From Phycisphaerae bacterium SM23_30 (GTDB lineage Bacteria > Planctomycetota > Phycisphaerae > Sedimentisphaerales > SM23-30), in assembly GCA_001303695.1 (NCBI GenBank), contig LJUC01000002.1, positions 1-42,511 on the forward strand: a stretch of DNA of 42,511 nucleotides. The letters run 5' to 3'. The translations under genes and the position numbers were made by a program. Below, piece by piece: positions 1 to 42,511 of the stretch. Position 1 is the first letter of the stretch; each line of letters starts with the position of its first letter. A model generated the notes under the pieces. That model saw nothing but the letters and a program-made list of their open reading frames with translations, made no database searches and had not been told where the DNA came from.

Positions 1-73
1 GAGCGGAGTAAATAGGGCCTGGGTGCCGCGATTTTGGTCCGCCACCCGCCGCACTTTTGCTCCGCCGTTTACA
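1..73. mobile_element. Putative terminus of an IS21-like insertion sequence (rest off-window)
   Basis: Two imperfect 19-bp direct repeats lie 23 bp apart: GCCGCGATTTTGGTCCGCC at 25-43 and GCCGCACTTTTGCTCCGCC at 48-66 (16 of 19 identical). They are followed by an ACA end at 71-73, which reads TGTAAACGG from the other strand. IS21-family ends typically start with TGT and carry several short repeated transposase-binding sites, so this looks like one end of such an element whose body lies left of base 1. No transposase gene is visible, so the assignment rests on terminus architecture and memory of the family. Confidence 0.4.
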
Positions 74-486
74 CTTTTCAAATTCATTACTTTAAGGTAA
101 TTGCTAAAACACCTTTTTTGGTAATCAACGCCGTGATTTTATTATGTCTTCTTTGAACGACTTTAATTATATTCAAACTTTTCGCAGGAATAGAATTTTG
201 TTTAGATAAATGGAACTAACGACAATTTTTGCGGCTAAGGATTCAGTCCGATAAACTCCGAACCTGAATATATCTTCGGCTAGAAATTAACGTAAGATTC
301 CGACGAAGTACACTCTGGCAAAAAACAGGGGAAGGCATTGAGGATGGGAATTGGTTAAGCGACTTCAGAGGTAACGGTTGTGGTGGCGGTAGATGGGGGA
401 ATTAACCTGGCATTTCAAATATATTTCACATTTTTTTTTGATTTGCGTCACACCATGCCGACGAATGGGCACCGGTGTTAACGTAT
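74..486. other. Intergenic stretch, no gene recognised
   Basis: This stretch lies between the putative IS end and the stop of the first sorted-protein gene. No open frame on either strand has a credible start and family resemblance. A weak hairpin (450-459 with 468-478) lies just beyond the stop of the minus-strand gene but has no U-tract in the right orientation, so a terminator cannot be claimed. Confidence 0.5.
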
Positions 487-1143
487 TCATAACGAATTTC
501 TTCTCCGCAACCAACCGACCAAACCGATACCGATGCCGACGAGCAAAATGGCGCCCGGGGCGGGGATATTTTCAGGATCGGGCGGAGCAGGCGAAGAGGA
601 ATCGCCTTGGTATGTGACACTTAACCTGGAGTACTTGATATAAGCATCGTCGAGGAGATCCCCACTGTATGACTGTTCATAATTCACGGCGGCATGGACA
701 TCGACGCCATTGAGCCAGCGTGGATCGAGTTGATAATGGGTCCAGCCGTTTTGGAGGTATCCAACAGGATCTTCCCCCGGCAACGAGCAATTCCAAAGAT
801 CGTAGGTTTGTCGCTGGCCCAGCGGATTATCCCGACCGGCGTCCGTGAAAGTGATGGCCACGAGGTCGGGGTCTGCGCCGGTTTCGGTGATTTGACAGGC
901 GTAGATGGAGAGAGTTACCTTTTGGATAACTCCTTTATTGAGAGCCTCCTCATAATCACCCGTAAACGGGTTTTGATGGGTCCAGGCGAGGTCCCTGACC
1001 CATCCCTGGGAGGTCTCCCAGATATATCCGCCAAAGCTTCCCGTCCGCACGTCGCCAAAATCGGCGACGGTGGTCAGGCTTGCCTGAGCAGCGGCAGTTA
1101 TACAAGCAACTGCACTAACAGCTATAAGTAGCTTATACTTCAC
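487..1143 (-). CDS. Secreted protein with C-terminal PEP-CTERM-like sorting signal
   Basis: 218 residues. A Sec signal peptide spans about residues 1-21 (KLLIAVSAVACITAAAQA). The mature part, about 22-185, has no family I recognise and looks like a beta-rich extracellular domain. A proline-rich spacer (PAPPDPEN) precedes the tripartite tail: PAPGA at 194-198, a glycine-rich hydrophobic helix at about 198-212, and RRR at 213-215. Known PEP-CTERM proteins are processed by an exosortase, and an exosortase gene lies about 10 kb away on the same strand, so this is probably one of its substrates. Translation appears to start at GTG, with AAAAAGG about 10 nt upstream. The job of the mature domain is unknown; it may be a surface or matrix protein. 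Confidence 0.85.
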   Translation of the reverse strand: MKYKLLIAVSAVACITAAAQASLTTVADFGDVRTGSFGGYIWETSQGWVRDLAWTHQNPFTGDYEEALNKGVIQKVTLSIYACQITETGADPDLVAITFTDAGRDNPLGQRQTYDLWNCSLPGEDPVGYLQNGWTHYQLDPRWLNGVDVHAAVNYEQSYSGDLLDDAYIKYSRLSVTYQGDSSSPAPPDPENIPAPGAILLVGIGIGLVGWLRRRNSL

Positions 1144-1194
1144 TCCTTATTCACCTTTTTTTATTTACGGTTTTCATGTTCTCCGCCCAGCCCA

Positions 1195-1226
1195 TCCAGG
1201 ACAGCACATATGAATACTGTCCTGGA
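1195..1226. repeat. Perfect 10-bp inverted repeat between two sorted-protein genes
   Basis: TCCAGGACAG at 1195-1204 is followed by a 12-nt loop and the exact reverse complement at 1217-1226. It sits between the stop of the upstream sorted-protein gene (1245) and the start of the next (1143). On the transcribed minus strand no U-run follows the stem, so it is more likely an mRNA processing or stability hairpin, or a protein-binding site, than an intrinsic terminator. In the plus direction a T8 run begins about 11 nt beyond the stem. Confidence 0.6.
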
Positions 1227-1244
1227 CGCCAATTGCGGTTTTTT

Positions 1245-2138
1245 TTAGAGGGCGCGCCTTCTGCGCAGCCAGCCGACCAAGCCTACTCCAATACCACCCA
1301 GTAAAATCGCACCGGGAGCGGGTATGGCATGGAGATAACCGACCAGGGCCACCTCGGGGAAATCACCCACCAACCCACCACTTGGGGAAATCATATCGAT
1401 CTGGACTTTATGGATGCTTCCCCCGCCCGGTACGCCCAAATCACTCAGATCGAGCAGGGCGGCCTTAACTTCCACCTGACTAACACCGCCAAGTTCCGGA
1501 TACTTCGGAACATATACAAAAGCTCCAGTAGGCTCTCCTGTTTCCGGATTTATGGCATTCTCATCCCATACAGGTGTGGGATCCATAGGGGAATTTAGAT
1601 AAAGGCCGTAAGCCGGATCTTCCGGATCGGTAAATATTTTTTCCGGTGTTATAATTACCGGGTCGTAGTCGTCAACGCTAAGCCTTACATAATAAGGTTC
1701 AGTGGTCTCCACCGTGAAAACCACCAAGTCAGGGCCGCGCAAATTTTTAATCGGTTGATCAGTCCATTGCAGCTCGGCGTAGGCATCAAACGAGTCAAGA
1801 ACTTGACCTGGTACAGGTGCATAATAAGCATAAGTAGTCAGCGACACATCACTCAAAGCCAGTTCCGGCGGATTAATTGGAAGCTGATAGCTGTTGCCAT
1901 CGGGATCGGTATAAACATCCTCAATAGCAACCCAATTAGCTGGAACTCCATCTTTGGTCACCAACGACGCCTGGTCGGGAAAGGCCCTCATATCATAGAA
2001 TTCAAAGGGCAAGACCATTCCATTCGTCGCTTGAAAGGTAATGGGGTTAGGAAAGGGAGCGTCCGCTTTTGCGTTACCGACCAGACCAACCAGGCAAAAA
2101 ACCGCTAAAATTGTCGTTAATCCTTTTTTATTCATCAT
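1245..2138 (-). CDS. Secreted protein with C-terminal PEP-CTERM-like sorting signal
   Basis: 297 residues. A signal peptide covers about residues 1-25, with likely cleavage after GNAKA. The large acidic, proline-containing middle region has no catalytic motif I recognise. The end is a clear sorting signal: IPAPGAILLGG from residue 272, a short helix GVGLVGW and RRRRAL at the C-terminus. This tail is nearly identical to that of the neighbour downstream, while the mature domains are unrelated. That is the usual pattern for different substrates of a single exosortase. The start is ATGATG with AAAGAGG about 6 nt upstream. The mature function is unknown; a structural surface or biofilm role is only an inference from the tail. 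Confidence 0.88.
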   Translation of the reverse strand: MMNKKGLTTILAVFCLVGLVGNAKADAPFPNPITFQATNGMVLPFEFYDMRAFPDQASLVTKDGVPANWVAIEDVYTDPDGNSYQLPINPPELALSDVSLTTYAYYAPVPGQVLDSFDAYAELQWTDQPIKNLRGPDLVVFTVETTEPYYVRLSVDDYDPVIITPEKIFTDPEDPAYGLYLNSPMDPTPVWDENAINPETGEPTGAFVYVPKYPELGGVSQVEVKAALLDLSDLGVPGGGSIHKVQIDMISPSGGLVGDFPEVALVGYLHAIPAPGAILLGGIGVGLVGWLRRRRAL

Positions 2139-2289
2139 ATTTTCCTCTTTGTTGTAATATTTTCCTCTCTCTTTTTATTTCCCTTTTTGTTTTCCTTTGT
2201 TTGTTCTATAAGAAATTCATCAAGTTTTCCTGCGGCATTTTCCTCCGCGGGGCTTTTTCCCGATTCACCTCATTGGATGGTGAAATAAA

Positions 2290-3156
2290 TCAGGGAAATA
2301 ACACCGCCAAGCGAGGCGGTCCGCGGGGCAGATTTTCAAAGATAAATCCAGGCGAGAAATATATGGAAGACTCAGGCCGTCTCACCTGATAGACAGAGGA
2401 CGGGCTTAAGTGATGATTACTTGCTATAAGCGCGGGTTGAGGAGAAAGAGAGATGTCATGGGGGCGTTTAAGCTGAGTCGTTCTTTTCGCAGATAATATA
2501 GGCGAAACACAACTCAGGGCATTTCCCTCCCCTGAAATATTAATAAGAGCGCTTTCCTCGTCGGGAGAGCCCGCCAATCGGTGCAATAGACCTGCGTAAT
2601 GAATACACTCATAACGGCCCGCCAGCGAAAAAGCATGATTAAACTGATAGGGATCGCTGACGAAGGCCGCAGGTTGGTTTTCAGGAAGTCTGCCGCGAGC
2701 CAACCGCGCTGTAAGCTTAGGAACGGTTTGCATACCGGTCTGACTCAATAAGAATAGACCGGCAAAGATCGACATCCAAAATTTTCGGTCTCTAACCAAG
2801 GTAACAGATAAAAAGCCGATCACGCTCATCAAAATGGCGCCGGGCAAAGCAGGCAAGTTTTTAATGGAGCTTTGCGTAAGGGGGGTTTCATCAAACAAAG
2901 CGGAGGAGGGTTTTAACATCTCGCGACCAATATCAGCCAACGAGGAATTGCCGTTCTGTTCAAACTCAGGTGAGAATTCCTGTGTCAGTATATTATGATT
3001 AACAGAAGCAAGTTGCGGGGCGCAATTCCACACGGGATTGGCAGGTGCATGCGATGGGTACGTACTTGCGGTAACTTTAGGAGCGGCAGCGGCACCGGTA
3101 ACAGCAAATACCACCACCGCGGCAAGAAGCATAATCCTGGATAAAGTCACCACCAT
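2290..3156 (-). CDS. Secreted/membrane protein with an internal PEP-CTERM-like motif, function unknown
   Basis: 288 residues. An N-terminal signal or anchor (LSRIMLLAAVVVFAVTGAAAA) covers about 5-25. A sorting-like element lies in the middle: LPALPGA at 101-107, a hydrophobic helix to about 120 and VRDRK at 121-125. A second hydrophobic stretch follows at about 127-141, then a soluble tail of about 145 residues. The PALPGA + helix + basic pattern resembles the tails of the two neighbouring sorted proteins, but here it is not C-terminal. The protein may be a two-helix membrane protein, an unusual exosortase substrate or a regulator of sorting; I do not recognise a named family. ATG has AAAGGAAAG as ribosome-binding site, immediately preceded by a small hairpin. 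Confidence 0.7.
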   Translation of the reverse strand: MVVTLSRIMLLAAVVVFAVTGAAAAPKVTASTYPSHAPANPVWNCAPQLASVNHNILTQEFSPEFEQNGNSSLADIGREMLKPSSALFDETPLTQSSIKNLPALPGAILMSVIGFLSVTLVRDRKFWMSIFAGLFLLSQTGMQTVPKLTARLARGRLPENQPAAFVSDPYQFNHAFSLAGRYECIHYAGLLHRLAGSPDEESALINISGEGNALSCVSPILSAKRTTQLKRPHDISLSPQPALIASNHHLSPSSVYQVRRPESSIYFSPGFIFENLPRGPPRLAVLFP

Positions 3157-3167
3157 TTACTTTCCTT

Positions 3168-3185
3168 TTCTGCACACATGCAGAA
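3168..3185. promoter_or_regulatory. Hairpin abutting the ribosome-binding site
   Basis: TTCTGCA at 3168-3174 and TGCAGAA at 3179-3185 form a 7-bp stem with a 4-nt loop. On the minus strand it lies directly upstream of the AAAGGAAAG ribosome-binding site of the gene starting at 3156. It could be an operator or a translational control hairpin. Confidence 0.4.
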
Positions 3186-3296
3186 TTTAATAACCAACTC
3201 AAGATCGCATTTGATTTTTCGGCTATTCACGAAAGTCAAACAAATACGACCGTATTAACCAACGCGCGAGAAAAGAAGAAAATAGACAAATGAAGT

Positions 3297-3314
3297 TGAG
3301 TTTTCTACCTTCCT
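3297..3314 (-). promoter_or_regulatory. Leader element shared with 34586-34603
   Basis: TGAGTTTTCTACCTTCCT on the plus strand matches TGAGTTTTCTCCCTTCCT at 34586-34603 with one mismatch in 18. On the minus strand it lies downstream of the proposed promoter and upstream of the gene starting at 3156. Function is unknown; it could be a protein-binding site or part of an RNA leader. Confidence 0.45.
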
Positions 3315-3414
3315 TTCTTCTCTAATATAAATACACTTGCTCCGTATCTCAGTCTTTTAAGATGAGTTCTTTGGAACAACCATATTAAACTAAACTCTAT
3401 CTTTACAGTAGTTT

Positions 3415-3443
3415 ATGTTACCAAGACCCCAAAGACATTGCAA
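3415..3443 (-). promoter_or_regulatory. Putative sigma-70-type promoter for the sorted-protein genes
   Basis: On the minus strand TTGCAA (3443-3438), a 17-nt spacer and TAACAT (3420-3415) give a weak -35/-10 pair. The sequence just upstream is A/T-rich and is shared with the equivalent position of the glycan-operon leader. Transcription from here would give a leader of roughly 250 nt before the ATG at 3156. The call rests on the boxes and on the conservation between the two leaders. Confidence 0.3.
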
Positions 3444-3974
3444 CAGAAAAATTGGAAAAAACAAAAAAATTTTTAAGATAAAGTTATATGGACTTTTATA
3501 TGAATATTGGTGATTTACATGCAAAGGCGCAAAACATGGGGGGTATTGGAGGCCAAATTACCATAATTTAAGTTATGCAAGATGACTTTGGTCATGATTT
3601 CGGGATAGATTTTCGATTTGGGGGACCTGCCGAAAGCGATTATAAATCCTTATTATTTATGGATTTGCGTTGTTTGGCAAAGGAATTTTATTCAGAAATT
3701 TCTTTTCTAAGGTACGCCCAAAGCCAACATTTCAAACGTCCATTTATTATTTTAAATTGGACCTACCAAGATATGGAAAGGGAGCAAGGTAGTAAACCAT
3801 CGAAGTACTCCTATAGAGGTATATCATAAGGATTAGATGTTAATATTATAATTTGAAACTGAGGAAAAGGATTTATGGTTTGTTCGCCCCCGCCGAGGTG
3901 ATAATGAGATGACAGGAATTCAACATAAACCGCATATTAGGAAATGAGCACAAGAAAAAGGCAGGAGAAATATA

Positions 3975-4316
3975 TCAACCGGAGTGATATCTTGGGGAAG
4001 CCGGTAAAAGGTCGTTGGCATCTTCAACGAACCGTAAGAGCATAGCAATTTTATTATGGACCCAGGTTTTCCGGTAGATATTCCGCAGATGGGTCTTTAC
4101 GGTACCATGTTTTATATTCAGTTCTCCAGCAATTTTCTCATTACCCAGTCCCTGACAAACGAGTTGAGCTATTTGTAATTCTCGAGCGGTCATGAGATAT
4201 CTTTTTTTAAGATACGACCATTGTCGTTCGCTTATCAAGGCTACCTGAGGCAGACGATAACCGGAATCATCGTTTTTGAATTGCTCATTTTCTAAAGGAT
4301 GCGGTAATTGTGACAT
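3975..4316 (-). CDS. Small LuxR/GerE-type DNA-binding regulator
   Basis: 113 residues. The LuxR-type helix-turn-helix occupies about residues 41-98: TARELQIAQLVCQGLGNEKI, then the recognition helix with GTVKTHLRNIYRK at 71-83. The first 40 residues are too short for a receiver or ligand-binding domain, so how it senses a signal is unclear. Its ATG lies 2 nt past the TPR gene's stop, and its ribosome-binding site GGGAG lies inside the last codons of that gene, so the two are probably translationally coupled. It is a candidate regulator of the exopolysaccharide or sorted-protein genes; the gene-free region just downstream, with shared leader elements, is a natural target. Confidence 0.85.
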   Translation of the reverse strand: MSQLPHPLENEQFKNDDSGYRLPQVALISERQWSYLKKRYLMTARELQIAQLVCQGLGNEKIAGELNIKHGTVKTHLRNIYRKTWVHNKIAMLLRFVEDANDLLPASPRYHSG

Positions 4317-4318
4317 AA

Positions 4319-7300
4319 TTAAACTCCCTTTGATATTATCTCTAAGAGGCGTTGGGCCTCTTGAGCATCTTCCGGTGATAATCCTCCTGATTGATTATGC
4401 AGATTCAGGGCTTGTTTGAGGTTTTTTTGTGCTTCTGATTCTTGTTTTAATTGGTACTGAACCCGGCCCAGATGAAAATAAGATCCCGCCAAGGCGGGTG
4501 TACCTCGAGGGTATAACTCCACACATTTGGCAAAGTCCCGAGCGGCTGTTTCCCATTCCCCCAGTCGATAATAAATTACTCCGCGGGTATCTATCAGATC
4601 GAGATAGTCGGGATTTTCCAGGAGTCCCCGCTGGGCCAATTTCAGGGCGTTTTGATAATCGCTTTGGTTTTCGCAAAGGAGCCAGGCCAAGTTATTTAAG
4701 GCGATAATTTCTTTCGGATTAAGGGCAAGGATTTTCTGATAAAGGGCGGCAGATTCATCACTGCGTCCGGTAGTTTGCAAAATCATAGCAAGATTTTGCA
4801 TAGCAGGGATGTGGTCAGGCTGTTTTTGCAGGATCCAATTCAGTATTTCCTCGGCACTTTTTACGGCGTCGGCATCGTCAGGGATAAACAGCTCACTGCC
4901 AATGGAAGCTAATAAATCGGCGCCGCGCGGGCAAGATTCGTACCAATAAGCGGATTTTTGTTTTATTACCAACCATTGTTGATCGTCCTTGAGCAGGCGC
5001 GCCTGAGTCAAGGGGGCAGAATGATTATTGGGATCGGCTTCAAAAAGTAAATCCAATTCCTTAAGGGCTTCTTGTTTAAGGCCACTTTTATATTTAGCCG
5101 AAGCCAAGGCGACACCCATTCTTCTTTTTTCGTTTTGATCCTCAAGAGAGGCCATTTTTTGTTTAAGCAACTCACGGGCCAAGTCGGCATTCTCTGTTGA
5201 GATGTAAGCATCAGCCAGATTTAAGGTAAAAGTAACATTATCAGGATTAAGTTTATGGAGTTTTTCCAGAGTTAGGACAGCTTGCTCAGGATCGATAATT
5301 TTCTCGGCACGAGCCTTTTGCCAAAGCAGGTCTTCATGGTCGGGTAAGGCAATCAAGCCTTTGGAGGCCCATTCCCGGGCCTCCCTGGGCTGATTATTGC
5401 GAAAAGCAATTTGTATCAGCCCCAGATACGGTTCGGCGATTTTAGGGTTTTGAATGGTAATTTCCCGGAGGATATTGGCGGCTTGTTCGATAGCAAGGCG
5501 TGTAGGGATAGTCAGTAAGGAACGAGCCTGATAAATTTGCAGCTCAACATCATCAGGATGAGCCTGCAGGGCTTTTTGGAGAAGGTCTCGGCCCTGGGTA
5601 ACTATATCGGGATCACTATGGATTTGAAAAAGGTTGATGGCGCGTTTTTGAACCAGCAGATTATCAGGTTCCTTGGACAGGGCTTTTTTTAAGGTAGCCA
5701 CCGCTTCATCAATTTGCCCCAGGGAACTTTGAAAGTCACTTAGATTCACCAACACATTGACCAACACATTGATATCATCAGAAGCCAGGGCCTGGGCCTG
5801 GGCAAAATCTTTTTGGGCCTGGAGAGGTTGCCCCAGCAGGGCATAAGTTTGGGCCCGAACCATAAAGGCGGGGGGATTGTTTTGGGTATTTACCAGATGA
5901 TCGCAGAGTGTCAATGCTTCTTCCAAAGTGCCGCGATTGATATTAAGATCGATTTGGGCCAGCAGTACTTGCAGAGCATTAGGATCAGCGGCTTTCAAGT
6001 CATTGAGCATTCTTTCGGCTTCGTCATATTCTGCTTGTTGCACCTTCAGGGAGGCCAGGCGCAAGCGGGTGGCACGATTTTCCGGATCGTTTGTCACTAT
6101 ACCTTCCAGGATACCTACTCCTAGATCCAGTTCGCCCTGTCCCAGGTAAGTATCAACCTGCAAATTGGCAAGGGTAGGGTAAGACAACTTTTCCTGGGCG
6201 GCCCGATTTAAGATTTCGCCTGCTTCATCAAATTCTCCAACCTGATGAAGAGCGGTAACCAAGTAAGTGATCGCATTCAAATTTTTCGGGTCCAGACCAT
6301 ATGCATCCCGAAAGGTTGACACGGCTAATTGGTATATTTCTTGGCGCTGGTAAACCAAACCCAGCAGCAGACAGCTGGCCTGGTCGAAGCGATTAGCCAA
6401 TAGATTTTCTTTCAGCAGGGAAATGGCCTGGGTAGAATAATCTTCGAAATTTTCCGTAACAAACCACCATTTCGCCTGTTCATAGCGCCATTGCCAACCT
6501 TGGGGGCCTTCAATATCTTTAATTTCATCAATCAGCTGCTGGGCTCTGAGGGGATCATCGATTACCTGGCGGTATTGGAGCAATCTCCGTTTAAGAGAAA
6601 TAATCTGGGGGAATTTTTCCGCCAAATTATTAAGGAATTGGTAAGATTGATCCGGATCGTCAACGGCAAGGAATAGTTCGGCCAGCAACAAACCCAGGCC
6701 GCTTTGGATTTTAGGATCCCGGATACGTTCGACGGCACGGTAAATCACATCGGCGCCTTCTTTTTTTCGGCCCTGCTGCATATATAAAATCGCCAGCGTT
6801 CGGATTGGAACAACAGCGTCAGGGAATAGCTCAATAATTTTTTGTAAATGAGTTATGGCGGGATCGATTTGGTTTCGGGCTAACAATATATCATATTCCG
6901 CCAAGGCGATCTGAAGGTTTGCCTCATGATTTTCTTTCATATCCAGGAGTATTTTTTCGGCCCGGTCGAGTTTATTTTGCCTGAAGGCGAGTTGAAACTG
7001 CAACAGTTTTACCTGAAGAGCGCCTTCAGTAGTTTTGGCTAATCTATCTATCTGCGTTTCGAGAGCCTGGGCCTGCTGGATGTCTTCGACGGCATTAAGA
7101 ATATGCAATTGCGTCTGGAGAGAAAATATTTGGACATCAAGATTATCGGGTTGAAGCTGAGCGGCGTTTTGGGCATATTGGGCAGCTTCAATATAATTTC
7201 CGGTCTGGTACAACATTCTGCTATAAGTCGATGCAAACAGGGCGTTTTGGTCTTGCTGGGAAACCAGAGTGCGCATATACTTCATGGCCATTTGATAATC

Positions 7301-8506
7301 CGCCACTTCAAAAAAAGCATTAGCCAAAGAGTATTGCAGGGCATTGGATTCATAGCCTTGTTGTATAGTCTGGCGCCAGTGTTCGATAGCGGGGTAGATT
7401 TGACCTCTCTGATAGGCAATACTTCCCCGGTAAGATTCCAACTGAGCGGAAGGGATAACCTCCTTTTGGCGGGCCTGGCTGATCAAATCGGCGGCCCGAT
7501 CAAGTTCGCCAGCCTGGATAAACAGTTCGATGGCCTGGGGCATGAAATCCCAGCGGAGATAGCCCATTTCCTTCAATCCGTCCTCGGCCACCTGCACCAT
7601 TTTACTTTTATCGTTCAAGTTTCGGACAAGCGACGCCCATATTTGCCAAAGGTCACCATTAGAAGGGTCCATTTCCCGGAGACGTACCAGATATTCTTCT
7701 GATTTTTCAAATTGCTCCAATCGTCTGAATAATTCCGCCAGCTTCCGCAAGGTGGCAAATTCCGACGGCTCCATTAGTTCGGCCTGTTGTAAATCGGCCT
7801 GGCTATTAGTTTTTTGCAAACGCCGCAAATAGAAGTTGGCGCGGTTAATGTAAGCGAGGGCCGAATCCGGATTATTTTTTACCGCTTCGTTAAAATAATA
7901 CTCGGCGGAGGCCTCGGGGAATTCATCAGGGTATGACTCTATAAGAAGACTCAATCTTTCATAGGCGAGAACATGTTCCGGATGATTTTCGATGATGTCC
8001 TGGAGCTCGGCCTGGGCCTCTTCGAACTTGCGTTGTGCTGCCAGAGCTATGGCCAGTAAAGTCTGGATCTGGAGATCCTGGTTCAGTTCCAGAGCTCTAC
8101 GGGCGATGCCTTCGGCTTCGCCCGGGGCACCACTTTGTATGTATATGGAGATAAGCTCTGTTGATGCTTTAACATTGCCCTTATCCAAACGTAGTATGTC
8201 ACGATAACTGTTAATGGCGTGAGTAAGATTGTTCTTTTTGAAAGGTCTGATATTGAGATGGGCCCGGGCATATTTAAAGATCACTTCAATATCATCTTTT
8301 TCTTTATTTCGGGCGATATAGCGTCCCAGGTCGGTGGTTGCCTGCTCCCACCGGCCTTCTTCGAAGGCCTGATTACCGGTTATCAAGGCTTGATCGGCTC
8401 TGCGGTTGCGCTGCATTTTCCCCAGTTTAACAACGGCCCCTGCCAATCCAACGATCACCACGAAAAAAATGACGATAAATCTCCAATTAAATCTTCTCTT
8501 GGCCAC
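4319..8506 (-). CDS. Giant membrane-anchored TPR protein, exosortase/EPS-system associated
   Basis: 1395 residues. The N-terminus is basic (MAKRRFNWRF) with one transmembrane helix at about 9-26. The rest is made of tandem tetratricopeptide repeats, recognisable by the recurring A-E-Y-A-L-P pattern, with especially clean repeats in the last 150 residues. Exosortase loci of other bacteria carry a large TPR lipoprotein (PrsT type), usually around 900 residues. This one is longer and uses a helix anchor rather than a lipobox. It is expected to face the periplasm and act as a scaffold for polymer assembly or protein sorting. It starts at GTG with AAGGA upstream, 84 bases after the tyrosine-kinase gene ends. 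No catalytic domain is visible. Confidence 0.88.
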   Translation of the reverse strand: MAKRRFNWRFIVIFFVVIVGLAGAVVKLGKMQRNRRADQALITGNQAFEEGRWEQATTDLGRYIARNKEKDDIEVIFKYARAHLNIRPFKKNNLTHAINSYRDILRLDKGNVKASTELISIYIQSGAPGEAEGIARRALELNQDLQIQTLLAIALAAQRKFEEAQAELQDIIENHPEHVLAYERLSLLIESYPDEFPEASAEYYFNEAVKNNPDSALAYINRANFYLRRLQKTNSQADLQQAELMEPSEFATLRKLAELFRRLEQFEKSEEYLVRLREMDPSNGDLWQIWASLVRNLNDKSKMVQVAEDGLKEMGYLRWDFMPQAIELFIQAGELDRAADLISQARQKEVIPSAQLESYRGSIAYQRGQIYPAIEHWRQTIQQGYESNALQYSLANAFFEVADYQMAMKYMRTLVSQQDQNALFASTYSRMLYQTGNYIEAAQYAQNAAQLQPDNLDVQIFSLQTQLHILNAVEDIQQAQALETQIDRLAKTTEGALQVKLLQFQLAFRQNKLDRAEKILLDMKENHEANLQIALAEYDILLARNQIDPAITHLQKIIELFPDAVVPIRTLAILYMQQGRKKEGADVIYRAVERIRDPKIQSGLGLLLAELFLAVDDPDQSYQFLNNLAEKFPQIISLKRRLLQYRQVIDDPLRAQQLIDEIKDIEGPQGWQWRYEQAKWWFVTENFEDYSTQAISLLKENLLANRFDQASCLLLGLVYQRQEIYQLAVSTFRDAYGLDPKNLNAITYLVTALHQVGEFDEAGEILNRAAQEKLSYPTLANLQVDTYLGQGELDLGVGILEGIVTNDPENRATRLRLASLKVQQAEYDEAERMLNDLKAADPNALQVLLAQIDLNINRGTLEEALTLCDHLVNTQNNPPAFMVRAQTYALLGQPLQAQKDFAQAQALASDDINVLVNVLVNLSDFQSSLGQIDEAVATLKKALSKEPDNLLVQKRAINLFQIHSDPDIVTQGRDLLQKALQAHPDDVELQIYQARSLLTIPTRLAIEQAANILREITIQNPKIAEPYLGLIQIAFRNNQPREAREWASKGLIALPDHEDLLWQKARAEKIIDPEQAVLTLEKLHKLNPDNVTFTLNLADAYISTENADLARELLKQKMASLEDQNEKRRMGVALASAKYKSGLKQEALKELDLLFEADPNNHSAPLTQARLLKDDQQWLVIKQKSAYWYESCPRGADLLASIGSELFIPDDADAVKSAEEILNWILQKQPDHIPAMQNLAMILQTTGRSDESAALYQKILALNPKEIIALNNLAWLLCENQSDYQNALKLAQRGLLENPDYLDLIDTRGVIYYRLGEWETAARDFAKCVELYPRGTPALAGSYFHLGRVQYQLKQESEAQKNLKQALNLHNQSGGLSPEDAQEAQRLLEIISKGV

Positions 8507-8590
8507 GATATTTTTCCTTTTTCTTACGTTAAATTAATTGCTGCAAAACAAAAGTTTACTAATTCAAGCATTTGCGCCATTTACACCACT

Positions 8591-10834
8591 TTATTTTGAC
8601 CCCGGCCCGGATATGAGAAGTGTTTTTGGCTTAGGACGTTTCCTTTTATCATTATTACCATCACCGCGCCTTCGACCATAACCATAGCCGTAACCGTAGC
8701 GGTAACGATAATGGCTGGAGGAAGGGGAAACATTGCATAAAACATTACCCAGGATTTTCACATTTATCTGGGACAAGAGATCCAGGGTTTCTTTAAGATC
8801 GGAACTTTCAGTTTGGCCGGCCAGGCTGCTCAAAACCACCGCATCGGCCATTCGAGCCCACAACCGAGCGTCGGGAACGGCCAGCACGGGGGGGGTGTCA
8901 ATAATTACATGATCATATCTTTGGCTGATATTATTTATACATTCTGCGGTTTGCGGTTTTTCCAGGAGTTCAACGGCTTCGGCGGGATTTCGTCCATCGG
9001 CGGTCAAGACATCCAACCCGCTCAGGGGCACGGAACGGACGGTTTCTTCAAACTTTTTAAGTCCGTAGAGCACATCCATAAGCCCCCAGGAGTCATGGGG
9101 AAGGTTTAACAGCCGTTCAATATCAGGTTTTCGCAAATCCCCATCAATCAAGAGCACTCGTTTGCCGGCCTGGGCCAGGCTGGTGGCCAGGTTCACGGCA
9201 AAGGTGCTTTTTCCTTCCCGTACACCGGAGCTGGTAACGACCATTTTGTGGGGTATTTTGCCGTTGCTGAGCAATCCCAAATTGGCACGAATCGTTTGAT
9301 AGTCTTCGGCCACCTGTTCCAGCAAGAGCTTTTTCTCCACATGGGTCAGATCGCTGGTGGTACCGATCATAGGTACCCCGATGCACCTTTCAATGTCTTC
9401 GGGGTCATATATAGTTTTATCGATTTTACCCATAAGTAAGGCAAAGGATATGCCCAAGGCTAGGGCGCCTATCGCCAAAGCCGCCAGCAATTTTTCCCGC
9501 TTGGTCACGGGCGGACCGGTACTAGCCTCGTCCGAAATAGTAATACGGGCCGGTCTTTGTCGTTTAATTTCAATATCATCAATTCTTTCAAGGACCAGAT
9601 TATATTCGCTTTGATCCCGGGCCATTTCGGCTTGCCTGGTCCTGATCTCAAACTGTACATTTCCCATATCTTTGTTTTGTTCCAGCTCCTCAACCAAACG
9701 CCGGCTATACTCAGATTCCATTGCTTGGTAATTAGCCAATTGCACTTTAGCCTTGGTCAAATCCGCTTCCCTCTTTTGCTCCATAAAACGGACCATGGCC
9801 TCATCAAATTTTTCCCCGGCCTTGGCGCGATATATTTCCAAATCTTTTTCAAACGTTTCTATAGACTTTGTTATTCTTTCAATTTCAGGATTTTTTAGGG
9901 TTAGTCGTTGTTTATAAGAACTTAGCTCCATTTGTAATTGCACCAAAATAGCGGTTGTTTCGCGAACATAGGGATCATTATTGATGGAATCACTACGATT
10001 TTTTAACATATCCGGGGGTATATCGATAGGATGATTGGGATCGGAGAGTAATTCTATTTGCGTTAAAGTATCAGATATTACCAACTCCAAATTTCTCAAC
10101 TGTTCACGCAGCGAAGTGATATCTCCCAGCGCCACTCTTTGGAGTCCTTCCAAAGAATCGGCGCCATATTTTTCATTAATTTTCCGCAGTTCCTGCAAGT
10201 GGTTTTTCAATTTATTCTCCAACTCCAGTTTTAACTTCCTTAAGTTGGCCAAATCCTGATCCTCCATCCCGAGATCTATATTATCAACCACCTTCATATA
10301 TTCTTTCATAAAGGCGTTTACTATCTGTTCCGCCTGGCGGGGTTTTCGGCTGGTCATGGAAACGCCAAGAAATTCTGTTCTGGTCAAATGCTTGATGGTA
10401 ATTGTTCCGTCTGCAAGGGCGGTTTTCAATGCGGATATCCTATCAATTCCAGTTCCCAGAAGCGTATTATTATCATCAAGCACATCCGCCACATTCTGCA
10501 GCACCCTATTGTCTCTAATTATTTGGGCCTGTGTATTCACGTAGATATCATAATTGGAAATTCCGCCTGATTCATGGGCGCCGGTTAAAAGGTCGGCTAC
10601 CAGCGGTCTTATATGAATCGTTCCGCTAGTAGTATAGATTGGTCTTTTTACATGCCAGATAATCGGGGCGCCCACTGCAGAGACTAATATGAAAATCACG
10701 AGCACCCAATACCAGCGGCGGAGGACCGGCTGAAACAAGTGAAGTATGGAGCTATCTTTGGGGGCGGAATCCGCCTCCAGATAATCTATATTAGGGGTTA
10801 TTTCCTGCGGTTGATATTTTTCCAGTTTATCCAC
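8591..10834 (-). CDS. Wzc-like polysaccharide co-polymerase with tyrosine autokinase domain
   Basis: 747 residues. A Wzz-type chain-length domain is bracketed by transmembrane helices at about 42-60 and 449-468, with a long coiled-coil periplasmic part (about 190-420). A cytoplasmic BY-kinase domain follows: Walker A SGVREGKST at 536-544, Walker A' VLLIDGDLRKP at 560-570 and Walker B HVIIDTPPV at 642-650. The C-terminal tail has six tyrosines alternating with R or G (Y709 to Y719), the usual autophosphorylation cluster. This single-polypeptide architecture controls polymer length and export in Wzx/Wzy-type systems. It starts at GTG and overlaps the exosortase stop by 8 bases, so the two are co-translated. 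Confidence in the family is high; the polymer it serves is inferred from the neighbours. Confidence 0.95.
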   Translation of the reverse strand: MDKLEKYQPQEITPNIDYLEADSAPKDSSILHLFQPVLRRWYWVLVIFILVSAVGAPIIWHVKRPIYTTSGTIHIRPLVADLLTGAHESGGISNYDIYVNTQAQIIRDNRVLQNVADVLDDNNTLLGTGIDRISALKTALADGTITIKHLTRTEFLGVSMTSRKPRQAEQIVNAFMKEYMKVVDNIDLGMEDQDLANLRKLKLELENKLKNHLQELRKINEKYGADSLEGLQRVALGDITSLREQLRNLELVISDTLTQIELLSDPNHPIDIPPDMLKNRSDSINNDPYVRETTAILVQLQMELSSYKQRLTLKNPEIERITKSIETFEKDLEIYRAKAGEKFDEAMVRFMEQKREADLTKAKVQLANYQAMESEYSRRLVEELEQNKDMGNVQFEIRTRQAEMARDQSEYNLVLERIDDIEIKRQRPARITISDEASTGPPVTKREKLLAALAIGALALGISFALLMGKIDKTIYDPEDIERCIGVPMIGTTSDLTHVEKKLLLEQVAEDYQTIRANLGLLSNGKIPHKMVVTSSGVREGKSTFAVNLATSLAQAGKRVLLIDGDLRKPDIERLLNLPHDSWGLMDVLYGLKKFEETVRSVPLSGLDVLTADGRNPAEAVELLEKPQTAECINNISQRYDHVIIDTPPVLAVPDARLWARMADAVVLSSLAGQTESSDLKETLDLLSQINVKILGNVLCNVSPSSSHYRYRYGYGYGYGRRRGDGNNDKRKRPKPKTLLISGPGSK

Positions 10835-11846
10835 GGTTTTCCACTTCCTTTCTCATATGGACGTTAAAATCATAACCTGATGGGCTAATTAATATTCCGT
10901 CTTTTTCCGGCGGCTCTTGTTCTTTGGGGCAAGCAGTCATTTTTTTCAAAACCCAAAGCTCACAAACCACCAGGGCCAAGGCCAGGGGCATCATGGCATA
11001 TCCGCCAAAATCATGAAATAATTTTCCCCAGGTTTCCTCTGCGAGTACGGTGAAGGCCATGGCCGTGACCGCCAGCCGGATGGTATTGCATAACAAGCCG
11101 ACCGGCAGCGCCGACATTAAAAGTATCAGCTTTTCCCACCAGGCGCGCCGGACCAGCAGCGCCACCAAACCGGTTATAACAATGAAGGCGGTCACCATTC
11201 TCAAGCCGTTGCAAGCTTCAGCCACCGCCACCGACGTTGAACCAATGTGAATAATATTGCCTTCCTGGATAACATCGTAGCCTATTATTTCCAGGCAAAA
11301 AACGGCGGACGACGTAGCCCAAGTTTGTAAGGGCAAAGTAATGCGGGTCTCTAACATTCGGGGCAAGGGCAGCATCAAACACAAGAAAAGTAAAATTGTA
11401 GTTACTTTACCGAGAAGCCGCCCCCCAAACAATAAAAGCACCAGGGCCGCGATGCTGAGCACCAAGGACAGGCGTTCGGCCGAGCTGTACATAAGAAACA
11501 ATCCCAGAAATCGAATTCCCTGGGCGGCTAAAAAGAGCAATGCTCCCCACATTGACGGCCGTATTTGACATTGAGCGATTTGCTCGCGCCGCGACCAAGC
11601 AATGTAAACGGCTAACACCGGTACCAACAGACCGCTGGAATACTCGTCGCTGCGCATCCAAATTTTCAAGAGGTTGGTTATCGTGGGCCCGTACGACCAG
11701 AGAAAACCGCAAAAAACCAGGGGTAAACCGATCATCACGAACCATCTTTGCCGGTTTGGTCTCGGTTCATGTTTAACGGGGTGTTTCTGATTATTTCGGC
11801 GTTTTTGTTTTTTGAACAATCGTGCATTTTTCAATTTTTCAGGCAT
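10827..11846 (-). CDS. Exosortase (PEP-CTERM transpeptidase/protease)
   Basis: 339 residues with about eight membrane segments between 35 and 302. The catalytic triad expected for exosortases is present: Cys212 in ACNGLR, Arg257 in CNTIRL and His278 in FHDFGG. The family's periplasmic motif appears as DEYSSGLLVP (about 67-76), with SSG where SHG is more usual. The N-terminal 30 residues are basic and the C-terminal 35 residues are a soluble tail; no EpsI domain is fused. It should cleave the PAPGA-type tails of the proteins at 487-2138 at the cytoplasmic membrane. ATG has AAGGA about 10 nt upstream. I do not assign an Xrt subclass. Confidence 0.93.
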   Translation of the reverse strand: MPEKLKNARLFKKQKRRNNQKHPVKHEPRPNRQRWFVMIGLPLVFCGFLWSYGPTITNLLKIWMRSDEYSSGLLVPVLAVYIAWSRREQIAQCQIRPSMWGALLFLAAQGIRFLGLFLMYSSAERLSLVLSIAALVLLLFGGRLLGKVTTILLFLCLMLPLPRMLETRITLPLQTWATSSAVFCLEIIGYDVIQEGNIIHIGSTSVAVAEACNGLRMVTAFIVITGLVALLVRRAWWEKLILLMSALPVGLLCNTIRLAVTAMAFTVLAEETWGKLFHDFGGYAMMPLALALVVCELWVLKKMTACPKEQEPPEKDGILISPSGYDFNVHMRKEVENRG

Positions 11847-11930
11847 TATATAAAATCCTTCCCGCTCCTGCTGGTATATGAATTTGCCTACTTAGATATC
11901 CGAATAGTTTTTCGACTTTTATGCCTTTTT

Positions 11931-12932
11931 TTAAGAAGTTTCAAGGCCAAGTTTTCTTTTCGCCGAATCAATCTGCTCTTGGGGCAGATCTGTATTAAGC
12001 CTTCGTAAGCCTTCTTCTCTTGTCATACATCCTAAACGAACGAGCTCCGCTATTTCATAGGCATAGGGATTGAATCCAAACCGTTCTATATGAACCTGGT
12101 TGGCGAAGGAATTCAAGAGACAATTGGTCGAGTTGGCATCGGTATCATCCGGCTTTTCCCACCCATACTGTCGAGCGATTTTTAATATCTTCTCTTCTTT
12201 GTATTCCGTGAATACCAGAGGATTTACGCTATAGGGGAACTTTTCCGTCTTGCGGAAATGTCTTTCTTCCAGGAAAAACGATTTGGCGCAATCACCGAGC
12301 CTATTCCATAAAGGTAGAAATACACTTTCCTGCATAGTCCTGATTAAGCGGGCATTCGTTTTGACCAAACCGGTAGCCAAAGAGGCTTGACCGGGCGACA
12401 TACCGAACGCCACCAGAGGTATTTCAAGATCAACCGCAAGACGAAATCCGACAAACCTTATCAAGGTGATACAAATCGAGCAAATGCTGGAAGCTCTGGT
12501 CAGGGCCTTGTTCATATGAACGCCCGTATCAACGGCATCCAAAAATATTTTTTTCATCACTTCAAAATTCGGCGTTATAGTCCAATGATCGACTTTAAAA
12601 TTATTTAAAGCATTTCGAATATTCCGTCGCGCCCCATCCGACTGAAATCCGTTATCAAAAGAAAACGTCAAAAGGTTTAGATCATATTTGTCCTTTAATA
12701 GATGAAGGGTGTAAGTGCTGTCTTTGCCCCCGCTATAAGCAACCAGACAATCGTAACACCCTTTTGCTTTATATTGCGATATCAACTGCATAAATTTTTC
12801 TTGATATTTATTCCAACCCATCCGAGGCTGCTTTTTCTTTTTCGCAGAACTGCAATAGTTACAAATTCCGTCCCGGTTAAACTTGATTCCCGGAAAACGT
12901 TCATTTAGCACGCAATGGCTGCATATCTTCAT
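11931..12932 (-). CDS. PP-loop ATPase, N-acetyl-sugar amidotransferase-like
   Basis: 333 residues. Two N-terminal CxxC pairs (C4/C7 and C24/C27) form a probable zinc site, followed by the PP-loop SGGKDS at 67-72. The layout matches the WbpG/PseA family, which uses ATP to adenylate a sugar carbonyl or carboxylate and add ammonia. In that family ammonia comes from a HisH-like glutaminase, and none is present in this window. The asparagine-synthase-like gene nearby has its own glutaminase domain but is a complete enzyme. The gene sits between an aminotransferase gene and the exosortase gene. ATG has AAGGA 7 nt upstream. The family is confident, the substrate unknown. Confidence 0.85.
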   Translation of the reverse strand: MKICSHCVLNERFPGIKFNRDGICNYCSSAKKKKQPRMGWNKYQEKFMQLISQYKAKGCYDCLVAYSGGKDSTYTLHLLKDKYDLNLLTFSFDNGFQSDGARRNIRNALNNFKVDHWTITPNFEVMKKIFLDAVDTGVHMNKALTRASSICSICITLIRFVGFRLAVDLEIPLVAFGMSPGQASLATGLVKTNARLIRTMQESVFLPLWNRLGDCAKSFFLEERHFRKTEKFPYSVNPLVFTEYKEEKILKIARQYGWEKPDDTDANSTNCLLNSFANQVHIERFGFNPYAYEIAELVRLGCMTREEGLRRLNTDLPQEQIDSAKRKLGLETS

Positions 12933-12978
12933 GATATTTTCCTTGGTTGTCGGCTTAACTTACGTAATAAAATCCGGA

Positions 12979-14154
12979 TTAATCCTCGGGTAAACGCCTG
13001 AGATTACTTACCTTTTCACAAGCTGTTGCCAAGGCATTTATAAACTTTTCAACTTGTTCAAGGGATATAACTAAAGGAGGCTCCACCATCAAGGCAGAGG
13101 GGTTGGCAAAAGCCGTTAAAATCAAAATTCCTTGTTGAATCATATGGCGCACCAATTCAAGAGCTATTTTATTATCTTTTGCATTGATACCTATCAGAAG
13201 ACCTAAGCCATCAACCGATTTTAGAAGATTGGAATATTTTTCAACTAACTCTTTAAGTCGAGGCATGATGATTGTGCCCATTTTTTGACAATGGTTTAAC
13301 AAATCATCCTTTTGAATATAATGGATCGTTGCCCAAGCCGCCCGGCAGGCCAGCCCATTTCCAGCGAAACTCGACGCCGACATCGTGAAGCTTAAGCCGA
13401 ATCTTTTCCAGAAAGAGCTTTTAGCAATTATAGCACCCAGAGGGACTAAACCGCCTCCAAGAGACTTACCCACCACTAAAATATCGGGAAAAACCTCAAA
13501 ATGCTCACAGGCGAACATTTTTCCGGTCTTGCCGAAACCGGTCTTAATTTCGTCAAAAATTAGTATGAGATCATGCTCGTTACAAATACGCCGCACCTGG
13601 TGAAAATAATCATCCGGGGGCAAGACCACGCCTGCTTCATGTTGGATTGGTTCCAGCATGACCGCCGCTGTCTCAGCATCCACAGCCCGCTCAAGGGCGG
13701 CGGCGTCGCCAAAAGGAACGTGTACAAATCCCGGCACCCAAGGTTTGAAACTTCGCTTAAAGGAGGCAATACCTGTGGCGGACAGGGCCCCGAAAGTATG
13801 CCCGTGAAATGAATTTTGGGCAGTTATGATTTTTTTAGGACCCCTGTGAAGCCGTACCAGTTTAAGGACATTGTCGATAGCTTCAGAACCGCTATTGTAC
13901 ATAACAGAACATTTTAGATCACCGGGAGCGATGGCGGCGAGCGCTTCGGCAGCCCTAATCTGAATTTCAGTGATCAAAGGTTTGGTGAAAAGTTGACATT
14001 CACTCAGTTGATCCTTCAAGGCCTGGATAATCCCCAAGTGATTATGGCCTAAATTAAATATACCGTATCCCCCGGTGCAGTCGATATAGGTTTTACCGTC
14101 TGAGTCAGTTATCGTGGCACCCTCGGCCCTGACAGCGGTTTTATCCAATCCCAA
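12979..14154 (-). CDS. Class III pyridoxal-phosphate aminotransferase
   Basis: 391 residues from a TTG codon. The family signatures are NSGSEA at 87-92, D201 in IFDEIKTG for the cofactor ring and the Schiff-base lysine K230 in VVGKSLGGG. The fold class covers acetylornithine, GABA and similar omega-aminotransferases. The ligase, ACP and amidotransferase genes beside it suggest that it makes an amino group on an acyl or sugar intermediate, but the substrate cannot be read from sequence. The TTG start is doubtful: the frame stays open upstream with family-like sequence, yet contains no ATG (next feature). The true N-terminus is probably about 45 residues longer. Confidence 0.85.
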   Translation of the reverse strand: MGLDKTAVRAEGATITDSDGKTYIDCTGGYGIFNLGHNHLGIIQALKDQLSECQLFTKPLITEIQIRAAEALAAIAPGDLKCSVMYNSGSEAIDNVLKLVRLHRGPKKIITAQNSFHGHTFGALSATGIASFKRSFKPWVPGFVHVPFGDAAALERAVDAETAAVMLEPIQHEAGVVLPPDDYFHQVRRICNEHDLILIFDEIKTGFGKTGKMFACEHFEVFPDILVVGKSLGGGLVPLGAIIAKSSFWKRFGLSFTMSASSFAGNGLACRAAWATIHYIQKDDLLNHCQKMGTIIMPRLKELVEKYSNLLKSVDGLGLLIGINAKDNKIALELVRHMIQQGILILTAFANPSALMVEPPLVISLEQVEKFINALATACEKVSNLRRLPED

Positions 14155-14291
14155 TTTACGTAAAAAAGAAGGATAGGACGGATTAACAAAACGTTCATAA
14201 GCTTCAAATAGAGCTAAATCATTATTTGCAGCTACAACGCCCGGGTTTTGGGCATCAATGATATTTTTTTGTGTCTTGGTAACTTTATCAT
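14155..14291 (-). other. 5' coding extension of the aminotransferase, apparently frameshifted
   Basis: Read on the minus strand in the aminotransferase frame, this stretch is open from a TGA at 14298-14296. It encodes NIIDAQNPGVVAANNDLALF and then a segment ending in FLRK, which looks like the usual N-terminus of class III aminotransferases. The frame has no ATG, GTG or TTG before 14154. An ATG at 14291-14289 lies one frame off and would join correctly if the A7 run (plus-strand T7 at 14264-14270) held eight bases. Options are a real frameshift, a consensus error in the homopolymer, transcript slippage, or a rare ATT/ATC start near 14262-14257. Confidence 0.55.
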
Positions 14292-14340
14292 CCTTTCAAA
14301 TATTTAAATCATCAGTTGAAAATATGATTTCTCAATTCAA

Positions 14341-15933
14341 TTATGCTTTTAATTGTTTTTTATCTATCTTGCCATGAGCCGTTTTGGGCAGGTTTTCCAC
14401 AAATTCGATGTATTTGGGCACCATAAAGGTTTCCATATGTTTCGTGCAGTATTTCATTACGTCATTTTCAGTCAATGGGAAATCAGGGGTTGATACAATA
14501 TAAGCTTTAATTGCCTGGCCAAAAATCTCATCCGGCACTCCCACCACGGCGGCTTCGGCCACTCCTTCCATATGGCAAAGGGTATTCTCCACTTCCTTGG
14601 CACTTATCCGCTCCCCCTTGCTTTTAATCATGTCGTCTTTGCGGCCCACGAAATAAAGAAACCCCTGCTCATCCCGGTGGAAATAATCCCCGGAATACAA
14701 AACTCTGCTGCTGGGGTAATCGCCGTTTTTATAGGTCCGGTCGGTCAGTTCCGGGTCGCGCCAGTATCCCTGCATGACGTTTGAGCCTTTAATAATAAGC
14801 TCCCCAATTTCACCGGGCGCTACTTCATTACCCTCGGTATCGACGATGAATACCTCGCAATTGGGCATAGCGCGGCCTACGGAGGAGGGTTTTTCGTCTA
14901 AATAATCGGGAGGCATGTAACTAACACGTTTGCATTCGGTCAGTCCGAACATAGAAATTATCCTGACATGGGGAAACAGTTCTCTCAGTCGGCGAATATG
15001 CTCCACCGGCAAGGCGGCGCCGGTATTGGTCATATAACGCAAACTGCTAAAGTCGTATTTTTGTAAATCTTTCATCTTCAACAACATGGCTACAATAGTA
15101 GGAACAACGGGAAAACCCGTTACTTTTTCTAGAGCGATGCGTTCTAAAACGTGATGCAAATAAAGAAACGACTTTTCCAACACCACGGTGCCGCCAAACA
15201 TAAAGGCCATAATCACCTGGTAGAGGCCGTAATCAAACGACAAGGGTAAAACATCAAGAATAATATCACCTTCTGAATTTTCGACATATTGAATGATACT
15301 GCGGGCCGCCGAGATCATATTATGATGGGTGGACATTACTCCCTTGGGTTCGCCGGTGGAACCGGAAGTATAAATCAAGGCCGCCAAGTCCACATCGATG
15401 CTGCGTGGCAATTTACCATCGACAATCGCTTCCGATTCATAATCAACTGCGCTATCAGTGCCCCGGGGAAAAACATCTTCCCAACTTAGATATACCTGGG
15501 ATGGTATTTCCGGGATCTTTTTTTTTGGCCCCACCCAAATTACTTTGCAATTTCTTTTACCATCAGCCAAAGCATCTTTGATAACGGGAGTTTTGCTTAC
15601 GTGGGTAATGATTACACGAGCACCGGAGTTATCCAGAATATAACCTAATTTACTACCTTTGACTGATCCTGCCAGAATCGCAAATACCCCCGCCGCCTTA
15701 AGTATGGCATACATGGCAATCACCGTTTCCACACAGTTATCCAATAATATCACTACCCTATCGCCGCGTTTTACACCTATTCTGATTAAAGTAAGCGCTA
15801 AGTGATTCGTATGGCATTCAAGGGTCTTATACGTCCAGCGCTCTCGGCCACAGATCAGGGCGGTTTTTTCCGGGTAGCGATTAGCAGATCGGGTAAGCCA
15901 ATTGTGAACTAATATAGGATCAAATTCGATCAC
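14341..15933 (-). CDS. AMP-forming acyl-CoA/acyl-ACP ligase
   Basis: 530 residues with the full ANL superfamily layout. The phosphate-binding loop YTSGSTGEPKG is at 188-198. The adenine-binding region contains SMFGLTE, the hinge motif is YSGDYFHRDEQGFLYFVGRK, and the catalytic C-terminal lysine is K522 in AHGKIDKKQ. Such enzymes adenylate a carboxylic acid and pass it to CoA or to a carrier-protein thiol. An acyl carrier protein gene in the same run makes loading of that carrier likely. Related ligases occur in exosortase-A loci of proteobacteria, together with an ACP and an asparagine-synthase-like gene. Start is GTG with a weak ribosome-binding site. The acyl substrate is unknown. Confidence 0.92.
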   Translation of the reverse strand: MIEFDPILVHNWLTRSANRYPEKTALICGRERWTYKTLECHTNHLALTLIRIGVKRGDRVVILLDNCVETVIAMYAILKAAGVFAILAGSVKGSKLGYILDNSGARVIITHVSKTPVIKDALADGKRNCKVIWVGPKKKIPEIPSQVYLSWEDVFPRGTDSAVDYESEAIVDGKLPRSIDVDLAALIYTSGSTGEPKGVMSTHHNMISAARSIIQYVENSEGDIILDVLPLSFDYGLYQVIMAFMFGGTVVLEKSFLYLHHVLERIALEKVTGFPVVPTIVAMLLKMKDLQKYDFSSLRYMTNTGAALPVEHIRRLRELFPHVRIISMFGLTECKRVSYMPPDYLDEKPSSVGRAMPNCEVFIVDTEGNEVAPGEIGELIIKGSNVMQGYWRDPELTDRTYKNGDYPSSRVLYSGDYFHRDEQGFLYFVGRKDDMIKSKGERISAKEVENTLCHMEGVAEAAVVGVPDEIFGQAIKAYIVSTPDFPLTENDVMKYCTKHMETFMVPKYIEFVENLPKTAHGKIDKKQLKA

Positions 15934-15961
15934 TTTTTTTTTCTGTGATTCTTAATTTCTT

Positions 15962-17974
15962 TTAGTTTTTTCGTTTTAACTTAATTAACGTACTCGACCG
16001 GGTTTTTCGCCGATCTACGACAAGATCAAGGGAAATCGCACGAGGGAACTGATGGGGAAAGTTTGCCACAAACTGCTGATAAACAAGTTGAGAGGACAAA
16101 ATACCCACCAAGGCCATATCATCGATTTCCCGAGATTGGTCAACTTTTAGCATCTTTCTGATCAACAAATTAACCTTATCGGCCTTAAACAATCCCGCTT
16201 TTTTTAACATACTTTCCGACAGCATTTCTTTAGTATAGGCGCAAGCATTTTCATTTAAGAGGCTATGTTTAATCGGCGCTCGATAAGGGTGCTTGGCCCG
16301 GCGGATGATTTCTTCAGGTAAAAGCGGGGTAAAGGATTTTTTCAAAATATGCTTTTCATTCAATCCCAGGATTTTCCACCGGGAAGGAACTCGCCCCATG
16401 AATTCCATCAGGTTAGGATCTAAAAAGGGCAGTCTAATTTCAACAGAATTTCCCATCGCCATCCTGTCGCCCTGTGACGAAAGCAGATAATTACTTAAAA
16501 AAAGGACTATTTCCAAATACTGTGCTTGACTCAAACCGTCCCACTGATCGTATGCCGCGGGCAGACTCTGGCGGAGCTGCTCATATCCATTATATGCGCC
16601 GATTTGGGTTTGAAGTTCTTGGGAAAAGAACTTTTTGATATTACTGGTGTTTTCCCATCTGATCAGGTGAGAAAAGAAAGGGTCGTCAATCTGATTTAGT
16701 CCCCGGGAAAAGAACGAATGCAGGGAGCGCTGCAATCTGGGATTTTTAAATATATAGGGGTAAAGTGTGTCAATCAAGGCCGACCGGCGGTCGGAATGGG
16801 GTTGTTTGGCCCAGAAACGTCTCACCTTCGCTTCCCGGAATATATTATAACCACCAAACACCTCATCCGCCCCTTCACCCGTGAGTACGACTTTCAGGGA
16901 GTTTTCCCGTACCAGTCGCGACAACAAAAACAACGGCACCGGGGCGGTTCTCAACAGGGGTTTTTCCGTATGCCAGACTACTTCCGGAAAGACGCTTCCG
17001 ATTTTTTTATTATGGGCGTGAACTTCCCGGTGATTCACTTTCAGGAAAGATACCATCCGATTTTGATGGTCGCCTTCATCAAAAGCCTCTTCTTCAAAGC
17101 GAATGCCGAAAGTGCAGGCCTCGCTATTGAAATTGTTAACAATCAGCGAGGTCACTCCCGAGGAATCCAACCCGCCGCTGAGATAACTTCCCACCGTCAC
17201 ATCGGCCCGCAGGCGAATTCGCACCGCCTCGAGCAATAACTGCCGGATTTGTTCGCTCAACTCATAGGGTGATAAATCCCAATGTTCATATCGCGGATAA
17301 AGAGGAAAGTCCCAGTATCTCTTTACGATAATCTGTCCTTTGGATAATTTAAGATAATGTCCCGGCGGCAGCTCATGGATATTTTTGAAGATTGTGTATC
17401 CAGGCAGGGTGGTCCAAAAAGTAAATATTTGATCCATGGCGATCGGATCAATTTCTCGCGGCACAGACTCGACCATAAAAATCGATTTGATCTCGGAAGA
17501 AAATATCAAGGCATTATTCTGGATTGTATAATGCAAAGGCCGAATACCCACGCGGTCCCGCGCCAGAAACAGTTCCTGCTTTTTTGCATCCCATATAGCC
17601 ATAGCAAACTGACCGTTTAACCGCTCTAGACAGTCAGGACCTTCCTCTTGGTAAAGCTGAAGCACTACTTCGGTGTCAGAGGTAGTATAGAAACTGTACC
17701 CCTTCTCAACTAATTCCTGTTTTAATTCCACATAGTTGTAAACCTCGCCATTATAAATGATCCAGAGGGTTTCATCTTCATTATGAATAGGCTGACAACC
17801 GGAAGAAAGGTCGATAATGCTCAATCGGGCGTGTCCCAGCCCCACTTGGTGATCCAGATAGATACCGGCTTCATCCGGCCCGCGATGATGCAGGGCAGCT
17901 GTCATCCGACGTAACACTTCCAAAGAAATCTCGCCGGAGTTATTTAAAAGACAAATACCGGCAATTCCACACAT
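15962..17974 (-). CDS. Glutamine-hydrolysing asparagine-synthase-like amidotransferase
   Basis: 670 residues. The class II glutaminase domain begins with Cys2 (MCGIAG), the nucleophile after removal of Met, and includes RGPDEAG and YNGEVYNY. The synthetase domain has the PP-loop SGGLDSS at 266-272 and GEGADEVFGGYN further on. Both halves look intact. In exosortase-associated loci a member of this family replaces AsnB and is thought to make an amide on a polysaccharide or small molecule rather than asparagine. It starts 3 nt after the DUF362 stop (TAA CTT ATG), so the two are tightly coupled. A genuine asparagine synthetase cannot be excluded, but location argues against it. Confidence 0.9.
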   Translation of the reverse strand: MCGIAGICLLNNSGEISLEVLRRMTAALHHRGPDEAGIYLDHQVGLGHARLSIIDLSSGCQPIHNEDETLWIIYNGEVYNYVELKQELVEKGYSFYTTSDTEVVLQLYQEEGPDCLERLNGQFAMAIWDAKKQELFLARDRVGIRPLHYTIQNNALIFSSEIKSIFMVESVPREIDPIAMDQIFTFWTTLPGYTIFKNIHELPPGHYLKLSKGQIIVKRYWDFPLYPRYEHWDLSPYELSEQIRQLLLEAVRIRLRADVTVGSYLSGGLDSSGVTSLIVNNFNSEACTFGIRFEEEAFDEGDHQNRMVSFLKVNHREVHAHNKKIGSVFPEVVWHTEKPLLRTAPVPLFLLSRLVRENSLKVVLTGEGADEVFGGYNIFREAKVRRFWAKQPHSDRRSALIDTLYPYIFKNPRLQRSLHSFFSRGLNQIDDPFFSHLIRWENTSNIKKFFSQELQTQIGAYNGYEQLRQSLPAAYDQWDGLSQAQYLEIVLFLSNYLLSSQGDRMAMGNSVEIRLPFLDPNLMEFMGRVPSRWKILGLNEKHILKKSFTPLLPEEIIRRAKHPYRAPIKHSLLNENACAYTKEMLSESMLKKAGLFKADKVNLLIRKMLKVDQSREIDDMALVGILSSQLVYQQFVANFPHQFPRAISLDLVVDRRKTRSSTLIKLKRKN

Positions 17975-17977
17975 AAG

Positions 17978-19243
17978 TTAATGCAACATTCTTAAATAGG
18001 CGTATTTTAAAATATTTTTCCCAGAGGTCCCCCATATTTTTTTGGCTTTTAGGGGTCCTTCGGGACCTTTATGCCAAGCGCCATCGCGGTAACAATATGA
18101 TTCGACAGTTATAATTTTTTCATCTAAGATTCCACCTGATATTTCAGCGCACTTTACCAAATCATAATAAACAGGGCTTGTCATATCATCAGGATTATGG
18201 ATAGAAAGTTTCGAATTGGGATAGAGTAAATATTTGAAAGCATGATAATCCAAAGCGACCGGATCCTCACTTACCAGAACGGCGCGTGTTTGAACCACCG
18301 GAGGTTCCGTTCGGGAACTGAGGCCCACCCATTCGGCGGAGGTAATATTTAAATCGGGCTTTCGAATACTACTCATAAAAACTCCCACGGCTTTCCCCAT
18401 GGCTCCGGGGGCAGGACCTTTTTGCCATTTATTAAAGGCGAAAGCATGAAAATTAAAATAGTCTCCTGTTAAAATCCCGTCATCACGCGGATCGGGTCCT
18501 CCGCTTAAATCAACCACGCCAAAAAGGTTTTTTACCGAACTGGTTGCCCCACAGTAAGTGCTGTGATGATTTAAGGCGGCAAAATTCACCCATTTTAAAG
18601 GTTGTCCGGTAAAGGAATCTCTTTCCCACACTCCGTTTTTAAAATCAACCATAGTTTCCTGGTCGGTCTTAAAAATCGGATACGTCATTATCGTCGAACG
18701 TAGCTGCTCCCCTTCGACATCGTTGTCACAAGATATCAAGGTTGTTCCCATCGAACCATCACAATAAACATAGCCATTTCCCTCGGCCGGATTGGAGACC
18801 CTGCGGCTTCCATAACAAACATCGAGCCAATGACAGACGGTAAACTGCGGACCATATTTTTCTTTCAAGCGTCGGGAAAGATCATTCATATTGTCAACCT
18901 GAGCCACATCGGAATTACGTACGAAACGGCGCGACCAGGCGGCATTCTCCGACAACCAGGGTTCTGCCCCACGATGACAGTTATCCGCCAATACCACCTC
19001 ACCTTTAAATCCGCCCGTTCGATTCATAATAAAATCCACAAGGGCCGCCAGCGCCGCCAAATTTGCAGCGCCCTGATTCCACCACTGGGTATTTGGCTTA
19101 ACGATAACCACATCCTCAAGACCAATATATTGTTGTATACCACCCATCCTATCGATTAATTTTTGTAAATTTGCACCAGGAGGACCGCCGTATGCCCGAT
19201 ATATAGTGCCCGGCGCCCGGAGAGGATGGTTTAAATTATACAT
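17978..19243 (-). CDS. DUF362-family protein
   Basis: 421 residues. Features I associate with DUF362 are VVIVKPNTQW at 45-54, SSVKNLFGVVDLSGG at 235-249 and SEDPVALDYHAFKYLL at 325-340. There is no signal peptide, transmembrane helix or ferredoxin-type Cys cluster, unlike some DUF362 proteins. Histidines and aspartates cluster in LADNCHRG (about 85-92) and NHHSTYCG (about 225-232), which could form a metal or phosphate site. The family's biochemical role is not established. Its place between the ACP and the AsnB-like gene, 3 nt from the latter, suggests that it acts in the same small-molecule pathway. ATG start with only a weak GAG ribosome-binding site. Confidence 0.75.
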   Translation of the reverse strand: MYNLNHPLRAPGTIYRAYGGPPGANLQKLIDRMGGIQQYIGLEDVVIVKPNTQWWNQGAANLAALAALVDFIMNRTGGFKGEVVLADNCHRGAEPWLSENAAWSRRFVRNSDVAQVDNMNDLSRRLKEKYGPQFTVCHWLDVCYGSRRVSNPAEGNGYVYCDGSMGTTLISCDNDVEGEQLRSTIMTYPIFKTDQETMVDFKNGVWERDSFTGQPLKWVNFAALNHHSTYCGATSSVKNLFGVVDLSGGPDPRDDGILTGDYFNFHAFAFNKWQKGPAPGAMGKAVGVFMSSIRKPDLNITSAEWVGLSSRTEPPVVQTRAVLVSEDPVALDYHAFKYLLYPNSKLSIHNPDDMTSPVYYDLVKCAEISGGILDEKIITVESYCYRDGAWHKGPEGPLKAKKIWGTSGKNILKYAYLRMLH

Positions 19244-19361
19244 TACAACTCATATAATGGAAAAAATTAATTCGACTATGAAAATTAAACACAATTCTAT
19301 CTTAAAATTTTTCGTTATACATTGGGATGGGAATAAATAAATGTTACTTATCTTTTTAGGC

Positions 19362-19610
19362 CTACACGTCAGACAGTTTCTTTTCCAAATAACGGACAAT
19401 ACTATTCAAACGGTCCATGTTTTCCGGTATTAATTCATCATCCTCAACGGTTATATCATAGGTTTCTTCCAGAAAAGCAACCAACTCCAGGATACCCGTT
19501 GAATCTACAATCCCGTCTTCTAAAAACGAAGTATCCTCAGTCAGCTGTGCATCATCTCCAAAGAGGAAATTCTCGATGATGAATGACCGCACTGCTTCAA
19601 GGTAAGCCAT
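19362..19610 (-). CDS. Acyl carrier protein
   Basis: 82 residues, acidic and helical, the usual size of a free carrier protein. The phosphopantetheine site is Ser37 in GIVDSTGILELV; the motif is DST rather than the DSL of fatty-acid ACPs, which is common in specialised carriers. ATG has a strong AAGGAG nine nt upstream. The acyl ligase 3.4 kb downstream in the same gene run is the probable loading enzyme, and the aminotransferase or amidotransferases may act on the tethered acid. No ketosynthase or condensation enzyme is visible, so chain extension on this carrier is not supported here. Confidence 0.92.
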   Translation of the reverse strand: MAYLEAVRSFIIENFLFGDDAQLTEDTSFLEDGIVDSTGILELVAFLEETYDITVEDDELIPENMDRLNSIVRYLEKKLSDV

Positions 19611-19657
19611 ATTTTAAACTCCTTCTTTCTCGGGTGTAAATCCTTTGTTGCCACGTT

Positions 19658-20173
19658 CTATGTTTTTGGGGTTGGATTTTGCGATTTTTTTCTAAGGGGG
19701 CGAAGCCCACTAACAAATTCTTCATACGAATGCTCAGCGGTAAGAGGTACGGTAATCCGGGCCAAAGGTCCAGCCTGGGGCGGTCCCCAAAAAGTCTCCG
19801 GCGGTACATCCCGCGTCACTACGGTTCCGGCCTTGATTACGGCGCCTCTGCCGATCCGCACTTTGGGAAGTATCACGCAATGGGGACCGATAAAAACATT
19901 TTCCTCAATAGACACCGGGCCGGCGAACTCTCTCGATCTTTGAGAACCCCAATAAAAATGGGTAAAGATCGAGGTCCGCAGTCCGATACTGGAGTTATCC
20001 CCAATGGTCACCGCCTCCGGATGCAATTCATCGATATAAACCCAACGGCTGATCCAGACATTTTTACCCATATGAACGCCGCGTAATTTATGAAGCCAGG
20101 TTCTAATATGAAAACCCCCAGGCGCCGTAAAAGCCAATCTATGTAAAAATCTTTGAAAAACACCTCTTAGCAT
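19658..20173 (-). CDS. Left-handed beta-helix (hexapeptide) acyltransferase
   Basis: 171 residues. Hexapeptide repeats run from about 55 to 125 (VTIGDNSSIG, VSIEENVFIG, VRIGRGAVIKAGTVVT), and the WcaF/CysE-like end VTRDVPPETFWG leads into a short helical tail. His72 in IFTHFYW is in the place of the catalytic histidine of these enzymes. Members acetylate sugars of exopolysaccharides using acetyl-CoA. It lies 47 nt upstream of the ACP gene, so an acyl-ACP donor is also conceivable. The C-terminus is basic and proline-rich. The acceptor sugar is unknown. Confidence 0.88.
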   Translation of the reverse strand: MLRGVFQRFLHRLAFTAPGGFHIRTWLHKLRGVHMGKNVWISRWVYIDELHPEAVTIGDNSSIGLRTSIFTHFYWGSQRSREFAGPVSIEENVFIGPHCVILPKVRIGRGAVIKAGTVVTRDVPPETFWGPPQAGPLARITVPLTAEHSYEEFVSGLRPLRKKSQNPTPKT

Positions 20174-20266
20174 TGATATAATCCATAATCAAATTTTTGA
20201 TCAGCCTTTTGATGTTAAGCCGTCATACTTTCCGAGCATTTATTTAATTCTTCTCAGACATTTATT

Positions 20267-22525
20267 TCAGTTCTTTTTGTCACTGCACAATTCGGCCAGC
20301 AGGTCAAAATATCTTTCCTGATAAACATCCCAAGAATTTTTTTGGATAAATTTCAATCCATTTTCAACCAGCCGCTTTCTTAACGGTGCATCTTTGATGA
20401 GTAAAAGAAGACAGCGGGCCAGGTCTTTTTCATCGCCCGACCTAAAGAATTGAATCTCCGAATCATTAAAATAAAATTGGTCGATCTTGGTATCGGCAGC
20501 TACTACCGGAACCCCGAGCGACATGAATTCTAATATTTTGGTGCTGAACGCCTCGTTGCCGAACAAATCTTTTCTCTTGGGCACTACTCCAATATCGGCT
20601 TGCGCCATAGTATCCGCAATTTGTTCTAAAGGTAAGAAATCCTTGAAAAACACCCTATTTTCCAAAGCCAAATCTTTTGCCAGTTTTACAAGATCCAATT
20701 GCTGAGGTCCGTTTCCATAAATATGGAATTCCAACTGGGGGGCCTGATATTTGATAAGGTCCAAAGCTCGCAAGGCCACATCAAGACCCTGGTGATGATT
20801 TAACGTGCCCGGATACATCATAATGAATTTATCTTTTTTGGACGTTTTCGACCGTCGATAAAAAATATTCTGATCAGGATAATTAAGAAAGACCTTACAT
20901 TTTTCCTCCCGAACGGAACGGGACACCAGCACCTGCCGCCAAAGATCGTTGGCGATAATAACATGATGTGAAAAGGCGATAGAAGCCTTTTCCAACAAAA
21001 CCAAACACTTGTAAAAAAAGGAATTTTGGGAAACTCCAAACTTACAGGCATAAAACTCGGGAACGATATCATGAATATCCAATATAACTTTCGCTCCCAT
21101 CCATTTGGGTAACAAAGCGGCGAACACTTCAAAATCAGGTATCGAATGCATATGGATAACGTCGTAACGATTTTTCCAGTGCTTGACTCCCAGATAAGCG
21201 GCTGAACCGACTAAGAAACGCATCAACTTGTACAAATATGTTGATTTAGCTTGTTCGTCAATAATCCTTTTTTGAATTCGGTAAATGTTCACCCCTTTGA
21301 TGGTTTCGCGGCGGGGCTGGCCCGGTTGCCTCAAGGCGATAACATCCACTTGGTTTCCGTGTTGAGTCAGAGCTTCGGCATATCTCTTTACACGGTTATC
21401 GAGTTCGTAAAATGTGTAAGCCACCATACATACTTTCATAGGGCATTTTACCGCCCGACTTTGACCTACAGATAACTGAATACCTTTTCGGCGGTCACTT
21501 ACCACACGTTTCGAAAGCCTGGTGGATGATCGGGAACTCCCATCTAATGTTAACCGACAGGAACGACAGAGAAGTTTGGTATCATAACATTTCCATTCAC
21601 CTTTACCGCTCATTTTCTCAGAAGTTCGACGCCAAAATCGCGCCATTTCCCGAGGCAACACATACCAATAATCTCCCTTATATTTATCCTTAATGTAGGT
21701 GAGTAATTCTTCATAAAACCTAACCGGGTATTCATTAAAAACCAAAGGGCTCGGTCCCATATTCATATAATCAGGATGGGTAATCAAGAGGGCCATCCCG
21801 CCGTGTGCTGCGATCCAGTCCAGTTTAGCTTTCCATACGTCAATGTTATTCTCCCCCAAAAGGACAAATAACGAGAAATCTTGAGCCAGCGTGTAGGGTA
21901 ATTCCACATAACTATTTCCCGAGTTTTGATCGGTCACTAAAAAAGGAAATATGGAACTTACGCCACAAGATTGAGGCTCGAAAGGATCGGTATCAGTAGT
22001 AGAAGCATCGTACTCAATATCCAACTGATGAATCCATTTGAGATTATGATGCATAGCAGGTGAGCGAAATCCCACCGCATGGTATTTCTTCAGATATTGA
22101 TTGATGTCTGGTACCCGTTGGCAAAATATTTTCAGGGATTGAAAAAGCCTGCCATCATGTTTCAGGCCATGGATGCCTACTTCAAAATCGTTTGCCTGTA
22201 TTTGCTTAATAACATCAGGCAAAATGGCATAACGCTCCGGCGTGAAATTAAAACTGGAACAAAAGCCCAGGCGCTTTTCTAATTGCATTAATTTCAAGCA
22301 CCGTTCCTGACCTTTGGCGGTCTCTACGTCATGGGTGAGAACCAGGGCGAATTTTTTTCCCTTGGGCCAGCCGGTCCACCCCAAAGGCGTGGCCGCGGCT
22401 TTTTCATAAATCGGCCAAACAGCGCGAAAACGGGATCGCTTCTGTTGAGCGACTACTTGTCGTATGGCAATCAAAAACCGCTTCGGAATATATGATTTGA
22501 GATTATAATAAATCCAATTCCTCAC
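20267..22525 (-). CDS. Fusion of polysaccharide deacetylase-like domain and GT4 glycosyltransferase
   Basis: 752 residues. Residues about 55-300 resemble the NodB-like deacetylases of EPS loci: LTHDVE at 63-68, GIHGLKHDG at 117-125, FRSPAMHHN at 153-161 and LLITHPDY at 247-254. Residues 363-752 are a GT4 (GT-B fold) enzyme that begins with its own MKVCMVAYTFYELDNRV and has the donor-site EAFSTKILEFMSLGVPVV at 658-675. The 60-residue linker between them is basic and Ser/Arg-rich and looks non-conserved. The GT4 half is a close paralogue of the next gene upstream. The start is GTG with no clear ribosome-binding site. The joined function could be deacetylation and transfer of an amino sugar, but a recent accidental join is possible. 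Confidence 0.85.
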   Translation of the reverse strand: MRNWIYYNLKSYIPKRFLIAIRQVVAQQKRSRFRAVWPIYEKAAATPLGWTGWPKGKKFALVLTHDVETAKGQERCLKLMQLEKRLGFCSSFNFTPERYAILPDVIKQIQANDFEVGIHGLKHDGRLFQSLKIFCQRVPDINQYLKKYHAVGFRSPAMHHNLKWIHQLDIEYDASTTDTDPFEPQSCGVSSIFPFLVTDQNSGNSYVELPYTLAQDFSLFVLLGENNIDVWKAKLDWIAAHGGMALLITHPDYMNMGPSPLVFNEYPVRFYEELLTYIKDKYKGDYWYVLPREMARFWRRTSEKMSGKGEWKCYDTKLLCRSCRLTLDGSSRSSTRLSKRVVSDRRKGIQLSVGQSRAVKCPMKVCMVAYTFYELDNRVKRYAEALTQHGNQVDVIALRQPGQPRRETIKGVNIYRIQKRIIDEQAKSTYLYKLMRFLVGSAAYLGVKHWKNRYDVIHMHSIPDFEVFAALLPKWMGAKVILDIHDIVPEFYACKFGVSQNSFFYKCLVLLEKASIAFSHHVIIANDLWRQVLVSRSVREEKCKVFLNYPDQNIFYRRSKTSKKDKFIMMYPGTLNHHQGLDVALRALDLIKYQAPQLEFHIYGNGPQQLDLVKLAKDLALENRVFFKDFLPLEQIADTMAQADIGVVPKRKDLFGNEAFSTKILEFMSLGVPVVAADTKIDQFYFNDSEIQFFRSGDEKDLARCLLLLIKDAPLRKRLVENGLKFIQKNSWDVYQERYFDLLAELCSDKKN

Positions 22526-22590
22526 TATTTCTATCCAATGCTTTTAAATCGATTTGAAGCGATCTTAAAAAACGAACAAATAATTAACAA

Positions 22591-23766
22591 CTAACCTGCA
22601 AGTTGATCGACGATGCGATAATATTCTTTTTTTCGGACAGACCAATTATTTTGAGCCAGAAATTGCCGCGACTGTTTTACCAAGGATTCTCTGGTTTTTT
22701 TATCTTTATAAAGATTGACAATACACTTGGCTAAATCCATATGATTTTCCGGCTCAAAAAACATGATCATTGAATCATCAAAATAATGAAGGTCGATTTT
22801 GGTTCTTGACGCCACCACCGGCAGTCCCGCCGCCATAAAGTCAAATATCTTGGTGCTGAACGCCTCGGAAGAAAAAATACCGTTACGCTTGGGTACCACG
22901 CCTATATAGGCATTTTCATAAATCTTCGCAAGCTCTTCATGATGCACTGGCTCGAACAATTCCACCTTGCCGTTCAGATTTAATTTTTCTATCAATGCAT
23001 GAAGTTCCTGATAGTAATCTGCGTTTCCTGCCAGGCCATATATATGCAGTCGTGCTTGAGGGATTTTTTTTGTAACTAACGGCATGGCTTTTATGGCGAT
23101 ATCAACACCATGAAGATGAGAGATAGTACCGGGATAGACAATCGTAAAATATTTTTTGGTCGTGTGCGGCACCGACTTTTTTATCAATTCCCATCTCGGA
23201 TAATTTAAGATAGCACAAAATTTATGAGGCGACTTTTTTGAACGTGACCGAAGCTTTTTTACCCACAGATCGTTAGCCACAATTACGTAATCCGCAAAAG
23301 ACACCGATAACTTCTCAACTTTCAGCGCTAATTGAGCCAGAAAAGAATCACTGCTTTTATTAAACTTTTGGCAATAAAATTCTGGAAAAATATCGTGTAT
23401 ATCCAGAATAACTTTAGCTCCTAGCAGCTTTGGTAAAAAGGCCATAAACACAAGCCAATCGGGAACATTGTGAATATGAATGATTCTATAAGACCGTCTT
23501 AAATGCTGCCATAAAAGGAATAAACAGCCTATAAGGAAAAATGTCATCATCTTATATAAATAACTAAAGATACTCTGTTCGTTATGGTTTCTACTTTGAA
23601 TGCTATACAAATCAACTCCTTTTAGTCGCATAAATCTCTTAGTTTTTGTCGCTTTTTTAAGACCTATAAAATCTACTCGGCATCCACGTTCTACCAAGGA
23701 TTCCGCATAATTTATAATCCGATGATCGGTTTGGTAATATGAATATGCCACCATGCATACATTCAT
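22591..23766 (-). CDS. GT4 family glycosyltransferase
   Basis: 391 residues, GT-B fold. The N-terminus MNVCMVAYSYYQTDHRI and the segments VILDIHDIFPEFY and SSEAFSTKIFDFMAAGLPVV match the C-terminal half of the adjacent fusion protein closely, so the two are tandem paralogues. The E of SSEAFS is the expected donor-phosphate-binding residue. No transmembrane helix is certain, although residues near 75-85 are hydrophobic and may associate with the membrane. It probably adds one sugar of the repeat unit from a nucleotide-sugar donor in the cytoplasm. ATG has AAGGA about 10 nt upstream. Donor and acceptor are unknown. Confidence 0.92.
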   Translation of the reverse strand: MNVCMVAYSYYQTDHRIINYAESLVERGCRVDFIGLKKATKTKRFMRLKGVDLYSIQSRNHNEQSIFSYLYKMMTFFLIGCLFLLWQHLRRSYRIIHIHNVPDWLVFMAFLPKLLGAKVILDIHDIFPEFYCQKFNKSSDSFLAQLALKVEKLSVSFADYVIVANDLWVKKLRSRSKKSPHKFCAILNYPRWELIKKSVPHTTKKYFTIVYPGTISHLHGVDIAIKAMPLVTKKIPQARLHIYGLAGNADYYQELHALIEKLNLNGKVELFEPVHHEELAKIYENAYIGVVPKRNGIFSSEAFSTKIFDFMAAGLPVVASRTKIDLHYFDDSMIMFFEPENHMDLAKCIVNLYKDKKTRESLVKQSRQFLAQNNWSVRKKEYYRIVDQLAG

Positions 23767-23887
23767 GTTTTTAATATCCTTCCCTGATTTTGCTAACGTC
23801 CAGACACATATGCAATAATAGAATATTTAATAGATGCTGTTTTTTCCCAAAATACACATGATATTAATTGATATTATAATTTCATAC

Positions 23888-24799
23888 TTACGGTTTGATT
23901 GCTCTTACTAAAAGAGAAGTAACAAATAAGTTTCTATCACCTGTTACTACCTCCGCCACGATAGCCAAAGGCAATATCGTCAGGGCAATGATTGCCTTTA
24001 ATTTCGAGTCCAACAAGTCACGACAAAGACCTTTGGGTCTAGCGTTATCAATTAGAATTTCCTGGAAACCCATCTTTACAAGATATTGCGTTATCGTAAA
24101 ACGATTAAAGGCATACATCCCTATACAAGAATCATCAAAACGTTTTATCCCTCTCCAGAAAATACTAAGCCAATAAAAAACTTTACGTAATAATATATGT
24201 AAGTTGGCGTTGGTAAATTTTAAAAATATCGCCCCGCCAGGCCTTAAATTTTCGTAGGCTTTCCTTAAAGCGACGTACGGATTTTCCAGATGCTCCAGAA
24301 CATTCCATAGGGTTACAACATCAAAATAATTTTTCGAATATCGAGCTTGCTCAAAACTTCCCTTAAATACATCTATGTCAAATTTACTTTTAGCAAACTG
24401 CGCCAGTTCCGGATTTAACTCAACTCCGAAAACCTTCCAGCCTTGTTCACGGCAGAGGCCGAGGAAGTAGCCGTGTCCTGAACCGACATCTAAAATACGA
24501 TTATACTTGCGAAAAAGAGAAACAGCTTCACCATAACGCTTAAACAACTTCTTTCTCTGGTTGGTTAAGTCTGCCGGATAGGACGAGTGGATTGCACTAT
24601 GGTGATCTTTCCGTGAAACCTTTCGATATTGAAGATAACGGTAGATCAAGCCGCAGTGGCTGCAACGGACAATATCACCGGGTCTGCCGTCAGAATATTT
24701 ACCGGCCCGAACAATTACTTTTATATCTTGAGATTGACATAAATTACAGCCGGGCTCTGTAAATGAGATCGTCAACACTAAATTCCCACAAACTCCCAC
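23888..24799 (-). CDS. Class I SAM methyltransferase with N-terminal zinc ribbon
   Basis: 303 residues. A Cys4 zinc ribbon (C18/C21 and C46/C49) precedes the Rossmann methyltransferase domain with motif I ILDVGSGHGYF at 101-111, the acidic VFGVELN strand end and FDVVTLWNVLEHLENP. The C-terminal part is hydrophobic (about 268-295) and may sit on the membrane. Zinc-ribbon methyltransferases of this shape are common in sugar and O-antigen clusters, where they methylate deoxysugars or carrier-bound glycans. The start could be GTG at 24799 or at 24778. It is the last of a tightly packed group with the Cys-rich and DegT genes. The substrate is unknown. Confidence 0.88.
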   Translation of the reverse strand: MGVCGNLVLTISFTEPGCNLCQSQDIKVIVRAGKYSDGRPGDIVRCSHCGLIYRYLQYRKVSRKDHHSAIHSSYPADLTNQRKKLFKRYGEAVSLFRKYNRILDVGSGHGYFLGLCREQGWKVFGVELNPELAQFAKSKFDIDVFKGSFEQARYSKNYFDVVTLWNVLEHLENPYVALRKAYENLRPGGAIFLKFTNANLHILLRKVFYWLSIFWRGIKRFDDSCIGMYAFNRFTITQYLVKMGFQEILIDNARPKGLCRDLLDSKLKAIIALTILPLAIVAEVVTGDRNLFVTSLLVRAIKP

Positions 24800-24865
24800 G
24801 ATGAAAGATACTTCAACTCACCAACGGCACCACTTAAAAAGAGATTATATGTAAATCTCATCCAA

Positions 24866-25366
24866 CTATGCTTCTTTCTTAATTTTTTCCAGCCATGAGG
24901 TATGCCAGAAGAAGAAACAATTTCGATCACAACTGACCTTATAGAGTCGCTGTCGGCCGCTGCAGAGCACCCCCTCAAGGATCACCGTATTTCGGCACCT
25001 ACATATTTTTTGGCGAGCTTCGTCAAAAAAGTAATCAATAACTTTCAAAACTATATATGTATTTCCACAGTGTTCATACATCTCATCGATGAACAAGCAC
25101 CCCCGGTACTTCTCTCGATCATCAAGCATGTTTTTTATTTCATCCTTAGACCGCACCCTCACCAAATCGCCCGAACGAATATCGCACGTCGTCTTCTCGA
25201 TAAGCGTGCCTGTTTGTCTTTTTGGTTTGAATATTCTCATAATCCTGTTTTTTAAGTATATGGCGTTTCTCTTAGTTTTGCGCAGAATTTTCACCCGTAT
25301 TTGTAAAATACTATTTATTGGGGACAATTTTTGACCCAGATCAGAAACGCATTCTACTTGACACAT
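24866..25366 (-). CDS. Cysteine-rich protein of uncharacterised family, copy 1
   Basis: 166 residues. The first 60 are basic and not shared with the second copy at 26648-26989. The rest aligns with that copy along its length at roughly 40 % identity by eye, keeping C90, C100, C135, C146, C150, H155 and the ends RGCLF, FFDEARQK and WLEK. The CDRNC-x3-WH-x3-WLEK ending is distinctive. From memory it resembles an unnamed family of small proteins with a C-x3-C-x2-FW-x3-WL ending in actinobacteria and proteobacteria; no function is known to me. The conserved Cys/His set suggests a metal or disulphide site. ATG has AAGGAG about 8 nt upstream. Confidence 0.75.
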   Translation of the reverse strand: MCQVECVSDLGQKLSPINSILQIRVKILRKTKRNAIYLKNRIMRIFKPKRQTGTLIEKTTCDIRSGDLVRVRSKDEIKNMLDDREKYRGCLFIDEMYEHCGNTYIVLKVIDYFFDEARQKICRCRNTVILEGVLCSGRQRLYKVSCDRNCFFFWHTSWLEKIKKEA

Positions 25367-25395
25367 TAATCGTGCTCCTTACATATATGTGCAAC

Positions 25396-26607
25396 TCAGG
25401 AAATAAAAGAGTTATTAGACATTGATGCGGCATTGAGACAATCGATAATATAGTCCAAATCTTTTTGAGAAAGGGTATAATGATTCGGGATGATTAGAAC
25501 CTTTTTGGAGCTTTCTTCCGTTTTGGGGCAATCGCCCTTATAATTATAATACTCCTGGGCGGTCTCCACAATATCATCAAGATATTTTGCCGTATCAATA
25601 CCGCATTTTAGAAGATGATCGGCCATATGGTTTCTTTGTTCTCGGTTATTAAACCTGAGTGCAAACTGGAAGTAATTGCTCCAACAATCTTTTTTTTCCT
25701 TTGGTAAAAAAACATCCGGCAAGCGAATCTTTTTAAAAAAATAAAAGGCGTTTACTCTCTGCTTTTCAATATTTTTGGAGAAAGTTTTGATTCTATCATT
25801 TATTAGTCGAATGTCGCAGCCGGCTATTTTTTTAAACCTGAAACCGGTCTTTGCCGTAAGATTGAGTTTACGATCCAGTGCCCGGCCGATCGGATAACCA
25901 ACTATACCATACCAAGGTCTTCTATAAAGCGACGATTTTATATAGGTACCGGTGCAGTGCAGTATTTGTTGAAAATTTGTCCAGTCATCAAATTTTTCAA
26001 TTAACTTACCTATCGACTCCAGCAATTTTGGGTCTGTAGAAAAAATTGCGCTGCCCTCACCCGCTGAAATATATTTGCCCGAACGAAACGAAAAAAAAGA
26101 AACGTTCGACAAAAAACCGGTATATCTCCCTTTGTAATTGCTCAGCAAAGACTGGGCGCAATCCTCGATGATGGGAATATTTCCACTCACCCTTGAAATC
26201 GCATCAAAATCGACAGGATGGCCGAACATGTGCACTACTACCACAGCCGATACAGAATCAATTTTTTTCTCTAAATCTGATGCTGACAGGGTATAGTCAT
26301 CCGGATTAATATCAATAAAAATCGGTGTCATATCTGCCTGTCGGACAGCATCAAAGACTACCGGGCAGCAATATAATGGAACTGCTATTTTAGCATCTTT
26401 AGCCAGATCAAGAGATTTTAAAATCGCATACAGGGAAGCCCTTCCTGAAGTAGTAAAAAGGGGTTTCCAACCAAATATCTTTTCCAAGGTTGGTTCATTA
26501 TTTGAATCCGATTTAAGAGCAGCTTTAAACGCCTTCGCATAGTCGGAAAACTTGTAATCCCAATTATAGCGAGGAATCAGGCCTATTTTCTTTCTTACTC
26601 TTATCAT
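25396..26607 (-). CDS. DegT/DnrJ/EryC1/StrS-type aminotransferase
   Basis: 403 residues. PLP-dependent sugar aminotransferase features are TTSGRASLYAIL near 52-63, the cofactor-contact IIEDCAQSLLS at 146-156 and the lysine K178 in FRSGKYISAGEGSA. It differs from the WbpE-type gene at 28126, being longer and with a divergent N-terminus and C-terminus, so it probably acts on another keto-sugar or even a non-sugar ketone. The genes for the two cysteine-rich paralogues lie immediately on either side, 29 and 40 bases away. With RmlA/B in the window, a dTDP-4-keto-6-deoxyhexose is one possible substrate. Start ATGATAAGAG; the ribosome-binding site is weak. Confidence 0.87.
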   Translation of the reverse strand: MIRVRKKIGLIPRYNWDYKFSDYAKAFKAALKSDSNNEPTLEKIFGWKPLFTTSGRASLYAILKSLDLAKDAKIAVPLYCCPVVFDAVRQADMTPIFIDINPDDYTLSASDLEKKIDSVSAVVVVHMFGHPVDFDAISRVSGNIPIIEDCAQSLLSNYKGRYTGFLSNVSFFSFRSGKYISAGEGSAIFSTDPKLLESIGKLIEKFDDWTNFQQILHCTGTYIKSSLYRRPWYGIVGYPIGRALDRKLNLTAKTGFRFKKIAGCDIRLINDRIKTFSKNIEKQRVNAFYFFKKIRLPDVFLPKEKKDCWSNYFQFALRFNNREQRNHMADHLLKCGIDTAKYLDDIVETAQEYYNYKGDCPKTEESSKKVLIIPNHYTLSQKDLDYIIDCLNAASMSNNSFIS

Positions 26608-26647
26608 ATTCTTTGCTTAATATGCATTACTCAAAAAATATCTTTCC

Positions 26648-26989
26648 TTAAGCTTTTTCGAGCCAATTTCCATGCCACAGCAAGTAACAACTTCGGTCGC
26701 ATCGATGCGCGAGCTCATCAACATCCCCATCACAGATCAAGCCGTCCAAAATGTACAATGGAGAACGAGTTTTATACATCTTATATCTATATTCATCAAA
26801 AAAGTTTTTTACTACTTTCAATATCGAATATTTCTGACCACAGTACTGAAACATCTGCTTCATAAAAAGACACCCATCCAGCTTATTAAATGAGTCGAGA
26901 GTTTTTGAAATGCTCTCTGCTGAACGCACATTAACATAGTTTCCTATTTGGTAGGCTGTCACTTTAATATCATTACCTCCGTTACTCAT
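26648..26989 (-). CDS. Cysteine-rich protein of uncharacterised family, copy 2
   Basis: 113 residues from the ATG preceded by GGAG (an ATG at 27004 is an alternative giving 118 residues). It is nearly all made of the domain shared with the protein at 24866-25366. In the 118-residue numbering the conserved positions are C45, C55, C91, C102, C106 and H111, with GCLF, YCG, FFDE, CDRSC and WHGNWLEK. No signal peptide or transmembrane helix is present, so a cytoplasmic role is likely. It lies between the genes for a FemAB-like protein and a DegT-type aminotransferase. Function is unknown; a partner or tailoring protein for the neighbouring enzymes is a guess. Confidence 0.75.
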   Translation of the reverse strand: MSNGGNDIKVTAYQIGNYVNVRSAESISKTLDSFNKLDGCLFMKQMFQYCGQKYSILKVVKNFFDEYRYKMYKTRSPLYILDGLICDGDVDELAHRCDRSCYLLWHGNWLEKA

Positions 26990-27019
26990 AACTACTCCAC
27001 ACATAAGTAAATCATAAAT

Positions 27020-28075
27020 CTATCCTATATGTTTATACAGAAGGGTTCCGGCCATTTTTAACAAAGGAATCGGCATCTTTTTAAAAAGAAAAATATTTGA
27101 TATCTCACGTTCCGGCCCTTCAACAAACTTTTCTTGAGAAAAAATGTAACGATAATATCTGATGATACTTTCCTCCACGCCCCATCCTTTCTTAAAACGC
27201 CTTAAACCTTCGTTGCTCGTCTCTGTCCTGCCGAAAGAGAAATTTTTGAATCCTTCCTTACAAAACCGCTTTATAGCCCACCAGGTTATCAGATCGTTCG
27301 GCCTTAAGTCTTGAAATTTCTTATCCAACGCATTGTATTTATAAATTACCTTGTCGTCGAATTGGAAAAACATGCCTCCAGCAATGGGGATATTTTTATA
27401 ATAAGCCAGCAATACTAATCCCAATTTCTGGGAAATAATATTATCGAATATACTCTTAAAGAAGCTAAAAGGCTGGGGCGGCAGACCATGCCTTTTCCTG
27501 GTTACACAATTCAGGCGATAATACTCTTTGAGGGACGATAATGAGCTACCCTCTTCGACCTGCACTTCTTTTCTTTGGGCTTTGTTAATATTTTGTTTGA
27601 CGGTTCTTTTTAAACCCGAAAAGATGGTTGCCGAATCCTGCAGAAGACTTAACCGGTGGCCATAAAAACTTTTATAAACAGGCCAATCTTCTGGCAATCC
27701 CCCCCCAATCCTCAATTCAAAATACTTCCAACCAGCTTTTCGTCCAAAATTAACTAAGCTCTCAACTGCGTTCTCCACACAATGTTGTTCGGATATAATC
27801 GGCTCACAATAATCCGAGAAAGGTAAAGAAACGCCCCGACGACCGGTCAGAATACTATCAACTTCCATCATCGGTATCAGGCATTGCATTTGACCGTCAA
27901 CTAACGTAGTAAAGTAAAGTGGTTTGTATTTGTAAGTATCAGCAAGTACTTTAGACCAAATCGAACTGTGAAAAAAAGAAGCAACGGAATTAGTTTCGAG
28001 TAGCTTATCCCAGCCTGGATAATTTATGGGATTCAGTGGTTCGAAGTTTACATTCTCCAGCTCAGAGAGTGTCAT
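27020..28075 (-). CDS. FemAB/GNAT-like peptidyl or aminoacyl transferase
   Basis: 351 residues. The second half has the Fem/GNAT features: SLKEYYRLNCVTRKRHGLPP, LVLLAYYKNIPIAGGMFFQF, YKYNALDKKFQDLRPNDLI and the ending FSFGRTETSNEGLRRFKKGWG. FemAB-type proteins transfer an amino acid from aminoacyl-tRNA, and a related subfamily is regularly found with PEP-CTERM/exosortase loci. Here it may add an amino acid or acyl group to an amino sugar made by the neighbouring aminotransferases. ATG start; the gene follows the WbpE-type gene by about 50 bases. Donor and acceptor cannot be read from the sequence. Confidence 0.83.
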   Translation of the reverse strand: MTLSELENVNFEPLNPINYPGWDKLLETNSVASFFHSSIWSKVLADTYKYKPLYFTTLVDGQMQCLIPMMEVDSILTGRRGVSLPFSDYCEPIISEQHCVENAVESLVNFGRKAGWKYFELRIGGGLPEDWPVYKSFYGHRLSLLQDSATIFSGLKRTVKQNINKAQRKEVQVEEGSSLSSLKEYYRLNCVTRKRHGLPPQPFSFFKSIFDNIISQKLGLVLLAYYKNIPIAGGMFFQFDDKVIYKYNALDKKFQDLRPNDLITWWAIKRFCKEGFKNFSFGRTETSNEGLRRFKKGWGVEESIIRYYRYIFSQEKFVEGPEREISNIFLFKKMPIPLLKMAGTLLYKHIG

Positions 28076-28125
28076 TTTCTTGTTATTTTCCTAATTGCTG
28101 CTCATCAAGAGAGATAATCGGAGTT

Positions 28126-29235
28126 TCATTTTTCAGCTATCAAGTTTCCCAGTTCTTCGCCGACATATTCGATCTGCTCTCGGCTTAATTCGGCAAACAT
28201 CGGCAAAGATATAATCTCATCGGCGCACTTCTCTGTTACCGGAAAACTTCCTTTGCCTAAACCCATAAAGCTGTAAGCCTCCTGAAGATGTAAGGGCACC
28301 GGATAATGAATTCCACAATAAATATCCTTTTGGGCCAATGATTTGATAATTTGGTCACGGTTATTCGTACGCACAGCGTAAATATGATACACATGTTTGG
28401 CATATTCGGCCTCGAGGGGCAAAACAAGTCTATCAATATCAGCAAGGACCATGTTATATATCTGGGCGTTTTTTCGACGCCCTTCGTTCCATTTCGGCAG
28501 ATACTTAAGCTTAACACTTAAAATTGCCCCCTGGAATCCGTCCATCCGGCTGTTCCAGCCGATCCGAGAATGATAATATTTCTTCAATTGGCCGTGATCT
28601 CGCAAAGATCGTATCTTTTCTGCCAGTTCGCCATTATTAGTCACGATGGCCCCCGCCTCTCCATAAGCCCCCAGATTCTTACCCGGATAAAAACTATAAC
28701 AACCCGCATCACCGATCGACCCGACGATCTGGCCTTTGTATTCCGCTCCATGCGCCTGACTGGCATCCTCAATCACCAATAACTTGTGGGCCCTGGCAAT
28801 CTCCATAATGGGATCCATATCCGCCGCCTGGCCGTACAAATGGACCGGAATTATCGCCTTGGTTTTTTTAGTAATCGCCGCTTCTAATAACGCTGGATCC
28901 ATATTAAAGGTCTGATCATCCACATCGACAAATACCGGTCGGGCTCCACAGTAACTGATTGCTTCTGCCGTAGCTATAAACGTATTGGCAGCCGTAATCA
29001 CTTCGTCTCCCGGATCTATCTCCAGGCCCAAAAGCGCCAACCAAAGAGCTGCCGTACCGCTGGAAACACCGACAGCATATTCACACTGACAAAAAGCCGC
29101 AAATTCCTTTTCAAATTGAGCGACAAAAGGGCCTCCAGCAAATGCGGTCTTATCCAATACTTCCTGCAGGGCTTGGGCTATCTCTTCTTTAATTGATTCG
29201 TACTGAATTTTGAGATCGAGAAAAGGTACTTTCAT
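28126..29235 (-). CDS. wbpE: DegT-family aminotransferase, WbpE/WlbC type
   Basis: 369 residues from the ATG with GAGG nine nt upstream; a TTG at 29250 would overlap the upstream gene and is less likely. Family features are FAGGPFVAQFE near 32-42, VSSGTAALWLAL, the IEDASQAHGA aspartate and K186 in SFYPGKNLGAYGEAGA. The best match by motif is the aminotransferase that converts UDP-2-acetamido-3-oxo-glucuronate to the 3-amino sugar. The two other enzymes of that route, the WbpD-like acetyltransferase directly upstream and the WbpB-like dehydrogenase at 31644, support this. The protein should be cytoplasmic, PLP-dependent and use glutamate. A related sugar substrate is possible. Confidence 0.85.
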   Translation of the reverse strand: MKVPFLDLKIQYESIKEEIAQALQEVLDKTAFAGGPFVAQFEKEFAAFCQCEYAVGVSSGTAALWLALLGLEIDPGDEVITAANTFIATAEAISYCGARPVFVDVDDQTFNMDPALLEAAITKKTKAIIPVHLYGQAADMDPIMEIARAHKLLVIEDASQAHGAEYKGQIVGSIGDAGCYSFYPGKNLGAYGEAGAIVTNNGELAEKIRSLRDHGQLKKYYHSRIGWNSRMDGFQGAILSVKLKYLPKWNEGRRKNAQIYNMVLADIDRLVLPLEAEYAKHVYHIYAVRTNNRDQIIKSLAQKDIYCGIHYPVPLHLQEAYSFMGLGKGSFPVTEKCADEIISLPMFAELSREQIEYVGEELGNLIAEK

Positions 29236-29236
29236 A

Positions 29237-29734
29237 TTATTTTTCCTCAACTACCTTCCTTAAAACCTTGGCGGGATTGCCCGCCACAATAGTATTCGGG
29301 GCAATATCTTTGGTCACCACACTGCCTGCTCCCACAATCGCATTTTCGCCCACGGTTACTCCACAAAGAAGTGACACGCTGGAACCGATGGAGGCTCCTT
29401 TTTTCACCAGCGTCGGCACACACTCCCAATTATCTTCGGCTTGTAGTTCGCTATTCGCCGCCGTGGCTCGCTTGTACTTGTCGTTAATAAACGTCACATT
29501 ATGTCCGACAAACATGTTATCTTCAATAGTCACGCCTTCACATATAAAAGTATGACTGGAAATTTTACAATTCCTGCCGATTTTAGCCCCTTTTTGTATC
29601 TCCACAAAGGTTCCTATCTTGGTATTATCACCCACCCGACAGCCATACATATTCACAAAATTAAAAATCTTCACTCCTTCGCCTAACTGTACATCAGGTG
29701 TAATTTTTAACGTCGGATTATCTTTTTCATCCAT
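29237..29734 (-). CDS. wbpD: UDP-amino-sugar N-acetyltransferase, WbpD/WlbB type
   Basis: 165 residues made of hexapeptide repeats (VKIFNFVNMYGC, TKIGTFVEIQKGAKIG, VTIEDNMFVGHNVTF). The segment FINDKYKRAT is the family signature normally seen as FINDKYPR, and the end VAGNPAKVLRK is typical of left-handed beta-helix acetyltransferases. WbpD uses acetyl-CoA to acetylate the 3-amino group of the diamino-uronic sugar. The stop lies immediately before the ribosome-binding site and ATG of the aminotransferase gene, so the two are an operon pair. Start ATG with GAGGA upstream. Confidence 0.88.
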   Translation of the reverse strand: MDEKDNPTLKITPDVQLGEGVKIFNFVNMYGCRVGDNTKIGTFVEIQKGAKIGRNCKISSHTFICEGVTIEDNMFVGHNVTFINDKYKRATAANSELQAEDNWECVPTLVKKGASIGSSVSLLCGVTVGENAIVGAGSVVTKDIAPNTIVAGNPAKVLRKVVEEK

Positions 29735-29846
29735 TTTATCCTCATCATAGCTTGTTATAAAAACAAATATTATATCAAAATCATATCCAAATCTACTATC
29801 AATACGACGGAAGTGGTCATAATAGTAATTGAAGATTTTATTTGGA

Positions 29847-30554
29847 TCAGGCTGACTTTTCCAGCAATTCTCTTACTGTAGCCAGGTGTAACTCACGACG
29901 TTTAATTTCTTCAAGTATCGACTGCAACGCTGTCACCGTTACCGATCCTTGCGAACCATTACCCGTCCTACCGTCATGAAGCAGAATAACACTACCAGGG
30001 GCTAATCGATCAATCACAAATTGAGCCACTTTTTGACCTGATTGCTGTTGATAATCTTTAGGATCTATATTCCAAAAAACCACCTGCCGCCGTTGGTCCC
30101 AAAGAGAAATCAGCAGGAGAAAATTAAGTTTGCCGTAGGGGGGTCGATATAAAATCGGCTTTTTAGTCACTCCCAACTTATCTATGATGCGTCTAGCTTT
30201 TACAACCTCCGCTGACGAATTTAAGGGACTACTCTTCCAGGGGTGTAGATGCCGGTAGCCGTGCTCGCCGATTTCGTGGCCCATCTCAACAATTCTCCGG
30301 GCCAGTTGCGGATGTTGCTCGACTTTTTCCCCAACTACAAAAAAGGTCGCTTTGGCGCCATACTCACTCAACAATTCCAATATTTGAGGCGTGATTTTAT
30401 CATCCGGACCGTCATCAAACGTTAAACATATTCTTTCACTGCTTGCCATAACCGCCAGAAATCTCCAACGTAAATAAAACTTAACTACTACACCCAACCC
30501 AAAATAAAGAAACACCACAATAATAACTATAATAAGTAAAGCTATTTGCCACAT
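29847..30554 (-). CDS. Membrane-anchored NodB-type polysaccharide deacetylase
   Basis: 235 residues. A single N-terminal helix (about 4-26) anchors the enzyme. The NodB motifs are all present: TFDDGP at 45-50 (Asp47/Asp48), EHGYRHLHP at 97-105 with His98 and His102 as metal ligands, RPPYGK and the C-terminal LLHDGR. The enzyme should remove N- or O-acetyl groups from a polysaccharide or lipid-linked sugar, probably on the outer face of the cytoplasmic membrane. The WbpD/E/B genes around it make acetamido sugars, which are plausible substrates. It is distinct from the deacetylase-like half of the fusion protein at 20267. Confidence 0.92.
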   Translation of the reverse strand: MWQIALLIIVIIVVFLYFGLGVVVKFYLRWRFLAVMASSERICLTFDDGPDDKITPQILELLSEYGAKATFFVVGEKVEQHPQLARRIVEMGHEIGEHGYRHLHPWKSSPLNSSAEVVKARRIIDKLGVTKKPILYRPPYGKLNFLLLISLWDQRRQVVFWNIDPKDYQQQSGQKVAQFVIDRLAPGSVILLHDGRTGNGSQGSVTVTALQSILEEIKRRELHLATVRELLEKSA

Positions 30555-30622
30555 ATATTATTGTTGGGCTTGACAATACAATCGGAGAATTACGTCGGTC
30601 TTTTCTCGGATAGTACAGATTT

Positions 30623-31519
30623 TTAAGATGGCCTGGTTATTTTTTTTCTTGCCAGGCGCAATAGTAATTTAATTCTCTGCATCTGCTCTTTATGTAAAAA
30701 GCTGATATAATCATCAGGTAATTGAATTTTGCCCCCGCGTAACCATTCCAAGATATAAGCGATCATACTTACCAAACTACCTATCAAATATGGCTTCCTT
30801 AGGAGCCTGGCCAACGCTTTGGCTACTGCAAATAAAGGATGATAACCTAAATAATAATCCATCCTCCCTTCTCTAAACCTCGCTTGCAATATCCCCCCTG
30901 TAGCTGTTCCTGTTTGACGATGATGGTAGACCGGAATGCCACGAAAGGATTCTGTCACCCATCCCTTCATGCGCACCATAACCTCTGCAGCTGTATCCTC
31001 CCCTCCAAACCTCAAAGGAGGAAAACCACCTACCGCATCAAAGCAGGCACGCTGAAACATTTGTACAGGACCAGGTACATGATGCAGAACAGAAGTGACT
31101 CTTGCAAACTTATTGCCTATTAAATTATAAGCTTCACCACCTGCCACCCCTAATTTCGGATTTCGTTCAAATTCCTGCAATATTTGCTCATAATAGGAAG
31201 GCTCCACCGATATATCCGCATCTAAAATTCCTATAAAGTCAAAACCATAACTTGCGATAGATTTATAACCTATTTCGATGGCCGATACTTTTGCCGCAAA
31301 GTCTCTTTCTCGTTTTGAATCTAGGCAAATAAGATTAATAAAACTGCATTTTTCCTTATATGCCGATACGATTTCCTCTGTTCGATCGACCGAACCATCG
31401 CTGACTATAACCCAATGCTGCGGCAGTATAGTCTGAGCCGTCACCGATTTCAAAGTTTCTTCGATATACTTTTCTTCGTTGCGTGCCGCCGTTATTAATA
31501 CATACTTCTTTTGGGGCAT
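30623..31519 (-). CDS. GT2 family glycosyltransferase
   Basis: 298 residues, GT-A fold. The N-terminus LITAARNEEKYIEETLKSV, the nucleotide site VIVSDGSVDRTEEI and the metal-binding ILDADISVEPSYYE (D-A-D) are clear. The GGEAYN and GGFPPLRFGGEDTAAEVMVR segments fit the acceptor side. A hydrophobic stretch near 245-262 may touch the membrane. It probably adds one residue of the polysaccharide repeat. The gene lies between the WbpB-like dehydrogenase and the deacetylase genes, so its donor may be the diacetamido-uronic sugar, although that is only positional evidence. Confidence 0.92.
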   Translation of the reverse strand: MPQKKYVLITAARNEEKYIEETLKSVTAQTILPQHWVIVSDGSVDRTEEIVSAYKEKCSFINLICLDSKRERDFAAKVSAIEIGYKSIASYGFDFIGILDADISVEPSYYEQILQEFERNPKLGVAGGEAYNLIGNKFARVTSVLHHVPGPVQMFQRACFDAVGGFPPLRFGGEDTAAEVMVRMKGWVTESFRGIPVYHHRQTGTATGGILQARFREGRMDYYLGYHPLFAVAKALARLLRKPYLIGSLVSMIAYILEWLRGGKIQLPDDYISFLHKEQMQRIKLLLRLARKKITRPS

Positions 31520-31643
31520 TCTACCAAGCTTCTTGAGTAATAAAATTTATAGTATAGAATAACTACTGGATAAAATAATATTAATCGACAGTGATGTTGA
31601 TAGGGCAATATAATTCCATATAATACCTATTATGGCTTGCCCT

Positions 31644-32672
31644 TTATGACAGAATGTCAATCGACACTTTGATCCCGTTGTTCCGCAGCGATTGAGAAGA
31701 CGCTTCCAGTATCTGCACCACTAAAAGACCTTCTCGGCCGGAAGAATCCGGTTTGGCTCCGGTTCGAATGCAATCCAAAAAATGTTGACATTCCACCTTC
31801 AAAGGCTCCACCTGCTTAATATACGGTGCATAAGTATCCCCATAATGATAAGAACACTGAAACTCGGCAAAAGTATCATAATGCGGTGGCGTCTCCACCC
31901 GCTTATCATAAATTCTAATCTTTTCCAAAGGCTCCATATCGTTATAAACAATCATTTTCTTGGTGCCCACGATTGTCATTTCTCTGATCTTATTGGGATC
32001 AAGCCAACTGCTTTGAATAGTGGCGAAATTGCCGTTGGAAAAATCTAATGACATATTAGTCACATCTTCTATGCCCTCTGCCACATGCGCTTTACCTTGG
32101 CAACTTACCGATATGGGAGGATGCTTCGAAAGATAAAGAATTATTGAAATATCATGCGGCGCCAGATCCCAAGCCACGTTAATATCATTTTGAAACAAAC
32201 CCAGATTCAAACGCCGAGAACTGATATAACAAATCTCACCAATCTCACCCGAATCTATAATTTCTTTGATCTTTCTAACAACGGAAGTATATATAAAAGT
32301 ATGCCCTACCATCAGGGTTAATTTCTGCTTCTGAGATAATTTCACCATTTCTTTGCATTCGGCTACAGACGAGGCCATCGGCTTCTCTACAAAAGTATGC
32401 TTACCAGCCTTCATACTTTTCATAGCCAATTTATAATGCAGACTGACCGGCGTGACAATAGCCACCGCATCAATAGCTGTATCATTGAAAATATCATCTT
32501 CCTGGTTGGTAGTTACGATTTCAGGATACAGCTTCTTCATATGTCTGAGCCGATCCTGATCCACATCACATACCGTCTTAACCTGACACTCTGTAAGACT
32601 ACGGAAGTTGCGAATAAGATTGGGCCCCCAATATCCGCACCCGATCAATCCAATATTTAATTCTCCCAACAC
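31644..32672 (-). CDS. wbpB: Gfo/Idh/MocA-family dehydrogenase, WbpB/WlbA type
   Basis: 342 residues. The NAD-binding Rossmann motif is GLIGCGYWGPNLIRNF (8-23), the catalytic EKP is at 96-98 and the H173 in WDLAPHDISI is the usual active-site histidine. WbpB-type members oxidise C3 of UDP-GlcNAc-uronate. Together with the WbpE- and WbpD-like genes this completes three consecutive steps towards a 2,3-diacetamido-uronic sugar. The preceding UDP-GlcNAc 6-dehydrogenase (WbpA) and the later epimerase (WbpI) are not in the window. Start GTG with AAGGAG about 7 nt upstream. Other sugar oxidoreductases share the fold, so the assignment depends on context. Confidence 0.85.
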   Translation of the reverse strand: MLGELNIGLIGCGYWGPNLIRNFRSLTECQVKTVCDVDQDRLRHMKKLYPEIVTTNQEDDIFNDTAIDAVAIVTPVSLHYKLAMKSMKAGKHTFVEKPMASSVAECKEMVKLSQKQKLTLMVGHTFIYTSVVRKIKEIIDSGEIGEICYISSRRLNLGLFQNDINVAWDLAPHDISIILYLSKHPPISVSCQGKAHVAEGIEDVTNMSLDFSNGNFATIQSSWLDPNKIREMTIVGTKKMIVYNDMEPLEKIRIYDKRVETPPHYDTFAEFQCSYHYGDTYAPYIKQVEPLKVECQHFLDCIRTGAKPDSSGREGLLVVQILEASSQSLRNNGIKVSIDILS

Positions 32673-32730
32673 AAAAACTCTCCTTCCTTATAATCGAAAT
32701 GCCCCTAAATTGTACTCTGTATAAATAATT

Positions 32731-33981
32731 TTACAGCGTATCTTTGATTTGTGTGACAATCGCAGGGATAGTGCCCGCTAATATTCTAGCATCCAACCGC
32801 CAGGACATTCCCCGTGCATAAGTAATATCAAAACGTACCATTTCCTTAAATGTGGTTCTATTTTTACCGCTTACCTGCCAAAGTCCGGTCATGCCCGGCA
32901 CGGTATCAAAACGTCCATAGTGCCAACGATGATATTCTTTTACTTCGTAAGGTATGGGTGGTCGAGGACCTATCAGACTCATATCGCCCCTAAGAACATT
33001 AAATAACTGCGGTAGCTCATCAATAGCAGTTTTCCGCATGAAATTGCCCAATGGTATAATCCTTGAATCATTCTCAAGCTTTTTCATGGATTTGCCGCTA
33101 TCGGCGGATCCCTCGGCGCCGCTTTTGATCAGATCTGCTAAATATCTCTGATGCTGTTCTTGATCAGCGCCTACTTTCATTGTCCGGAATTTCCACATCT
33201 TAAATCTTTTACCCAAGTATCCCATTCTCTCTTGCTTAAAGAAAACCGGACCCGGCGAAACCAATTGTATTAAAAGGGCAATAATAGCAAAAAAGGGAGA
33301 TAAAATTATAATCCCAAGTAGGGAGCCTATAATATCAGTAATCCGTTTATATGCCGGCATGCGCCGAACTAAAAAGGGTTCTAATCTCTCCGCAGGGTTG
33401 TGAAACTCTTTCCTTATCAAAGAATCACCGGATCGCATCTCAGAACCGATCCCTTGTTCGCCGGAAACAACGACTGACGAAGTACGACCAGCATATTTCT
33501 CTGTTGATCCAAAACGGAAATGATCGTCTGTCCGCCGATTGCTGAAGCTATCGTGATCATCGCCATCATCGTCTGATGGTGAATATGAATAAGTATATAC
33601 GCGAAATTCCGGACGTGTTGCCTTGGCTGCCACCATATCGCTAATACTAGCGGCAAACTTCCATGCCCCCTTCGCCCAGGTATGATCTAAAACCACGGCA
33701 ATGTGTTCCGAATCAAACCAACCTGCCTCATCGGTGGCGCGCATTCGTTGGTTTAGAACCTCAGCTAAACAACCTGCAAGAGAACCGTTATTCCTGACTG
33801 AGCCCACCTTAAAAACCGCCAACGAGAACGCATGCGAGTTTCGGTCAACGCGGCAGCGCTCACGTCTCATTATCGCGTGTAACTCTTCGCTTGATTTAAT
33901 ACCCCCAAAAAGGCGCTCATCCCGCCTCTGCGTAAACCGATAAAATAGTTTGTGAACGCCTAGCGCCACGGTTTTCTCCAC
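32731..33981 (-). CDS. Polyprenyl-phosphate sugar-1-phosphate transferase (chain initiation)
   Basis: 416 residues. The C-terminal half (about 208-416) is the bacterial sugar transferase: KRITDIIGSLLGIIILSPF membrane helix, GPVFFKQERMGYLGK, FRTM, DELPQLFNVLRGDMSLIGPR at 321-340 and PGMTGLWQVSGK. It transfers a sugar phosphate from a UDP-sugar to undecaprenyl phosphate and starts the repeat unit. The first 135 residues form a soluble domain with a degenerate GGDEF-like look (RRERCRVDRNSHAFSLAVF), followed by a Ser/Asp-rich linker; no GGDEF motif remains, so cyclase activity is not expected. GTG at 33981 has poor spacing; GTG at 33969 with GGAG is an alternative. First gene after a long leader. 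Confidence 0.93.
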   Translation of the reverse strand: MEKTVALGVHKLFYRFTQRRDERLFGGIKSSEELHAIMRRERCRVDRNSHAFSLAVFKVGSVRNNGSLAGCLAEVLNQRMRATDEAGWFDSEHIAVVLDHTWAKGAWKFAASISDMVAAKATRPEFRVYTYSYSPSDDDGDDHDSFSNRRTDDHFRFGSTEKYAGRTSSVVVSGEQGIGSEMRSGDSLIRKEFHNPAERLEPFLVRRMPAYKRITDIIGSLLGIIILSPFFAIIALLIQLVSPGPVFFKQERMGYLGKRFKMWKFRTMKVGADQEQHQRYLADLIKSGAEGSADSGKSMKKLENDSRIIPLGNFMRKTAIDELPQLFNVLRGDMSLIGPRPPIPYEVKEYHRWHYGRFDTVPGMTGLWQVSGKNRTTFKEMVRFDITYARGMSWRLDARILAGTIPAIVTQIKDTL

Positions 33982-34585
33982 TCCAAAATCTTCTCAGAAA
34001 AACATTAAATGCAACAATATCCTGTATATATATTTACATGACCTTAAGCATATACTACATAAGGCTTGCAACTTCCGATAAATTATCTTCTCACCTCCTG
34101 TTCTTAACTATTCTGGTCCCAGATATTATCTTAATGTCTTGATATTAAACCTATTCAATAATCTCCTTCGCTTCTCTAATTAGAACATAGTAATATTACT
34201 GCAAATATCATGCCTTCGGATATGCTTGCAGGGCTAAAATCGCACCCAGTGCCATTTGGCATGACTGAATCTTGTTTTCAACCTGCTATTGTGAAAAAAA
34301 GTCTTCTTAAAGCCAGACGACAAGATTTTAATATCTTCTGCCAATGTTGCTGGAAATCAACTTTGAAGAACTCGTGTGATTCGATTATCTTTTCTAACTC
34401 CTTTTTCTAAAACACGTTACAGCCCATGTTGCTTTTTCGCCACAACACAAATGCCTTGATACAATATTCCCTTATGTTACGGAATATAAACAACAATTAA
34501 CTTGCGATATGCGGCTCACCACTTCTTAGTCACAACTATTACATACATACTCTCAAGACTATAAAGCTAGGAAAGGTAAAGTGTA

Positions 34586-34603
34586 TGAGTTTTCTCCCTT
34601 CCT
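34586..34603 (-). promoter_or_regulatory. Leader element shared with 3297-3314
   Basis: TGAGTTTTCTCCCTTCCT differs from the element at 3297-3314 in one of 18 bases. As there, it lies downstream of the proposed promoter in the minus direction. It may be a protein- or RNA-based control site common to both transcripts. Confidence 0.45.
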
Positions 34604-34673
34604 ATTCTCATTAGCCGACATATGCGTTTATATCAATAAACATGAATATAGTTTACTGTAATTTTACAATATT

Positions 34674-34702
34674 AAGATAACAGTGTTTGCAAGATTCGGC
34701 AA
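34674..34702 (-). promoter_or_regulatory. Putative promoter for the 28-34 kb glycan genes
   Basis: On the minus strand TTGCCG (34702-34697), a 17-nt spacer and TATCTT (34679-34674) form a weak -35/-10 pair. The adjoining upstream sequence, with GCAATAGAAAAACTGG on the plus strand at 34699-34714, matches GCAACAGAAAAATTGG at 3440-3455. The call depends on this conservation more than on the boxes. Confidence 0.3.
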
Positions 34703-34896
34703 TAGAAAAACTGGGGAAAATGCTCATTTTTTAAAAATTCGTTATTTCATCCACCTGTTATTTCCCGCACAGTTTTCAAAAGGTCCATAAAGATTCCTTC
34801 AAGAATGATCGCAAACTCTTTTTTGACAAGGACTTATAATCATTGCCTCAATAACAATTGTATCTCTTATAATTCTTTTTAAAGGAATTTCGGGCC

Positions 34897-35052
34897 ATGC
34901 CAATATTAGCAAGGGCATTTTTCTGCCAAAGCACAGACAAAACAAACAATACTTATAATAAATCTGAGGTCGCAAAAATCAAAAGTAGCTTATTTTTTGA
35001 TAAGTATTTAGAAATAAAGACATTTAAAAATCAGAAGTCTAAGTTTTTATAA
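34897..35052 (+). CDS. Possible 51-residue hypothetical protein
   Basis: This ATG frame has AAAGGA about 10 nt upstream and TATAAT at 34868-34873. The product starts MPILARAFFCQ and is lysine- and asparagine-rich, with no motif or membrane segment I recognise. It would be the only plus-strand gene in the window and lies in an AT-rich stretch, where a chance frame of this length is easy to obtain. It is listed because it has a ribosome-binding site. Confidence 0.2.
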   Translation: MPILARAFFCQSTDKTNNTYNKSEVAKIKSSLFFDKYLEIKTFKNQKSKFL

Positions 35053-35112
35053 CCTGAGATATATTCTATACTTATAGTATTTTCTGCCGAAGGCGTGGGC
35101 TGTTCGTCGCTA

Positions 35113-36093
35113 TTACAATTTCGTACGCAGCGATCCTTGCCCGCCTGTCAAGGCATAAATAGTGCCTTTTATATACGTACGCGTTCTTTCCCAATGACTT
35201 TTACGTCCTTTTCTTGATAGAATTGTCCGTCCCAACCAATAGGGTATTCGCAAGAAAAAGAACATCGCTATCAAAAAACACGCCGTGGCATAGGTAAGAT
35301 AGCCCCGGTGCTTTCTATAATACTGCAGGCAACTGCCGCGTAATTGCAAGGTCATTTGCGGTCTTTGCTGAGAAGTGCTGGCCCCATGAAGATGAATAAT
35401 CTCGGCATCAGGTGTAAAAAGTCGTTTCCAACCTGCCTTTTTAAAACGATAACACCAATCCGCCTCCTCTGAAAAAATGAAATATCGTTCATCCATTACC
35501 CCCACCTGCTCGATGGCCTGCCGGGGAACCAACATAAAACAACCCGTAACCACATCCACTTCCCGGACATCATTCCTATCCCACCAACTCATGCGAGAGC
35601 GACCAAAAAATCGATTTTGGGGAAATAGCTTGTTTAAATATAGACTTGCCAAAATCTCGTTCAAGATGCTCGGAAAGCGAAAACACGTTAACTGCAGGGT
35701 TTTATCCGGATTGAGAACCCGACAGCCCACCACCCCTGCCTCCGGATGCTTATCCGCAAAGGCAACCGTCTTAGCCACAGCCCCATCCAGAATAATTGTG
35801 TCACTGTTTAATAATAACACATATCGCCCCTGAGCTCGCGCCATGCCCTGATTGTTAGCCACCGCAAAACCCCTATTTTCATTATTTTCTATTAGATGCA
35901 CCTGCGGAAATTCCGCCTTAACCATTTCACCAGAACCATCGTTAGAACTATTGTCAACTACAATTATTTCATACTTTATTTTACCCGCCTCTGAGCAAAT
36001 GCTTTTTAAACAATCACGTAGTATTTCTCTGGTGTTCCAATTAACGATAATTATGGAAACATCTAATTCTGAATTATTCCCTGAATAAGGCAT
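35113..36093 (-). CDS. GT2 family glycosyltransferase, rhamnosyltransferase-like
   Basis: 326 residues. The GT-A features are VSIIIVNWNTREILRDCL near 12-29, IIVVDNSSNDGS, the GFAVANNQGMARAQGRYVLL helix-strand and LLNSDT as the metal-binding site. VVTGCFMLVPRQAIEQVG and FFSEEADWCYR-like sequence (FIFSEEADWCYRFKKAG) follow, as in WbbL-type rhamnosyltransferases. A membrane segment near 274-291 and a basic tail anchor it. It lies directly downstream of the RmlB/RmlA/RmlC genes, so a dTDP-6-deoxysugar donor is likely. ATG start. Confidence 0.92.
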   Translation of the reverse strand: MPYSGNNSELDVSIIIVNWNTREILRDCLKSICSEAGKIKYEIIVVDNSSNDGSGEMVKAEFPQVHLIENNENRGFAVANNQGMARAQGRYVLLLNSDTIILDGAVAKTVAFADKHPEAGVVGCRVLNPDKTLQLTCFRFPSILNEILASLYLNKLFPQNRFFGRSRMSWWDRNDVREVDVVTGCFMLVPRQAIEQVGVMDERYFIFSEEADWCYRFKKAGWKRLFTPDAEIIHLHGASTSQQRPQMTLQLRGSCLQYYRKHRGYLTYATACFLIAMFFFLRIPYWLGRTILSRKGRKSHWERTRTYIKGTIYALTGGQGSLRTKL

Positions 36094-36137
36094 AAAATTT
36101 TATACCTAGCGGTAGAGATGGTTATTATAAGTTTTTC

Positions 36138-37169
36138 TTAAAATTTTATACCATATTGTTGTTCGTAATATTTTAGGTACGCCCCGGTCTTGATTGCCTG
36201 CCACCAGGACTGGTTATTGATATACCACTGCACCGTCTGCCGCAAACCTTCCATGAAATCCATTTGAGGGCGCCAACCAAGTTCCGTCTCGATTTTACTT
36301 GCATCGATGGCATAACGTCGGTCGTGGCCGGGTCGATCCGTGACATATTCCAGCATGGACTCATCCTTACCCAGAATCTCTAGGAGCATCTTGGTGATTT
36401 CAAGGTTGGTTCGTTCATTGTTCCCACCGATATTATAAACCTGCCCCGCCTGGCCTTTTTCAATCACTGTCCAAACGGCCCGACAGTGATCGATAACGTG
36501 GATCCAATCGCGCACGTTAAGTCCGTCGCCATACACCGGCACTTTCTTATCAGCCAGCAGATTAGTTACAAACAAGGGAATCAATTTTTCCGGAAACTGA
36601 TACGGTCCATAATTATTGGAGCAACGGGTGATGATTACGGGCATTTGATAAGTATGATGATAGGCCCGAACCAACAGGTCGGCGGCGGTCTTGGAAGCGC
36701 TATAGGGGCTGTTCGGCGCCAGCGGTGTCTGCTCGGTAAACTTACCCTCCGGCCCCAAAGAACCATAGACTTCGTCGGTGGAAATCTGCAAAAATAATTC
36801 CACTTGGCTCTCACGGGCCCCGTCCAGCAGCACCTGGGTGCCCTGCACGTTGGTGCGTATAAACTCCTGACAGCCCAGAATGGATCGATCCACGTGACTT
36901 TCGGCGGCAAAGTTCACCACCACCTTTATGCCGCCTTTGAGTATTTCCTGCACTTTTGGCGGATCACCAATGTCACCCTTGACAAAACGAAACCGCGGAT
37001 GGTCCAGGCACTCCTGCAGATTGGCCAAATTGCCGGCGTAGGTAAGATTATCCAGACAAACCACTTCCCAATCGGCCTCTTCCGCCAATGTCAAATGGAT
37101 AAAATTACTGCCAATAAAACCCGCCCCGCCGGTAACCAATAGTTTTTTACTCGCTGTTTTATTACTCAT
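36138..37169 (-). CDS. rfbB: dTDP-glucose 4,6-dehydratase
   Basis: 343 residues. Extended SDR features are GGAGFIG at 14-20 for NAD binding, TDEVYG at 131-136 with the catalytic T-D-E and YSASK at 156-160. NNYGPYQFPEKLIPLF and VYGDGLNVRDWIHV are diagnostic for RmlB. It converts dTDP-glucose to dTDP-4-keto-6-deoxyglucose. The gene lies 60 bases from RmlA and close to RmlC, in the order C, A, B along the direction of transcription. Length and motifs are all normal. Confidence 0.96.
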   Translation of the reverse strand: MSNKTASKKLLVTGGAGFIGSNFIHLTLAEEADWEVVCLDNLTYAGNLANLQECLDHPRFRFVKGDIGDPPKVQEILKGGIKVVVNFAAESHVDRSILGCQEFIRTNVQGTQVLLDGARESQVELFLQISTDEVYGSLGPEGKFTEQTPLAPNSPYSASKTAADLLVRAYHHTYQMPVIITRCSNNYGPYQFPEKLIPLFVTNLLADKKVPVYGDGLNVRDWIHVIDHCRAVWTVIEKGQAGQVYNIGGNNERTNLEITKMLLEILGKDESMLEYVTDRPGHDRRYAIDASKIETELGWRPQMDFMEGLRQTVQWYINNQSWWQAIKTGAYLKYYEQQYGIKF

Positions 37170-37229
37170 GTCGCTTCTGTAAAATTACGTTATCATTTTG
37201 ATAAATAACCGGAAAAATCCGGTCGTCCT

Positions 37230-37964
37230 TCACTCCAGCCGATTGGCCCCGTTTTGAGCCACCAACTGCGTCGCTCGGTACAGCGATTCCACTGTGCCTG
37301 CGTCCGTCCACCATCCCTCCAGAATCTCATATGTCATGGCGCCCCGTTGAATATAAGCATTGTTGACATCGGTAATTTCTAATTCGCCTCGGTTCGACGG
37401 CTTAAGTGTCTTAATAATTTCAAAAACCTCGGCGTCGTACATGTATATGCCGATTACCGCATAATTGGTTTTAGGATTTTGTGGCTTTTCTTCAACAGCG
37501 AAAATACGATTATCTTTTATCTCAGCCACGCCAAACCGCCGCGGATCGGGTACTTCTTTAAGCATCACCTTGGCGCCTTCTTTTTGGGTGAAGAAATCCG
37601 CCACCGCCCGACAAATGTTTCTCTCGATAATATTGTCGCCCAGCATCACCACGATTTTTCCGCCGTCGGCAAAATCCTCTGCCAGGTCTAAAGCATCGGC
37701 GATGCCAGCGTCGCCTCCTTCCTGATAAGTGTAGTGCAGCTCTTTCAGGCCGAATTCGCGCCCGTTGCCTAAAAGCTGCAGAAAATCGCCCGCACTGTTG
37801 CCCCCCGTAACCAGCATAATATCCTTAATGCCTGCATTGACTAAACTCTGTATAGGGTAAAAAATCATCGGTTTGTCATAAACCGGCAGCAGGTGCTTAT
37901 TAGTCACTTTTGTCATGGGCAGCAACCGTGTTCCCAATCCGCCCGCTAAAATCACGCCTTTCAT
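37230..37964 (-). CDS. rfbA: Glucose-1-phosphate thymidylyltransferase
   Basis: 244 residues from the ATG that has GGGAG about 8 nt upstream; an ATG at 37994 would add ten residues. The signature AGGLGTRLLPMTKVTNKHLL is at 7-26, followed by YDKPMIFYPIQSLVNAGI and LGDNIIERN. It is the short form, lacking the C-terminal extension of the usual 290-residue RmlA. It joins dTTP and glucose-1-phosphate, feeding RmlB next door. PDPRRFGVAEI and EEKPQNPKTNYAVIGIYMYD are standard family segments. Confidence 0.93.
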   Translation of the reverse strand: MKGVILAGGLGTRLLPMTKVTNKHLLPVYDKPMIFYPIQSLVNAGIKDIMLVTGGNSAGDFLQLLGNGREFGLKELHYTYQEGGDAGIADALDLAEDFADGGKIVVMLGDNIIERNICRAVADFFTQKEGAKVMLKEVPDPRRFGVAEIKDNRIFAVEEKPQNPKTNYAVIGIYMYDAEVFEIIKTLKPSNRGELEITDVNNAYIQRGAMTYEILEGWWTDAGTVESLYRATQLVAQNGANRLE

Positions 37965-38038
37965 ATCAATACTCCCATAAGGTTGATTCGACAAGTTTTC
38001 GTTGCAATTTATATATTCTTATTAATCCTTGACAGGGT

Positions 38039-38674
38039 TCAGGGTTCAAAAATAAAATTATTCGATCGATCATCATTTCCCCAGCCTTCTACGGAAAAAC
38101 CTTCTCTGTCTTTATCGGTTATCAAACGACTGGAAGGCGCAATTTCGCCAAATAAAACTTTCAGTTTCTCATCACACAAGCTCCAGTCGATATCTCGAGC
38201 CATGGGCGATATGGCGGCTTCACAATCAGGGTTGTATTGGCCGGTGCAGAAATACTCAATTAGAGAATCCTGAGGGTAAAAATTCCCGTGTGCAAATCCC
38301 GGCGGAATCCAGATCCACTCATGATAATCAGCTTCAGAATCCGCCGGCATGTCGTAACATATAATTTTACCAAACGTGGACGAGCCTTTTCTTATATCCA
38401 ACACCATATCCACCATCCGACCGACCAAGGTGCGCACCAGCTTGCCCATATAGGGATTCCACTGAAAATGCAATCCGCGTACGGCGCCCTTTCTAGAACG
38501 ACTTTCGTTGCACTGGACAAAATCTGCCCCTTTCATAAACTCCAGCTCCGGGTGATTCTGAAAATCGCTCTTTCTATAATGCTCGGTAAAGTACCCTCTA
38601 TGATCACAAAAACGCCCATATCTGACTACTTTAACATTTTTAAAAATTAAAGTTTTAACTTCTAAAAGTTTCAC
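38039..38674 (-). CDS. rfbC: dTDP-4-dehydrorhamnose 3,5-epimerase-like cupin
   Basis: 211 residues. The cupin core holds RGLHFQ at 66-71 with the catalytic His69, the beta-strand GRMVDMVLDIRKGSSTFGK and IPPGFAHGNF at 123-132, followed by IEYFCTGQYNPDCE with the catalytic Tyr. It should convert dTDP-4-keto-6-deoxyglucose to dTDP-4-keto-rhamnose. RmlD, needed for rhamnose itself, is not in the window, so it may lie elsewhere or the intermediate may be diverted to an amino sugar. The start is GTG; the first ten residues differ from the classical enzyme. Confidence 0.9.
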   Translation of the reverse strand: MKLLEVKTLIFKNVKVVRYGRFCDHRGYFTEHYRKSDFQNHPELEFMKGADFVQCNESRSRKGAVRGLHFQWNPYMGKLVRTLVGRMVDMVLDIRKGSSTFGKIICYDMPADSEADYHEWIWIPPGFAHGNFYPQDSLIEYFCTGQYNPDCEAAISPMARDIDWSLCDEKLKVLFGEIAPSSRLITDKDREGFSVEGWGNDDRSNNFIFEP

Positions 38675-38840
38675 TGTTCAACGCCTTAAATGTTAATCAT
38701 TAATCTCGATGATACTAAATCCTATAAACTCCGTATTTTAATAACTACGAGACAATACATTCGATTTTCAGTTTGCCCTTGCTCTTCCTTCCAGCTTGCA
38801 TGAAACTAATAAAGTAATAGGTTAAAAAAAGCATGTCGGC

Positions 38841-40202
38841 TTAATGGTAAATATTAGCCTTTCTTTCGACAACTCTATTCACCACTAATCTGTTTTTTGC
38901 CATTATCCCATTCCTCATAATGCTGGGCATAACCCCACAGAATCCCATCATAATGTAAAAGATTTTAGTGGTCTCCAAAGATAACGAAACCGCAAATAGT
39001 GAAACCAACAAACCGGTCAGACTTGCCGCTATACACCATATCATCCATTTATCTTCCTCTAAAATACATAACCTATTCGCCTCGATTAGCTTTTTGAAAG
39101 CCAACACAATCATGATACAAAATGGTATTAATCCAACCAGGCCGAATCTGGCTAAAATCAACAAATAATGATTAACCATATCGGTATGATCCCGTTGATC
39201 AATACGATCACACCAACGAGGATCTTCAAAACCATAGCCGGTTATCCAATGGCCTGACATGCCCCCTTTAAAAAGACCTACTTCAATTAACTGGGCTCGA
39301 TACCATGCCGTTTGGCTACTAAGAGTAAATCGATCAATAACTTCCCAAAAGTGCCGATTGCTGATAATTTCTATCAAACCGAACATCACAATAATTAAAA
39401 CTACAACCGGCCTCCAATATCTCCGCCAGTAATAAAAAGCCAAAAACATCAGAGCTATGAAAGCGGCTAAAAAAGGACCACTGGATACAGAGGAAAAAGT
39501 ACCAATAGGCATTAAACAGAGGCCGATTATAACCAGCCAACGATTTTTTTTAACATTGCTCCACAAACCCGTACAGATCGGCCCAATCATGGAAAAATAT
39601 AAACCAAGAACAATCGAATTAGAAAACGTAAACCTGGCTCGGTGAAAACCAAGCCTGAGATTTTCTGAACCTGTGTTCTCTCCGTATCCTGACCAATCTT
39701 GCCAAGCATGATATTTCTGCAAGAAACCAACGGGATTGCGCCCTGTTAGGCTCTGGTAAAAGCCACTTATCGCCACAAAGCCGGATATAAACAATACACC
39801 TTTTAATAAATTAAGATACTGCTGTTTGGTGGTTATGATCATTCGTATGGCAAAATAGGGCAGAACTGCATCAAAAGCCATTCCCGACCGATTTTCTAAA
39901 AGCATCATCAGCGGCGTCGTCGTGATTCCTGCTACCACTTGAGCTACAAAAAATAATATTATAATTTTATCAAGCCATATGAACCTGAACTGTCTGATTA
40001 ACCTGCTGTGAAGAAAAATATTGGCATAGATCGCTATAATCACAATGCGAGGAACGCTGAAATCGAGCGTGCCCAGCTTAACGGTTAAATAGCCCGGATA
40101 CCATACTGATACCACTATATATACCAGCAGTCCTCTAAGGGGCGAAAGTATAAATATAAAAGCACTGGCTACAATCGCAATACCAAGCGTTAACGCTTGC
40201 AT
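38841..40202 (-). CDS. Wzy-like polysaccharide polymerase / O-antigen-ligase family membrane protein
   Basis: 453 residues with about eleven hydrophobic segments. A large extracellular loop (about 150-190) ends in HRARFTFSNSIVLGLY at 187-202, matching the R-x3-F-N/S signature before a helix in O-antigen ligase/polymerase family proteins. A second conserved region has DMVNHYLLILARFGLVGLIPF. Proteins like this polymerise or ligate lipid-linked repeat units on the periplasmic side, and relatives are standard in exosortase-associated EPS loci. The gene is followed 166 bases later by RmlC. No specific Wzy subclass is assigned; a ligase role remains possible. Confidence 0.85.
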   Translation of the reverse strand: MQALTLGIAIVASAFIFILSPLRGLLVYIVVSVWYPGYLTVKLGTLDFSVPRIVIIAIYANIFLHSRLIRQFRFIWLDKIIILFFVAQVVAGITTTPLMMLLENRSGMAFDAVLPYFAIRMIITTKQQYLNLLKGVLFISGFVAISGFYQSLTGRNPVGFLQKYHAWQDWSGYGENTGSENLRLGFHRARFTFSNSIVLGLYFSMIGPICTGLWSNVKKNRWLVIIGLCLMPIGTFSSVSSGPFLAAFIALMFLAFYYWRRYWRPVVVLIIVMFGLIEIISNRHFWEVIDRFTLSSQTAWYRAQLIEVGLFKGGMSGHWITGYGFEDPRWCDRIDQRDHTDMVNHYLLILARFGLVGLIPFCIMIVLAFKKLIEANRLCILEEDKWMIWCIAASLTGLLVSLFAVSLSLETTKIFYIMMGFCGVMPSIMRNGIMAKNRLVVNRVVERKANIYH

Positions 40203-40229
40203 GTATAAAAATTTCCCACTATATAATTG

Positions 40230-41090
40230 CTACATGAGGAAAAATTGACGACGTATCCGGGGTTTTTTTACCGCTCGTAGATGTGAAGCATAACTCGGAC
40301 CGTTTACATACCGCTGAAAACCAACTTCCCAACGAATCAATCTTTCCAAACCAATTTCTCCCTCTATCAGATATTCTAACCATTCGATGGGCACATAGAA
40401 CTTATACCATCTCCCGGCAAACAACCCCGTCACCGGATGAGCTTTATTTGCTGCCCTGCGAATAGCGACCTGCTCGGTGAAAATTATCTCTCGTATGGCG
40501 CGAAACAATAGAAACCTAACCGGAACCGGAAAATCAAATGACCACTCGTTGTCGATCACGATCCAATGACCACCGCTAATTAGAATATTCTTACAAATTA
40601 AATCCAGAACACCCCGCTCCAGACAATCTATTGCGGCAAATTCATTGGCGGAATCATTTACAATATCACAAAGAAAAACCTCTGGAACAGCGTTGATACG
40701 CCCTAACGAATTTATTCTTTTAACATATTCCTTCAATAACTCGCAAGCAGCATCATGATGGCCTTCTTTCATATGCTCAATAATCATGTCCTTAAGAGAT
40801 CGACCGCCCAAATATGCATACTTGATCCGATCACCTTGCAAACAGCCCCTCAAAACCTCAAACTGCCCTTCAAGATAATCAATATTTCTCTCCTCCCTTT
40901 CTACAATCAATTCAATAAATGGTCGCGACTCTAAACCGGCGGCACATTTGTAGACCATCTTCTCGCCGCTCTCTTCCGTAATAACGGTCCGAGTCTGAAA
41001 TTCCCTCCGTCGTTGCGTATTATTCACCACCTCGGTTTCGGATAAGTTCTCATCTACTCTAAAAGCCATCATATCACCGGAGCATTTCAT
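40230..41090 (-). CDS. Kinase-fold protein of the EPS locus (atypical LPS-kinase-like)
   Basis: 286 residues from the ATG with GGGA upstream (a TTG at 41102 is an alternative; the numbers below count from that TTG). K52 in VYKCA fits the ATP-binding lysine, D167 and N172 in DLICKN the catalytic loop, and D184 in WIVIDNEWSF the metal-binding aspartate. The segment DNEWSFDFPVPVRFLLFRAI is familiar from kinase-like domains beside or fused to glycosyltransferases in cell-wall clusters. It may phosphorylate a sugar or lipid-linked intermediate. Flanking GT4 and Wzy-like genes support a polysaccharide role. The substrate is unknown and the domain may be a pseudo-kinase. Confidence 0.65.
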   Translation of the reverse strand: MKCSGDMMAFRVDENLSETEVVNNTQRRREFQTRTVITEESGEKMVYKCAAGLESRPFIELIVEREERNIDYLEGQFEVLRGCLQGDRIKYAYLGGRSLKDMIIEHMKEGHHDAACELLKEYVKRINSLGRINAVPEVFLCDIVNDSANEFAAIDCLERGVLDLICKNILISGGHWIVIDNEWSFDFPVPVRFLLFRAIREIIFTEQVAIRRAANKAHPVTGLFAGRWYKFYVPIEWLEYLIEGEIGLERLIRWEVGFQRYVNGPSYASHLRAVKKPRIRRQFFLM

Positions 41091-41118
41091 GTCGTATCCC
41101 AATCCCTGTCTAATCTCA

Positions 41119-42177
41119 TTAGGAAATAACTAATTCCCCCAATTGACCGGATATTATTTTCTCCAGTGTCTCTTCCATCTTCCCCGCCGCGCATGACCAG
41201 GTCATCTCTCTTACAGTTCTCAAACCATTTTCAACAAGCTTTTTTCGGCTGGCGTCATCATCTAATATATTAATGATTTCTTGTACCATCTTGACGGGAT
41301 TTTTTTTCTCGACAACAATCCCGTTAAAACCCGACTTTATATAGTCATTCGGTCCACCGCAATCAGTTGTGACCACGGCACAACCGCAGGCCATGGCTTC
41401 CAAAGGCGGGGCAGGAAAACCTTCGCTCAGACTGGCTAAAAACCACACCGCACAACGTGAATATATTTTACGCGCCTTCGCCACCGTGGGTAGCCGTTTA
41501 TAAATAACTCCCGGAAGCATCTCAGAAGGCCTTGGACCGCTACCGAAACATACAAGAGAAAGATCAGGGCAAAGTTCATGCAATCTGGCAAATATGGCCA
41601 GAATACTCTTATGATCCTTTGCCGGATGAGTTGAGTATGCTGTGCCGACACTGTTCCTGGCTATTTCCGGACCGTCCGGAAAATATTCAGAGGTGTCGAT
41701 ACCGTTCGGCACCACCGCAATCACATCGTCAACTCCCGAATTTAACATTTCTTGATAAACATAATTTGAAACGGCAATCTTGGAAACTTTTGTATGCCAA
41801 GCCGCTTCCCGCAAACGAGAATTCCGCATGGTTAAGCCATGAACATAAAATAGCTTAAAACCACAATCGCTGGGAAGCTTCATCATCTCCTCTACACAGT
41901 CGGGACCAACAGATATTACCAAATCTCTTCGGCCCAGAATCTCTGGCGCAAGCCTCCTGAAAGAACCACTTTCCCCCTCAAACTGGGCTACCCAGTCTCT
42001 GGGCACTAAACCCAATTTCGTCTTGAAAAACCACAACCAGGCACGCAAGCTCGAATCCCCCTTCTTGTATAAAATCTTTACGTCATGCCCCCTCCTTATC
42101 AACTCCGACGCCATGCACACCGTCACCCGAACGCCTCCGCTAAAACCTCGCCCCGGTAAGATAAAAGTTATCTCCAT
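41119..42177 (-). CDS. GT4 family glycosyltransferase
   Basis: 352 residues, GT-B fold. The N-terminus has GRGFSGGVRVTVCMASELIRRGH for acceptor-side binding, VVPNGIDTSEYFP begins the second domain, and SLSEGFPAPPLEAMACGCAVV is the donor-phosphate motif with the usual glutamates. TTDCGGPNDYIKSGFNGIVV follows. The protein is not closely related to the tandem GT4 pair at 20.3-23.8 kb. It should act in the cytoplasm on a lipid-linked glycan. ATG start. The kinase-like gene follows 28 bases downstream. Confidence 0.93.
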   Translation of the reverse strand: MEITFILPGRGFSGGVRVTVCMASELIRRGHDVKILYKKGDSSLRAWLWFFKTKLGLVPRDWVAQFEGESGSFRRLAPEILGRRDLVISVGPDCVEEMMKLPSDCGFKLFYVHGLTMRNSRLREAAWHTKVSKIAVSNYVYQEMLNSGVDDVIAVVPNGIDTSEYFPDGPEIARNSVGTAYSTHPAKDHKSILAIFARLHELCPDLSLVCFGSGPRPSEMLPGVIYKRLPTVAKARKIYSRCAVWFLASLSEGFPAPPLEAMACGCAVVTTDCGGPNDYIKSGFNGIVVEKKNPVKMVQEIINILDDDASRKKLVENGLRTVREMTWSCAAGKMEETLEKIISGQLGELVIS

Positions 42178-42220
42178 GAAAATCTCACTCTTACCATATC
42201 ATATTACTAAACAAAAAAAT

Positions 42221-42511
42221 CTAAATATGAAATCCCATCCCTTTTCGAAATCGCCACTTCTCATATAACATAATACCTGCCATTTCAGGGAACAAAGTAA
42301 GTAAATACCTTATTAGGGACTTCCAGGAACGATTGATACTTAATGATTTAATAAAGTTAGCCCGGGCCTCTCGTTCACATCCGATTTTTTGCTGCTGAAT
42401 GCCTAGTTGAAAAATCCAACTGCTCAGGGATTTCACAAGAAAATGTTTTTCTTCTTTATCTAAATTTAAATTGTTTTTGATTTTATCTAAAATGTAAACT
42501 GCAGATTCATA
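42221..42511 (-). CDS. C-terminal end of a glycosyltransferase-type protein, truncated by the window
   Basis: The frame is open from the window edge (first complete codon TAT at 42511-42509) to a stop at 42221, giving 96 residues with no start in view. An internal GTG at 42436 is not needed as a start. The sequence contains a TPR-like pair of helices (QKIGCEREARANFIKSLSIN) followed by LLTLFPEMAGIMLYEKWR, an ending often seen on GT2 enzymes of EPS clusters. The product cannot be named with confidence from this fragment. Confidence 0.65.
   Translation of the reverse strand, partial: YESAVYILDKIKNNLNLDKEEKHFLVKSLSSWIFQLGIQQQKIGCEREARANFIKSLSINRSWKSLIRYLLTLFPEMAGIMLYEKWRFRKGMGFHI

Follow-up and report, generated by a model that had tools for sequence, protein, structure and literature searches.

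A variant of a conserved ACP-AsnB-ligase operon, carrying DUF362 and class III aminotransferase genes, beside an exosortase gene in Phycisphaerae bacterium SM23_30

The linking sugar of P. gingivalis is made by WbpA, WbpB, WbpD, WbpE, VimE, VimA and the AsnB-type WbpS (PMC7468200), and the same paper (2020) calls the compound that receives PEP-CTERM proteins from exosortases unidentified. In the O-antigen locus of Legionella Sg6, a class III aminotransferase gene is grouped with HisH2/HisF genes and with one for an LPS biosynthesis protein (PMC3694923). Kinship of DUF362 proteins with LarA consists of a shared Pfam clan only (PMC11770544). Searches of the literature for DUF362 with acyl carrier proteins (ACPs), or for exosortases with ACP or AsnB, gave no lead. 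Two other systems served for comparison, the exosortase A-associated families TIGR03098, TIGR03108 and TIGR03099 and the butirosin BtrI/J/K assembly.

The window analysed here is a stretch of 42,511 nucleotides of contig LJUC01000002.1 (assembly GCA_001303695.1), from a genome assembly that is 78.5% complete (G000). A preliminary description had placed ligase, ACP, aminotransferase, amidotransferase, AsnB-like and DUF362 genes next to the exosortase gene; all six were found as open frames on the minus strand, and their families were confirmed by profile matches (Table 1). The 3 nt between the DUF362 and AsnB-like genes were likewise confirmed; the other spacings were 28 nt between the AsnB-like and ligase genes, 118 nt between the ACP and DUF362 genes, and 46 nt between the aminotransferase and WbuX-like genes. 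No ketosynthase or thioesterase was seen in the window, as had been claimed, and no PLP decarboxylase. The ACP had no Pfam match and matched NCBIfam ACP models below their cut-offs throughout. The AsnB-like protein has Cys2 and SGGLDSS, and no export signal was seen in the predicted frame of the DUF362 protein.

Table 1. Features of the cassette and its surroundings in the window, with supporting profile matches.
Feature	Position	Strand	Evidence
Exosortase beside the cassette	10827..11846	-	PF09721 196 bits; TIGR02602 above cut-off
PP-loop N-acetyl-sugar amidotransferase-like protein (WbuX/WbpG type)	11931..12932	-	TIGR03573 181.7 bits full length, below cut-off 203.2
Class III PLP aminotransferase (AT3)	12979..14154	-	PF00202 312 bits
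AMP-forming acyl/aminoacyl ligase, core gene	14341..15933	-	TIGR03098 469.5 bits, below cut-off 592.35
AsnB-like glutamine-dependent amidotransferase (WbpS-like), core gene	15962..17974	-	TIGR01536 507 bits, above cut-off
DUF362 protein, rare subfamily	17978..19243	-	PF04015 32.9 bits, above gathering cut-off 24
Stand-alone acyl carrier protein	19362..19610	-	NF052616 55.9 bits, below cut-off 130
Hexapeptide (LbH) acyltransferase, directly upstream of ACP	19658..20173	-	PF00132
FemAB/GNAT-type transferase, VimA-like	27020..28075	-	PF02388, PF13480; TIGR03019 pepcterm_femAB 134.7 bits, below cut-off 260
DegT aminotransferase, WbpE/WlbC-like	28126..29250	-	profile match; 68% identical to L007:4382-5500
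Hexapeptide N-acetyltransferase, WbpD/WlbB-like	29237..29734	-	profile match; 69% identical to L007:6811-7329
CE4 polysaccharide deacetylase, VimE-like	29847..30554	-	deacetylase models
Gfo/Idh oxidoreductase, WbpB/WlbA-like	31644..32672	-	NF040723 UDP-GlcNAc 3-dehydrogenase 186.7 bits, below cut-off; 46% identical to L007:13032-14060

The window resembles the exosortase A (XrtA) cassette in that its ligase best matches TIGR03098, its AsnB-like protein strongly matches TIGR03108 (445.5 bits, cut-off 816.9), and an ACP and an exosortase lie beside them. It differs in adding DUF362, AT3 and WbuX-like genes and in scoring below the family cut-offs, and by model score its exosortase is not XrtA (TIGR03109, 147.2 bits, cut-off 208). 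No match over the cut-off of the decarboxylase model TIGR03099 was found in the incomplete G000 or in seven carrier genomes. A classical XrtA cassette in which DUF362 and AT3 simply stand in for the decarboxylase was rejected because ligase, amidotransferase and exosortase all fall below the XrtA cut-offs. Instead of filling places in that cassette, as had been suggested, the two genes are uncommon extras in a different conserved operon, ACP-AsnB-ligase-NadE.

That core operon was found through a protein search with the AsnB-like protein, which has orthologues in 14 of the class's 248 genomes; several of these 14 show the core in full. The order ACP-AsnB-ligase-NadE occurs at L030, L032, L033, L034 and L035, and with ACP and AsnB exchanged at L038 and L040; at L036 the contig stops at the ligase, the last core gene seen there, and at L037 and L041 ACP, AsnB and ligase are seen. 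Together these three genes are present in ten fetched loci of relatives. In the window they lie close together on one strand. The window is a variant of this operon, in which DUF362 is inserted between ACP and AsnB and the NadE-like gene is missing, with AT3 and WbuX-like genes in its stead. Its order, hexapeptide-ACP-DUF362-AsnB-ligase-AT3-WbuX-exosortase-Wzc-TPR-LuxR-PEP-CTERM, can be set beside that of genome G667 (L032), hexapeptide-ACP-AsnB-ligase-NadE-exosortase-Wzc-WcaJ-TPR-LuxR-PEP-CTERM, where the core occupies the same slot beside the exosortase gene and a NadE-like gene lies where the window has the WbuX-like gene. No NadE-like paralogue (NF002048/PRK00876 type) is present in the window; the rest of G000 has the canonical NadE, in its long form, and a single match that is weak and partial, and the copy in the Latescibacterota locus L008 scores above the NF002048 cut-off.

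Genes orthologous to DUF362, AT3, ligase, ACP and AsnB recur in L008, in another phylum, at 42-59% identity to the window (ACP 59%; AT3 42%, L008:11555-12781), and DUF362, ACP and ligase are also found in a second Sedimentisphaerales genome. At L007 the order is hexapeptide-ACP-NadE-DUF362-ligase, beside WlbA/B/C-like genes, with an ACP 47% identical to that of the window. The D36-S37 site of the ACP is kept in three orthologues. The window DUF362 protein is about 50% identical to its orthologues in L008 and L009. DUF362 and ACP stand together at all three DUF362 orthologue loci found, a count that is a lower bound because the contig scan used narrow patterns; no DUF362 orthologue was found in 391 other genomes sampled from the phylum. 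The cassette arrangement is thus beyond chance, the core recurring as an operon in several genomes and DUF362 with ACP and ligase in two further ones. With this recurrence in a second Sedimentisphaerales genome and in Latescibacterota, the single functional set of the preliminary description stands, and its doubt that DUF362 and ACP might never co-occur elsewhere is answered. No AT3 orthologue was found at E<=1e-100 in the 247 other genomes of the class. The AlphaFold model of the DUF362 protein has a mean pLDDT of 38, PDB searches with it gave no lead, and viral contigs and plasmids gave none on the cassette. The operon context gives this DUF362 subfamily a functional setting.

By family, the window holds a near-complete Wbp/Vim-like set of linking-sugar genes, the WbpB, WbpE, WbpD, VimE, VimA and WbpS types all being represented, with scores below the cut-offs of the specific NCBIfam models. 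Like the P. gingivalis pathway, the locus would combine WbpB/D/E-like enzymes, a CE4 deacetylase, a FemAB-type transferase and an AsnB-type amidotransferase in one locus serving the surface attachment of sorted proteins. Unlike that pathway, it has an exosortase in place of the T9SS, memberships below curated cut-offs and extra ligase, ACP, AT3, DUF362 and WbuX-like genes, and the window lacks the UDP-GlcNAc 6-dehydrogenase WbpA; NDP-sugar dehydrogenases are encoded elsewhere in the genome (G000 C20 and C188). One compact conserved operon, presumably for carrier-bound acyl activation and amide formation, is placed in a locus with linking-sugar-type genes and an exosortase.

The data show which genes are present and that their order is operon-like, and they show the core conserved in relatives, the shared slot in G667 and the recurrence of DUF362, ACP and ligase; the enzymology is inferred. 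On the preferred reading, which is tentative (probability about 0.45), this variant acyl-carrier/amidation operon supplies an acyl or aminoacyl group, bound to a carrier, for the decoration of an amino-sugar in the exosortase-associated exopolysaccharide. Probably a small acid or amino acid is loaded on the carrier and used with amide-forming enzymes on a sugar of a cell-surface polysaccharide. From its family and its FDYGLYQ motif, the ligase would adenylate a small acid, probably an amino acid, and load it on the ACP; in most orthologues the motif has Asp where adenylation domains have the equivalent of D235 (Gly in some paralogous ligases), and it is only suggestive. AT3, and perhaps DUF362, would modify the acid before or after loading. 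Judging by gene content, either the hexapeptide acyltransferase encoded next to the ACP or the protein of FemAB/VimA-like type might then move the acyl group to a free amine of a Wbp-type 2,3-diamino sugar, itself presumably made by the WbpB/E/D-like enzymes and CE4 deacetylase of the same locus. The hexapeptide protein is a candidate ACP-dependent sugar acyltransferase; L007:3837-4370, with 61% identity to it, is likewise an immediate neighbour of an ACP, and a different hexapeptide gene precedes the ACP of G667. AsnB would amidate a carboxylate, for instance forming a uronamide in the manner of WbpS, and a further nitrogen transfer could fall to the WbuX-like PP-loop enzyme or, in relatives, to the NadE-like enzyme. 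The logic, and the logic alone, recalls butirosin assembly, in which an amino acid on a stand-alone carrier is remodelled by a PLP enzyme and passed to an aminosugar, with a decarboxylase where the window has an aminotransferase. Of the amidated acyl group proposed earlier, acyl and amide chemistry on a surface glycan stands as the best-supported theme.

An unlikely alternative is that the product is a free small metabolite or a carrier-bound building block of a secondary metabolite, the exosortase neighbourhood being one of several landing sites. In L008 the DUF362, AT3, ligase, ACP, AsnB and NadE genes follow genes for MT-ACP, a KS-AT-ACP PKS and a C-A-T NRPS, and the core operons L030, L031 and L033 are isolated, the stretches fetched around them holding no polysaccharide cluster; the acyl product therefore need not go to a sugar. 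PKS and NRPS genes are, however, absent from the window, L007 and L032, in all three a hexapeptide acyltransferase gene adjoins the ACP gene, and many copies have exosortase, EpsI or glycan genes next to them. In L034 and L035 the core has EpsI-type DUF3485 genes close by, and a protein of this kind is encoded next to the core in L036.

It is also doubtful that the cassette comprises separate modules within one EPS locus, the WbuX-like protein and AT3 acting on one sugar, AsnB forming a uronamide, and ligase, ACP and hexapeptide protein acylating another residue. The Legionella Sg6 grouping is consistent with this, and so is the lack of a WbuX-like gene in L008 and in what was fetched of the G058 locus. 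The full-length TIGR03573 match likens the PP-loop protein to the WbpG/WbuX acetamidino-sugar amidotransferases, but its score lies just under the cut-off and the assembled genome has no second HisH; with a single HisH in the incomplete G000, no dedicated WbpG-type ammonia partner (HisH2) was found. ACP, AsnB and ligase moreover travel together in the relatives' loci, and AT3 orthologues were found only alongside DUF362, in the window and L008.

The sugar may, as an interesting possibility, be the exosortase nucleophile, an aminoacyl-sugar whose amine would be joined to cleaved PEP-CTERM proteins as the T9SS linking sugar is; this reading is held to be quite improbable. Consistent with it, as with the preferred reading, are the near-complete Wbp/Vim-like set beside exosortase and PEP-CTERM genes and the linkage of core and exosortase: in 3 of 13 other carriers an exosortase gene is no more than about 10 kb away from the core, which exceeds chance on a rough estimate (4e-4). 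Against it, at the threshold applied 228 of the 241 exosortase-bearing genomes have no AsnB core, and G058 (94% complete) has the core with no exosortase found, so sorting in general cannot depend on the cassette. Exosortases occur in 241 of the 248 genomes of the class, which makes their presence in a carrier genome uninformative. An obligate link to exosortase, which the preliminary description had put up for checking, was rejected on this prevalence and on G058, and the Latescibacterota copy lies beside PKS/NRPS genes. More improbable still is the extended version, in which a group of exosortase systems would load an aminoacyl group on a dedicated ACP and transfer it to an amidated diamino-sugar of Wbp type; the cleaved PEP-CTERM protein would be joined to the free amine of this product, and DUF362 and AT3 would provide a new route to the amine-bearing acyl group. 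The cassette points to concrete genes and a concrete product class for the exosortase attachment compound.

The AT3 frame is probably truncated at its 5' end, its true N-terminus lying upstream and interrupted by an A7 run: homology runs on in frame upstream towards about 14265, followed by the A7 run and then an out-of-frame ATG at 14291.

The cassette genes adjoining the exosortase (listed below) were all confirmed on the - strand by translation and profile search, in contig C282 of a draft assembly (4.0 Mb, 295 contigs, 78.5% complete). The cassette is real and conserved, and is a new variant among glycan/acyl modification loci, a locus kind already known. The preliminary description's treatment of its genes as one set was borne out, as was its doubt that this is a classical XrtA cassette; the core operon and the sugar pathway had not been recognised there. 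For the class III PLP aminotransferase (AT3), the reading frame extends upstream of the annotated TTG and is still homologous to the aminotransferase of the Latescibacterota locus L008 (window 12979-14291). An A7 run lies between this upstream frame and an out-of-frame ATG at 14291; the interruption could reflect either an indel introduced by sequencing or a genuine lesion.

Cassette and adjoining genes of the window in order of transcription
Feature	Coordinates	Strand	Order
Hexapeptide acyltransferase	20173-19658	-	1st
ACP	19610-19362	-	2nd
DUF362	19243-17978	-	3rd
AsnB-like	17974-15962	-	4th
Ligase	15933-14341	-	5th
AT3	14154-12979	-	6th
WbuX-like PP-loop protein	12932-11931	-	7th
Exosortase	11846-10827	-	8th
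Wzc-like	10834-8591	-	9th

AsnB orthologues were searched for with the A3 pair alignment of AsnB-like proteins and were found in 14/248 class genomes (E≤1e-150). Among the fetched loci, the core order ACP-AsnB-ligase-NadE-like was present in L030, L032, L033, L034 and L035, and in L036 up to the ligase, after which the contig ends. L038 and L040 carry all four genes with ACP and AsnB swapped, L037 and L041 carry ACP, AsnB and ligase, and L031 and L039 carry AsnB and ligase. No DUF362 or AT3 orthologues were found in the fetched AsnB neighbourhoods of the class, and AT3 orthologues (E≤1e-100) were in no class genome other than that of the window. This genome as assembled lacks the NadE-like paralogue, with a long canonical NadE and one weak partial match present. 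The window is therefore a variant of the core operon without the NadE-like gene, with AT3 and the WbuX-like gene in its position and DUF362 inserted. In the AsnB tree the window grouped with relatives of its order, with modest inner support and L008 on a long branch.

The window's DUF362 subfamily is rare, with an orthologue in 1/59 relatives (G058, a Sedimentisphaerales MAG of the same order; L007/L009), in no further genome of a 392-genome phylum sample, and in 1/64 genomes of the Latescibacterota group (L008). The G058 order is hexapeptide-ACP-NadE-like-DUF362-ligase, adjoined by WlbA/B/C-like and WecB-like genes; no exosortase was found in that genome. In L008, DUF362 and AT3 are followed by an oppositely oriented ligase gene and, after it, by ACP, AsnB and NadE-like genes. 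Identities to the window proteins were 50-51% (DUF362), 52% (AsnB), 42% (AT3), 43% (ligase, L008), 59% and 47% (ACP, L008 and L007) and 61% (hexapeptide acyltransferase, L007). By these gene orders and identities DUF362 and ACP, whose failure to co-occur elsewhere would have counted against the preliminary description, are together in 3/3 loci of this DUF362 subfamily. The subfamily keeps a histidine and a KN.FG segment, the latter common to another DUF362 protein of the window's genome. The L008 protein (L008:9881-11230) has an N-terminal RR-containing hydrophobic stretch resembling an export signal; the window protein has none. Directly upstream of the L008 gene (L008:2146-9774) lie genes for an MT-ACP protein, a PKS (KS-AT-ACP) and an NRPS (C-A-T), the domain make-up of the PKS and NRPS as read from sequence, with no visible thioesterase.

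The proposed dependence on exosortase was unsupported. Its presence is uninformative because 241/248 class genomes and 13/14 AsnB carriers have one; position, unlike presence, does carry information. In G667 the core takes up this same position, with glycan genes immediately on one side and an exosortase-Wzc-WcaJ-TPR-LuxR-PEP-CTERM block immediately on the other, and in G557 and G545 an exosortase lies ≤~10 kb from the core. Proximity in 3/13 has a chance of ~4e-4 at an assumed 1.1% per genome, an estimate resting on a rough average of 2.5 exosortases per genome, with many contigs short. DUF3485/EpsI genes are close neighbours of the core in L034 and L035, and a putative protein of this kind adjoins the L036 copy. 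The G667 exosortase is fused behind a nucleotidyltransferase/hexapeptide-type domain (L032:4345-6279, 644 aa).

WbpB-, WbpE- and WbpD-like enzymes, a CE4 deacetylase and a FemAB-type protein are also encoded in the window, a sugar-gene set corresponding in kind to the Wbp/Vim pathway of Porphyromonas gingivalis. The product of that pathway, a 2-N-seryl, 3-N-acetylglucuronamide, is attached to T9SS cargo at the C-terminal end, with amide formation by the AsnB-type WbpS and amino acid transfer by VimA; related genes beside exosortases were noted, an amino-acid-modified sugar there being the authors' speculation (PMC7468200). Because models of specific XrtA-associated versions scored below cut-off for the window proteins, the resemblance is one of gene content, short of proven membership.

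Gene content, order and conservation are what was observed; the steps of the mechanism are an inference, in which ligase and ACP would provide activation on a carrier protein. Most ligase orthologues keep, in FDYGLYQ, an Asp at the site where NRPS adenylation domains have the Asp that binds the amino group (Gly in three paralogues; L007 differs), which hints at an amino acid substrate. AsnB has Cys2 and the PP-loop, and AT3 retains GKSLGGG, a segment typically found around the PLP lysine. AT3 may remodel a carrier-bound amino acid, as the PLP enzyme BtrK does in butirosin biosynthesis, acting on iso-glutamyl-ACP (PMC7756342). A second ligase type with Gly for this Asp was seen at L033:13655-15292, L034:790-2412 and L032:8131-9705, adjoining the Asp type in L033 and L034.

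A GT4 glycosyltransferase (window 20267-22525) carries ~350 additional N-terminal residues that Pfam does not recognise; these resemble a divergent polysaccharide deacetylase, and a gene fusion is possible. Two small Cys-containing homologues (window 24866-25366 and 26648-27004), with no Pfam or NCBIfam match, share the pattern CGxxYxVxK...FFDE...CDRxC...W...WLEK, and a relative (L039:10739-11371) directly adjoins the AsnB gene in G545.
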